The position numbers were made by a program, and so were the translations under genes. From Astrocystis sublimbata (Eukaryota > Ascomycota > Sordariomycetes > Xylariales > Xylariaceae), in contig JAJNNY010000015.1 in assembly GCA_022453515.1 (NCBI GenBank), positions 372,001 to 436,000 of the forward strand: DNA of 64,000 nucleotides, written 5' to 3'. The notes beneath the pieces are model-generated. The model saw only the letters and a list, made by a program, of their open reading frames with translations. It had not been told where the DNA came from and ran no database searches. Below, one piece after another: positions 1 through 64,000 of the stretch (its first letter is position 1; each line of letters begins with the position of its first letter).

Positions 1-224
1 ACGGTCCATGATACTGCATCGGTTTACTTTCAGAAGTTCGAAACTTTCGTAACGCTGGCTCGACGACTCGCAGATTCTCGAACATTTGCGTCTTTGTCGA
101 TATCCTCGCCGGGACTGCCTAGTCCACTTCACCCTGGATTATCTGACTTTTCAGCTCGCCTGAAGGCGAGGCCAACGCCGACCCACAAATATACCTCAAC
201 CTGAATATCTCCACCACAACCACC

Positions 225-998
225 ATGTTCAAGCGGGATACCGACGCCATGAAGAGCGAAACACTGGTCATCGTGTTGAGCACCGTGTTTGGCAGCATCG
301 GTCTCGTGCTGGTAGCACTCGCGGTATTCTGGGTGCTGCGAAGCCGGAGAAAGCATAGGATGTTCAACAGAGGGCTAACCCCAATCGGCGACGACGAGAT
401 AGCGACATGGAAGGGAAACAGGTCGCATGATAAGGAGATGGAGGCGGAAACGTACCGGAGCCACGCCCACAAAGACTCTGCCGCCTCATCCCGGATACAA
501 TACCAAAGAGGAGGAGCATACCGACCTTCTACAGACGCCGCATTGGCCACACCGCGGTCGTTTCTACAACAAAGCTTTAGCCTCGACTTACCTCGAGCCC
601 CCGAACCTGCTGTTTTTGCACGCGCCCCGAATGCGCGGAGTGGACTCACAGACGAGACAGTGCCTGGCGACGAACCGTTCGTACAACAATTGAAACGCCA
701 ACCATCGCGGCTTCAGAAGTACGCACCGGCCTCGCCGAAGAACCTCAGTCGTGCGAACAGCCGTACAAGCACTCGCACACGAACGACACGGAGCCACAGC
801 CAACCTGACGATTGGCAGAGCAGCCCGAACTCGTCGCCAACAGGATCGAGAGAAACAAACTCGCGCAGCGGACATGCACGGCTCTACTCGTCGTCGGCGA
901 TCCCGCCCAAAATCACGAGCGACGACAAGGAGTTGCTGGCGGGTTTGTCTGCACCGCCCCATCGGCGCCACGATGTCATCGGGCAAGCCATAGGATAG
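225..998 (+). CDS. Small single-pass membrane protein, unknown function
   Basis: A 257-residue uninterrupted frame. The ATG sits in a good fungal context (CCACC before it). Residues 12-33 are a strongly hydrophobic helix followed at once by an RSRRK stop-transfer cluster, which suggests one membrane span with the long C-terminal part in the cytosol. That part is low in hydrophobics and rich in Ser, Arg, Thr and Pro, so probably disordered, with an SRT/TRT-rich stretch near residues 175-195. There is no signal peptide ahead of the helix and no recognisable enzyme motif. I do not recognise a family. An upstream exon cannot be excluded because the window begins only 224 bases before the ATG. Confidence 0.6.
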   Translation: MFKRDTDAMKSETLVIVLSTVFGSIGLVLVALAVFWVLRSRRKHRMFNRGLTPIGDDEIATWKGNRSHDKEMEAETYRSHAHKDSAASSRIQYQRGGAYRPSTDAALATPRSFLQQSFSLDLPRAPEPAVFARAPNARSGLTDETVPGDEPFVQQLKRQPSRLQKYAPASPKNLSRANSRTSTRTRTTRSHSQPDDWQSSPNSSPTGSRETNSRSGHARLYSSSAIPPKITSDDKELLAGLSAPPHRRHDVIGQAIG

Positions 999-2423
999 AT
1001 TGCGATCCGTCGTTTTTGCTTTGCCGCGATGGCGCAGGGTGGTCCCTGGCTGACCGGGGCCGGCATCTAATGGGGTGGGCCGGGTCCGTCTGTTTCACGA
1101 TGCCTTAGGCGCGACGAAACTTTCCGGCCTCACTGCCGACACCAATACCGCGATTGAAATCCTAAGCTCGGGTCTTTCCGTTCTGAAAATTAAAAGAAAA
1201 AACTGTGATCTTCGAATTGGGATTCGCTCTTTCGGTAATTCGAAACCCGACCGCCGATGGCTTTTTTCACCACGCACATTAGTCCCACTCCTGATCCCGG
1301 CGCTAGAAAATTGAATGAGCACGATACTTTGCGCAACACGCGTCATCTTGAGACGAAACGTCTCGATTACTTTTTTCTTTTAACTTTCTGTGCCACGAAA
1401 CGTTTCACTCTTCACATAGAGTTTCTTTTCTGTTTTTTTCTTGCCTCTTTTGATCTTCGATGTATAGGAGTTCCCGGGTCTGAAACGCCCGTTGAGATGT
1501 GTGTGATGGATATACCCCCCAATCATAATGGCCATTTTAGGGTCAGCCCAATTACTTGACATAACATTACCTACCTTCCTACATCGGCTGAAATTGCCTC
1601 CTGATGATGAGCCGCAGCTCTCTCTCTTCTTTTCTATTCTTCAACTTCTTGGAATCATATAATAGGGCTATTATCGGGATATTGGGGCGCACGGAACGGT
1701 GGAGAGCAGGCTTGATGGGAGGTAACACCAGTCACTTACAAGAGAGTCAAGGGTAATCGGGTTACGAATTTGGAATGTCAGGAAGACCTCGCGCGTTACC
1801 CTGTTGCGTAGGGGCGCGAGCGGGTGTTGAGATGCTTTTCTGTGTATATTAACTTGTACACCAATGCCGTGCGAAAACTACAAGACCAATTACAACATTC
1901 AATTACTTATAGATGTACATGTGTACGTACACACCAGGCTGTAAATGAAATCGCATGCGTGCATAATGATAGTTCGTATCCTGCTGCTCCTAGCGACCCT
2001 TCTATAAACGTAAAGACCGGCTCAGCCTGAAGCACCAACCCGTTAGATACATGCAAAATAAACGAACGCCCTGGCACCCGGTGACGAATTCACAGACGTA
2101 ATTTCAACTGCACATACGAACTGTCACTTCCCAACTTAAACGTATGGTCGGATACGAGCTGACGCGCGGCAGGTAGACAGCATTACACAGTAATATATAT
2201 GCTTGATATACAACCAAGAGGTATTGAGGATTGTTTACTTGCATCTGAATATCGTGTCCTTTTCTACATATATGTAACTCTCGTCCTCAATGCCATCGAT
2301 TTCATTTACCTTCCATCCCATACATTCAACCAAATTCGCATTATACTCACGTGCAGCGCACCACTTCAGCTACTTTCGTTGTTGAAAGTCAAATACCTTA
2401 CGCAGACAACCATATACTTCATC
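999..2423. other. Intergenic stretch, no gene seen
   Basis: Short overlapping frames only, none with a protein-like composition. Around 1905-1935 there is a TGTACA/GTACGTAC-rich near-palindrome. The AT-rich end (about 2190-2420) probably holds the promoter and leader of the next gene. Confidence 0.5.
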
Positions 2424-3519
2424 ATGGAGGAAAATACCACATGGATTCTGTGGGCCCCGGAGCACGATCGTCCTCGTGAACCCCGGCTTGGATCGATCAT
2501 TCCATACTGGCAGCACCCAAGTTTCGTCCTTGAGACTATGGGGATGGGTGACGCGAGTATGATTCCACCACCACTTTCCAATACAACTACTTTCAGATCA
2601 GGTGATACCGCACCCGCCGGTGTCGAGAGGTGGCAGTCCGTCATAATGACTTCAAGGAAAGAAAACGAGTTCCCCGTGGATTTCAATGTGCAAGAGTATG
2701 AAACTCGTCTTATTCGCACAGAATCACTGACACCAGAGACTGTCAACGCCATTGCCGATCTTACCATGGTACGCGCTCATATTAAAATGCACGAGAAGCA
2801 ACCAGTCTATATCATATCGGGATTACGTGTTGCCAAGGCCCCTGTCTCGACGAAAGAACAAGACGTTACCCGGACTCTTGATTGTGTTCACGCAGGTGGT
2901 GACATTATCCTGGCCTATCAGCTCCACATGATCTGTTTCGTTCCCCCTGAGGATGGCTCTGGGTCGTGTAACCTCGATCATGCCACGAAGCCATTTATTC
3001 TCCTCCCAGCCAACGTACACTACCTGTTTGAGGTTGTTTATGAAGAGTTTACGACTGAAACAATCGGACCGGATCTTTTAGAGGGTCTAGAGGGACTTAA
3101 TGAACTGCAAATCTTTTACACGCTGAATGAACCGGATACTGGCGACGCCGATTTCATTCTCTCGACATTTGAAAGTCTGGCTTATAAATTGTTCAGCGCC
3201 GAGGGAAAATGGAACACGGAGCGCATAGAGCTATTTTTGGCTTCGGATGCTGTGCCAGACAGTATCTATATATTTGGCTTCACACTCGCCCGGGCGGTCC
3301 TTGAGGGCAAGCACCAAGTGGTAGGGTGGGGCACTTCTCAGAAACTTGACCCCCGAGACTCGCGCCGTCCTCGTTAGACATGAAAGCGACCGAGGACAAA
3401 CACCCCTAATGTATGCTGCTGCTCTCAAGAATATGTCAAAGCTACTTCTGGAACACGGCGCGCTCCTCGCCTTATGTTATCACCTCAAGCTTCATGGTTC
3501 TACAAGCTGCCATCCGTGA
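2424..3519 (+). pseudogene. Fungal-specific domain protein with ankyrin tail, frameshifted
   Basis: The first frame runs 2424-3377 (317 residues, starting MEENTTWILW). Its core contains PVYIISGLRVAKAP and, later, GDIILAYQLHMI. From memory this resembles a lineage-specific fungal domain often joined to repeats or found near NLRs; I cannot name it firmly. The frame stops at 3377, but the +1 frame from about 3350 to 3519 reads as an ankyrin repeat (DRGQTPLMYAAALKNMSKLL, then LEHGA). The switch falls on a run of five C at 3350-3354, so one extra C explains it. In-frame ATGs further upstream exist (2199), but 2424 has the better context. Either a recent one-base insertion has cut off the ankyrin region, or there is a sequencing error. 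The ankyrin part then stops after about 50 codons, so the original tail is probably truncated too. Confidence 0.6.
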
Positions 3520-4612
3520 ACAGTCGTTGGGTTTCTCGGGCGCATCCTCCGATAATCGATGAAGGCAGCTAGTGGGGAAAGTATTGAGGACAAGCACTGC
3601 CTGCTTTTGTGTTTAGCTCGGTGGTCGACTCGAAAGGGGGTGTGCAACGTGCAGATCCGGTGGGTAGTGGTGGCCATAGGGGTAATGTGAGTCGTGATAT
3701 AATAGAGCTTCGAATTCTCGGCTGGGCTACCATCGGATGCGCATCAGCTGTAGCGCAAAAGCGTCTTCCTCGCTCTCTCCATCTCCTTTTCCAGGCGGCT
3801 CTGCGTTCGTGCTACCGACTGTTCCGGAGTCTGGCTGTGAATGTGGCAGTGCTGGGGTAGAAGGCTGCAAGACCAAGCCACTCAAGCTCGACGCCCGAGA
3901 GATTACCAACGACGATGCCCTCTGTAGAAGGATACGCCAAGACCACGCAGTTGGAAGGCCCAGGAATTGTTCGAGGTCGGCCGTCGATGATTGGAATAGC
4001 TTTGCGAGCCGCGGAAGAAGTTTTCGAGGGTTCCTTCATGATCAGATTGAATGCTAGATGCAGCGAGGGCCTTGGGCAAAGTGGTGTTTGCCGTGAACTT
4101 GTGTAGAGTGTTCGTTGTGCCCCCTCGCAGAAGTAAGTCTCGATACAAAAAAGGGGTAGGTTTTGAAATGGTTTGACTGCAACTCAAGCCCCAGGTATCT
4201 AGAATGTGTGTGGTGTTCTGCATTAACGAGGAAAGGGAAAGAGAGAAAGAAATGAAGAACATTCGGTTTCATGTATGGATGGGGCGCGGGCGTCGAGAAG
4301 GCCTAACGATGTTTCTGTTGGTCGGACGTACATTTGATCCGACAATTTGGAAAAATATATTCATAACACTGACTTGATGATACAAGTCAGATCATCTAAT
4401 TGATTCATTCAACGTGAGGTGCTGCATAGATTCATGTCTAGTATCCGGCCTGTTCATCAGTTGCTGTGGTCGATGTGTTGCCCAAGTTAGAGTTGCACGC
4501 ACGCCTCCAATTTTTGGGTGTGAACTTGTCTACAATTGATTTAAATGCCTGCTGTTATTCAAGGAGTACATGTCAGCAAAGTTTACTATGCGTGTCCGCA
4601 TGATAAACATTA
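3520..4612. other. Intergenic stretch with one hairpin
   Basis: No convincing gene. A minus-strand frame at 3812-4039 (start MKEPSKTSSAARK) has a protein-like look, but I could not join it to flanking exons. A perfect 8-bp inverted repeat (CTGACTTG and CAAGTCAG, 6-nt loop) lies at about 4370-4391, downstream of the phosphatase gene. Confidence 0.4.
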
Positions 4613-6258
4613 TTAACTTACTAGTGTGCAAAGGTTTGCATCATTCTCAAAACGATTCCCTTCCGCTTCACATCCAGGGATCCTTAAGACTCGGTCATTA
4701 TATCTGATTCTGACGAAGTACTTGCTGAGTTCTCGTACCTCATCCGTTGTGAAGTCCTCGACCGGGTGGCCCCCGATCTCTCGCAGCTCGCCTCCGTTCT
4801 CTTTGATACTTGCGCTCGAGTCTTGGTGATGCATTTGTCTCTGGCGAAAGAGTTCAAAAGAAATGTGGCTGGTGAAGGGCGGCCACCTCTCTTTACTTTC
4901 GAGACAGCCAAGACTTGCTAGCACTACACCAATAGTAAGATCGTGACAACCGAATATGGATAACTTGGGTGGGCTGCTCGGTTGTGCGGTATGGCCTCGA
5001 TTCCACTCTACTTGGCCAATCATCTTGAGGGCTATTTCTCCCACTAACTGGCCTGCCCCAAGCATTCGCAGCTCCCGCGACACAGTGTATCCACGAAAGG
5101 CCTCATCAATTACGATGCGCTCGATAGTTTTTCGTACACGCTCATCGTAAAACTCATCGGGGAGCCGGGTGTCTGGCCCATGGGCATGTGTTGCATTTAT
5201 AGAGTCCATAGTGGACAATAAACTAGGTCGAGAGCCCAAAGCCAAGGTTTTGTTGCCGGGAATCCATTTCCCCAGCTTCTCAGACAGGTATTCATTGTCG
5301 TCGCTTCCGTTCCACGTTTTAGCGGCTTCTTGAGAAAATGCTCGCACAAGCTCTGCCAGTCTGGGACAGGATTTCGTGTTTGGAATAAGAGTTTCCTCGG
5401 CCCGCGAGCGCATGGCAATCTCCCAAGGAGCTGACGTCTTATTCAGTTCCAAGGGATAGAGCCCCTGTAAGATCTGCTGCGTCGATTCAACGACTCGTGG
5501 CACTTCTGTTGTACGGACATAGAGCATACTAGCATCTGAGAGCTGCTTTGGTAGCTTTCGAGCATTAGTTGGATCACACGTGACATGGACATAATTAGTT
5601 GTTGTTGCTATTGTTACTTACTAAGTTCAGCTGATCAATGTATTGCCACCGCAACCACTTGCCAAAGGCAAGGGAGCTTTCCCGTCCCTTGTCAGTAAGC
5701 TCACCGGGCATGCTATAAAATGCTGTCAGGCAATGCGCCTTGTTACGACTTCCTAAAGCTGGTAAGCCTTACGTACCAGATACCACTGGTCTTGCCACCG
5801 GCGCCCTGTGCCGGCTTCGATCGCCGGTCGGGTCCAGATGTCTCCAAGGATCTTCTCCAAGTCATATTTTCCCATCTTGAGCCGTCCTGTGATGCCAGAA
5901 CAACTTGGTTGAACCGCCCAGCTGCGCTGCAATACGGCCAGTCTAGAGTAGTCAGCGACAGAGTGCACAGCTACTACAACTATCCCAACTTACAAGGAGA
6001 CAAGCCGGTCTATACCGAGCATAAAATCAGTACAGATGCGAAGATGTTAGTAGCCGTGCCAACTTACATTTTGGAAACGTGGCCATATTGGACTTCGCTC
6101 TCCATGGCGGACGAGCTGATTCATCAAGGCAGTCAGTATAACACCCAATAGTCAGGGAATATTCTGTGTGCGATAAGTAAACCGACAATTTGCACTTGCT
6201 CGAGCCTTAGCCCGTCTGGACAAGTCAGAGATATTGTTACGTTAGGGATGCGTGTCAT
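4613..6258 (-). CDS. Histidine acid phosphatase (phosphoglycerate-mutase-like fold)
   Basis: Six exons: 6258-6187, 6115-6068, 6009-5994, 5921-5777, 5712-5618, 5535-4613; together 432 residues with all phases consistent. Residues 27-33 (RHGERSP) are the RHGxRxP phosphohistidine motif and H323-D324 in GCHDLTIG is the catalytic HD pair, so the family assignment is secure. PGELTDKGRES and MLYVRTTEVPRVVES are further family blocks. The enzyme hydrolyses phosphomonoesters through a phosphohistidine intermediate; the substrate is not evident. No signal peptide is visible (start MTRIPNVTIS), so it looks intracellular, unlike secreted fungal phytases. Exon 3 is only 16 nt. The exon 1 donor (GTCGGT) and the exon 4 acceptor are the least certain junctions. 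Confidence 0.82.
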
Positions 6259-7210
6259 GGCGCTCGTCGGCCTAATCACTCAGTACGGTCGTTGTCATTT
6301 ATTCCCAACCGTCTATGATGGTGGACTCGAAAGCGTCTAGGTCGAGGTGCGTTGGTGTTGCAGCTGTACAGAGGACGGGGGAGTGATACTGGTGACTGTG
6401 GGGAGGAGGCCCGTGATTGGCGTGTGTAATTCGGTAATTATACTGCAGCTACACATGTACCGCCTACGAAAAGATTGTCAATTTCGCGTGCGACCTTGGT
6501 TCCTCAATGACGTAATATAACGCAAAAGTATTCGCAAGTCCTCGTTACGCTGCCGTCGCAGCTCTCACCCTATTGACTCCAGCATCACCCTTGACGGCCC
6601 GCGAGATAGCTAAGTCACCATACTCTCCTCAAACCAGCAGCCACCTGAAAACAAGGGCGATTAAAACCACGTTTTAAAGTTATGTGTTGATGAGACACGA
6701 GCATCATGAAGCCAACGCTGTCGATCATAATGGACGAGGGAGAGACATGCTACGCGGCCGGTTCAACAGCGCTTCGCTGCAGTCAATGACTTCGCTAGAT
6801 GCGAGACAGAGGGACGGACACCGCAGCAAATAATTACCGGAGTAAGAGGCGGATAAGAACCACTAGCATGGTGTTGGATCTCATCGTGATTCGTTGGCGC
6901 TACATGGCAGTGTTTGCCTCGCTTCTAGATGTGGAATGGCAAGGCGTCGCAAGGATCGGAGTTGCACTCAAGTTTCTAGTCGACATGCCACGCAAGCTAC
7001 GCAGCGCTCCCTCGTTGTGCAACCGGTGGTGGCATCGGTGATGGTGATAAATGAGGGTTCCCTGGTGGACTATCCGACAGAATCTTTACCCTTCGTCTCT
7101 CATCCTACATGTTCTGCTCTTCATCTTGTTTCTCTTTTAGCCCTTTTAGATCAATTCATCAGCTATCGCCTTCACGCAAATTTTAAAAACAGTCGCCAGA
7201 TCCTTCAGCA
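6259..7210. promoter_or_regulatory. Divergent intergenic region
   Basis: This separates the start of the phosphatase (minus) from the next gene (plus). No gene is seen. A pyrimidine-rich tract at about 7090-7150, typical of fungal core promoters or leaders, precedes the ATG at 7211. Confidence 0.4.
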
Positions 7211-8368
7211 ATGGCTGCTGCCACCGTCACTCCAGCTCAGCCTTCGGCAGGTCCCCATGATACGCCAGCCCTCATCCCTGACAGGCAATATGCAACAGGC
7301 GAGGTAGACCGTCTCCCAAGCATATTTGAATGCAAGGTGCACCTTGAGCTACTTGAAGCTATTGTGCACATGGAGAGTCAGGTCATTGCATGGGGCAAGG
7401 AAAAGGGGCTGGCCGAAGGAGTGGCATGGGATATGTATTGCACCGCTGCCGCGCACAGGTTTGTAGAGTGGTCGCAGAAGGCTGAAGTCTATGAGGGGAA
7501 CACTCCGCCGCTGGATATCTTGATTGTATGGCATGCTTACATGCTGAATCCGGCAGAGTACAGGCGTTACGAGAAGAAGGTGATGAAGGGTGGTACGGGC
7601 CTTAATGGCATCAATTGGGCTTTGGTGGTAAGTTGCTTGTTCGAATATTTGCCTTCACACCTCGTCTACAACGCAGAATCTAAACTCGGTTTGTGTCAAC
7701 AGCATCGTTGTATCAGCAAGGACAGTCGATTTATAGTTGCCGCCAAGGACGAGGCCACTGTCGCCCGACTCCCATTTCCTGTTGATCTCCTCGCGGTACT
7801 CCAAAACGAAGACTTCGAGACCAACTACGCTAGCTACTCTCCGTATACCAACTTCAATATGGTGGCTGCGGTTCAGCGGCAGCTGAAATTTGCCCATAAG
7901 ATGCAGAATGTCACATGGCTGCGTAGTCAGTTTATGAATCGGATCCTCGAGACCGCCATCCGCCGCTACGAAATGTTTTTCACTCTCATAGCCGAACATC
8001 CAGACAAGTCACTATCGCCAACGACGGACATCGATTTCATCTGGCACACGCACCAGCTATCGCCCAGGCGCTATGCTCTGTACTCCGTGATAAAGGCCGA
8101 CGGTCGGTTCGTCAACCACAACGACAACTTGAACAAGGGCACACTCGACAAAGCTTTTAAATCTACAAGGACGCTTTTCCGTGACCGTTTCGGCGGCAAA
8201 TACAATGTATGCTACTGTGATAGTTGCATGACCTCATGCCACTCGGGTGGCCATGTCTGCAGCGAAGAATCCAACGCCCGTGTACAATGCCCATGCAATC
8301 ACGACTGTAGCACCGATTGCAAAATCCCAGACTGCTGCGAAGTCGACGACAATACCCTTCTCAAATGA
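7211..8368 (+). CDS. GRDP-like (glycine-rich domain/DUF1399-type) protein with Cys-rich tail
   Basis: 385 residues if read straight through. A 75-nt in-frame intron is likely at 7628-7702 (GTAAGT to CAACAG), giving about 360 residues. Two diagnostic blocks of the GRDP family are visible: LDILIVWHAYMLNP near residue 105 and DIDFIWHTHQLSP near residue 275. The last 50 residues are cysteine-rich (CYCDSCMTSC, then CPCNHDC, then CCEVDD). The TGA at 8366-8368 is followed in the same frame by 42 more sense codons of a perfect cysteine-rich repeat, so the true C-terminus is in doubt. Molecular function is unknown; the plant relatives are described as stress or signalling proteins. Confidence 0.75.
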   Translation: MAAATVTPAQPSAGPHDTPALIPDRQYATGEVDRLPSIFECKVHLELLEAIVHMESQVIAWGKEKGLAEGVAWDMYCTAAAHRFVEWSQKAEVYEGNTPPLDILIVWHAYMLNPAEYRRYEKKVMKGGTGLNGINWALVVSCLFEYLPSHLVYNAESKLGLCQQHRCISKDSRFIVAAKDEATVARLPFPVDLLAVLQNEDFETNYASYSPYTNFNMVAAVQRQLKFAHKMQNVTWLRSQFMNRILETAIRRYEMFFTLIAEHPDKSLSPTTDIDFIWHTHQLSPRRYALYSVIKADGRFVNHNDNLNKGTLDKAFKSTRTLFRDRFGGKYNVCYCDSCMTSCHSGGHVCSEESNARVQCPCNHDCSTDCKIPDCCEVDDNTLLK

Positions 8369-8374
8369 CCCGAA

Positions 8375-8482
8375 TGCAGTGGCGATAGCTGCCTAGTCAG
8401 CTGTGGAGGCGATAGCTGCCAAGCCGACTGTAGTGGTGATAGCTGCCAAGGCGATTACGACGTTGACAGCTACAGACCCGAC
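8375..8482 (+). repeat. Four 27-nt repeats encoding CxGDSCxxx, past a TGA
   Basis: Four head-to-tail 27-nt units lie in frame with the preceding gene, beyond its TGA. The first three encode CSGDSCLVS, CGGDSCQAD and CSGDSCQGD; the fourth is degenerate (YDVDSYRPD). The frame ends at a second TGA (8495-8497). The reading frame and cysteine spacing are kept across the stop, which suggests this was, or still is, part of the protein. Confidence 0.7.
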
Positions 8483-8497
8483 TTTCGCCACTTTTGA

Positions 8498-9484
8498 AAG
8501 CCTGTCCGATCTTCAATCGGTGCTTTGACATCTACAGTTAGCTATACGAACGAGGGGTTTTCCCAAAAAGGGCGATTGATGGATCACAGAGGCTAGCAAG
8601 ATTATTGGCGTTGGAATCTGTTAGATTTTTACAAACATGCATCGACATTTTGTTCGTTTTTCTCAACACAACTGATCTTACAATTCACCATGAGGGAAAA
8701 TAAGTGAGAATCTTTGCGTAAGTGCTTTAGTGTAGATTCGTAGCTTCATATGCATTGACAAGGACCTCCCTGGATCCTCTTTGAATGGTTATCCTTATTG
8801 GTGATATGGCCGGGCGTGCCACGATAAGAGATATATGTGTCCAAGTTGGATGCTCACTGAAGTTCACGTCTGAAGTCATTCTTAATGTGTCAATGGATGG
8901 AGTTTTCGAGTTGCAGGCAATGAGACAGGCGAGCAAGCCCTCGATCCCCCAAGACGGAGTATTCTGAAGTTATGGAAACCTTGCAGCTTGTCAGTGCTTT
9001 TGACGTGTCGCATTCGGGGGTGGATCTCATATTCTTTTCATTACGTGTCATTCAACCTAGAAGGAAGTGCAGCTGAAGTTAAACCCCAGCTCGTGACTGT
9101 AGAACAGCAGAGTAGAGTGCGGCCGAAGCCAAGACTAAAGTTCAACATTGTACCTTGAGGGCCTCACTACCGTAGGCTTTGCATCCAAACGAAAGTTTAA
9201 AAAACAGGCATATATATAAATGTACTCGATGTTAAATTTTTTGAGACATTCTCATCTCTCCTCAATTACAATACACCATCGAACTCCCCCCCACACTCCA
9301 GGCCAACTGCAGGTTGCACCACTTCTTCTTAGGAAAGCAACTCTTACGCCCCTATTCACCTCCAAGATCACGAGTACATTTATATCTCTATCAAAGTACC
9401 AAAGGTTAGTAGCGCCCGCTAAGCCTGCAATAGACCTATTGAATAACGACTGACCAGTAGGTATCTGAAGACACTACCAGCGCG
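8498..9484. promoter_or_regulatory. Upstream region with TATA-like box and likely 5' UTR intron
   Basis: No gene is seen at 8498-9200. A TATATATAAA stretch lies at 9211-9220. A probable 53-nt leader intron (GTTAGT at 9405, branch-like CTGAC, CAG ending at 9457) lies just upstream of the ATG at 9485. Confidence 0.4.
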
Positions 9485-9886
9485 ATGGTTTCCAACGCAA
9501 CCAACAAGCCCAACATCAAATGGTCCATATTGGACCGCCAGATAGTTGATGGCCAACTAAATCCCGCCCTGCTCGCCATAGGAACCCGCGGGTACCAGAT
9601 CCAGTCAAAAGTCCTGCGTATACCCGACAGATGCGGCATTTTCTCGGCCGGTCCGCCTCGCGCTTTGGTCTACGAAGCCCGTACTTTCATTCTCGCCTAC
9701 TGGGCCTTGATCTACCTAGGCGTGACATTCACATTCTTGACTTGCCCATTCAGCAAAATGGGAAAATTCAATGCTTTAATGACTGCTCTATTCTGGGCAT
9801 CTTTCCTGGCAACGCTAGTTGTCTTCTATGCTGCAGTAGTGTTCGCACCGAAGAACTCAGAAGATCAGAAGATAAGATTGGATTAA
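9485..9886 (+). CDS. Small two-helix membrane protein, unknown
   Basis: 133 residues. Two hydrophobic segments are clear, at about 66-88 (FILAYWALIYLGVTFTFLTC) and 97-120 (LMTALFWASFLATLVVFYAA), joined by a short loop, with a charged C-terminus (KNSEDQKIRLD). The N-terminal 60 residues are soluble. I do not recognise a family. Codon composition, the absence of stops and the preceding TATA-like box with a leader intron favour a real gene. The neighbouring genes are unrelated. Confidence 0.5.
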   Translation: MVSNATNKPNIKWSILDRQIVDGQLNPALLAIGTRGYQIQSKVLRIPDRCGIFSAGPPRALVYEARTFILAYWALIYLGVTFTFLTCPFSKMGKFNALMTALFWASFLATLVVFYAAVVFAPKNSEDQKIRLD

Positions 9887-11046
9887 GGGCATGGAGGAGT
9901 GCAATGCCTCCAATGCAAGGAGCTTATCACAGCGTGCTGTGCGCACATGCCACAGGAGTATGTAGGAACATTTCGATAAATCACATGATTCGATCAGAAT
10001 AAATACTACAGATAGATTTGAAAGAAATGGGTTAGGGCTTTTGGGGAATATGATTGCTCCGGAAGGATCGTGCTGCGTTGCTCATGCTACGGAGCTAGTC
10101 CATGGTTATATTATCTAGGGAGTCTTTGCTGGCTTCACTAATCAACACAATATTCATACGATACTTCCGCTTGCTTAATAGTTTGAGGCGGTATGCACAT
10201 AGAGTGTTAGGAAATTGACTCACACTAATCATCCACTCAAGTCTTGTCGCTTTATCGTCTTAAGGACCAATTTCATCTTATTATAAAACATGATAGCGGA
10301 ACACCAGCGAAGATGACTGGGAATTGGCGTTAAAAATGCGAGAAGTCTTGATCACTTCTTCTCTATACCTGTTATTCTAATACAGCTGCTTGCTAGCCCT
10401 CAAATCACGTTGGCAGTAACAGTTCTCCTGATGGGCAGACTCGTAAGTTGCACGCCCGGATCTACCACGAGCTGCCTCAGAAGGCGAAAGTGTTTTGCGA
10501 ATGTTCTGAAAATGCTTGGATGAGGTATGTTTAGGAATCTAATGAAAATATATGACGCCTGGCCATGTCTCGGCTTGTTTGTGAGAGTATGTATGTGTCT
10601 GTTGTGAGGAGGGTGTAGCATGCATGTCTAGACCACAGTTGCCCGTGGAATATGGACCTTTCAAGTATCCAGGCCAACATCAGATTGCATACTGTAAAAA
10701 TGATTGTTGATTGACATTTGGTGTTCGTAGCCAATGTTCAACAGCGTAGGTAATTACCTAGGTGTGTTTGCTAAATTGATGGGGTAAATAGTGAGGTATG
10801 AGGTCTATGAGCGTACTATTCAGTTGAGTGACTAGAATCTATGGAAAGTTGAGAGGTGGGAAGGACCTTCTTATGTACATGATGAGCCCGTGACAGTGTA
10901 GTGAGTGACCCCCTGACCTCATACCACTTCAACAGTAAATACACATTGTGTTGACTCCAAGCCTTCACACTACTAAACTGCCCTTTGCACTTGTCGCATA
11001 AAGCTTATCGTGTTTGACGGGATACGTACACGTTTGACCGACAAAA
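9887..11046. other. Intergenic stretch, nothing recognised
   Basis: AT-rich, with short frames only. There is a TACCTAGGT element near 10757, similar to others in this window. Confidence 0.5.
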
Positions 11047-11650
11047 TCAGTTCCTTCGTTTCTTGAATTTTATCCCTTGGGTGTTTATCTGAACCCCAAC
11101 AACACTTTGCATGACGACCGCACTCTGAGAGGCGTTCACGGGAGTTCTGATACCGTCTCCAAATGTTGCTTGATCAGCCGTAATCTGTTCAAGAGTTAGG
11201 AGTGGATGGCAAGCACATATGTCTAAAAGAAGTTCACAAACAATCGCTTCACTCTCTTCCCTTTCGATCTCTGTCACGCATAGAATCAGCCAGTTGTACA
11301 ACAATACTCCGGTTATGCGAGCAAGTCTCCGCACGAACCAAACTCAATTGCCCCTTGATTCTGCACGTTTTTGGCCACGACTGAATCCTCCACGTTGCCT
11401 TGGATTTCAATTTGGCATTGGGTAATAGTAAGGCGAGAGACTCGTTTCTGCAACACCCGTCAGTAAGTAATAGTAAAAGTCAATAAGGGAAAAAGCAGGT
11501 AATAGGTACTTCAGTGTGGGTACGTGCTTTGGAGAGTATGCCTTGCTCCAAAGTGGCCCCGTATGGACCAGTTCCCTTCAAGTCATTCTGGGGCTTTCCT
11601 GTCCTTGCTGTTTGGACTTGAGTTTGGGTATACGATGTTGCCGAAGCCAT
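11047..11650 (-). CDS. Small protein with two amyloid-like motifs (putative signalosome partner)
   Basis: Exon 1 is 11650-11510 (47 codons, start MASATSYTQT), followed by a 62-nt intron with a clear CTGAC branch site. From 11447 the frame encodes a motif (residues 60-84) that begins IEIQGNVEDSVVA and ends NQGAIEFGS. Unspliced, it stops at 11313, giving 91 residues. A 68-nt intron (11338-11271) would instead extend it in frame to 11047 (157 residues), ending in a second motif-like segment, QSVVGVQINTQGIKF, before KKRRN. The first motif aligns with the C-terminus of the neighbouring hydrolase and the second with the N-terminus of the nearby NLR. The N-terminal 47 residues look disordered and no effector domain is seen. 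It is transcribed divergently from the hydrolase with 361 bp between the ATGs. The exon 2/3 join is uncertain (weak GTTCGT donor), so both forms are possible. Confidence 0.5.
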
Positions 11651-12011
11651 GATGTGCAACTTTATTGTGGGGATGTGAAAAAAAAATCGAGAAACCGTAC
11701 CCAACCGGAGTATAAAAGCGTCTGGAGACTTCATGTGGCAGACTGGGAACGGCTCAGGGGTGTGATGGTACAGCCAATAAAGCACAGACGATAAGCGATG
11801 CTCAGCCTGCATGACAAGAATCATATTAGGCATTCTTACATGTGAAGGTGATATGCGCTGTACTTTTGTGGCGTTGCTTAGGCTTACTTCTATCCAGCCT
11901 GCCGCACGGAAAAAAGATTCGTCAGCGTAAAGTCCTTGCAATATACCCTCCTTCAATACCGTCCTCCCTTCGTCCTTTTCCGGAAGTCAGTCTATATCTA
12001 ATCTCAAAACA
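11651..12011. promoter_or_regulatory. Short shared promoter between small motif protein and hydrolase
   Basis: 361 bp separate two divergent ATGs. A TATAAAAG on the plus strand near 11711 points toward the hydrolase. Co-regulation of the pair is inferred from the arrangement only. Confidence 0.4.
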
Positions 12012-13262
12012 ATGATATTCAAACTGAGGAAGGAAGGAAGGTCCCTCGACGATAACCGAAAAGTGACGAAGGGGGCGCTAGTAATCAAATCAAAATGTGG
12101 TATCAAAGTTCTTCATGAGCCTTCTGACGCCATAGTCGAGTATGTCACCCCCATCCTGTGTTTCAAATGTATCCTACTCCGTTAGGCATCAAGCTGATGA
12201 TCGGTCCAAGCCTCGTCTTCGTGCATGGAATTACAGGACATCGGGACTACACCTGGTCCGCGAACCAGAATAGCGAACCCTGGCCAAAACTCATGCTACC
12301 TACCAGGATACCTGAGGCTAGGATCCTTACCTTTGGATATGACGCCTCCGCCATGGCTTTTTGGCGAGGCATCTCAGAAAACAGTATCAGCGACCACGCT
12401 AGCAACCTTCTCTCGACGCTGTCGTGCTTCAGAAGCAGTGCTGTAAGTTTCAGCTTTTGCATCGGGACATGTGTTCTCTTATATAGACCTAATTAGTACA
12501 GTCTTATTCACACGAAGTCAGGAATTTAGACCCATTATCTTCATCGCACATAGCCTTGGGGGGCTAGTAGTCATGGATGCGCTGCTTTCGTCGCGCACCA
12601 GTTCGGAACCGCATCTGAGGCGAATTCTGGACTGCGTTCGAGCTATCCTATTTCTAGGAACCCCGCACTACGGGGTAGCATTGGCTGACACCGGTCGAAG
12701 GCTCGTAGGCCTCGTCAGTCTGACGGCGGCTAAAACCAACATGAAGATAGTGAGCGTGCTGCAGAGAGACTCGGAAGTCCTGTCCAGAATTCAGAAGGGG
12801 TTTCACGAATTGCTGCGCTCGCAGCAAAGGGATCGTACGCATGCGCTAGAGATCACCTGTTGCTACGAAGAGCTCCCGCTTATAGGGAACACCGTGGTCG
12901 TTCCTAGGGAATCTGCCATTCTTCGCGGGTACTCTGCGATTGGTATACATGCCGACCATAGGGGCATTGCGCGATTCGCATCGGCAGACGATCCAGGCTT
13001 CATTAGCGTGCTCGGAGAGCTCCGCAGATGGACGGATAAGGTGGCGTATGCAGATGATCACCACGACAAGGAATTGTGGGATATAGAGGGGAAGCAAAGT
13101 CACGATGTACTTTGTGGATGGGAATGTAAAAGAAGAGGGAATGATGAGGGATGCAGGGACGCCAGCGCCGGGGCTATTACGATTTGGGGAGATGTCACCA
13201 AGTCCATCATAGCGAATGGAGACCATGTAATTCACGGCAACCTCACATTTGGAGGCTCATGA
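12012..13262 (+). CDS. SesB-like alpha/beta-hydrolase with C-terminal amyloid-like motif
   Basis: Three exons: 12012-12139, 12211-12442, 12522-13262; 366 residues. Exon 2 opens with LVFVHGITGHRDYTW (oxyanion-hole region) and exon 3 has AHSLGG with nucleophile S131, followed by FLGTPHYG; this is the DUF676/SesB lipase-like fold common in fungal NLR systems. A candidate catalytic His lies in HADHRGIARF. The last 32 residues are unlike the rest: ITIWGDVTKSIIA, then HVIHGNLTFGGS ending the protein. In the Podospora and Nectria ses loci, SesB proteins carry such C-terminal prion-like tails and are activated by an NLR. The NLR at 14456-18000 converges on this gene. Membrane-lipid hydrolysis during programmed cell death is the expected role, inferred from the family. 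Confidence 0.78.
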
Positions 13263-14455
13263 TTTTGACTAGGGTGTTTTGGGGAGGTCGTTAATTTGGG
13301 CAGCCTGCAGGTGGCAGATATACCTTTCAGCTTATGTATGCGTTGGCAGCTATGTGCAGCTGTATCTTGCCTCGCTGTTGCCTACTTCAAATCATGCATA
13401 TCGAGTCTGTTAAGTGGCACTGTGGTTTCTGCAAAGAAGACAGGCAGCGTGTGGCTTATCGTAGCGAGGGCAACCGAGATGTCCAGTCTCTGGCCGGCTT
13501 CGTTTGAACTTTGCTCCTGGTGCAGCCTGCATGATAAAGCTGGGCGGGAAATTGTCAATGTGTCCTTGTGTACTTAGTAATATTCAAACCGAGAGGCCTT
13601 AATACCCCGATACGGAGATGCTTCAGAGTAAATTGGTCTATTCTACATGTAGCAACGTGGAGTAACAAGGTGAACCGAGAAGATGTTGTCAATAAGTATT
13701 GACTTTCAGGTCGTAAGATTGTTTCGCGCGTAGAAGTTCTCCATTTGGTGCTAGTTAATTGAGCCATGTTTATGCGCAATTAAGTTTTTCAAAGTTGTTG
13801 GGGGCGAGTTGTCTGTCGTATGTTGGCTGTCTCTCCTCTTTAATATTTAGGTAGAGTGAAGCAGTCTGCTAGAGTTAGGTTCCTCCTTAGGTGCCTAGGT
13901 ACTTAACAGCGCTATTAGTTTTCGCTGTTTGACTCATTTGGTAGCGCTGTTTGTTAGCTGGCCCACTCACAAACATGTTGCTTTACTAAGGCTAAGGTTA
14001 CCTGTTTGAAACCCGTACAGAGCTGAAGTTATACTATAAGCCCAGAGGCAATAAGTCGTGTCCCTCGGAGAAATCACATAATAAGATCCATCTAGCAGGT
14101 GAGGGCGTGAGGTTACGGCGCGGAGAGCCGGGGGCGGCTCGTGTTCAGGGGGCAGTAGTGAAGCACTCTGCTAGGTTCGTTGCCTAATAGCGCTGTTGGT
14201 TTTCGCTATTTGGCTTATTTAATAGCTTGCTATGGACCTACCTAGCTGCTACAGGGGCTTTGCCCCAACTTGATGCAGTGCAATCACCTTGCCTATCTGT
14301 CCAGGCCCCAGGGCTCATTCATCCTCTCTCTTTTCCATCCCCAGCACAAAACAATTACATGGATAACTTGCCTCATATCGAATTTGCGACTAGGTAGCAT
14401 TGTATATTGCATAAAACAACTATCTCTGCCTCTCGGCATTGAAATGGTCTCCTGG
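13263..14455. other. Intergenic between the convergent hydrolase and NLR
   Basis: No gene. It carries two diverged copies of a repeat (see separate entry) and a CCTAGGTACT element at 13894-13903. Confidence 0.5.
13858..14235. repeat. Two short repeat copies differing mainly by transitions
   Basis: One copy is at about 13858-13955 and the other at about 14159-14235. Both begin GAAGCA(G/C)TCTGCTAG and share a roughly 42-nt core around AGCGCT(A/G)TT(A/G)GTTTTCGCT. Within that core the differences I count are all C/T or A/G. This looks like remnants of a repeat degraded by RIP-type mutation, though the copies are very short. Confidence 0.45.
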
Positions 14456-17400
14456 CTAGACTCCGTTGATTGAAATTTCTTGATATCGTGATTCGTGACC
14501 ATAGCGTCTTGCCACCTGCCTTGGGGTTCTCCCCTTAGCGTTGATCAGAGTCTCATCTGCATGCCCTTTACTTAGTAGGGCTTCAATAATGGCCGATTCG
14601 CCGCTTGCAGCCGCCTCGTGCAATGCCGTATTCCCTTTTTTGTTCGCCAGGTTCACATCGGCATCTTTCGAGATCAGAAACAAAACAATTTCTCGGTGCA
14701 AATGTATCACAGCTCGATGCAGTGCTGTGCAGCCTTCACGGTCAACGGCATCAATCTTGCTTTTGCCGTGGTACAGACCGACCACCAAATTCAAGTTTCC
14801 GGAGGAAGCAGCTTCATGTAGCGCTGTTCGCCGTTCGTGGTTTCGCATGCTTACTAGTTTTGGCACCCATAGGTAGAGTGATGAGACCACTTCTTCGCGA
14901 CCCTCTACCACTGCCAAGTGTAGCGCGATTTGTCCTGTATTGTCCTTCAAGAATGGATCTGCCCCTTTCTGGAGTAAAAGCCACACAACCGGATTATGGC
15001 CTTTCATGGCAGCTATGTGGAGAGGTGTGTACCCAAGGCGTGTTTGAGCATTGATATCAGCACCACTTTCCAACAGGAGCCATACTATTGTTTTGTTACG
15101 GAAAGATTCCCACCCATCAATTGCCACGTGGAGCGGTGTTTGTGTCTTAGAATCCTTCAGGTCGACTTTGGCTTTAGCTTCGAGCAGCGCATACACTGCT
15201 TTCCCGTGACCATAGCGGATTGCGTCTGTCAAAGCTGGTTCCCCATTCGAATCTATAGCGTCGAGATCAACTCCTCTCTCGGCCAAAAGGGTTATAATTT
15301 CATGTTTCCCTTCCCGAGCTGCCCATGACAATACTGTCCAGCCGTCTTTACAGCCGAGGGAGGCATTCTTTCGAATCAGCAGTCGCAAAATCTTGTTATT
15401 TCCTTTGTGGGCGGCCCATCGCAATGCTGTCCAACTATCCTTATCTTGAGCATCAATATTGGCATCGCTTTCGAGCAGTATGCTCACGAGGCCCTGTTGC
15501 CCGTTAGAAGCCGCCCACCGAAGGGCTGTCCAGCCACAGTTGTCTTCGATCTGGGTGTCTGCTCTTCTGGAGTCCAGGATCATTCTCACAGATTCGTGGT
15601 CGTTATTCATCGTTGCTTTATGCAGAGCTGTCCTCTTGGCGATATCCTTTGTATCCAAATCTGCGCCCCCTTCAATCAATACTCTCAAAACATCCGCATG
15701 GCCATAGAAAGCGGCCCAATGCACGGCTGTCTCGCCGGTAGTTGTTTGCGCGTTCAACACGAAGACTCTTTTCTTGTCAATCATGGCTTTGGCAAGCCTG
15801 GAAAGGTTGAAATAAGCGACCAGGTGTAGTCCTGTTACCTTTTTCTCAGTTTTGAAGCGAGGTTCCGTCATGGCCTGTAAGGCATTTGAGAGTTTGGCTT
15901 CATCTTCCAGAAACTCGCAAGCCTTTTGGCGTACTTGTCCCAGGGATGACCGCGACACATGACAACCCCAGTAGTCTGCCGCATAGTTGAGTAAGGGGTA
16001 CTTCTTCCCTCTCGCTTCCACTTCACTTTCAGATTGAGATGTTGGGCGTATGTTGGCGAGAGAAAGATATGTCAGGCATACCTCGGCCATCTCTGAATGA
16101 AAGCGTCTAGGCTCCGGTATGCGGTTCTTTTCGAGATATCCTCGGGCTGTGTAATGAGCTAGCCGTACAATCCTGGTCACTGGATCCACGACAACGATGC
16201 CCGTGCAAACGGCCGTGACACTCTCCTCGGTGATTGCGATGCCGTCCATGATCCCAATATTACTCACTTTCACGCTCACAGCTTGGAGAAGCTCCTTAAT
16301 CTTCAACGGTCTCTCAGCAAGGACCAACCAACCGAGGCACCGTAATGCCAACGCTTTTTTTGGTGGGTCTAAATGAGCTATCCTCTCCAGAGTTCTTTTG
16401 TAAACGTTGTCTGGTGTTTCCGGTAGCGCTTTCACACCATCGTTGAACTCAGATGCGGGCATCGTCAGAAGGAAGTCCATGTGCAGTTGCGCCAGAAGAA
16501 ACCTGAATGCACTTTTAGCTTACGTACATTTCACGTAACGCAAAAGAAGGAAAATAAGGATAGAAAAGGGGCTGTAATTAGAGGTGTCTGTTAAGCCTCA
16601 CATTCCTTTAGAGCGTTCAATGATGTGATCGAAAACCTTTTTTTCGGAATTCTGCTCCGAGAACATCGATTGAATATCGCCACGATCTGCAACTCGGCTG
16701 TGAAGGTATTTTCGAAGATCTTCCCGCTCTGCCTGAACAAGGATTTGATAATGACTCTGTGTATCTCTTTCTATACCCAAATTTTGTCTTGTAGTGAATA
16801 GCACGTGGGTATTTGGCGGGAGGGAGCGGAGGGATCGCAAGAGTCTCGGCATTGTGGTGTTCTGAGTGTCGTTCCAGCATTCATCTAGAGCATCAATAAC
16901 GATATACACACTTGTGAGCTTTTTTATCTCTGAAGTTAGTATCTATTTAGCATTAGCCGTCACGAGCCATACTTATAATTACTCCATCAAGTGAAGAGGC
17001 AATGGACCAGATAACATAGAGGGTATATCACCGAATAAGTTTTAAATCACAAACCTTGAGGTATTCGTCAGGAGTCGGGGTCATTTCTTTCTTTTTCCAA
17101 GTTGTGAAAGCCGCATTTGCTTCTTCAGTAAAGCTGTTATTATGCCCCCGCACCAGCTGTGCCAGTAAGGACGAGTACAGGTTTCGTAACGAATGTCTTT
17201 CTCGGTCTCGAAAGTCAAAGTAGATGAAAAGACATTTACCATCGCTAGAGCGTAGCTTGTTACGGAGGTGTTCAATCACAACCGATCTGATAAATCAGTT
17301 CTTAGTATTCTCGGTCTTTTTGGGGGCATTGGGCAAACATACGCAAGGACAGTCTTCCCAGCACCGACTTCAGAAATGATTAGCTAACTGAAAAGCTGAA

Positions 17401-18000
17401 ACAGGAACAGCGCCACTGAAACCATCTCAAAGTGCTTACGTATGCCAGAACACAATAAAGTTCGGGGCTTCTCATCTTCGGAGTTTGCCTGCCAGTCCCT
17501 CCATAACTTGAACTCGGGCTTATTTAAAACCCACTTCCATGTGTCTGGCGTCTTCTTTGCTACTTCGTACGTGTCGCGATGTTTTTCATCAAAATTGAAT
17601 GGTGAACAGTTGGCCAGCCACTTCGGGATGGTTGGGCAAGCTTCAGACCCGTCTGTTGTAGTAAGTACTCAGGAAATCTCACGATTTTGTGAAAGTGACG
17701 AACAATAATGATGATGATCAATTTCTATCTTCCATGATTAGATATGGGATATTTGAATGAGAACTTTGACTTAGAGGCGGTTTAACCCCCTAGACCAGCA
17801 GTTTACTCACTGTACGTGATACCTCCTTCATTGTTAATAGTATGGCCGATGACTGCTTGGTGAGAACGATCTGCTCGAATCGAATCATCGGCACCTTGTG
17901 ATCTGTCTGAGCATGGCTCGGAGCCCAATGAGGATGACGGCCTGCAAGAATCAGTGATTGGAATTACTCTGATTTTAGGTTGTGTAATAGAACTTTACAT
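14456..18000 (-). CDS. NLR: N-terminal amyloid-like motif, NACHT, ankyrin repeats
   Basis: Seven exons: 18000-17999, 17941-17811, 17652-17440, 17367-17343, 17286-17055, 16927-16602, 16502-14456; about 991 residues. Residues 29-47 carry QAVIGHTINNEGGITY then NGS, the position where NWD2-type NLRs hold a prion-like motif. Next come WLANCSPFNF and an all-helical linker, the P-loop GILGAGKT (114-121, split over a 25-nt exon) and Walker B YIVIDALDEC (209-218). A winged-helix-like stretch follows to about 530, then roughly 13 ankyrin repeats to the C-terminus. There is no other N-terminal effector domain, so signalling through a separate effector is expected. The start codon is split by the first intron (AT at 18000-17999, G at 17941). 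The 17054-16928 intron boundary is the least certain: the unspliced frame hits a TGA at once. Confidence 0.82.
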
Positions 18001-19189
18001 TTTGATTTGCTGAATGTGTCTTCAACTTGTGATTCGTGATCAATATTAACTGAAACAGAAATGTGTCATTTTGCGCTTTTTCGATAGACTTGCTAGTTCA
18101 AGCTAGGAAAGCAAGATAGACGAGTGATCGAGATGCAATTGGATGGATACTGATGTCCGGAGGATGCACAAAGCTTCAAAACGATTATATATGCTTTGTT
18201 CTCAGTGTGAGCGGAATACACACTGTTTGGAGGGTTGACAACGATCAATGCAACATGATGTCGTGTATGCAACAAAATGGATGATTGGCGACTGCAGCTT
18301 GAAATGGAAGGTTGGATGCGAGAGCTCTCCAAAATTACAGGTAAATAAGAAATATCAATTGGCTTGGGGAAGTGATTCATAGGTAGGCTGAGATCTCAAA
18401 GAGGGGGGAGAATGGGTGATTACCTAGGTACTCAACAGGCCAGGGGATGTTTTGTCGGCCATGCTAATGTACAGTTGTTATTGCTAGCTTGAGCGAAGCG
18501 AAGTCTCCAATGCATGCACGCCGCTCGTCTCGATTTCCTTACGTTGCAATGCAGGTTAATCTCACCGCATGGTCAAAGGTCCTACGAGGCACCCTCTAGG
18601 CAGGCTCTGGAAATTGTTACCCCTCTTTCCTAGTTTTTGCCTGCCCACCGACTACTCGCTGACACGACATCGGGTAGGATGAAATTAAACCATTCATCAA
18701 CCAAGGCTTAACATGAAAGATTGAGAAGTAATTATATATTAGATTGTATGCACTTTCGCAACCGAACAATAAATTATTTTATTTTAAGCCACGAACTTGC
18801 CCCATCAAGTAGCAACCCCAGCCCTGGGCGACCCACTGGAAGATGACAAGATTACCAAGTTAAGGCAAGCACGTAGTCTTCACTGCAGCGCGCGAGGCAC
18901 CCATCGTAGCCTTAACAAGGCTGGTACTAAGACAAGCTGCATACTGTGTAGGTGCTTAGTGTGAGAATCTTACAGCTGTTGATAAACTAGTGGCGTAGCT
19001 CGCGAACCATCTCACTTCGTTGTTGACATCGCCTACGGAGATAGGACAAAGTGCAATATTATTTCCTCCATAATCAAAATCTGAGTTTAATAAGCTATGA
19101 AGTACCGCATACGCATATGAAGATCTAGATCCGCTTACCATTCGTCGGCTAGGGGGAAATTTTGGAGACAACAGCCTGAGTTTGCAACG
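18001..19189. other. Intergenic; NLR leader and promoter
   Basis: No gene seen. It holds a CCTAGGTACT element at 18423-18432, the same as the one in the NLR-hydrolase intergenic region. Confidence 0.45.
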
Positions 19190-20953
19190 ATGCCCCCAAC
19201 ATCAAGACACACACGCCCTGCCAGATACCGGCCTCCAACCGTCCAATTTTCAACGGCCAATGAAGAGGACGAAGAGTACGAAGATGACGAAAAGTCTGAA
19301 TGGTCTGATGATGATGCCAATGATGCCAATGATGCTGATTACGACTTCGAAGAGTTACAAAATCGTGTAGCAACGAGATTCCAACCCCCTTTGAGATCAC
19401 CTCATACGCACAACCAAGAAAATGGCCGGAATCAGACAAGTGACCATGCCAGAGCTTCTAGATGGCCTGTGAGCGTGTCACCGAACTCTCCTGGTGGGCA
19501 AGCCGTCCCATACGGCCCCTATTATCCAAATACACACCCATCCACACCATCTGGGTACTACGGTTATGAATATGGGCAAAACTCCGGACATCAACATTAC
19601 AATCCCGGCCATCATTACTACCCTTCCTCAACACCTCATTTCTATGCTTCACCTATGGAGAGTATTCAGCAGGAGATAGAAAGTCTGAAGCTCCAACGCG
19701 ACCGAGATGAGCAGGAGATAGAAGCTCTGAAACTCCAACGCGACCGAGATGAGAAGCGAAAGATGGAAAAGCAACGGGCGGAAGAAAGTCGAAGGAAGAA
19801 AAGACAAGCGTTACATCGCCAAAAGCGTGTCGAAAAGCAACAAGAGGAACTTCGAAAGACGCACGAAAAAATGCTAGCTGAAATAGTAGAAACCAACAAA
19901 GAGACTATGCGCCAACGCGACCAGGCGGCTGAGCTCTCTGGTTTGCGGAATAATCTTCTCATGCCTCAATTCGCAGCAGGCCCTCATGGAAACGGCTATG
20001 GAAGCCATGCACAGGACAGTATGATGAGAAGACTTGAGCTTTTAGAGCGTCAAAGTCAACCTAATAGATGGCTCAACGAACCAGGACAACCCCTCCACTA
20101 CCAAAACGATCGGCATTCAGTAGATGAGCTTCGCTACCAATTAGACAATTTAAAGAATCGACTATATAACCAAGAATACCTCGTTGAAAGATGCATTTCA
20201 CAGCAACAACGGCTAGCTGGCAGATTTGCCGACGAAGAATATCCGCGCTACATACCTGGTATGCCTGGACGTCCAATGTTGCAGCAATCACATCCGCAAA
20301 TGGCCAGCGGCAGTTACTATCAGCCCTTCACCAACGGACAGGTGATAGGAGTGTCGAGGAAGGGGCGAGTTGAAGTTCCACGTGGTAGAAGCCTCAGAAG
20401 GTCATCTCCCCACGCCGCCGTCTTTGATGAAGTCGAAGAACCGGTCGAAAATGTTGAAAGCCTAAGGAAGAATCACAACCGAAGGAGCTCCCAATTTGGA
20501 CATAACTACTTCCCGGGCCCTGAATATGGCGATGATGTCGAACCCCCGGCGGTGGTAGAACGCTCTATTGATGAAAGTCAGCAGCGGCCACGGATCGTAT
20601 ACAAAAGACCGCAGAAGCAACATCGGTCGTTCAATGAAATACCGGAAGCGAAGGAGTTTCAAAACATGAGAGGGGCCACCAAATACGGGAACGAGATAGA
20701 GCCACGACGAGTCAATGGCGATGTAAAGGAATACAGCGAAGGCTCAGGTCGCTCGTCTGTTGCGTCATACGAACCGTCAACTCCATACCCCCGAAGACCG
20801 GCCGCCCCATTTTGCCGAGAGGCGATTCAGAATCGAGAGCCTCGAGCTCAACCTTTCGATCAATCAACACGTGGAATTGGGGAGCACTTATCGGTACCTA
20901 CGCCCCCACCGGCAGATGATTCAAGTCAAGAAAGTCAAAGCGAGCTTCTTTAA
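19190..20953 (+). CDS. Coiled-coil, highly charged protein, unknown
   Basis: 587 residues, single exon. The N-terminus is acidic (about 23-60, with EDEEYEDDEKSEWSDDD), followed by a Tyr/Pro/His-rich region (about 95-155). A strongly charged coiled coil covers about 160-250; within it a 13-residue unit is tandemly duplicated (IESLKLQRDRDEQ and IEALKLQRDRDEK, DNA about 19674-19755). The C-terminal half is basic and disordered. There are no membrane segments or catalytic motifs. It is rich in Arg, Glu and Gln, suggesting a structural or scaffolding protein. An upstream exon is possible, but the ATG has an acceptable context. I do not recognise a family. Confidence 0.6.
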   Translation: MPPTSRHTRPARYRPPTVQFSTANEEDEEYEDDEKSEWSDDDANDANDADYDFEELQNRVATRFQPPLRSPHTHNQENGRNQTSDHARASRWPVSVSPNSPGGQAVPYGPYYPNTHPSTPSGYYGYEYGQNSGHQHYNPGHHYYPSSTPHFYASPMESIQQEIESLKLQRDRDEQEIEALKLQRDRDEKRKMEKQRAEESRRKKRQALHRQKRVEKQQEELRKTHEKMLAEIVETNKETMRQRDQAAELSGLRNNLLMPQFAAGPHGNGYGSHAQDSMMRRLELLERQSQPNRWLNEPGQPLHYQNDRHSVDELRYQLDNLKNRLYNQEYLVERCISQQQRLAGRFADEEYPRYIPGMPGRPMLQQSHPQMASGSYYQPFTNGQVIGVSRKGRVEVPRGRSLRRSSPHAAVFDEVEEPVENVESLRKNHNRRSSQFGHNYFPGPEYGDDVEPPAVVERSIDESQQRPRIVYKRPQKQHRSFNEIPEAKEFQNMRGATKYGNEIEPRRVNGDVKEYSEGSGRSSVASYEPSTPYPRRPAAPFCREAIQNREPRAQPFDQSTRGIGEHLSVPTPPPADDSSQESQSELL

Positions 20954-21774
20954 TTGCTTCAGCCTGTGGGAGTATATTTAGGCTCGGAATCATAGGTTAA
21001 GTAGCCCTGCTACTTGATTCACCTTTGGAGGCCGCCATCTCTATCTGATTTTACAGAGCCAGACCAAACGACGCGCACAGAGTCCTTTGGCGCGACCCGA
21101 GCCGTGACGCGGAGCAGAGGGCGAAGCTCCTGAGTGAAGAGCAACGATGCACGCAGTTCAGCCCTATGCCCTGCCCTGTTTCGTGACGTCTCCGGAAGAC
21201 ATCAGTTGCCTGCTCCATTCCAAATCACGTCGAGCCGTCGCTCACTTGCCACAAATCCAGCAGCAGCTGGTTTGATGCTGGCGAGGTCCGATAGGTCAAG
21301 ATGGAGAATTCTCAGCGTCGCTGGAGTTGGCGAGACTGATGCCACCTGAGTTTGCATTTGTGATTATGAAGACCTCGCCCAGTTGGCTTCTGGCTTCTGC
21401 CCATAACGTCTTTGTTGGTAAAGGGCTAACACAGGCGAGAAGAACTGCTGCGATGTTTCATACTTAGTTCCAGCCCTACTCTACTCTCGTATGGGTGCTG
21501 CCAACTTGGCGAGCCGGGAGGAGCGTGGTGGGATGGATTATGTTTAGTGAGGTTCACTGCGCGAGATAAATATACCTTTAGATTAGATTATTTTCTGTTA
21601 ATTTTCGTTCGTGACTTGCGTAGCTAGGTATCTAGGTAGGTATATATCCTCATGGTAAATCGTGAAGTCAATCAATATTGATGAACACGAAATCATCGGA
21701 AATCACTGAACGACAGCGCATTCACTTGATCCCTGCACTAGAATTTCGAACTCAATAGACGTCCGTCCCCATCC
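20954..21774. other. Intergenic, nothing recognised
   Basis: It lies between the coiled-coil gene and the 3' end of the enoyl reductase. There is a TAGGTATCTAGGTAGGTATAT tract near 21625-21645. Confidence 0.45.
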
Positions 21775-22867
21775 TTATAAAGGCATCACAAGTTTGCTCG
21801 CATGCACCTTTCCGAGTTTTATATCAGCCATAACCGTGGGTATGCTAGCCAAGCCCCCCTTCAGTATCTTCACAGGGTGAGGCCTGACGCTCCCCCCCCA
21901 GCAACCAACTCTCTGCCATTGCGAACAGCCGCTTGCCAAACTGCCGGTGTTCAGGCGAGGGAGGCCGTCCGTACGTTCCTGCCATACGAACTCCGTTTCC
22001 CGTGATGCAATCAGCCAAGAACCAGATAGCATGCACATCCCTCCGGGTGTACTTCACCACGGTATTGATTGCCTCGAGTGCGATATAGTTACCACCCAAT
22101 GCGCCGATAGCCTCATAACACATTTTCATATTGGCGCCATCCGTGACGCAGTCCAAGACATATCGTAAGTTGTCATTGGTAAACACACGAATATCAGCGC
22201 CGCAAGCCGGCGAATGATAATCGAAACACGCTGCGGAGCCGTAAGATTCGCATAAAGCATTGTTATCCGGGGAACAGGTAACGATGGGCATGTAACCTGC
22301 CCTACAAATCTAAAGTCACCACAATGCCAGATCTAGACGGTGGGCTGAGCGTGCTCACATTCTGAGTAACTGAGTCGCCATAGTGCCTGTAGCCGTAGCC
22401 CCCCCTGACACAAGTACAGCCTCACCGGTTCCTCCTCGCATGTCCAGGCTCAACCCAGGAGCCTGAAAGAGGGCCAAACCGGCCGTGGCGAAAGAAAGCC
22501 CAATGGCACAAGCTTGCGTGAAAGATAAAGCATCAGAAATGCGGCAGCTTATATCCTCTTCGGCTAGGGCAAACTCAGCGAAAGCACCTTTGGCCTTGTC
22601 GAAAGGGTCAGAGCCAAAGGTGACGGTAAGTACACGATCGCCCTCCTTGAACCGTGTGACACCCTCGCCGACCTTTTCGACGATGCCCGCAAAGTCGCAG
22701 CCCCCTATAGAACCGGGGGCTCTGTTAAAGTCGATGATCTTGGCGTCTCGCGGGTTAAGGCCGACCGCATGTACGCGGACTAGCATTGAGCCTTGGTGTG
22801 GTGATGGGATTTCCATATCTTTGGTCAGACGATAGCCTCTGGACTGGGCGCCAACGAGTGCTTTCAT
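21775..22867 (-). pseudogene. trans-acting enoyl reductase (LovC-like MDR), frameshifted
   Basis: Exon 1 is 22867-22359 and exon 2 begins at 22301. It is a zinc-less medium-chain reductase: the N-terminal half has VGLNPRDAKIID, GCDFAGIVEKVGEG and GDRV; the cofactor half has VLVSGGATATGTMATQLL and FDYHSPACG. These match the stand-alone ER partners of ER-deficient HR-PKSs (LovC type), which reduce the enoyl thioester on the PKS. Exon 2 runs correctly to WLLGG, where a homopolymer (C8 at 21892-21899 on the plus strand) puts it out of frame, with a stop shortly after at 21845. The next frame continues with RPHPVKILKGGL and then KLGKVHASKLV to a TAA at 21775, the expected family C-terminus. Removing one base gives about 344 residues. 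The lesion removes about 32 C-terminal residues; a sequencing error is possible. Confidence 0.82.
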
Positions 22868-23629
22868 GGTTGCTGGATGCTAAACTTCGACAATGGTTAT
22901 GAGGGAACCGGACAAATCGGAGTAGCAGGGGTCTATGAAAACTAACTACGCTTTAGACATATCATTTTGAGCGTGAAGGATGTGATTAACTCACTCCCAT
23001 AAGGCTTGCCTCAGCTCATGTAGACGAACTCGCATTTCTGCACATCACTTTGGTTCAGTTACCAGACCGGAGAAAGCGGTTTCCGGCATAAGAAGCGGTT
23101 CGCGGCGCGGTGGCGGAGCTCCATCACAGGCTAATGCACAAGCAAGCATAGACACCAACACCGAAGAAATCCTTCAGCCCCGATCCCAATACAGAATTTG
23201 TAGCTTCAGCGGAGTTCCCTATTGGATCATTAGATTTGAATCAGATGTGGTATTGATGTACTCGCTTATCGACTGCGTCATCCGATCTGACGGGGCGCGG
23301 GATCCGACAACACAGTCAGCGCAGATTTGATGATCGCCATGTTCTTCGTGAGCTTCATAGTTGTTGATATGATTAAGAGATGTCCGACTCAAAGCCTAGG
23401 CCAAGGTCGCGGCCCCTGATTTAGAGTCTAGAACCCAAAAGATTCAAGCTTACTGCGTTATAGGTGAGCTGTGAAGCCGATGTGACGTCTGGCTCTTGGT
23501 CGAGAAACACGTTAAATAACAGACCTCTAGCGTATTTCCCTTGATTCAAATCTTCATGAGGGAACTCGTCTTTCTTCAGCGTTGATTCTACTCGATCTTG
23601 AACCCTGATCGTCTCCCCAACCGTGCACG
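22868..23629. promoter_or_regulatory. Bidirectional promoter of enoyl reductase and PKS
   Basis: 762 bp between divergent ATGs. It contains a palindrome CCGGA-N10-TCCGG at 23067-23086, which also reads as CGG-N12-CCG, the form bound by Zn2Cys6 regulators. A TGACGTC (CRE/bZIP-like) lies at 23483-23489, about 140 bp before the PKS ATG. No cluster-specific Zn2Cys6 regulator gene is present in the window. Confidence 0.45.
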
Positions 23630-26600
23630 ATGAGGAGTGAGCCTATTGCAATTGTGGGCAGTAGTTGCCGCTTTCCTGGCGGCGCCACTTCGCCCTCCAA
23701 GCTCTGGGAACTGTTAGAGAAACCTCGAGATGTCGTACAGAAGATCCCAGCGTCACGGTTCAATACCAAAGCATTTTACCACTCAAATAGCCAGCATCAT
23801 GGTGTAAGTTGAGTCACCTACGCGCACTCGTTTGGCAGTCAGTTTTCGGACGTCAACTCATTCATGGATTCTGGTAACAGAGCACGAACACCCGGCACGC
23901 TTATCTTTTAGACCAAGACCCGCGTCTCTTTGACCGCGACTTCTTCTTCATCAGCCCAAAGGAGGCTGAAGCCATGGATCCTCAGCAACGCGTGCTACTC
24001 GAGACAGTGTACGAAGGTATTGAATCGACGGGTTATTCGATGCAGCAGCTTCGGGGATCGGCCACCGCCGTATTCGTGGGATGTATGAGCTTCGACTACC
24101 AATTTACAGCCATACGCGGTTTTGAGACTCTTTCGCAGTACCATGCTACTGGCACTGCTGCTTCCATTTTAGCCAACCGTCTATCGTACTTTTACGACTG
24201 GACAGGGCCCTCGGTGACTATCGATACTGCGTGCTCCTCTTGTTTAGTAGCTCTGCACCAAGCTGTCTCTGCTCTGCGGAATAGAGAGGTTACGATGGCG
24301 GTTGCGGCAGGCTCAAACCTGATTCTTGGCCCGGAGCCGTTCGTGAGCGAATCCAAGGTATGTTGTATCGGTACCCTCGATCGCGGGCCTGGAATCTTAA
24401 GCTGATCGGTCGTGGGATCAGCTCAATATGCTGTCACCGAATGGTCGGTCTTGTATGTGGGATGCCGGTGCAGATGGGTACACTCGAGGAGAGGGTTGCT
24501 CGGCCATTTTCCTCAAGACGCTCAGCCAAGCGATTGCAGACTGCGACACGATCGAATGTATCGTTCGCGAGACAGGCGTAAACTCGGATGGCAAGACGCC
24601 TGGAATCACAATGCCGAGCTCTGAGTCGCAGGCGCGGCTCATTCGAGACACTTACGCAAGGTGCGGCCTCGATCCTACTCTTGAGTCAGATCGCCCACAC
24701 TTCTTCGAGGCTCACGGCACTGGCACGCCTGCTGGAGACCGTATGTATCTTATTATGCACTTGTTTTCCGATGTGCATAGTCGCTGATTCACACCAGCTA
24801 TCGAGGCCCAGGCCATCCAGAAGGCCTTCTTTCCCAATGGGGGTAACGAGCAGCTTTTTGTTGGCAGCATAAAGACTATCATTGGACACACAGAGGGCGC
24901 TGCGGGAATCGCCGGCGTGCTCAAGGCATCGCTCGCAGTTCAACGTGGCAAGATTCCGGCAAATCTCCATTTCAATCAGCTCAACCCCAATATTAAGCCG
25001 TTTTACGCGAATCTGCGTGTCCCGACCGAGGCGAGCCCTTGGCCTGTCATCCCTGAAGGAACACCCCGCCGGGTGAGTGTGAACAGCTTCGGCTTCGGGG
25101 GTACAAATGCCCATGCCATTATCGAGAGTTGGCATGGCTCTGGTGCTCTTGCAAACGGCTATGCCATGATCGGCTGCGAGATAAATGGTCATAAGCTGAA
25201 TGACAAACGCCCAAATTCTGAAGCTTTGAACGGCGTCGTACCCAATGATGATACGACTAGAGGTGAAGTGCCCAAGCCCCAGAGCGCCGGACCTTTCGTT
25301 CTGTCCGCCAACTCCAGCACAGCCCTGGCAGCAAGTGTCGAAAGGCTAGCGAGCTACCTTCGCGCGAATCCCGAAACAAATCTCGACCAGCTTGCTTATA
25401 CTCTGTTCCGCCGGACAGACTTTCCATTCCGAGCCGCCTTTTCTGCCACACGTGTAGAGCAACTTATCGACAAGTTGGAGGCGGGCATTAACTCCCTTAA
25501 AAACAGCTCCCGTATAGCGAACATTCCCGAGACCTTGCCACCCCGGATCTTGGGCATATTCACAGGCCAAGGGGCACGATGGGCGACGATGGGCAAAGAG
25601 CTCTACGGAACTTCGACTATGTTTCGCGACACCATAGATCACATGCAAAAAAGCCTTGATTCGCTTGATATCGAGGACCGCCCTGATTGGAGACTGATCG
25701 ATCAGCTTGAAGCGCCCGCCAAGATGTCGCGCGTTAGCGAGGCCGCTGTGTCGCAGCCACTCTGCACGGCGCTCCAGATTGGCCTGGTCGAAGTCCTGCG
25801 TGCTGCTGGCATCGAATTCGCCGCTGTCGTCGGGCACTCGTCCGGCGAGATCGCCGCTGCTTATGCCGCCGGATATCTCGATGTGACGGATGCCATTCGT
25901 ATCGCATACTACAGAGGTGTACATGCCCACCTCGCCAAGGGTCCGGGCGGTAAGCGCGGCAAGATGATGGCCGTCGGCATGTCCCTGGGGCAGGCGACGG
26001 TATTCTGCGACGAGTATGACGGAGCGATCACCGTGGCAGCTAGCAATTCCCAGACTAGTTGCACTATAGCTGGTGATACCGAGGCTATTGATGAGGCTCA
26101 TGCTCGCCTCAGCGAGAACGGCATCTTTGTCCGTGTCTTGAATGTAGACACGGCTTACCACTCATCCCACATGAAGCCATGCAGCATCCCGTATCTCAAG
26201 TCCTTGAAGCAGTGTGGGATCACAGTGCATAATCGTCGAAAACAATGCAAGTGGTATTCAAGTGTCTGGGGGGCGAATGGTCGTATCCGGTCATTTGATC
26301 AGGCTGACAGTCTCCTTCTCGAGGGTCAATATTGGGTCGATAACATGACGCAGACGGTGTATTTCAAAGAAGCACTTTCACGGGCCCTGAACGAAGATCA
26401 GTGTTTTGACCTTGTTCTGGAGGTTGGCCCGCACCCGGCCCTCAAGAGCCCTAGCTCCGAAACAATTCAGCAGTTGACAAGCTTGTCTCTTCCATATTCA
26501 GGTATTTTAAAACGTGGCCAAAATGCCGTGGAGTCTTTCTGTGATGCTCTGGGGCTTTTTTGGAAGTTGTTTCCGTCGCCATGCGCATCAATTACTTTCG

Positions 26601-29600
26601 ATAAGATCCGTCATGCTTTGTCGAATAGTGCGCCTCGGAGATTCACCGTCCTGAAAAGTCTCGCAGCCTACCCCTGGGACCACCGTCATCTTATCTGGAA
26701 AGAGTCGAGATCCTCTCGTATTTTTCGTGCACCAGATCAAGCACCCCATGAACTCCTGGGGAGCGCTGTTGTGTACGGGGACCGAAGCAAGCGCGAAGTA
26801 CATTGGAAGCAACTGCTCCGATTAAGCGAGTTGCCTTGGCTTGGTGGTCATCGGATCCAGGGCGAAGTTCTGTTTCCAGCGTCTGGGTTTCTCTCAATGA
26901 CATACGAGGCCGCTATCCGCCTAGTCGAGAATCAGCAGTCGCTGCAACTTGTCGAGCTACACGATATTGCGATAGCTCGAGCTATGCGTCTCGAGGAAGA
27001 CTCATCGGGCCTAGAGGTTGTATTCGTCGTTCGCGTTACGAGCCAGACAGATGAATGCATAACAGCCGAGGTGACTTGTTACAGCGACCCTGTTGACGCA
27101 GTTCAACCTTTGGACGCCCCTCAAGCCAGACATACGTCCCATTTCACCGGCAGTGTACGACTTTGGCTAGGCGATTCTAGCCCAGATGCCTTGCCTCGTC
27201 GGGCGGAACCGCTGCTTCCCATGGACTCCTTGGACATGAAGCTTCTCTACTCAAGCTTAGCAAAGGAGGGCTTCAACTACACCGAGCCGTTCCAAGCCAC
27301 GTCAATGCTCCGAAGGCTGAACCGTGCCGTGGTGACCTTGCCTTCGGCTCCGGAAGGCTCCTCGATCCGCGCATGCATGCATCCCGCATCAGTTGATACA
27401 GCTTTCCAAGGCCTTCTGGCTGGCTTCTCTTTTCCTGGGGACGGTCGTCTTGGGAGTATATATCTACCGACGCGCATCGACTGTGTCAGGATTAGCATGA
27501 GCACAAACGGTAATTCCAATCCCATCTACACTGCTGACGCGAACGTGACTTCTGTTAGCAAAACCAGCTTTACGGGGAATGTGGACCTCTTCGACGCAGC
27601 AGACGGACGCACAGACGTACAGATAAGGGGCATACAGTTGACAGCTGTTGGCCAACGCCGAGATCCGTGGCTTTACGCTGGCACGACGTGGGTGAGAGAT
27701 ATCGGCTATGGCATTGAGCCTGGTAAGGAAGCCAGGCTTTCGGAACAAGAGCAGGTACTGTATGAGCAACTCACACGCACATCTTATTTTTACTTGCGAC
27801 AGCTCCGCAAAAAGATCTCGAAACAGGAGATCGTGCTCATGGGTAAGCACGAGAAACACATGATGACTTGGATTCTGGAGCATCTGCTGCCCGAAATCGA
27901 GGCTGGAGAGCACCCCGAAGTTCGGCCCGAGTGGAAGGATGACACGCTGGAGATGGTGCAGCATTGGCGTGACAGCCAATCGTCCGACAACAATGACATG
28001 AATATCCTCCACGCTATGGGTAAGAATCTGGTCAGCATTGTCCGTGGCATCACTCCTCCGTTAAAGGTGCTTACTCAAGACGGCATGCTCGACCGGCTCT
28101 ACGTGGAAGGCCTCGGTTCCAAAGATGGGAACGTTGATCTCGACAACATGATCAGACAGCTTGCACATCAACACCCACGTATGAATATCATCGAGATCGG
28201 AGCCGGCACAGGAGGCACCACGCGAGCTGTCGTAGATGCCTTAGGGAACAACTATGCATCCTATACATATACAGATATATCCACCGGATTCTTTGACAAT
28301 GCCCGTGCTGTGCTCGCGCAGCACATCGATAAATTCAAGTTCAAAACACTGAATATTGAGAACGAGCCGACCGATCAAGGGTTCATGGAAGAGGCTTACG
28401 ACCTGGTCGTTTCGTCAAACTGTTTGCATGCGACAGAATATTTACACGAAACTCTGCGCCACTGCCGAAAGCTTCTCCGACCAGGCGGCCGCTTGGTATT
28501 GCTAGAGATCACCAAAGATTTCTTGCCGACGCAGCTGGTCATGTCAACGCTTCCTGGATGGTTCAGAGGTATGAATGACGGGCGGATTTGGACGCCGACG
28601 GTCGGCTTGAAGCGATGGGACGAACTGTTGAAGGCCAACGGCTTCTCAGGCGTTGATGTCAGTTCAACGCCTTCATTCTGTTCCGTCATCATCAGCCAGG
28701 CGGTCGACAAGACTATACTGACCCTTCGCGAACCACTTGCAATGGTCTCAGCGGATAATACGCTAGTAGGCGATATCGTGATCGTCGGTTACGGTGTGAT
28801 CGCCAACCTGGCGTCTGAGACCCAGGCAGTGCTTCGGGCTGTTTCCACCAAAGTCACCGTGGTTGCTAGTCTCGAAGGAGTCCAGGTACCTAGGCAGGCG
28901 AGTGTGCTGTGTCTCAATGACCTTGACAGCCCAATATTCCGCGAAATGAATGAAGCGAGATTCAGAGGCTTGCAAGAGGTCATGGAGAAAGCCAAGTCCC
29001 TATTGTGGGTGACGAAAGGTGCCAAATCAGGCAATAGTCCCGAAGCCAATATCACCATTGGTCTTTCAAGCACATTGCGCGCTGAGCGCATGGACTTTAG
29101 GCTGCAGTTCCTCGATGTTGATGATCTGTCATCTTTGAACCCGTCTATGCTGGCCGAGATGCTTCTCCGCCTAGCTCTCGTAGATCCGTCAGAACCTGGC
29201 GATATGTTGTGGACCCAGGAACCCGAGCTTGTGCTCAAAAATGGCGCCATTTATATACCTCGAGTGCTATCTCTGGTCAAGATCAATCGACGATCCGCCG
29301 CAAGAATCCGAAATATTGCGGACCGAACTAGCCTCAAGTCAGATAGCACGGCCGTAATACTCAGTAAATACCAGGGCGGTTTCGAGCTAGAAGCTGTTCC
29401 AGTGTGGAATGCTAAAGAAGAAGAACTTGATTTACAAGTTACGGCTTCCTCCCTGTTTCCTTTAACTTGCGACGGTGATGCACAACTGTTCGCCTGCATC
29501 GGTCGTGAATTGGTATCGGGCGACAAAATTCTAGCACTTTCTAGCATAAACGGATCCCGCGTAGAAGTGGGTGGCGATCGTCTATTGTTTCGCTGGCAAG

Positions 29601-31294
29601 ACAACAAGTCAGACGGGGATGCCGCGGCTCAGCTGCATCAATTCCTGGTACGTGTCCTCGCCGCACGTCTGCTCGGCGGTTTGGAAGGTTCGGTGTGGGT
29701 GCATGGCGCAGCTGAAAAGATCAGAGAGGCCATTGATGAGGTCGCCCGGGATCAGGGCATCGCCATTTACCAGAGCACGTCGGATAGGTCAAGAACTTCG
29801 GGCGTCGATTTCATCCACCCTTACTTGAGGGAAGAAGACCTGCAGAAAATGCGACCGGGGAAGGCGAAGAGCTTCATCAATCTAGCAGGGGAGCAGAACG
29901 GTGCCCTGATTGCGCTGATCCAACGAACCTGGCCTGACATGACCTACGTAAGCGGAGCGGCCGATGATCTGGATTCGGGCTTAGACCTTATTGAGCTTCA
30001 AACTCTGGCCAAAAAGTTTCAACCGTCTCTGCAAGACTGCTCGGAGGGTGTTGCGGTTACCGGCATCGACCAAATTTCAAGCTTGAAAATTGAAGATGCT
30101 AGCCCTACGGCTGTTGTTGATTGGACTACCAATGACATTGTCAGCACTTCGGTCATCGCTCTTGAACACCGAGGGCTCTTCTCGTCGGATAAGACATACC
30201 TCCTGTGTGGCATGACAGGAGACTTGGGGGTCTCGGTATGCCTCTGGATGATCGAAAACGGAGCCCGAAACATAGTACTCACTAGTCGGAACCCCAACAT
30301 ATCCCCCGCTGTGTCCGAATACCTGGCGCGTAAAGGAGCAAACGTCCGACTAATGGCTGTCGACCTTGTAGACATGGAGTCTCTTCGATCTGCCTGTGCC
30401 GAGATAACCTCCACCATGCCGGTCATCGGCGGAGTCATGAACGCAGCGATGATCCTTCGCGATCGCCTGTTCCAGCATCTGTCTTGGGACGATTTCTACG
30501 CCACATTAGCGCCCAAGGTCGTTGGGTCCCGAAACCTCGACGAGTTGTTTGGAGAAGAACAGCTGGACTTCTTTATCTGTTTCTCGTCGACGACATCAAT
30601 TGTCGGAAGTATAGGACAGTCTGCCTACGCGGCTGCAAACCACTACATGGTGATTCCTGTACAGGGAAGACGGCAGCGCGGCCTGGCGGGTTCCGTGGTT
30701 CATATCGCCATCCTGACGGGCTTTGGTTACATTTTCCGTCGGGACGCGGACCATGCTGAAACGATAAATAAAGCGATTCTACCGCGATTCGACAGACAGT
30801 CCGAGACTGACTTGCACGAGATGCTAGCGGAGGCTGTGGTCTGCGGACGCGCCGGCTCGGGACAACCTGCGGAGTTGATCACGGGAATAAGGACCACCTT
30901 CCAGGGCGAGTGGCGAGACGATCCCCGTCTATCGTGCTACAGTGGACAGCAGCAAGCCCAAGATGACACCAGCACACAGCACAATACGGGCGCAATCAGC
31001 GTTCAGTCGCAGCTCGCAGTCGCCGAAGACCATGCTGAGTGTCATGCGATATTGGAGCAGAGGTTTGGGGTCGCGCTTGGTAGCATGCTTGAAATCAAGC
31101 CCGAGACCCTAGACAGCAAACTTCCCGTGGCCAATCTGGGCATTGATTCCCTGGTGGCCATACGTATTCGAGAATGGTTTTTGAAAGAGATGGGTGTCGA
31201 TGTGCCCGTTCTGAAGGTCATGTCGGATAAGTATACTATGTCGCGGATGTGTGATGATGTGTTGGTGGACTGGCGGAAGAATACCAAAACGTAA
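23630..31294 (+). CDS. Highly reducing type I polyketide synthase (KS-AT-DH-MT-psiER-KR-ACP)
   Basis: Four exons: 23630-23803, 23881-24357, 24422-24740, 24798-31294; 2488 residues, full length for the family. The KS triad is C176 (DTACSS), H315 (EAHGTGT) and H354 (GHTEG). The AT has GQGARW near 578 and S671 in GHSSGE. The DH has H1008 ([10 protein letters not shown]) and D1190 (DTAFQ). The C-methyltransferase SAM site is IGAGTGGTT near 1458. The KR has GMTGDLG near 2128 and Y2267 (SAYAAANHY). The ACP phosphopantetheine serine is S2441 (GIDSL). Between MT and KR there is no NADPH-binding ER motif, only a degenerate ER-like stretch (about 1900-2050), as in LovB. There is no thioesterase or condensation domain after the ACP. 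It therefore needs a trans-ER, the gene divergently transcribed next to it. The product is probably a methylated, partly reduced polyketide released by another factor. Confidence 0.95.
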
Positions 31295-33477
<2,183 letters not shown>

Positions 33478-35009
33478 ACATAGAAAGAATACTTTTAATA
33501 TCTCTTGAGCGCAATATAGACAATTACGCACTGGGACTTGATGTCTTCGTTTTGGATAGGGGCTCGCTCTATCATTGCCTTGTAGACAGAAAGCCTTTCC
33601 GCTTGTCTTCCGTTCAAATTCAAGATTAGGATTAGAAATGCAGCACACAAGAACTTACTCCCAAGAATCGGCACATTATTGAACATAAGCAAGGTCTGCC
33701 ATTACATCTTTCATCATCAATCACGATTCATATTCTCCAGGTTCGTTGTCAAGTGGCTGGGTCTGGAAGCCTATCTGCGCCAAGCCGCTCCCCTCTGAAG
33801 GCTTGCAGCTTGGCTCCGGTCAGACTTGAGATAGCTTGCTGAGATTTCGCCTGAGTAGAGGCCTGGGTTCCGAATATGACAAACTGGCTGGCTGTTACTC
33901 AATTGTTAGAGTTCTGCTTGGCCGACGCGCGTCAGGAGGGTCTTATTTCCATTCTGGATCAGCCCCCTCGGCCCCGACGCCATGTTTTCGTACACCTGCA
34001 TGACTGTGTCTGACTTTTCTTTTTCGCAGCTGAAGTGCGTCTGACCCCAATCTAAGCTACTCCACCAATGGGGGCTCGTGGAAATTGCCTGCTAATTCCA
34101 CCTCTTGAAGAAGCTGAGTCCTGAAATACTCGCTGCACATGAAACTTGAAATCCTGCCAACAGCGTCGATGGGGGCTTTCTCTTCTCATTTCGTGCTATT
34201 GTTATCTTCCATGAGATTTTATATTCTGGTTTATCCAAAACGAGGGCGACGTAGCTAGGCAAGAGTTAGCGAGGTGTAATCCACAAATGCAACATCGTAA
34301 CTACGAGCTTTTAATGTACCTTTCAACTCTGTTGGTCCTTGTGAAATCTACCAGCTGGTTATTGCAGTGGATTCAAGCATAATAAATTCACAAGAAGGAA
34401 TATCACTGTAATAGCTGTCACATCTTAGTTTATGTTTGAGGAACTGCTTGGTACTAACGAAAGCTTACCTCGGTAGTGTCGACCTAAAAAAGGATGTAGC
34501 GCTAAGATCACCGAACTCTCGATCTAATTCGTCCGTTATTCGTGATGTTGATGCTGTGCGATGGGGCTAAACACTAGCTGCAGCTTATAGGCTTGCCATG
34601 TTTTGTCGATTTGTCTGCACAGCGACAGGCACGTGGGGGTAAGTTTAAGTGTCCGGTGTAGTTGAGTGTAGGTAGATGTAGACCCGGACACTTAATCTTA
34701 CCCCAACGTGACAGGTTACACTAATATACTCCTTCCAACTCGTCTTCAGCGCCATAAATAGCTACAAGGTCGGAATCAGAGCTAGATATCCCTCAGCTAG
34801 GACCTTCGGAGATAAAATCTCCTCCCCAAAGGCACGTGAATATCCGCATGCCGACTCGTCATCTCTTGTCGAAAACAAAATGCCTGGGATATTCCCTAGT
34901 GACAGTAACCTTTCTTCTTCGGACATTATACATTCTTTAACCCAGCGTGTCGTTTATAGAGTTTGGGGTTACTACTTGCAACCGATAACCCATCGTTCAT
35001 TCTCTCGCC
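33478..35009. other. Intergenic, contains the MITE-like foldback
   Basis: No coding sequence recognised in 1.5 kb. The only clear structure is the 81-bp inverted-repeat element described separately. Confidence 0.5.
34630..34710. mobile_element. MITE-like foldback element with 5-bp target duplication
   Basis: Two 27-bp inverted arms begin CACGTGGGGGTAAG (left, 34630-34656) and, read inward from the right end, CACGTTGGGGTAAG (34710-34684); they match at 25 of 27 positions around a 27-nt loop. The direct repeat ACAGG flanks it exactly (34625-34629 and 34711-34715), as expected for a target-site duplication. No transposase is encoded. The superfamily is not assigned. Confidence 0.65.
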
Positions 35010-36530
35010 ATGTATAGCTCTTGGTTCAGCTACCCGATTACCCGGGCATACCCCTATCGATGGGTCACACCATTAACCATCGTGGGTGGCGTTATAGCGA
35101 TCGTTGCAGTCACGTTTATCAATCTTGCAGTAACGGGCTACGATCTTAATACCCACTATTTCACGAACCCAGACGATGTTTCGCGTTATGAGGCCAAGAG
35201 TATATACAAGTATCTGTCCGTTTTTTCGAAGACCCCGAAATCGAGATGCTCATCAACTATGCTACAGTTAAACAGCGAGGTTTTCACCCTCAACTACGCT
35301 ATGCCATACACAATATCCAGAATTTGGCTCAAGGACCCAGACATGCCCCAGGAGAATTTGGGATCCCTCAACTATCTCAACAATCAGCTTCTCGATTGCA
35401 ACGTCACGGAGGTTGGTATTCAAGTGCAAGGATCAAATACCCAAAATATTCTTTTCACCGCCCGTTCGCGCGTGGGTTTGCTGCTCACGCCGAAGGCCAC
35501 CTGCACCATTAAGATCGACTCGCCGGTCTCAAATCACCGCTCATCAAGTAGCCTGACATATTTTGAACTCGTGGGTTCTTATAAGTTGATCGATGATACA
35601 ATCCCGCGTTTTCTGTTAAGCAACACCACTGAAAAGAACAGTCTGTACTGGGGCGAATCTTTGCTACAGCTTTATTCGCTGTTTGCAGCACATGCATATT
35701 ATGACGCCGCCCAGAGCTCTACGCAGGGGGACGATTATAACGCCTATATCGAACTATCAAGGATGTCAAATGCAACAAGTGGCTCAGCAGCCGAAGTCAT
35801 GAGCGACGATTTCTTTCAAGTTGCCTGTTTCACAACATTTGGATTTTGCGGCACAGATACAAATAATATTACTGCGTTATCATCGAATGAAATCGATCCG
35901 GCTGATAGTTATAAGGACCCATACCCGAGCATCTGGAAAACGTTTAGCTTCCTGGGTAAAGCAATGTGGTTCACAGTCATGACGGATCTAGGGCAGAACA
36001 CCTCCAACCTTCCCAACATGTTGGCGTATCCGGACCTTCTCGCAAACTTAACATCGAATGTGACGAACGAGGTGGAAACATGGGACGCCGCGCGACCTAA
36101 TTTCACAGTTTTATCACCCGATACTTCACTTGCGACAACGTCGTTTGATCCATCGGCGGTACCGCAGCCCGCCCTCGGGGCACGACCGAGCTTCCTTTCC
36201 ACCACCTACGCTTGCCAGTTGCCCGAACCCCAACCTTTGGCTACTCGTATCTTTGCGATTATATATGCCGATTTGGTCTTACTTGGGGCGATATGGAGTG
36301 GCTACCAACTTCTGCTTGCTACCATAGTCAACCAGAATCATCCGTCCTCGACGCATTGCGAAGGTTGTCTCGCGAGCCAAACACCAAAGGAGTCAGAATC
36401 TTTGATTAGAACCGAATCGAACTCTGTTGACGCTGAGAAGGGGTCCCTTGTCAGTCGCGTCTCTCGAAAACAGTCTGTCACTCAAACCCGTTATATGGGA
36501 GTTGATCCCAGCGATAATGACGTTGATTGA
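35010..36530 (+). CDS. Two-span membrane protein with large extracytoplasmic domain, unknown
   Basis: 506 residues, single exon. A signal-anchor-like helix lies near 20-45 (VTPLTIVGGVIAIVAVTFI) and a second at about 411-437 (IFAIIYADLVLLGAIWSGYQ). Between them is a region of about 365 residues with many N-x-S/T sites (for example NTT, NNIT, NTS, NLT, NVT) and several cysteines, consistent with a glycosylated lumenal or extracellular domain. The C-terminal 70 residues are cytosolic and Ser-rich. Similar proteins are common and uncharacterised in ascomycetes. It sits between the OYE and the dehydrogenase, but nothing in it indicates transport or biosynthesis. Confidence 0.7.
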   Translation: MYSSWFSYPITRAYPYRWVTPLTIVGGVIAIVAVTFINLAVTGYDLNTHYFTNPDDVSRYEAKSIYKYLSVFSKTPKSRCSSTMLQLNSEVFTLNYAMPYTISRIWLKDPDMPQENLGSLNYLNNQLLDCNVTEVGIQVQGSNTQNILFTARSRVGLLLTPKATCTIKIDSPVSNHRSSSSLTYFELVGSYKLIDDTIPRFLLSNTTEKNSLYWGESLLQLYSLFAAHAYYDAAQSSTQGDDYNAYIELSRMSNATSGSAAEVMSDDFFQVACFTTFGFCGTDTNNITALSSNEIDPADSYKDPYPSIWKTFSFLGKAMWFTVMTDLGQNTSNLPNMLAYPDLLANLTSNVTNEVETWDAARPNFTVLSPDTSLATTSFDPSAVPQPALGARPSFLSTTYACQLPEPQPLATRIFAIIYADLVLLGAIWSGYQLLLATIVNQNHPSSTHCEGCLASQTPKESESLIRTESNSVDAEKGSLVSRVSRKQSVTQTRYMGVDPSDNDVD

Positions 36531-36786
36531 TTGCATGGTGGAGGATGACGGTACACCAAGTGCTCAGCACAAGCTTCGATAGATTGAGGGGAAGCCTACG
36601 CTAGCAAGGGTGCGGTAACGGGATGTCACTGAGGATACAAGCAAGTTCAATTCAAGAAGATTCAATTCTCGCAATTCATAAAATCAAACGTTATCTCATT
36701 CTACCAATTCGCTGTCTATTCCAATCCCAAACATTCAAACATGTAAAGTTCAATGTGCCAGACCCATATCATAGCCGCATAGGCAC

Positions 36787-37901
36787 CTAAGCCACCGGTT
36801 TCAGGACAGCGCGGAAGTGGACCTGGCCCTTGTCCAGCTTGGTCATCGCATCGAGGATGCCCTCCTCAGTCATGTCGAAGAACTGGACCACGGGCTTGAT
36901 CTGGTGAAGGGAGGCGAAATGAAGCATGCGCTCGTGAACAAGCCGAGACGCGACGAGTGAAGACTGGACTGTGATGCCGTTCATCAACATATCCATGTAC
37001 GGCATCTCGAACGAGCCAGACGCGACACTCAGGGGGTAGATGATGGCGCGACGTGCCATGATGGGCATGATCTGATCCCAGCTGGGCTGAAAGGACGTCG
37101 TGACAAGGAGACGGTCCAGTTTTCGCGAAGCCTTGAGGTCAGTCGCTCCATTCATAGCGACGAACTCATGGGCGCCAAGCTGCAGCGCTTCGTCCCGCTT
37201 GCGGTCAGAGCCGGAGAGTACCACAACGTGGCAACCCATCTTAGCGGCGAATTGAATGGCGAGATGACCAAGGCCACCGACACCCATGATGCCGATTGTC
37301 TCGGTGGGTTGCGTCTGGTAGGAGTGGAGAGCGCTGAAGACCGTGGCGCCGGCACATTGTAGCGGAGCAGCATCGTCGTCGGAGATGTCGTCGGGGATCT
37401 TGTAAAGAGCGACCTCACGCCAGATCGCGTGGGAGCCGAAGCTTCCTTGGTCCAGGTCTTCATCTCCGTATAATGCGCGCTCATCGCAGTATACATCGTT
37501 TCCAGTCAGACATTGGTGGCAGTGGCCACAGTAGCTGTGGTTAAGGCCCCAGCCAATTCGGTCGCCGACCTTCAAGCTTTTGCAGAGAGGGCCCGTTTTC
37601 TCCACGATGCCAATGCCCTCATGGCCAAGTCCCATGTGCTTTTCTCTCTGCAGATGAATCAGTATCAGAGTTCCAGTAACATGATGCTGGCATAGGGTTA
37701 TTTACGTAGTGTAGATCTAGCGTGACAGTGTTAGTGTTACTCTTTTTGTCGTCACATTGGCTGAGACTTACCTGTTCCGCAAAGTCCGGATGCAGTGATC
37801 TTTACAAACACTTGGTCGCCAGTGAGTTCGTCGGGTCTTGTGGTGGTCTCCTTCTTGGGCGCGCCCGATTCGCTGCCCTTGTATACTGTGTAGCTCGGCA
37901 T
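36787..37901 (-). CDS. Zinc alcohol dehydrogenase, cinnamyl-alcohol/propanol-preferring type
   Basis: Three exons: 37901-37772, 37716-37706 (11 nt), 37647-36787; 333 residues. The catalytic-zinc Cys is C41 in GLCGTD, and GHEG (H56-E57) follows. The structural-zinc loop is CGHCHQCLTGNDVYC. The Rossmann motif is GVGGLGHLAIQFA, with an NADP-type region after it. It interconverts aldehydes and alcohols with NADP(H). The 11-nt exon 2 encodes DLHY and is needed to keep the conserved GTDLHYR block. It is the outermost gene that could plausibly belong to the PKS cluster, about 5.5 kb from the PKS end on the opposite strand; membership is a guess. Confidence 0.88.
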
Positions 37902-39664
37902 GATGGTGTGCGAATGAGAGCGAACACGAAGCGATGCAGGAAATTTCTCAAATGGGATTGAATATCAATTGGTTGCGTGTATCAGGGCTGAGAACGTTGT
38001 TGTAGTGTGTGCTTGATAGTATCTTCATGTTTGATTTATCGACGGGCAGCGGCATATTTATGTTGATTTAATCCTTCGCCTTTCTGTAGAGTTTGCAATC
38101 ATAACTCGGGCAAATTCTCCGAACCTGATATATCATCGTCGTGAACTCCGGGCTTATCCTGGTTCGATCGACACGATGAATTCGCAGCCAGGGATGGGGG
38201 TTAGTAATGACCCTAGCATTTGATAGTATGATTCGGTAGTATTTTATGACGTGCACACGGGATATGGAGCAGAGGAGTTGAATGGAACTGAACGCTACGT
38301 GCAAGTGGTCAATTACAACGCATTTTGGGGATGTGGAGTTGCGCAGTCTCATGAATCGGAGTCTCGGAGCCAGTTGAGTACCTAGGTACCTGTATTGGTA
38401 GCATGATTTTCCGGCCTCTTGTCGGCGATAAGGTTTTGCGATAGTGGACTTATCTAATTACGGTGCTGGGGTTTGGCATCTCACTGTGCCTCTCACTGTT
38501 TCATTGGACATCCAATCTTCACTGTCACTCGCCAAAAACCCTATATTTACCATAGTAAGCCCTCCAGAAACGGCGTGACAGCAAGGGTGAAAAATATTCA
38601 TGAGATAAAACAAACAATCTATCACCAGCGTCATACGACTGTTGCGTTGTTTTCTCGGACAGTCAAGCGATTTTGTTCAACCCTGGGCTTCTAGACAACA
38701 CAAGACAACTAGGAAGTCAATCCCTTGCGAGCGATCCGCTGTCAATTGGGTTTTCTGCCCTATGTACTACTCACATGTTGGTAGTACGATAAGAGGTCTT
38801 GGCACATTGCAGGTCAGAGCGCTTTTCTCCTTGACATCTACACCGCAGCCCTGCTGGGCCGTTGAAAGAGGCCAAGGTGTCGGTGAGGCTCAAATAAAGC
38901 ATCGAACTTCCCTGTCGCGAACGCGCTACGGGACGACCCCCGAGAATCGGGTCAGTATGTGTGGGTACCTACTATGCACAGACCTTGCAAGTAAACCGCA
39001 CTATCTATGAGCCATAGGACCCCTGAGCACAAGCGTGTGGAAGCCGGAACAGATCTCTTTCTAAAAGCAAATTGACGCCTATAAATACCGTCAAGATTTA
39101 GCGAAGTTCTGGTACTCGCAATGATACTTCAATATCTATAGCAAATATCGCACTTTGCTGTGACACATGGTTTAATGTGATATGTTGAATGTTTCTGGAC
39201 GGCTCCCTGCAACACATCTCAGGATTACGGCGGGACTTTGAAGCTTGTTCGAATCAAGGGCCTGCCATCGGATGTTTCCGGGCCATTGAAACACAAGGGT
39301 TATCAATTGGAAAGGCCAATATTCTCCGCGCGATGTACAATCAGGGTCCAGACTTCCTCAAGCACGGCGCTACTCGTTGCCTCTTCCTGGACAAATAGCA
39401 TGCTCAATCCAAACCTGTTGCATATTGTGGGTAATCGGGATATGCATCTATGTGACAAGGTAAGCCGCATTGAATTTGCGTCGAATTGTCCTGCATAATT
39501 TCAGCCGCTCAATCGTGCGACCTGCCGCAATGGGAAACCAAACAATATGGGATGTCAAGAATAAAAAAGGCATTCTTGTTTGTTTGTGAGTAGATATACG
39601 TTATGGTAAACTAAACAGTATTAGGGACTAAATGCCATTGTCTTCCTTCTACATCGTGCTCTCG
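37902..39664. other. Intergenic, nothing recognised
   Basis: Frames are short and unlike proteins. A palindromic CCTAGGTACC lies at 38381-38390. Confidence 0.5.
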
Positions 39665-39935
39665 TCAAGCTTTGATTTTCAGTGTGGCGCCGGATCTGAA
39701 GATGCGAACGGCGGCTTGAATAAGGGCGGATACGATCGCCGCCGTGGCACCTCTAAAGCCCCACACGCCGGTCCCCTTCGGCGTCTCGGTCTTAGTCGCA
39801 ACAAGAATAGCACTAGCGACCGGCCCTGCTACTAATTAGCCAAGTCCGACAAGCGCGAACCCCGTGCCTGTGCGTGTCCCAATCATGAATTTGTCCTCAG
39901 CAAGTGTACGAATTGAGGCAGGTAAAGCGCCTTAT
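39665..39935 (-). pseudogene. C-terminal relic of a monocarboxylate-transporter-like MFS gene
   Basis: The minus strand from about 39925 reads LPASIRTLAEDKFMIGTRTG, then GFALVGLG, an in-frame TAA, then LVAGPVASAILVA, GVWGFRGATAA and a final LKIKA with a stop at 39665. This order (GTR-G loop, GLG, GPxAGAI, GVW-F helix, short basic end) matches the last helices of fungal MCT-type MFS transporters. A TAA also lies just upstream, and no N-terminal part is present. It is a dead fragment of about 90 codons. It could be all that remains of a transporter once linked to the nearby metabolic cluster, or an unrelated decayed gene. Confidence 0.6.
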
Positions 39936-42502
39936 TTTTTTCCCGTCGCGAACAGAGTCTTTGGTATACGTGATGGGACGGTTCGAGCTATCTTGTGCTA
40001 AGTAGAGAGACTCTCCTTTGACTCGAGAAGCCATGCTAATAAAACTTCGCAAGCTTGAAAAACAATCAAAAGACAAGACATGTAAGATTGAAGCTATAAT
40101 AGGTAGCACTGTCTCGGCTTCGAGTTTATCGAAGGATCACGGTACCGTGCACGAAGAAGCAGGGAGTTTACAAAGACTAAATATGGGCACAGCGAAGCTC
40201 TAGGGCAAGCCCCCATATCAGATACAAGTAATATGCACTACAGGCAATGAGGGGCGATATACGAGTACGTCTCGGAGGCTGGCGTCAAGGAACATACTTT
40301 GCGCTTAAGTAGAAGGAAGCCTAGAGTTAATTTTTTCTACATTTGCTGTCGTTGAAGTCTAATGGCTGGAGGCTTTATGCTAGCTTCCCACGGTCTATCA
40401 TGTTTCTCGTTTCGCCATTATCACTATATTTGCACTCTGAACTGTCGTTCCCGAGTAACATGCCAGCAGACAAATAAATGTCGCATTGGACTTTTTTTCC
40501 GACTTTTTCTTTCTGAGTTGTCAACCCATTGGGCCAGATAGGGGCTATTGTTATATAGAGGAAGAAAAGCGTTGTGAATGCGTTAGGAGATATAAGCCAA
40601 CTCTCATAGTCAAGATAAGTTTAGTCAATGATTATAGGAAATATTCATGGGCCAGCTCCATCATGTGGAATTACTACACTATGCCGACTTTCAGTGTTAG
40701 AGTTCCCATATTATTCCGATATATTTTTGATATAATTGATCCGGTTAAAGTTGGCTTAAACATAGCAGTGGTGCAATTGGTCTACATATTTTATTTATAG
40801 TGATTAATGTCTTCGAAACAAGCCTCAAGTCTTTTCAAGCATGCCGGTTAGAATCGTATGGGGTGTTCTATGATCTAATAGGATGACCTAGGGCCCGTGC
40901 TGACTCGGCCACGAACGCCACCCTATAAAAGGATTCCTTTTCAACAGCCACTCGGCGCCAGCGATCTTTCTCTTGTCGTCTTTTACTCTACCCTCCTGGC
41001 TGGGGTCAGGTGATCGGAGAGTTTTATTTTAACCGCCGTCCCTCCACGGCTATCTAACCATCTACTACATGGTGCATTTGAGAATTCCTAAGTACCGAAA
41101 ACAAGGATACGTGGTGCCGTGAAGTCTGCACAGGAAGGGTCTGTAATATGACGTAACGCCGCTACTGATGAAGTAGGCTTAAGGGGGTTGGAAAGAGAAG
41201 GGGGGATTGAGACTGGATAGTGATTTTATTCATTTCTTTCCAGCCTGATGCAGACAATGTCTGTACTAAATAAAGTAGCAGGAGCTTATGCGCGATAAAA
41301 GCTACATGTCAACACCTACGGAATGCGTGAGCACTGTCATCACTGAATGCTCTTGCGGTGTGTCCATTAATTCTTTCATCTGTAGCTCGCAAGTAATAAG
41401 AAGACTATTTGAACTCCGGTCAGCCCAGAGGATTGGTTACTGAGAAAAGCATGCTGACAGGACGTTATCTGATTTGGCCGGGTTCTCCGTCGGCTTTGCA
41501 ACCCAGGCACGACTTTGATTATGACACTAATGCAATTACTTACTCAGCAGTCTTGCTACAGGCTGACGGTTCGCGAACTATTGCAAGTTGCGGAAACGCG
41601 GAAACCTTGCTGACACCTTGGCTTTAGGCCTACTTGGCTTGATGGTGGCAATATAGCACAAGTACCAACGTATCATCGGTCCTAGCTCAGAAATGGTGGA
41701 CCCTGGATCCATGCATGTTGTGCAACATCACTTGCCCGACTCTCAGTATCTTTCTGACTTTCAAAGACCTTACTTTAGAATATTAAATGTGAAACTCATG
41801 GCTAATGTTCTAATTAATGTATTTAGGAATATGTCTATACGGAGGGCATTGATAAATTCCGGGTTTGTATACCAAGAGACTTTCCTTAAGTCAACATGAA
41901 TGTGAACGTATATACTTGTCAACAGCCGTCAGGAGTCTGATGGAAACATTACTTTCAGCAGCAAGCAGGCTGAGATTATCAGCGCCTCACTCATTCATTA
42001 TTCAGCGACTGTAAGCTTCTCAATGAAACCTAGTTACGTTTATTATTACGAAAAGAATCATCTAAATGAGACTAAGCCGCAATGATGTCAGCCCCTTTAA
42101 CACTTACATGCAGGATATTGGTTTTCTCATCTCATACGTAACTTCCTAATTCGTGAAAGCTGATCACTTCACCGGCATAACCGTGCAAATTGCGACTGTG
42201 TCTTTGAGACATCCTGAAGCCTTGCGGCAATAACGAACGTACGGTCTCTTGTTGAAATTGTCATACAATGCAGGCAGCCACGGGCCCTTACACCGCATCT
42301 TGAGCTTTAGCCTCATAGGATCCGATGTGGTGTGATGTTGCGAGCATCAAAGATGCTACACCTGTCCGAGTAAATACATTTGAGAGATTCAATTTGTATA
42401 AGAGTAAGTTTATCCCCACAACTTCACAAACATCAGCACCAACATCATTGCCTTCAATCAAGCAACTCTATCATTCAACTACATCCCAACAATATCTCCA
42501 TC
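39936..42502. other. AT-rich gene-poor stretch
   Basis: No gene supported. A TATAAAAG box near 40925 is followed by a pyrimidine-rich leader-like tract (about 40965-41000) but no credible frame. An open frame at 41409-41627 looks partly protein-like but matches nothing I know. The last 130 bases are the expansin-like gene's leader. Confidence 0.45.
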
Positions 42503-42931
42503 ATGTACGCCACAGCCACGATACTCGCTGCCGTTGCGGCCTTCACCAGCAGCGTTATCGCCACCACTGGCGACATGACATTTTTCAACCCAGTAAGCTC
42601 CACCTTCACCACTTAAGATCTTTGCGAAGGCAAGGTCAAAGCAACAAGTTCAAGTCATCTAACAATGTTTATAACGCAGGGCCTCGGTGCATGCGGCGAG
42701 ACAGACAACGACGGATCTCCCGTTGTGGCCCTGAACACCGCGGACTACGCGAACGGTGCACACTGCGGACAGTGGATCACCATCCAAGGCAACGGCAAGC
42801 AGACTGCCGCAAGAGTCGAGGACTTGTGCCCAGGCTGTGGGTCTGGAGGCATCGATGTGTCTCCTGCCATCTTTGACGATATCGCGGACCTCGACGTCGG
42901 CCGGATCCAGGTCAACTGGTTCTTCCAGTAG
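42503..42931 (+). CDS. Secreted expansin-like (RlpA-like double-psi beta-barrel) protein
   Basis: Two exons: 42503-42592 and 42680-42931; 113 residues. Residues 1-20 are a classical signal peptide (MYATATILAAVAAFTSSVIA). The rest is a DPBB domain: GLGACGETDNDG, ALNTADY, HCGQW, then DLCPGCGSGGIDVSPAIFDDIA, ending in VNWFF. The Asp of the last block is the family's conserved polar residue. Small proteins of this type bind or loosen cell-wall polysaccharides and are often secreted during plant contact. The cysteines of HCG and CPGC are placed for disulfides. The intron (GTAAGC to CGCAG) is unambiguous because exon 2 would otherwise lack a start. Confidence 0.85.
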
Positions 42932-43490
42932 ATGGGCCTCGGAAGGTTTGGCAGGAGGAAGTGTTGTCGGCAGATCAAATGATTGTCGAATATCTTTGAT
43001 CCAATAACACAAGTTGGGACTCACGATCGCTATCTATCGCTCGCTTCATTATGATCCGCACAATCAATACATTCGTTTTTTATCGCATATAAATTTTTGT
43101 CGTTTGAGATTTGGTTTAGAGTCGGAAGTCACCCTGAAGGGTAACTGAGGAAAATTAGACTGAACATCTCTTGGTACCGTGGGAGGACTGCGAAGGACTG
43201 ATTTTCTTGGAATATATCTTTTCTATCATCGAATTGTAGAAGATCAGAGAATGAATATATGCTCGACCTTCTCCGATGCTCATGTACTCAACCAACGTTC
43301 ACCTTGGTACCTTGACTAGGGTAAAGGCTTTGCAAAGTGATACAATAAGCGACATAGAATGACATGCACTAGTAACGACTGAACAACACAAGTAGATGCA
43401 TATATATAATTTTCAACATTAACATTTAAAATATGAATTCGTCATGGCAGTGTATATACGTCATTAAGCTACCACTCTGTCACATCCATC
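42932..43490. other. 3' regions of two convergent genes
   Basis: AT-rich, with no coding potential seen. It contains the 3' ends of the expansin-like gene and the sugar transporter. Confidence 0.5.
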
Positions 43491-45534
43491 CTATTTCTTT
43501 TCATCTCCCGAAACAAGATTGTCCGCACTATTCTCTCTGATGGACCGCTTGCCCAATCCAGCTGTTCCCACCGCCGCCTCGACATCACGGCTCTGTGCAT
43601 CCTTGAATTTCTGCGGTCGTTCGACGCAAATAGCATCCTTGTCCTTGAAGACGAGCAGAGGGGGGTTCTCACGGTAGTACGCATCGAGGTCTTCCAATGT
43701 CCTATTGGCCGTCTCCGGGTAGAAGGCCCAAATCGAGGGGAAGATGACAGCGTTGACCACAGCCCAGATGATGTAGAACTGCCACCCCAGCTCCTGGATA
43801 CCAATAGGAGTGACTTCGACGACGAGGAAGTTGGCGAGCCAATCGGTCATTGTCGCCAATGCGGCTCCCTTGGTCCGCATAGGCAGACTGTTGATCTCGG
43901 TGGGGTATAGCCAGGGAACACCAAGCATGCCGAGACCGAAGCCGATGTAGTAGACGAAGAACCAGACGACAGTGGCTTTGGCAACTTCGATCTGGTACGG
44001 GTAGCCTGGCTTTTCGGTGTACCGGAGCAGGGCCGTGATGAGGACGAAGCAAACGAGTTGGAAAAGCGTGGAGACCATCATCATTGTGCGGCGCCCGAAC
44101 TTCTCGACCAGCGGGGCGGCAACGAGGGAGGAGACGAAGTACGCGGCGGATGCGAGTGCTGCAATTAGTCGCGCCATCTGCTCTTCGAGTTTGACAGACT
44201 CGATCAACAGGGTAGGCAAGAAATAACTGATGAAATTAGTCAAGGGTCATGGAACGTGCGTCGTGCAGTCGCATGTTGCTTACCTCATCACGTTGATGCC
44301 ACCTAGTTGTTGGAATGCCTGCACGCCAACACCGAGCATAAGACGTCTGACAGTCTTGGTTCCCTCTGTGGTCTTTCCGCGGAGTAAATCGCGCCACTTA
44401 ATGGCGTTCTTCCGTTCAAAGTCGACGCTGTACATGATCTCATGGCGCTCGGCAACAAGTTCTGGATCGTTGACTGATTTGTTTTCAAGATCGGCCAAAA
44501 TGATACTGGCTTCATCTTCGCGGTCATGCATAAGTAGCCATCTGTTGACGAGTTATTAGTCTAGGTTCACTGTGTAAATGCTGTCTTTTTCTTACCTTGG
44601 GGATTCAGGAAGCCAGGGTACGGTGCCGAGGAGCACGCCGCAGAAGATCAGCTGGAATGCCAGCGGCAGTCTCCAAGCAATCGGACCTCCGACAAAAGAT
44701 AATCCCTATGTAGGTAGGTTAGCTTCGAGTTGGTGATTTGAGAGATACTAAGTAGAAATGCCCGTAATGCAGTGAGGTAGCTGATTATGAGTGACTTACA
44801 TACTGCGCAAAGGTTAGCGATCATCCAATAAAGTTGGTAGGTAGTTCATAGCGGGGCTTACATTGATCCAGTTACTCAACATGAACCCAAAGATGTTCAT
44901 ACTCATTTCAAAAACCACCAACTTGCCGCGGTTGTGGACCTTTGACGTCTCAGTTTGCCAGACTGGTGCCGTGGCAGTATTGATTCCATTTCCGATACTT
45001 CGTGACGTTAGCAACATTGGTTCGGCCGTACACAGGTACGGTTTCCACCTACCCCGTAACAATTCGTGCTACAATCATGTGAGGCACACTGAATGAGGTT
45101 GTCTGAAGTACCGCGCCGACTGTCATGATAATAGTGCCGTAGATGATGGTTTTCCGGCGACCAAGCTTCTCTCCAATGGAAAACGCCGCTAATGAGCCGA
45201 AGAAGCAACCGATGGTGTATATGGAGGTGACAATGGACCGAATGTTGGTTTTTGATGGGCCATCGAGGTCATGCACATCGAGGTAGTCCTGTGAGATGAC
45301 AACGCCACCTAGGAGATTGGTGAGTAGATAGAAGTCAAATATCCAGATTCAACACTTACTGAAAACACCTTGGTCGTACCCGAATAGACTCATGTCAGTT
45401 GCGCAAGCAACCTATCAGATATGTTAGTGATGAGTACCCCTCATCTCATGGCTTCTGTGGCAACTTACTGTGATCCAGAAGGTGAGCCATTTGCCCTTGA
45501 GCCCAAAGTAGGGCTGTTTCCATTCCACGGCCAT
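43491..45534 (-). CDS. MFS sugar transporter (hexose/lactose-permease-like)
   Basis: Eight exons: 45534-45469, 45411-45360, 45308-45053, 44997-44862, 44802-44800, 44705-44596, 44541-44284, 44226-43491; 538 residues, all phases consistent. Family signatures: FGYDQGVFSGVV in TM1, GEKLGRRKTI between TM2 and TM3, LPESPRWL before the central loop, QQLGGINV at TM7, VEKFGRRTMM, and PETANRTLEDLD after TM12. Twelve helices are expected at the plasma membrane, importing a sugar by proton symport; the substrate is unknown. Exon 5 is a 3-nt micro-exon encoding the tyrosine of the conserved INYGLSF motif. No neighbouring catabolic genes point to a substrate. Confidence 0.9.
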
Positions 45535-48254
45535 GGTTTGCGTATTCCCTGGCTGTACCCAAAGGAGAATGTCGAGGTCGAGGTTGTGTGAGGACAGGTG
45601 AATTTCATGAGAGCCATTGATGGAGGAGCAATGGTTATATAGCGCGAGTAGTCTTGATTTCTGGCCAAGCAAGCCAAGTCGGTTACGATGGCACTCGGCT
45701 TGACGTACACACCTCACGAGTCATTCCCGGTTTCACGAAACCCGTCTCTGCTAAGATTGACCATCTACGTGCTTAGCTCCCTAGGTACCTAGCCTACTGT
45801 AGTCGTTGGAATAAGGCAAGGCGGTCTGGCGTGGACCTTCCTTCAGGTATGCCTTGATATGCAGCTTTCTTCGCGAAATGTTCGATCTGGAAAAACTAAA
45901 TAGTGCCAGCCACGCTGACAGGCGCCGCGAAAACGGTCCGAAATGCTTCTCCACCCGGTAGTAGATCACCGGCTAGTTCTAGCTCCCCCACATCCCGCAT
46001 ACACCACCAACTTGGCTATGAGGAGAAGCGTGGATAGCGTTTTCCAGTATATTCTTTAGGAACGCCCAGCATTTCAAGTCGCGGTTGCATGCTGTCCGGT
46101 ATTGTCTTGGCCATTGCGGATTGAGAGAAGACTCGAACAATGGGAATTCAACTCTTGCTCCGAGCGAAGTTCTTCGTGTGAATACCGGCTTTAACTGCAT
46201 GCAAAGTGAGGCGACGACGAGGGTTCACGCGCCTGCGAGGCCCGCGTCATGACTCCGCACCATACTATATACGGACATCGCACTCAGGTCAACGTCATAG
46301 GCCCGGCCACTCGCTCGGGGGAATATCGACTCGTTCCCCAGCAAAATCTCCAGTTCCCCAACTCCAGCGCAACCCGAGTCATCAAGATACCCTCGAGATT
46401 CTGGGGTCTTGCTGGGGTATCGGAACCGATGAAACGGTACTACCTGCCCTGTACCTGCGTGCCTGCCTCGCCTGCCCAAGGTCGGTGACTATACCTCTAC
46501 TATTTTCATATTAGCACTGCTATGACCCCCAAAAGAAGAACATAAACATAATACGTACGTCAGCCAAGACCAGGAACCCACGCTAGCGGCAGTTCTCCAG
46601 TCGTAGCGCTTATGTTCCTGGATCTAGGCTAGCTTGAGCTATGGCACCGTGTTTGGATGCAGCTACTGCGGATGAAGCTAGTTCGCAACGTAATTCGCAA
46701 AAGTCAAATAACCTGGGGATCATCAAAAATATACGGGTTCGACATAGGTATCTCCGGGAAGAGCGTTTATCCACCAATACAAGATACAGAGAATCTAACT
46801 CTTCTTTTATCAAATCAATTGTGGGCGTCTGCAGATAATCAGGGGCAATCAATCGCTCATCAGATTGTGTGAGTGTTGTATCTGTCTCTGTCTCACTAGG
46901 ACAGCTGAACTGTAACATGCACTCTCTGAACTTTGATCCGGGGCGATATTTCTACGGATCATAGATAATAGCTAATGATAGGAACTGGCCCGCTGTATTT
47001 CTACTAAGTATTGTTCTCTTCTGTGGCGAGTGCATATGCTTCTCTGGATGATGATTTACTAAAAAAAAGAAAGAAAAAAAGATCTCATGATTGGATAACT
47101 ACAAACAGCCAACGACGGAAGCGACGCCGAAGCCTTACGGGCCATCTCAGTCTTAGCAAGCAGCCATCACCTGGCCATTAGGTTTGGCGCCGCTCGCCTT
47201 AGCTTATCTTATCTTGTTGAGAACACCCTTAGTATTGATGGTTTTGTCCCAACCTGAGACCCTTTTGGTGGCATGGCTATGTCTTCTTCCAACAACAACC
47301 CTCGCACGTGCCTGGAACACCACCACCTCTACCGCCAAGTAGAGCCTCGCTAGTCATGACACGCCAGTGGCGCAAACAGTCTCTAGGAAGTCTACGAACT
47401 AGATTCCGCCGAGGAAGATAACTACGGCTCGACCCGAGGTAATATACTCAGGCTAGCGTTACGTCCGCAACGCAGACGCAGGGTCCCAACTCTGGTTCCC
47501 AATCAGCTGGAGTATGTTTCGTCTCATGTGCACCTCGACATTTCTCGGTCGCTGCACTAGTTGCGAGGTGTGTACTGTAGATTGTAAGGTTTAGTCGCCG
47601 CCTCAAACGGGCCTTCCCCGGATTCATTGCGCCTAGCCGTCCGGGGAAATGGTGTGGGATGGATGTATACTATGCTATGCATGAATGTCGTCGACGCGCA
47701 GCATGGTAAGACTGCTTCGAGATGACAGAGGATATTACTCCGATATGTCCTTTTCAAGACACCCGTACGGCGACAATCGGTCTCTCTTTGATGCTCCGAT
47801 GATAAAGAGTGTCATCTTTGAGGTCGATTGAGTCAGTCAGGAAACTATCTGATTATCCTTCATGCACTGGACACGCCCATTTATTGGATGAGAGAGTTAT
47901 TGGTATTGCAAGCTTATCGCAAGGACGACAGCATAGGATGCAAGTGCTCCCCTCCTGACCAGCTACTACCTAGTACAGACCCAACTTCAATTTCCGAGGC
48001 TAAGTACATCAACAGAGCACGCAACTCGCCACCTTTTTTCAGGGATGAGCTGCTGCGCGATGAATTGCAACACCGCTGTTGGCCATAGCCGATTGATCAC
48101 GGCAAGCAGAGTCCACAACGCAGAAGCGCAACTTGACATGCTAACCCCACCTCGACCGGTCGGCCAATAATTGCAGCCCTTCGCGCTGCACAAGAGCACT
48201 CACTAGCTGGAACACGTTCAATAATCCTCTGCATCAATGCGCAGCGCACCCTCC
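45535..48254. other. Gene-poor 2.7-kb intergenic stretch
   Basis: No gene supported on either strand. It contains a palindromic CCTAGGTACC at 45780-45789 and a purine-rich A/G tract at about 47058-47082. Open frames (for example 46610-46918 and 47828-48088) lack protein-like composition. Confidence 0.5.
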
Positions 48255-49652
48255 TCATTCCACACACGTCGCAAACCTCAAAAACTCCCCATCGGCCTTC
48301 AGCGCCCGCGTATCATCCCTGCCCAACCTGACCGCCACACCAATATTGCCCTCAGGCGTCTTAGGCATGGGATAGATGAGGCCCGGCGGGCACTCGAAGA
48401 AGGGGCGCTTGACCATGCGCGGGCGGCCGAGCTTGAGGCCGAAGTCGAGCGCGTACGAGTCCTGGTTCGCCCACGAGCTCAGCAAAATATCCTTGGCCAT
48501 GTCCCCGCCGGCGAGGAAGCTGATGAACCGCCGCCCGTCCGGGTTGCGGCGGATATGCGTCGCCAGCGAGCGTCCGTGGTACCCCAGATTCGACGTCTTG
48601 GGGTCTACGGCTGCGCGGAAGTTGGCGGCTAGCGCGCCTAGTGGGCTGTGAGCGACCTCCTCCATCGTGAGGTCGTGGTGCGTCATCTCCTGGATGAAGC
48701 CTGGGTGGGTGGGGGTGATGCCTAGGTAGCGCCGGAGGTCTACGGCTCGGGCGAATACGGTTCTTGTGGCCCCGTCGAATTGCGGGAGCCGCGCCCGCGT
48801 TACCGACTGCCAGATGAAGGCGGTGAGTGCGTCGTCTGTTGTTATGTACTCCGTTCCGGGCGGGAGCGTCTCGGTAGCTTTTGCCTTGAGCTCGTTCAGC
48901 GCCGCGGCGGAGAAGTTGGTGTAGGACCAGACGCCGGGGTCGGCCGGGAGAGGGGCGGGGGTTCTGCCGGGGCCGGGGAGGGAGGCGTCCATTTTGACGA
49001 TGTTGTACTCGAGCTCGGGACCTGGTGTCCAGGAATCGTCCAGGACTGGGATGGCGTTTTCCGGAGCGAGGTTTCCGAACTTCAACTCCTCTTCCGTGAA
49101 AGACTCGTTCCTGCAGGCTTTTGAGAACAACGACATGATCTGGGCCTGGCCTATACCGTCCATAGCCTGATGGTGGCCGCTGAAAGTGAGTATCAAGCCG
49201 CCGTTGATGATTGTCGCTTTGAGCGTGAAGACTTCTTCGGGCACCGAATCGCTAGGCACAATGCGGGTGACCCGAGGGGCGACTATAGATTCTTTCAAGG
49301 TGGCCATGGGGAAGCCAGACTCCTGCAATGCATCCCACGATGGGAACGAGGAGTCGTTCCGGAGATCCTCCACAATGACCCGAGGCTTGGCCTCCAGCGA
49401 CTTGATCTTGAAAGTCCCCGTGACACCCTCTGCCGCACCCTCGCACACGATCTGGCCCGTCACCCATGGGAAGGACTTCCCGAGGCGCGAGGCGCCCTGG
49501 TCCAAGAGGCCAGCGATGTCCTCCACGCGATAATCACTCGGTACCGCGAAACAGAAGCTTATGGGAGTATATCCACGGACTAGTCTCTGTCCGTAGAGAT
49601 CGAGCGTGATGTCAAGCTCGGGCGGGCTGGTTGCTGTTGATGTTGTGGCCAT
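48255..49652 (-). CDS. BAHD/trichothecene 3-O-acetyltransferase-like acyltransferase
   Basis: 465 residues, intronless. The catalytic HxxxD is H161-QAM-D165 in SGHHQAMDG, and the structural DFGWG motif appears as DFGLKLG near the C-terminus (before RPRM). The length and two-domain layout fit the transferase family PF02458, which moves acyl groups from CoA to hydroxyls or amines of secondary metabolites (trichothecene 3-O-acetyltransferase is the best-known fungal member). No signal peptide; cytosolic. The DNA is notably GC-rich compared with its flanks. It lies 17 kb from the PKS, so acting on the same product is only a possibility. Confidence 0.88.
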   Translation of the reverse strand: MATTSTATSPPELDITLDLYGQRLVRGYTPISFCFAVPSDYRVEDIAGLLDQGASRLGKSFPWVTGQIVCEGAAEGVTGTFKIKSLEAKPRVIVEDLRNDSSFPSWDALQESGFPMATLKESIVAPRVTRIVPSDSVPEEVFTLKATIINGGLILTFSGHHQAMDGIGQAQIMSLFSKACRNESFTEEELKFGNLAPENAIPVLDDSWTPGPELEYNIVKMDASLPGPGRTPAPLPADPGVWSYTNFSAAALNELKAKATETLPPGTEYITTDDALTAFIWQSVTRARLPQFDGATRTVFARAVDLRRYLGITPTHPGFIQEMTHHDLTMEEVAHSPLGALAANFRAAVDPKTSNLGYHGRSLATHIRRNPDGRRFISFLAGGDMAKDILLSSWANQDSYALDFGLKLGRPRMVKRPFFECPPGLIYPMPKTPEGNIGVAVRLGRDDTRALKADGEFLRFATCVE

Positions 49653-52600
49653 GTTGACTGACTCTTAGCTTATATGGGTGCCGAGTACAGAAGGGCCGAA
49701 TATATGTTGAGGGTTTGTCGAGTCGCGATCGAAAGGCTCAGTAACATATATCCCCAAACCTCTCTTCATGAGTAGTGGAAGAGATTTCAATATTTTATGA
49801 AATCTTGATACCGAAGGTATTATGTACAGTCATCCATCTAATCCCACTGCATCATTCATATAGTGGAGGCCCTAGCCCACTGCGATCTTACCTTACAGTG
49901 ATCTTAGTGCTTGACAGCGGTTTGTGTCAAACCTGCATTGGCTGCCAAGACATCCAGTTTTTCCATTTGTTAGCATTTCAGGATTTCGAAACCGATTGGG
50001 AAAACCCAACTTTATGCGGAAATTCATCCTCCTCTGCACTCGTTTTGCTGATGGCTCAGCAAGATGCCATCGGGCGTCTGCTTGTCTGGAGGCAGATGTG
50101 CTACGATGCTGTTGCTGGTCGGACTTGCCTTTTTTGGGAAAAGGGACTTCGGATCCACCTATTGCATCACCTTCTTTAATAGAAAGGACGGTGTCAGATG
50201 CTGAGAATATGATCGAAATACTGAAAAGCTGTTTGATAAGATAAAGTGTTGTAGAAAATGAACAGAGAAAATGCTCTGCCTTTTGCAATTGCCCGCCTAC
50301 TTTCATCTAAGAACTGCAGATAGATAGAGCTATTGATTCATTGGTAACCTTGGTTTAGAGCACGTGGCCGTAGAGCATGGCTTAGTCATGATCTGGCATG
50401 AATTTCCTCTTTTGGTAAGGCGATTGCTCTATTAATAGGTAAGTAGTTTCTGGGGATGCCAATGCCTTCATCCTACGGTTGGTCGAGGAGAAGTGTACTA
50501 TAGCATGATGCACTTCAATATGATTTGTCTATCTAAATTGTTGAATCGGAAAGTGCTCATACTACCTATGCGAGCCTTTCGCCTTTTACGAGAGAACTCA
50601 AGCAGTCTTCTCTGGCGGGTATAATCACATGATTGTTGCTAAATCCGAGAGCCCGGGAGCCCTATCTCGAGGATGCTTACAATTAGCACTTAGTCTACAG
50701 GCCCCCTCCCGTCTACAGGGACTCGACTTACCTTACGCTGGTAACATGGCACGTGCAAAACACGGTGGACGTTGAAGCGCGAAAAACAGATTGCCAAAAG
50801 ACTACTAGGTAGATTCTAGTAGATAAGGGACCGGGGGTTAACGTGCCTAGGCTCGCCTAGGTCGACTAGTGTCCGACATTGGCGTTAGGATTTCGCATTG
50901 GCAAGAACCCCTGATGATGATGCGATTGAAGGAAAGCCCTGGCAACTCTCTATCGCGAATTGCAGACAGACAACCTGAAGTCGTTGCCCGTGTGTGCTCA
51001 TTTGCACATTCGTCTATTCGTCAAATACTTGCTTAGTATATACTAGATATACATTGTAAAACGATTAGTCGGGACCATTCGCGATGGTTGGCTGTGACTA
51101 TGTACCTACCTTACTTGATTCCCTACTTGTCAGAATATCACACGACAACAACACAACCCTATTTCCTTCAACGACCTCTGGCTTCTCCCATCGATCGCGG
51201 CTTTTTCCCTTCAATCGCGGCCCGTTCTCGTTTACTATGATTTTCATGCCTCAGCTGTTCATGTGAAATCACGATGCTAGTTCCCCAGATTTGTACATCT
51301 GCTCCGAGTCTGGCCGAATCGAGCCTATACTCCAATCATCCTTAGCATGTGCCTCGTGCGCGGATCAGGTCCAGACGAGCGAATCACTCGATGCATGACG
51401 GTGGCGTAGAAAGCCACACTCTATGTCTGCTCCAAATGGAAAGCAATTATAGGAAAGCCGACGAGGTCGATCCGGCACAAGATGCGCTCGAGTGCAGAGG
51501 TGACAAAGTCATGATTGGCTCGGCATTGCTTCCCTCAACTCACCTGGCAACAGTCTGGCGCACTCGACTGATTGGCCAATCTGTCAAGGTTACACCAAAT
51601 TGCAACTCACGTGTCGCCTCTTACAGATTGATGTTCAGATTGCTCCGCTAAGGTGAATTTCATCTGCATGGCGTAGACGAAGCGATGGGGACGACGCTAC
51701 CTACCCCACGGGCGGAGGCCGAGCATCGTGGGGCACCACTACAGTAGGGAACTGGATACTGGATATACTCGTCGTCCTCAGCCCCCTATAAACGACAAGT
51801 CGAAGGTGAAGATGATCGAGGGCGACCAAGAAATGCACGGTTTTTTCGCGGCCATCTACTTGGACATGTTAGCGTAGGATCTGTCACCGAAGCACCAGGA
51901 TGAGATGTTCTCTATCTCGATAGAGCCAAGGACATGGGAGCCTCAAGGCTAGAAGCTGCGCAGGGGTGCTGGACAAGTTGTCAATGTTGTCAACGAAGGC
52001 AAAAAGCCGAGGTGGCCAATCACAGGCCGCCAACTTCCCACAAGAGGCAACGTTGGCAAACCACCAGATCGACCACGTTCCGCAACGTCGCCGTCTGATT
52101 GGCTGTGCCGACACTCCAGCCAATGCCAGAGCTGGAAGTGGTCGCGTGCTCAATCGACGAGTCTGGATCTTGAGACGCACGAGTCCCGAACACGACGCAG
52201 AACTGACTTGCACGCACCCTTATCACCACCAAAAATCAAAAAGCACCCAATATGGTTCTGGGTCCCTGCCATGTGCCGAGTCGCTCGCTCCGCCGCCCAC
52301 AGATCCAGCACCGCCTGCGAAGCTCGATAGCGTTACTTACCCCCGGCTTGGATGCCTGGGCCCTAGGATGAAGGGAAGCCCGACAATTACATCCCTTTCC
52401 CTTTAAACATTTACTGTCGCTGCCCGATACGAATTCCCAGCTGCTCAGTCAGACTGTGCATCCAACAATCACGACCATCCAGTGCCTTCGTTCATTGTTC
52501 AAACAATATTCGCCGGTTCCACAGCATCTGGAGTCGTCGTCGTATCACCTGCCCCTGTCTGTCGCGTGACACCTGCTCGTCCGAATTTCTCAACATCCAG

Positions 52601-52763
52601 ATATAGCTTGGCACCCGTGAATAGAGCGGCGATCCCTCTTCGCTACCTAATCACACGATCAGTGTCAGACAGAAAGAAAGGCTCCAATACCTTTTGACTT
52701 TCAATTGTTCATCACTGTAGAGCCGAACCACTTACCAACACAAAAGGTCTCCTATACGGGACC
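49653..52763. other. 3.1-kb intergenic stretch upstream of the bHLH gene
   Basis: No gene supported. The right-hand third (from about 51650) is GC-richer and ends in the probable long leader of the bHLH gene. CCTAGG-type palindromes occur near 50847-50860. Confidence 0.45.
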
Positions 52764-54327
52764 ATGGCACGCCCCAAGATGCCGCCCACACCCGCCTCAT
52801 CCGTCGAGATGAAGAGCCAGGACCATTCACAAAAACTCACCTCGCTCCAACTGACTTTCGAGCTGCCCCCCTCGGCAATAACATCCAAAGAGGGCTCCAG
52901 TACCACCTCAAGATTATCCCCAGTATCCCCCACAAGCTCAAAGCGCCCCTATCTACAGCCCAGCGAGACGGTAAAATCGAGAAGGAGACCCAGCACGGCG
53001 AACCAGCAAAGAGAGACCTTTGCCCTCCCGCCACCGCCGACGCGGTCGCGCAAGATCATCCAGATGAAGCCGCGGCCGCAGGACGAACCGGCGGCGGTGG
53101 CGCCTTCGCCCGCGAAGAGCGGAGCGAGTGGTAGTGGTGGTGGTGCCAAAGGCAGTTCGGCCAAGGCGGCTGCGACCGCTGCTGCTGCCAGTACGAAGAA
53201 GCAGCCTTCGTCTACGAGCGCCGCGGGCAGGAAGATTGCGAGGAAGACGGCCCACAGCCTCATCGAGAGGCGGCGGCGGTCGAAGATGAATGAGGAGTTC
53301 GCCGTGCTGAAGGGGCTTGTGCCGGCGTGCACGGGGGAGATGCACAAGCTTGCTATTCTGCAGGTTAGTTTGCAATCCTTTCAACTTTCCCTGATGATCT
53401 ATCATCATAAAGTGATGTGCTCTTGCATACTTCGCACCAACTTCACCACGAAAGCATTTATGTATAATGAGTTCGATCCTAATTGATTCTATCTAGGCAT
53501 CGATAGACTACGTCCGATACCTCGAAGACTGCATCGCCAAGCTCAAAGCGCAACAACACAACGGTGGCGGTGACGCTTCAAGCGCGGGCTCGACCCCAGC
53601 ACCTTCAGGGGATATGCATCTCGCATCAACAGCAGCAGCAGCGGCGGCGGCCATGAGCGCCACTTCATCAGAGTGGAACAGCAGGCCCAACTCCAACGCC
53701 AATTCCGAAGCCGGCGACGATGTCGAAGAGGACGAGGAGGAAGAAGAAGAAGAAGAAGAAGAAGAAGATGGTGACGGAGACGTGGAGATGACGGATTCCG
53801 AAGAAGTCCCGTCGCTGGATCTGACGCCCACGGCCACACCTACTCATTCTCATTCTCATTCTCATTCTCATGCACACTCTCACTCTCACGCTCAGACTCA
53901 CGCTCCCGTCCTAGCGCCAGCGCCCCACTCACCAGCACACCCATACTCTTCCTCCTCATGTTCCCCAACTTCCACATCCGAGTCGGCACATATATGTTCC
54001 CACCACAGCGAAGCTCTGCCATCAATAAGCGGCTATGGCTACCACCACCACCATCATCACCAACAACAACATAACCACCAACAACCACAACAACAATACC
54101 TAGACCCAGCCCTCACAAGCCCAGGTCTACGCCCCATCGACCACGAAGTCTCGGCCGCGCTCCTGATGCTCGGCGGGGGCCGCGGCAGCATCAGCGGCGC
54201 CTCTACCTCCGCCTCTGCATCGGGTTCCGGCTCGATATCAGCCGCCTCGTCCACCTCCACAGCTTCCTCGAGCTCGGGATCGAATCCCGTGCGAGGCATG
54301 AGTGTGCGGGATCTCTTGATTTCCTAA
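52764..54327 (+). CDS. bHLH transcription factor
   Basis: Two exons: 52764-53363 and 53497-54327; 476 residues. The bHLH domain spans about 157-217: basic region KTAHSLIERRRRSKMNEEF, then helix 1 (AVLKGLVP), loop, and helix 2 (MHKLAILQASIDYVRYLEDCI). The H164-E168-R172 pattern is that of E-box (CACGTG-type) binders. The intron falls inside helix 2. The N-terminus is Ser/Pro-rich. After the domain come a run of acidic residues (about 279-296), a His-Ser repeat tract, a His/Gln tract and a Ser-rich end closing with RGMSVRDLLIS. Nuclear DNA-binding regulator. The family resembles ascomycete Esc1-like proteins, but I do not assign an orthologue. It is converged on by the Dpb4 gene. Confidence 0.88.
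53730..54110 (+). repeat. Coding microsatellites in the bHLH gene
   Basis: A GAA/GAG run (about 53729-53767) encodes poly-Glu, a 6-nt CATTCT/CACTCT array (about 53844-53892) encodes His-Ser repeats, and CAC/CAA runs (about 54043-54092) encode poly-His and Gln. These tracts are slippage-prone and likely vary in length between strains. Confidence 0.8.
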
Positions 54328-55340
54328 GCCTGATCCTAAACCCAAGCTGTCGGGGTGTGAAAGGGAAAGGGGGAGGGAAAGTCGAAGGGAAAGGAATGAA
54401 GAAGGGGAGGGAGGGGGAGAGAAACACGTATATATATACTTACCTAATGCGAACTTCTATTTAGTTGGTCGGTATAGCATCGGCGGTTTCACTTGATACT
54501 TGATACCTGGTAAGTGGTAAATGGTATGGTATGGCGTGGTCTTGTTCTCATCAGGTTGCTGTATCATTGACTTTAGCGTTTGGGTGTTTGGCGCTGGAGT
54601 GTGCGGATGGGGATAATTTACCTACCTACTAGGGACCTACTTAGGGTAAAAAAGGAGCTTTCCTCATCTTTACCTGTATTTATTCGCCGACCTGCATCCT
54701 CTACTTCTACTCCTACTGTCTGAGGTAAGGCAAGACAAGAAGAATGTATTGCAAAAGGAACTAATAAAGCATTGTGGCTGGCATTTAACATCGCACACAT
54801 CTAGACTGGGGTGGTTAGAGTACGCCTTTTCATAATCATTATAGACATCGTGCATGGACAAGGCCATCATGACATGACAAGACTCACGGGAGTGTCCTAA
54901 CACAACATATACCCTCGATATATCTATCGCCCAGCTATGCTTGACTTGAGTATTTGTCTGCCATTTGCGACAATCATGTCATGCCATAAGCGTCCCTTTT
55001 GCGCCGAGCCAGCTCCCTCCCCTCCCAAGCCAGTTGAGCCCATGTTTCCTCTCTATTCCGCGTGCTGTGCTGCACGTCCATCATCTTGGCTCATTCAGTC
55101 GACAACTTTGGATTCAAGCGTGGGGCTGCTTCGCCATTCCTATATCGCCGTGTTTCACTTCACTTCACATACTTCACGCCCCGTACCTCGTCTCCAACAC
55201 CTCCACCTTCTCACCCGCGATGTAGGTAGGTTCTGCCCCTTCCGAATTGTCTCGTGTTCCAGTCCAGAACCATGATCAAGACCCAAGCCCATTTATTCGT
55301 CGTTATTGTTAGTTAATTAGAGCTCTCCACCATCCCCCAC
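54328..55340. other. 3' regions of two convergent genes
   Basis: A G-rich purine tract (about 54355-54425) follows the bHLH stop. Short CTACCTAC elements lie near 54620. No gene supported. Confidence 0.5.
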
Positions 55341-56565
55341 CTAATCACTATCCCCATCATTTTCCAATGCATCATCGTCATCGTCGTCGCGTTTCTGTCT
55401 TTCCTCAAGCCTATCATGCTCCTCCTCCCCATTCCCTTCGTCATCTTCTTCCTCCTCTTCTTCCTCCTCCGCATTATCCTCATCGTCATCATCATCATGC
55501 TCCTGGTCAGGCTCCGTCTCAGCGTCACTAGCATCCTGCGCCTCGTCGCCGTCGCCGTCGCCGTCGATATCCATAGCCGATTCCTCGTGCGCCGCGTTCG
55601 GCTTCTGCTTCTTGGAGCGCGGGGCGTCGGGGCCGCCGCGCTCGGTGGCTGTGGCGGCGCTGGCGTTGGACACCAGCGAGGCGTTGGGGTCGGCGTCGGG
55701 CTTCTCGCCCTTCTTCTGCGCGGCGATCTTGCGGCGGTAGGTGTTTCGTTTCGAGGTTTGCACGTCGTTGAATTCTAGACAGACAGGTAGGGCATGTTAG
55801 CATTGCTTGACACACACACCGTAGGAGAAGGCGACATGGTGCGGTGGGTGAGTGAGTGAGTGAGGTGGGGAACGTACTCTTGAACTCGGCCTCTAGGCGT
55901 TCGCGGAAGAAGGGGAACTCTATGTCGTCTAGAGCGGCGAATACGTCGGCGGGCATTATCGTCTTTTTGTTATTGTTGAGGGTGTGCTCGTTGGCGCTGT
56001 TCGCGGGTTTCGTGTTAGCCTGGGTATTAATTGCATCTTTGTCTTGTAGGTAGACGCACGCATTTGCAATGTGGTTGATGAAGAGGGTGGCGCTCTTGCT
56101 CATGGCGAGGGTCGCATTGGCCTGTATCTGGGTATTTGACGGCAGGACTCCCTTTGCCAAACGCTGTATAATCGACTTTGGCAGTGTGAGATCCTGCGAC
56201 GGCCGCCGTGGGCTTGGGTTAGCTCTAGCCAGCAACCTAGCTACCTGCGCAGCGCAGCGCAACGGAGTCAGACAGGTATATCAGCAACATACCTCAACAG
56301 TGACGGCATCTTTATCCTTCCTATCCCGCTCCTTGTCTCTTTCCTTCTCCTTGTCCTTGTCCCCGAGCAGGCTGGCATCGGCGGGGTCGAGGTCGTCCAT
56401 CTCCATCTGGGTCGCCGGCGTATTCGAGGTCGACGACGAGGGCGCGGCTTTCAGGTGTGGTGGTGCGGCGGAGGCGGACTCGCGCCGCTCCGTGTCGCTG
56501 TCGACGACGAATTGGGCCATGGATACGTCGCCCCGTTTCGCGGAGTCTATCTTCCTCGGTGGCAT
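55341..56565 (-). CDS. DPB4: DNA polymerase epsilon subunit Dpb4-like histone-fold protein
   Basis: Four exons: 56565-56293, 56193-56060, 55996-55878, 55774-55341; 319 residues, phases consistent. Exons 2 and 3 encode a histone fold of the CBF/NF-Y type: LPKSIIQRLAKGVLP, ATLFINHIANAANEHT, and TIMPADVFAALDDIEFPFF, which is the Dpb4/POLE3 signature. KFNDVQTSKRNTYRRK follows. The N-terminal 90 residues are charged and disordered, and the C-terminal 75 are extremely acidic (long Asp and Glu runs), longer than in yeast. It pairs with Dpb3 in the polymerase epsilon holoenzyme and in chromatin-accessibility (CHRAC-type) complexes. It is a conserved housekeeping gene and marks the right part of the window as more core-like. 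Confidence 0.9.
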
Positions 56566-57438
56566 GTCGAAGAGAGGAGGGAGTGACAGGGAGGTACACC
56601 TTGGATATCTATCTATGCACGCGCCGCAGGTACTGTGGATCGCGTAGCTAGCTACTAGGTACTGCTGGTCTTGGCTACACTAAGTGAATGGACTGGAGCG
56701 GAGGGCTAGACTCGACAGTACTAGAGTAGCATTAGGAAATGATAGCCGCAATATGGGACTGTGCTATGCCTGTGCAGGTGCAGTGGGTGGATGGTTTGAC
56801 TAACTCGGTTGAGTGGTCTGGCAATTTGTGGATAGAGGCCTCTGTTTCTGTATTAAACAGCAGCAGGGAGGTAGTCGATGTTGTATCTTATATGTTCAGA
56901 TATGACTGTTTACATCCGAAGAACGGTTGGTGGCTTGTTGAATTGTGCAATTTGAAACTTGGAAAAGAGGATGGTGAAAACGGTCGCGAGGTACAAGCTT
57001 GGGCGGCGGACTTTGCTGGGGGGAGCTTATTGAGAGATGCCCCACTACGACGCGCTGCAGACGCGTTAATAGGTTTACGTAATCGACAGCTTTGGGGGTT
57101 GGCGTATTGTGGCTGGAGTGATGAGGCCCAAACTCCTATCTTGCCCCTAATTATCACCTTGCTGTCCTGCATCGGGGATGGACTTCACTCAATTAGAAGT
57201 ATACCTGTAAGTACCTACCTACCTAATCTTAGCCTTCCCCTTCCCATGCAGAGATAACTCAAGTGCAATAAAGAGTAGTATAGCACTATATTAATATAAA
57301 AATAAAATGCAAGAGCAGAAATGGAGTAGAGGCAAAGCAATTGAAGTGTTTATTTAGTACTAATATTTATGACTACATTCATTATATTGCTAGCTAACAG
57401 ACAATATAAAGAGAAGAAGCGGAAAAAGATAAAATTTT
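56566..57438. other. Upstream of the Dpb4 gene, no gene supported
   Basis: A 172-codon plus-strand frame (56739-57257) exists but has no recognisable feature and a comparably long frame on the other strand. AT-rich from 57260 on. Confidence 0.4.
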
Positions 57439-57540
57439 AGCCGTCGAGGGAATCGAACCCCCGCCACCTACGAATGTGGTTTACCCAGGATTTACCATAG
57501 GTAAGAGATACCCGATCCGCTTGGCTAATCCAGTACGGCT
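57439..57540 (-). tRNA. tRNA-like gene, identity not resolved
   Basis: On the minus strand the ends AGCCGT and ACGGCT pair as an acceptor stem. A perfect internal B-box GGTTCGATTCC sits in a good T-arm (GGGGG with CCCTC), and an A-box-like TAGCCAAGCGG is present. At 102 nt it is long, consistent with an intron and/or a long variable arm (CCAC with GTGG). However, the A-box is about 6 nt too far from the acceptor stem, and I cannot find an anticodon stem that pairs fully. It may be an intron-containing tRNA misread by eye, or a degenerate copy. Confidence 0.4.
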
Positions 57541-57844
57541 ATTGGAACCCAATGTTAAAGGCCATTATATACCAGAGTACCCCAAAGGCCTGTGCCTCCC
57601 TGGGTCAAGCGTAGGCGTGGCTCGCTTCCAGTATCACAGTTCAGGGCAGTGTTTCGAGAGCAAGATTGAAACTTTCCTACTTGCCATCTGCTAAAGAGTT
57701 CAGTTCACATTGGTATCACAATTCAACTTCAGCATCTTATTTGAACAGTTCAGGTTCTATGAGAACAACGGTAATATCTATCTCCCTTTGAGCCAATGCT
57801 GCAACCTAGAGAGTCCCTTTCCTGGCCACCACCGATGCCAATCC

Positions 57845-59851
57845 TCAGCTCGTAAGCACGCCAGGCCAAAAGAAAACGACGTCTATTTCAGGACATCCAT
57901 CGTAGAAGCACAAACCATGAATCCAGCGCCGAGTAAGCAAACACGCCAATCCCCCCTCCTCCTCCTCATTATCGCACTCATAGTTAACCTCGAGTGACAC
58001 GTACCTGCCCTTGTCATTCGTGAGACCACTGTCATCCCCCGCAGCCCGCTCCCGCAAAGCCGTGAAAACATGCATGGGCATATCGTCGCGTCCGTAGTCA
58101 CCATCATCGTTGCCTACGAAGAAGCCAAAGCCCGGGCTGTGCTTATCGGGCATATAATCGGGCGCGTACACAATTAATCCGAACCATATTGGCTTCTGCT
58201 GACGTATCGCCGTTGCCAACTCCTTCGCCATGGAACGTTGGTAGGCCTGTGCGAAAGTGTGTGCATGTTTAGACGCGTCGTCAAACCCTCGGTCAAGGTA
58301 ATCAAGAAGTGTCTTGTGCATCTTGCTGGATTTTTCGCCAAAGCCACCAATTTTGTCGGCTAGGAGCCCGAGTATGCGACGGTCCTCCCCTTCTGGATCC
58401 CCGCCGTCTTTGGCCAGCGGAAGTTGGTCGGCAAACTCGGACGTATCGAATTCACCGTTGATGAACCATACATGGCCCCGTGTTTTGACCCCATAGCTCG
58501 TGAGCTCGACATCGGTGAATCTGCAGCTTTTGTTATAGGTAAGATTCCCCCCGGACTGCGGTCGTGGATATCGAGAAAATGCGTATTTTTCAAAAAAGTA
58601 AGTGATATTCCTTCCATCCGCAATGTGGGAACGCGGCTGGTCCCACCCATTTTCGAATATCTCTCCATTCAGGAGGAAGAGGGCCAGGATGGCAAGACTG
58701 ACACTCTGGTCGTCTTTCTTTGAGAGCTCTACACCGTCAAGGCGGACGGGGTACTGGCAGCAGTTCGCAATGATGGACAGCCGGTCCCACGGTACCCTGA
58801 GCTGTCGCCCCTCGATGTTTTTGACGATGTAAGGAGTCATGGATCTGTTCGCGGGATCGTCGAAGAAGGGAAAAAGACCTGGCATGGCCTCTTTCAATGG
58901 AAGGGTGAACCTCCCCGCTCGTTCCAGCACAAGCTTTCTTATTCTCTTCAACTGGTAATGCGGGGGGTCAAGCGGCAAGCAGAACGCACTCGCAGCCTTG
59001 TAGAAGCCAGTCGAGTCCAGGACGATCTCTCCAGGTATGTTCTCGAAGAGATTGCTGAATTCCTCAGTGTAGTCCTCGGGGGGGATGTTATGCGGTATGA
59101 GAAGTTTCATGCGTTCTCCGGCGCTGTAATCCTCTTGGTAAGTCCATGCGCGAGTCCACCATGGGTCGCTGACTATATCTTCGAGCAACTTGAGTGTTTC
59201 GCTTGTTCTCTGATCGGAGAGGTGTTCCGAATCAGCAAGTTGTCCGCTCATAAGCTCTGCCAGCAACTTGAGTTCCGCAACTGACAGTATTGGCTGGTAT
59301 AACAAGCCGATCGGGTGCTTGCTCCAGCTGTAGACTAGATCCATCGCCTGCAGTGCCTCTGTCTTCGCTTTCCCTTCTTCTTGCACGACGCAGTGTCTGT
59401 CGATCCAGAAGTACTGCAAGTCGCCGAAGTACTTCATGTACTTTCCCACCCTCTCAAACACAGAGTCCCGCACCTTCGATTCTAGAAAATCCCCGTTGTG
59501 CGATTGCACCGAATACTTGCCACATGGTTCTTTGAAAGATGCATCATGATCCCACGTATATGATACAGCAACATAGTCTCTCATTGCGACATCGGAGGTG
59601 TCGATACGTTTCCTTTTCAGAGTGGTTGGTCGGCAACCGGGCTCACGCCTCTCTGACCCTGCGCTTGTATCGGGAGTGTCGGTTCGAGAGGAGAAATAAA
59701 GGCAATCCAAAATTTTCATGAATTCTCTCGGTTTGCGGTGATGCACATTACTAGCCTTTTCAATATCCATCAGTGCATTGACCAGTGAACGCCCATGACG
59801 TTCCTTGATGGTGTCCATCGAATCGCTCAGGTCGTCGGCCATGGTGAGCAA
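57845..59851 (-). CDS. HET-domain (heterokaryon incompatibility) protein
   Basis: 668 residues, single exon. The HET domain (PF06985) blocks are in order: YVAVSYTWDH (93-102), the core YFWIDRHCVVQEEG (147-160) and WWTRAWTYQEDYSAG (231-245). Proteins of this family trigger cell death when incompatible hyphae fuse. The C-terminal 400 residues have no recognised domain and no repeats. An alternative start is M4. The core block has RHCVV where most family members have a Leu/Ile-Cys-Ile-Asn-Gln type sequence, so it is a divergent member. Together with the NLR module it makes this an incompatibility/immunity-rich window. Confidence 0.88.
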   Translation of the reverse strand: MLTMADDLSDSMDTIKERHGRSLVNALMDIEKASNVHHRKPREFMKILDCLYFSSRTDTPDTSAGSERREPGCRPTTLKRKRIDTSDVAMRDYVAVSYTWDHDASFKEPCGKYSVQSHNGDFLESKVRDSVFERVGKYMKYFGDLQYFWIDRHCVVQEEGKAKTEALQAMDLVYSWSKHPIGLLYQPILSVAELKLLAELMSGQLADSEHLSDQRTSETLKLLEDIVSDPWWTRAWTYQEDYSAGERMKLLIPHNIPPEDYTEEFSNLFENIPGEIVLDSTGFYKAASAFCLPLDPPHYQLKRIRKLVLERAGRFTLPLKEAMPGLFPFFDDPANRSMTPYIVKNIEGRQLRVPWDRLSIIANCCQYPVRLDGVELSKKDDQSVSLAILALFLLNGEIFENGWDQPRSHIADGRNITYFFEKYAFSRYPRPQSGGNLTYNKSCRFTDVELTSYGVKTRGHVWFINGEFDTSEFADQLPLAKDGGDPEGEDRRILGLLADKIGGFGEKSSKMHKTLLDYLDRGFDDASKHAHTFAQAYQRSMAKELATAIRQQKPIWFGLIVYAPDYMPDKHSPGFGFFVGNDDGDYGRDDMPMHVFTALRERAAGDDSGLTNDKGRYVSLEVNYECDNEEEEGGLACLLTRRWIHGLCFYDGCPEIDVVFFWPGVLTS

Positions 59852-60434
59852 GCCAAGCAGGCGCTGTGTATTTGAGCTGATACTTGGGAGAGGCTGTGAG
59901 CATCAGCACAAAGATTTGCTGGGTCGTGTTGCAGAGCCTATGTAAGAGCAGGCGAGGAATTGCGCGCGTAACTAAGTAAATTGTGAAAGATGGAAGCAGA
60001 GCGGCCATTCTATATCTTGACAGATGGCCCTAATCAATTGACAGCGGCTAAGGAAAAGAGTTTTTCCAACTTGCATATAACAATGCATATAACAACGCAA
60101 ACTAATTACGCTATATGCATTTCTAGCTTGTATCTAGCAGCCAGTCGGAATTTTGCAAATGCCTAGACCGCCCCCCATTTTTTATTAAAACATATGCGAG
60201 TATATGACCCTTGGAACCAACAGCCCGATAATCCTCAAGCCATCGAACAAGTGCCAACTCGTAACAACCAGCGCGCCCCTCCTCCCGGCCCACCCACACA
60301 TCAGTAGAATGGCGTTGTATGAAAAAGAATCGCAGCAGTTCTTTCTCGCACGTAGATGAGGCCGAGCTCCATTATCTATTGTCTCTTATCTAGTCGAGTT
60401 ATCTCCATTAGGTGTTGATCTTGGAATGAGTGTT
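59852..60434. other. Short intergenic region
   Basis: Promoter side of the HET gene and 3' side of the next gene. It contains a local duplication GCATATAACAATGCATATAAC near 60075-60096. No gene. Confidence 0.45.
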
Positions 60435-62870
60435 TCAGAGGTAATTCTCATCTGAGGCATGCCCATTGCGACCTAAGCGATGGTGTGAAGATGTCATGGG
60501 CGGGTCACCAGACTGAGCTACTACCTCATCTGTATTAAGGTCGCATCCTTGTGGGAGGGGGTGATACTCGTCAATGAGATTAAAACTCGCCAAGGAGAGT
60601 TCTGACTCCGAAGAGACAGCGACATTTGAGATCGTAGATCCGGGTGCTGTGTCTACTCTCTCTTCTCCAGTGGTCCCGGCGACAGTTTCCTCTGGCGTCT
60701 CGTCCGCAACCTGATCCTGGTATGGCCCATCGTCGTCTTTGGGAGGACAAAGAATAGGATGGTTCAGATCATTGATGTCTAGACAACCCAGGAGCTCTCC
60801 TGCCTTCGTAGCTGGGATTGTGTCTGTGCAATCTGTCCAGGTGCCAACTCGTATCTCTTCGTGTGCTAAGCGCTGGAGCTGCAGAGTCGTGTTGGCGGTC
60901 CACTCGAGGTGGGCATGTTGGCGATATTTCCTCTTGTGAAGCCACCTGGATACAGGCTCTAGGAGGTACGATGTCAGGACGAGGAGAAGGCCGGGGATGT
61001 AGATGATGTATAAGCCGAAAAGGCTGAAGGAGGGGTAGCCGGTGCTGCGAATTTTCTGTTATCATGTTGGTGAGTACGCTTGTTGATACGCGTTTTCAAT
61101 CGGGAGCTAGGGATCCGTACCTGACTATTACATAGTTTCTTGAGTTCGGTAGTGTTGTAATTCTTATGTGCTTTGAGGCTCTCGGGATCTGTTGGTCCAA
61201 CAGGTGTGGTAAGAAATACTTGCTGAATAGACGCCAAAGATATATCTTGCCAGTGCATTACATCCATCTTCCACTGATCTGGTGCTATAGGACCTTGAAA
61301 GCCACCGACCAAAGTTGACTGTGAAAGCAGGCTCCGTGGGCCTAGCAAACTTATAACCACAGTGACTCGGTTGTCCAATAAGTACACAGTATCGGCAAAA
61401 TACTGAAAACGCGCGTATGCTTCCGTCTTGGCACTAGTCGATGCGTACTCCTCGTAGGTAGTATTGAAGAACGGCGCGGCTCCAGTTACTGCATCGCGGA
61501 AACTGGCTAATGGTCCACATCCGCTCGGCCCTTTGTATTGTGTGCTGCAGAATTGGTACTGGTCGGTGCACCCTAAAGGCGAGGCTGCTTCCAAGGGGAG
61601 ATACACTTGGTCAGAAGATGTGTCGTTGCCAGCGGCGGCAACGCCAATCTTATAGGGGGTTGGGTTCAGATTGTACCATTCGTCTTCGGCAAACTGTACG
61701 AATCTAACCTCGTTTCCAGATAGAAAATAAATGACGATATCTGCATCCTCTCTGGAGATAGAGTCTATGGGTATGAAATCAGAGACATCATCATCAGTTG
61801 CCCCGTTCGTGACCAGAGACCGCATCAGTCTTTACATATAAGTGTTAGCATAGCTTCATTAAGATCAGCGCTTGTGAAGATCAGAAGACTTACCCTAGAC
61901 GGTAGTTTGCAGTACTAACTATACCTTTACTGCCATACTGAGATTGCAACGACTCGGCTGAGTACATGTAGTTTTCTAGGCCAGCGCCAGTAATACTGAG
62001 ATTGCCGTAATGGTACAGGGTAGTGTTCTTGAGAGTTTTACTCTGACTAGTAAACCCACGCGTAACTAGAGGACCACAATGCAAGACATGCCTCCATAGG
62101 ATCCTTTTGTCAGATGGGGCATTCAGCCCTAGATTGTCGTGGCTGTCTATGTAGCCGGTATCAAGTCGCATGTTGTTCGAGTTATCCTTGCACATATTGC
62201 TCTTGAAAGGACACGATGCCTTTATGTCAACCAGTCTGTGATTCGTAAGCCTTTCGTTGACAAATCTTTCGCAATTCAGGAGGCTGAGGCTGTCATTCGA
62301 ATAGCATTGCTGAGCATATTTGGCTGCGTTGTCGATCCTCTCGGCCGAAAACAGTGGCATGTCGAAGTACGTAATCGCCCATCCATTGAAATAGCCACAG
62401 TTGACGCTCTTGATTAGAACCTCATCACCGATGGCTGTAGAAATCCTAGAAGAGAAGCCTCCTGCAACAGTGAAGGCGGCCAGAAGTGAAAGCGCGGCAA
62501 GGGCAATGGATAGAGGCCGGATCCATCTCCATTTCAAGCGACGGCTCTTCCACAGTAAGGAGAGGAAAAGAAGGATTCCCTCCTCTGGATTAGATGAGTT
62601 TCGCAAGATCGCCTGGCTTTGGTGATAGACCACGTCCTGGGGCGCAGGTGTTGATAACGCCCTGTGAAATGCGAAGCAGGTGATTCTCCATGTGCGAGTT
62701 GCGACGAATGCGATGAAAAAGGCCGTGAAGGCGATCACGAGATCAGCGTCTCGCCTTTCTAATGTCAGCGTGGCTCCTAGGACTTTCCCTCTGCTCCAAT
62801 TGGTCCACGTTCCGGTGAAAACGTGGTACTGGTCGGTCGCGTTTGTATTGTCACTCGGGCTAGAGTCCAT
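60435..62870 (-). CDS. Large multi-span membrane protein, unknown
   Basis: Three exons: 62870-61894, 61829-61121, 61055-60435; 768 residues, phases consistent. Hydrophobic segments lie at about 43-66, 118-138 and 571-593 (FGLYIIYIPGLLLVLTSYLL). Between the second and third is a region of about 430 residues with many N-x-S/T sites and cysteines, probably extracytoplasmic. The C-terminal 170 residues are acidic, Ser/Thr-rich and likely cytosolic. Similar architectures are widespread, uncharacterised fungal membrane proteins, often near HET or NLR genes. No catalytic motif is seen. Confidence 0.75.
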
Positions 62871-64000
62871 TGCAACTCTTAAAGATGAATAAGAGAATAG
62901 GTGTATGAAATGGAATCATAGGCAATGCTCTCATATCTCCTAGAAGATCAATGACGTGGGAGGCAGCCCCCTTTAATCCAAACTATCCCTTGGCCTGCCA
63001 TAGATTCCCAAGTCTTACGCTGTCTGACATTTGTTACCATGGTCACACATTAATCTTTACATAAAGGGCCGAATCTCCGCAAAGGCGACCATCGGGTAGC
63101 ACAAGTTCATGAAGAAAAAGTTTTTGCACCGGATCAACACCAAACTGGGTCGCATGTGTGACCTCTGTTCAGAAGGTCTAGGGACTCCCGGATGCTGTCA
63201 TAGTGGCTAAAAAGGCTATGGGAGTACCCTATATATACAAGTCAACAGTGAAGTCGTAGTGATGTGGATCTTGTGGCGAAAGTTACTTAAAATAGCCTAT
63301 GAAGGGTAGCACCACAGAGTGTTAGAAACGCTGTGTCGCATCATGTGGCAGTACGACATGAATAAGGGCAAAAACGCAGCCCAAATCAGGCAGCCTCATA
63401 AATTTCTAGTCTATCACGTCAATATCTAACGAGGCTGTATAAAATCCATCTTCGATGCATTGTTCTTGGCATATCTTAAGCAGACACACTATTACAAGGG
63501 GGTCAAGGCCTTGGGAAAATATTCCTTAAATAATCTAATATTTAGCTATAGCGTCAAAGGTCTTAAGGAGGAGAAGTTCCCCCTAGGCCTTGGGCCATGC
63601 CAGGTAGGCTTTATATATAGGATTACCCCGCTTAGGGGGGGTGGCCCGTGCGTCCGTATGACACACACGAAGTTGTAGTTTGGGGCTATGTTATTGTTAT
63701 TGTTCCATTTCACGTCGTAGAGGGACTATAGGCCCTCGTCCCCCCCGCACAAGGCACATTTGAAGTGGCAAGGTAGTACGGGGCGAAGAGTGGCAAATCT
63801 TTGATTAATGATACCTCCCTTATTGTATAATGCTACCCCGACAAGATCTGAAGACGAAAACGACTATGAAATGTGAATTCTGCAGAGTAAGATTGACTTC
63901 TTTAATGAATTGGCAAAATAATTCGATACACGACAGAGTGTATCCCCCTGCTATGAAAAAATGACCCCCCGCCCGTCTAAAGTGTGCAACCTCAACGAGT
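62871..64000. other. Terminal stretch, no gene supported
   Basis: AT-rich with scattered short frames. The 63540-63760 part, with C- and G-runs around a TATATA stretch, might be repeat-derived, but I see no terminal repeats or coding remnants to prove it. Confidence 0.4.

Follow-up and report, generated by a model that had tools for sequence, protein, structure and literature searches.

A conserved C-terminal motif on SesB-like lipases, shared with a small protein beside an NLR gene of Astrocystis sublimbata: a candidate amyloid-type signalling class

Described systems and the present locus

Few families of fungal amyloid signalling motifs have been described: a 2025 paper, in its accessible part, counts four and tests five (PMC12261475). 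SesB lipases are a frequent effector of fungal NLRs and, according to the accessible parts of two papers, those of published NLR loci bear C-terminal PP or sigma motifs (PMC5485727, PMC3321046). As described in the same or comparably accessible parts of the literature, the systems closest to the present locus are: (i) the sesA/sesB/het-eN sigma system of Nectria haematococca, in which a SesB-like lipase bearing a C-terminal motif likewise goes together with another motif protein and an adjoining NACHT-ankyrin NLR with a spliced N-terminus, whereas here there are no sigma patterns, the third protein has no Pfam domain and the receptor-side motif is only a candidate (PMC3321046); (ii) the HELLP/SBP/PNT1 PP system of Chaetomium globosum, likewise a single locus in which an NLR is accompanied by a lipase and by another motif protein, whereas here there is no PP pattern and no HeLo-like partner was recognised (PMC5485727); (iii) HET-s/NWD2 and the HRAM families, which likewise have a pseudo-repeat C-terminal motif, unfolded in the free protein, on an effector beside an NLR (PMC4518210, PMC3321046), whereas the effector here is a lipase instead of a HeLo protein, the repeat spacing is 16 instead of a 21-residue unit and the hydrophobic/glycine register does not fit; and (iv) PUASM, likewise an effector-specific C-terminal motif beside NLRs, which sits on a PNP_UDP effector and comes with NLR-side copies and prion data, whereas the lipase motif is known from sequence only (PMC9815663). 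For sigma loci, it is reported that the extensions of one cluster resemble each other more closely than they do their orthologous counterparts (PMC3321046). In its accessible part, a paired search that included DUF676 C-termini lists no motifs besides PP, sigma, HRAM-type, PUASM and another PNP_UDP motif (PMC9815663). No paper naming the lipase motif was found in the full-text literature searched, mostly open-access papers outside bioRxiv, and a prior description is possible.

The window, i.e., the whole stretch of 64,000 nucleotides that was analysed, comes from Astrocystis sublimbata (Xylariaceae) and contains three real genes that code for a small protein, a SesB-like lipase and an NLR (Table 1). 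The lipase and NLR genes are adjacent and convergent (the lipase stop codon ends at 13262 and the NLR stop lies at 14456-14458), and the motif segment of the small protein is found ~0.6 kb from the lipase gene. The first-pass annotation had placed a motif segment in each of the three proteins, and the sequence and the gene models bear out that these segments are encoded and spliced as it implied. Codon bias does not separate the coding from the reverse frame in the small-protein exons (0.06 vs 0.07 and 0.13 vs 0.11), and in the NLR motif exon it is 0.02 in the coding frame and higher, at 0.10, in another frame. As for the start-codon exon of the NLR, the candidates had poor donors or consisted of a 5-nt exon only, and none was adopted. 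The frame of the small protein is open for 112 codons upstream; a longer N-terminus was not adopted.

Table 1. Genes and motif segments of the locus (positions in the window)
Feature	Position	Strand	Details or basis
Small protein gene, 91 aa	11650-11313	-	Exons 11650-11510 and 11447-11313, one 62-bp GT-AG intron; spliced ORF
SesB-like serine hydrolase (lipase) gene, 366 aa	12012-13262	+	Exons 12012-12139, 12211-12442, 12522-13262
NACHT-ankyrin NLR	17940-14456	-	995 aa, the count beginning at the first complete codon of the earliest resolved exon
NLR exons	17940-17811, 17652-17440, 17367-17343, 17286-17055, 16942-16602, 16502-14456	-	Gene model
Motif of the small protein, IEIQGNVEDSVVAKNVQNQGAIEFGS	11334..11411	-	Lipase-motif profile and shuffle tests
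C-terminal motif of the lipase, AITIWGDVTKSIIANGDHVIHGNLTFGGS	13173..13259	+	Homologue profile and alignment
NLR N-terminal island, SIRADRSHQAVIGHTINNEGGITY, candidate receptor-side motif	17812..17883	-	Conserved in Xylaria multiplex P0121

The lipase motif and its conservation

The window lipase corresponds to the NCBI protein P0001 of A. sublimbata (100% identity over 276 aa) and presents the features of a SesB-like lipase: (i) the Pfam domain DUF676 (E 8.7e-8), found in 24/24 motif-bearing lipases; (ii) the HSLGG serine motif, invariant among them; and (iii) an alpha/beta-hydrolase fold, as judged from the orthologue P0002, whose predicted model is hydrolase-like and has 242 PDB matches at E<=0.001, yet TM-scores of just ~0.3-0.5.

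At the extreme C-terminus, 28 of the 120 listed lipase homologues share a gapless block of ~25 residues, with the consensus ITIWGNVxKSxVVNGxQTIxGNLxF. With a profile built from 24 of these carriers, the 28 score 43-62 bits and the next of the listed homologues 3.8 bits; the four carriers left outside the profile (P0016, P0021, P0024, P0044) reach 53-62 bits. This gives the lipase motif good support. Among the 24 aligned proteins, the linker between the hydrolase domain and the motif varies from 27 to 78 aa. Pairwise identity is 0.58 for the motif, close to the 0.61 of the hydrolase domain, and 0.16 for the linker, that is, the effector carries a conserved C-terminal motif beyond a variable linker. 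In the AF2 model of the X. scruposa orthologue, residues 300-363 fall below pLDDT 50. A tree built without the tail from 108 of these 120 proteins has a branch (SH-aLRT 99) that separates the 28 motif lipases and P0095, whose gene model breaks off within the motif, from all the others.

The motif is short, rich in glycine, asparagine and hydrophobic residues, and has a 16-residue pseudo-repeat (at shift 16, column shuffles were as high in 18/2000). The AF2 prediction of the motif alone was uninformative: the best model had a pLDDT of 78.4, the other four 62-66, with a pTM of 0.29, and DSSP gave nothing. When the motif profile was searched against solved structures, nothing was found at E<=10, and the whole genome yielded no further motif copies at E<=10 outside the locus; the NLR and small-protein matches in that search are self-hits, because the query contained both segments.

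It had initially been left undecided whether the motif was sigma-, HRAM- or PP-like; none of the published patterns and Pfam models compared fits. In particular, the following classes were considered and rejected: (i) sigma (PF17106; GxGxQFN / GGTQNINT repeats), whose pattern fits 0/27 segments and whose NACHT_sigma model matches 0/24 lipases, while the controls P0071 and P0105, two related lipases, did give a sigma match in Pfam; (ii) PP (PF17046; FxGx(x)NxGLQLxGxNxGxL), with 0/27 segments for the pattern, 0/24 lipases for Ses_B (the PP model) and a match in the control P0058; (iii) PUASM (FxGxGxQxxGxGxF on a PNP_UDP effector), with 0/27 segments and a lipase as the effector here; and (iv) HET-s/HRAM (PF11558; a 21-residue unit with N1, hydrophobic residues at 3/6/14/16, G10, G17 and N18), with 0/27 segments for the HRAM pattern, 1/27 for a relaxed HET-s form, and PF11558 not among the families matched by the 24 lipases, a comparison without positive control. 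A genome search for the known motif families gave no match, and is uninformative in that its built-in controls gave none either. The motif may resemble bacterial amyloid motifs (BASS), a likeness to which no claim is attached.

The small protein and the NLR N-terminus

The small protein has no Pfam match at E<=1, had no candidate among 5.8 billion proteins searched, and is single-copy in its own genome (next match E 0.24). By sequence comparison, it carries the lipase motif. With a profile of 23 lipase motifs from which the window lipase was left out, its exon ranks 2nd of the 1998 six-frame segments of the window (E 0.021), and in a test of four proteins it reaches E 1.3e-4; against the 24 lipase motifs, averaged, 0/1000 shuffles scored as high. 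The likeness first noticed between the leading 13-mers of both proteins (6/13 identical positions plus three I/V or N/D pairs) was reproduced: among 74,584 ungapped 13-mers of the window, none beyond the lipase itself matches the lipase 13-mer as well as that of the small protein (score 28, next 24), while by identities alone two further window 13-mers also match at 6/13.

The NLR contains NPHP3_N (Pfam, E 1.5e-21) and ankyrin repeats, and has an orthologue in Xylaria multiplex (P0121; 69% identity over 307 aa) in which the N-terminal island is conserved. In its resolved part, Pfam recognised no N-terminal effector domain. The first-pass annotation regarded this N-terminus as a third copy of the motif, a view that profile, hhalign and 24-motif shuffles do not confirm. 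In the four-protein test, the lipase-motif profile gives E 0.24 for the NLR and 0.18 for that of X. multiplex; hhalign aligns the motif with the NLR pair over 7 columns (probability 1.2%, P-value 0.042); and, when the 24 lipase motifs are taken together, 99 and 108 shuffles in 1000 are as good as the NLR. On the favourable side, the comparison of lipase and NLR within the locus is beaten, among 5000 shuffles, by only 11 and 15 with loose gap costs and by 65 and 111 with standard ones. As single comparisons, small protein and NLR give E 0.0055 and 0.024; when the 1998 segments are ranked by their likeness to the small protein, the NLR exon takes 10th place, self included (E 9.4). The likeness between NLR and lipase is nominal, appears within the locus only, disappears with the profile, the 24-motif average and the orthologous NLR, and stays unproven. 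A search with the motif/NLR query returned 159 candidates, with one NLR-length protein, aligned via its NLR part.

The closing pattern G-x-[IL]-x-[FY]-(x)-G-S is indeed common to the three proteins, from which it was drawn post hoc, and its G-S is absent from the X. multiplex NLR and from most motif lipases outside the Xylaria/Nemania group. Of the amyloid-type geometry originally proposed, the SesB lipase, its C-terminal motif, the adjoining NACHT-ankyrin NLR and the small protein with the motif hold, and the receptor copy is a candidate only. The island may fall in one of the unassigned NLR N-terminal motif classes, which, in the accessible part of the paper, include NLR17, 19, 20 and 34 (PMC9815663).

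A proposed circuit and its alternatives

We tentatively prefer to read the SesB-lipase motif as a new class of the amyloid-signalling type, accompanied here by a motif-only partner and by the NLR as candidate trigger; the activity of the locus lipase would be switched through its C-terminal motif. We infer that the motif, which would lack structure in the resting state, assembles with partners bearing the same motif, probably as beta-arches in a cross-beta stack, and that such an amyloid-like assembly would gather the lipase domains at a membrane, activate them and kill the cell or arrest its growth. The small protein would be a seed, a relay or a decoy, and the adjoining NLR would be the likeliest trigger, acting either with an N-terminal motif that has diverged or by way of the small protein. 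If true, a further lipase-attached class, with a simple C-terminal pattern across a whole clade, would offer a testable handle on SesB switching. A more specific version, which we regard as improbable, adds that this further fungal class belongs to one SesB-lipase clade spread over several ascomycete orders, and that a two-step relay operates: the NLR would nucleate the small protein, which is similar to the lipase motif in its first half and to the NLR island in its second, and which would then template the lipase. In that case, such circuits would gain a new part, a relay protein made of the motif only and placed between receptor and effector.

Somewhat unlikely, albeit worth serious consideration, is that lipase and small protein interact via their shared motif, by homotypic assembly or inhibition, and that the NLR is an unrelated neighbour whose island serves another purpose. 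It agrees with the failure of profile, hhalign and 24-motif shuffles to detect kinship of the NLR to the motif family, with the window profile search, in which the small protein alone follows the lipase before E 0.3, and with the genome, where only the locus's own segments appear at E<=10. It has to contend with the adjacency of NLR and SesB, which is the published layout of two amyloid systems (accessible parts of PMC5485727 and PMC3321046), with a conserved island in an NLR whose resolved part lacks a recognised effector domain, and with the lipase-NLR and small-NLR comparisons, nominally above chance within the locus. The motif might also be a non-amyloid docking or targeting peptide, e.g., one that contributes a beta-strand to a folded partner or to a membrane protein. 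The misfit of the published amyloid-motif patterns, the uninformative AF2 prediction and the purely sequence-derived support for the motif leave room for this idea, which we nevertheless judge unlikely: like sigma and PP, the motif lies at the very C-terminus, behind a variable linker of low model confidence and in a SesB context, and its occurrence in two neighbouring proteins that have nothing else in common suggests a self-type assembly.

Much less probable still is that no gene exists for the small protein and that its likeness to the lipase tail is due to chance, even if the protein search gave no candidate for it, codon bias is uninformative, the gene is deduced from the DNA and not from transcripts, and the window's own lipase ranks only 18th of 24 as a match to it (most other lipases match better). 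Against chance stand the second place of its exon in the profile ranking at so short a distance from the lipase gene, the shuffles against the 24 lipase motifs, the GT-AG intron and the codon-position pattern, with codon positions 1/2/3 identical between small protein and lipase in 6/10/2 of 13 codons.

The C-terminal motif of the SesB-like lipases

The lipase homologue search passed 208 proteins, of which 120 were listed. Among the matches listed (120 of 208), 28 carry the motif at their C-terminus with 43-62 bits, the next best reaching 3.8 bits. The motif profile was derived from 24 of these 28 lipases, and the four kept out of it score 53-62 bits. In an alignment covering 24 of the 28, mean pairwise identity is 0.61 for the hydrolase domain, 0.16 for the linker and 0.58 for the motif; the 25 motif columns are gapless, and the linker varies in length from 27 to 78 residues. 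Residues I6, G8, S13, G24 and F28 are invariant in the 24-row motif alignment, and columns 2-11 resemble columns 18-27 (a shift of 16), a likeness equalled by 18 of 2000 column shuffles. A quick tree was built from 108 of the 120 listed proteins, with sequences cut before the tail; a branch with an SH-aLRT of 99 sets the 28 motif lipases apart, along with P0095, a homologue whose protein model breaks off within the motif. Among the genera named for the motif lipases are Xylaria, Nemania, Monosporascus, Microdochium, Podospora, Chaetomium, Rhypophila, Halenospora and Acephala, which belong to several orders. It follows that the lipase motif is old, as conserved as the enzyme and tethered apart from it.

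For the lipase orthologue of X. scruposa, the predicted structure (mean pLDDT 61.6) shows a hydrolase-like core, for which 242 PDB matches were found at E<=0.001, with TM-scores of about 0.3-0.5 in the rows listed; for residues 300-363, pLDDT is <50. In the own genome (42.6 Mb, 189 contigs), there are 29 exon-wise SesB-like hydrolase matches, three of them being the window lipase itself. Among 65 own-genome loci fetched, the motif profile strongly recognises the window lipase only, and some C-termini may be missed since the fetched loci extend 1.5 kb past each match.

According to the published work, SesB lipases whose motif is of the PP or sigma type adjoin NLRs (PMC3321046, PMC5485727, PMC9815663, PMC12261475, PMC12881547, PMC12258605, PMC8086366, PMC4518210). 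None of 27 segments (from 24 lipases, the small protein and two NLRs) fits a published amyloid-motif pattern, with the exception of the relaxed HET-s form, which matches 1 of 27. At E<=1, the Pfam matches of the 24 lipases are to hydrolase families, besides a few isolated weak hits, and include no amyloid-motif family; NACHT_sigma is found on the related lipases P0071 and P0105, and Ses_B on P0058 (Pfam). The reading with the best support is that SesB lipases carry an amyloid-signalling-type motif of a new class, and we infer by analogy that the motif may behave as an amyloid.

Gene models and the small protein

Coordinates of the three-gene locus and of other features in the window
Feature	Position	Strand	Basis
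Small protein, 91 aa	exons 11650-11510, 11447-11313	-	gene model
SesB-like lipase, 366 aa	exons 12012-12139, 12211-12442, 12522-13262	+	gene model
NLR, six resolved exons	17940 to 14456	-	gene model
NLR island	17812-17883	-	
133-aa ORF with hydrophobic stretches, directly upstream of the locus	9485-9886	+	
Polyketide synthase, then FMN oxidoreductase gene (old-yellow-enzyme kind)	23878-33477	+	
Trichothecene 3-O-acetyltransferase-like gene	48255-49664	-	Pfam TRI-like_N, E 6.8e-52
HET (heterokaryon incompatibility) domain gene	57845-59902	-	Pfam PF06985, E 5.3e-17

The small-protein and lipase genes are divergent, with 361 bp between their start codons. The window lipase shows 100% identity over 276 aa to an NCBI protein of the Xylariaceae species Astrocystis sublimbata, whose model begins at an internal Met; the longer, 366-aa model regains an N-terminus resembling those of the orthologues.

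With the motif profile made without the window lipase, the small-protein exon is second best of 1998 window six-frame segments (E 0.021), and its average over the 24 lipase motifs is matched by 0 of 1000 shuffles at both gap costs. Pairwise (BLOSUM62, 11/1), its alignment is equalled by 1 and 4 of 5000 shuffles with the X. scruposa lipase motif, and by 85 and 122 with the window's own lipase. The latter ranks 18th of 24 in likeness to the small exon and, in consequence, the likeness is to the family, not to the neighbour. In the leading block of 13 residues, lipase and small protein share the nucleotide at codon position 1 in 6 of 13 codons, at position 2 in 10 and at position 3 in 2, as would be expected of a long-kept protein sequence and not of a recent DNA duplication. 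Outside the motif, nothing in the small protein matches Pfam at E<=1, and a search of 5.8 billion proteins returned zero candidates for it. Codon bias (in frame vs reverse frame) is 0.06 vs 0.07 in exon 1 and 0.13 vs 0.11 in exon 2, and is not informative.

The NLR and its N-terminal island

The NLR has clear NACHT-type (NPHP3_N) and ankyrin domains (Pfam), and all five introns between its resolved exons are GT-AG; a start-codon exon was looked for in the sequence and no convincing one was found. A short N-terminus is plausible because the Xylaria multiplex orthologue (P0121; 69% identity over the 307 aa compared) reads MTTPFDSEPNLDGFNDRQ upstream of the conserved part, the model of P0121 having 50 further residues ahead of the Met in that segment. 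The island, SIRAxxxHQAVxGHTIxNEGGITYxG, is strongly conserved across two genera, the preceding residues not, and its position is the usual place of receptor-side motifs.

Several results speak against the island being the lipase motif. The lipase-motif profile gives E 0.24 for the window NLR and 0.18 for that of X. multiplex (four proteins searched), or 0.045 and 0.032 (for one sequence) with the small protein added; hhalign of the lipase motif against the NLR pair yields a probability of 1.2% and a P-value of 0.042, across 7 columns. Over the 24 lipase motifs, the window island is equalled by 99 and 108 of 1000 shuffles and the X. multiplex NLR by 119 and 90. In favour of it, just two of the 24 lipases are closer to the window NLR than the window lipase, and the pairing of window lipase and window NLR is equalled in 65 and 111 of 5000 shuffles under standard gap costs. 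Looser costs lower this to 11 and 15, which beats the lipase-small protein pairing under those costs (42 and 57 of 5000); once the NLR of X. multiplex is used instead, the window-lipase counts go up to 208-472 of 5000 (BLOSUM62). The 24-motif averages and the looser-gap counts pull both ways on the NLR. Also in favour, the pairing of small protein and NLR is equalled in 122 and 125 of 5000 shuffles, or in 47 and 52; a ranking of 1998 segments by the small protein, which puts the NLR exon 10th (the small protein itself included), counts against. Its second half aligns without gaps to the islands of the window NLR (E 0.0055) and of X. multiplex (E 0.024), each a single comparison. The chimeric (motif/NLR) protein search gave one NLR, the orthologue, among 159 candidates, and would miss diverged NLR motifs because exact 5-residue words were required.

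The survey in PMC9815663 covered the C-terminal ends of proteins with DUF676, PGAP1 or Abhydrolase_6 (nr, November 2019) and set a minimum of three motif instances paired with an NLR, a threshold by which a motif whose NLR copy cannot be recognised would be passed over. This design explains how the lipase motif could be missed and is also a point against a common NLR-side copy of it. The first-pass annotation had proposed one amyloid-like motif common to the lipase C-terminus, the small protein and the NLR N-terminus. A real conserved motif common to two adjacent genes, lipase and small protein, stands; but the receptor-side resemblance is nominal within the locus and unsupported by the lipase family or the NLR orthologue.

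Other genes in the window

No Pfam family matches the 133-aa ORF at E<=1e-5. The polyketide synthase comprises (i) the C-terminal part of KS; (ii) AT; (iii) DH; (iv) methyltransferase; and (v) KR domains, and its region is probably a secondary-metabolite cluster. Upstream, its reading frame lies in separate ORFs, a split probably caused by introns.
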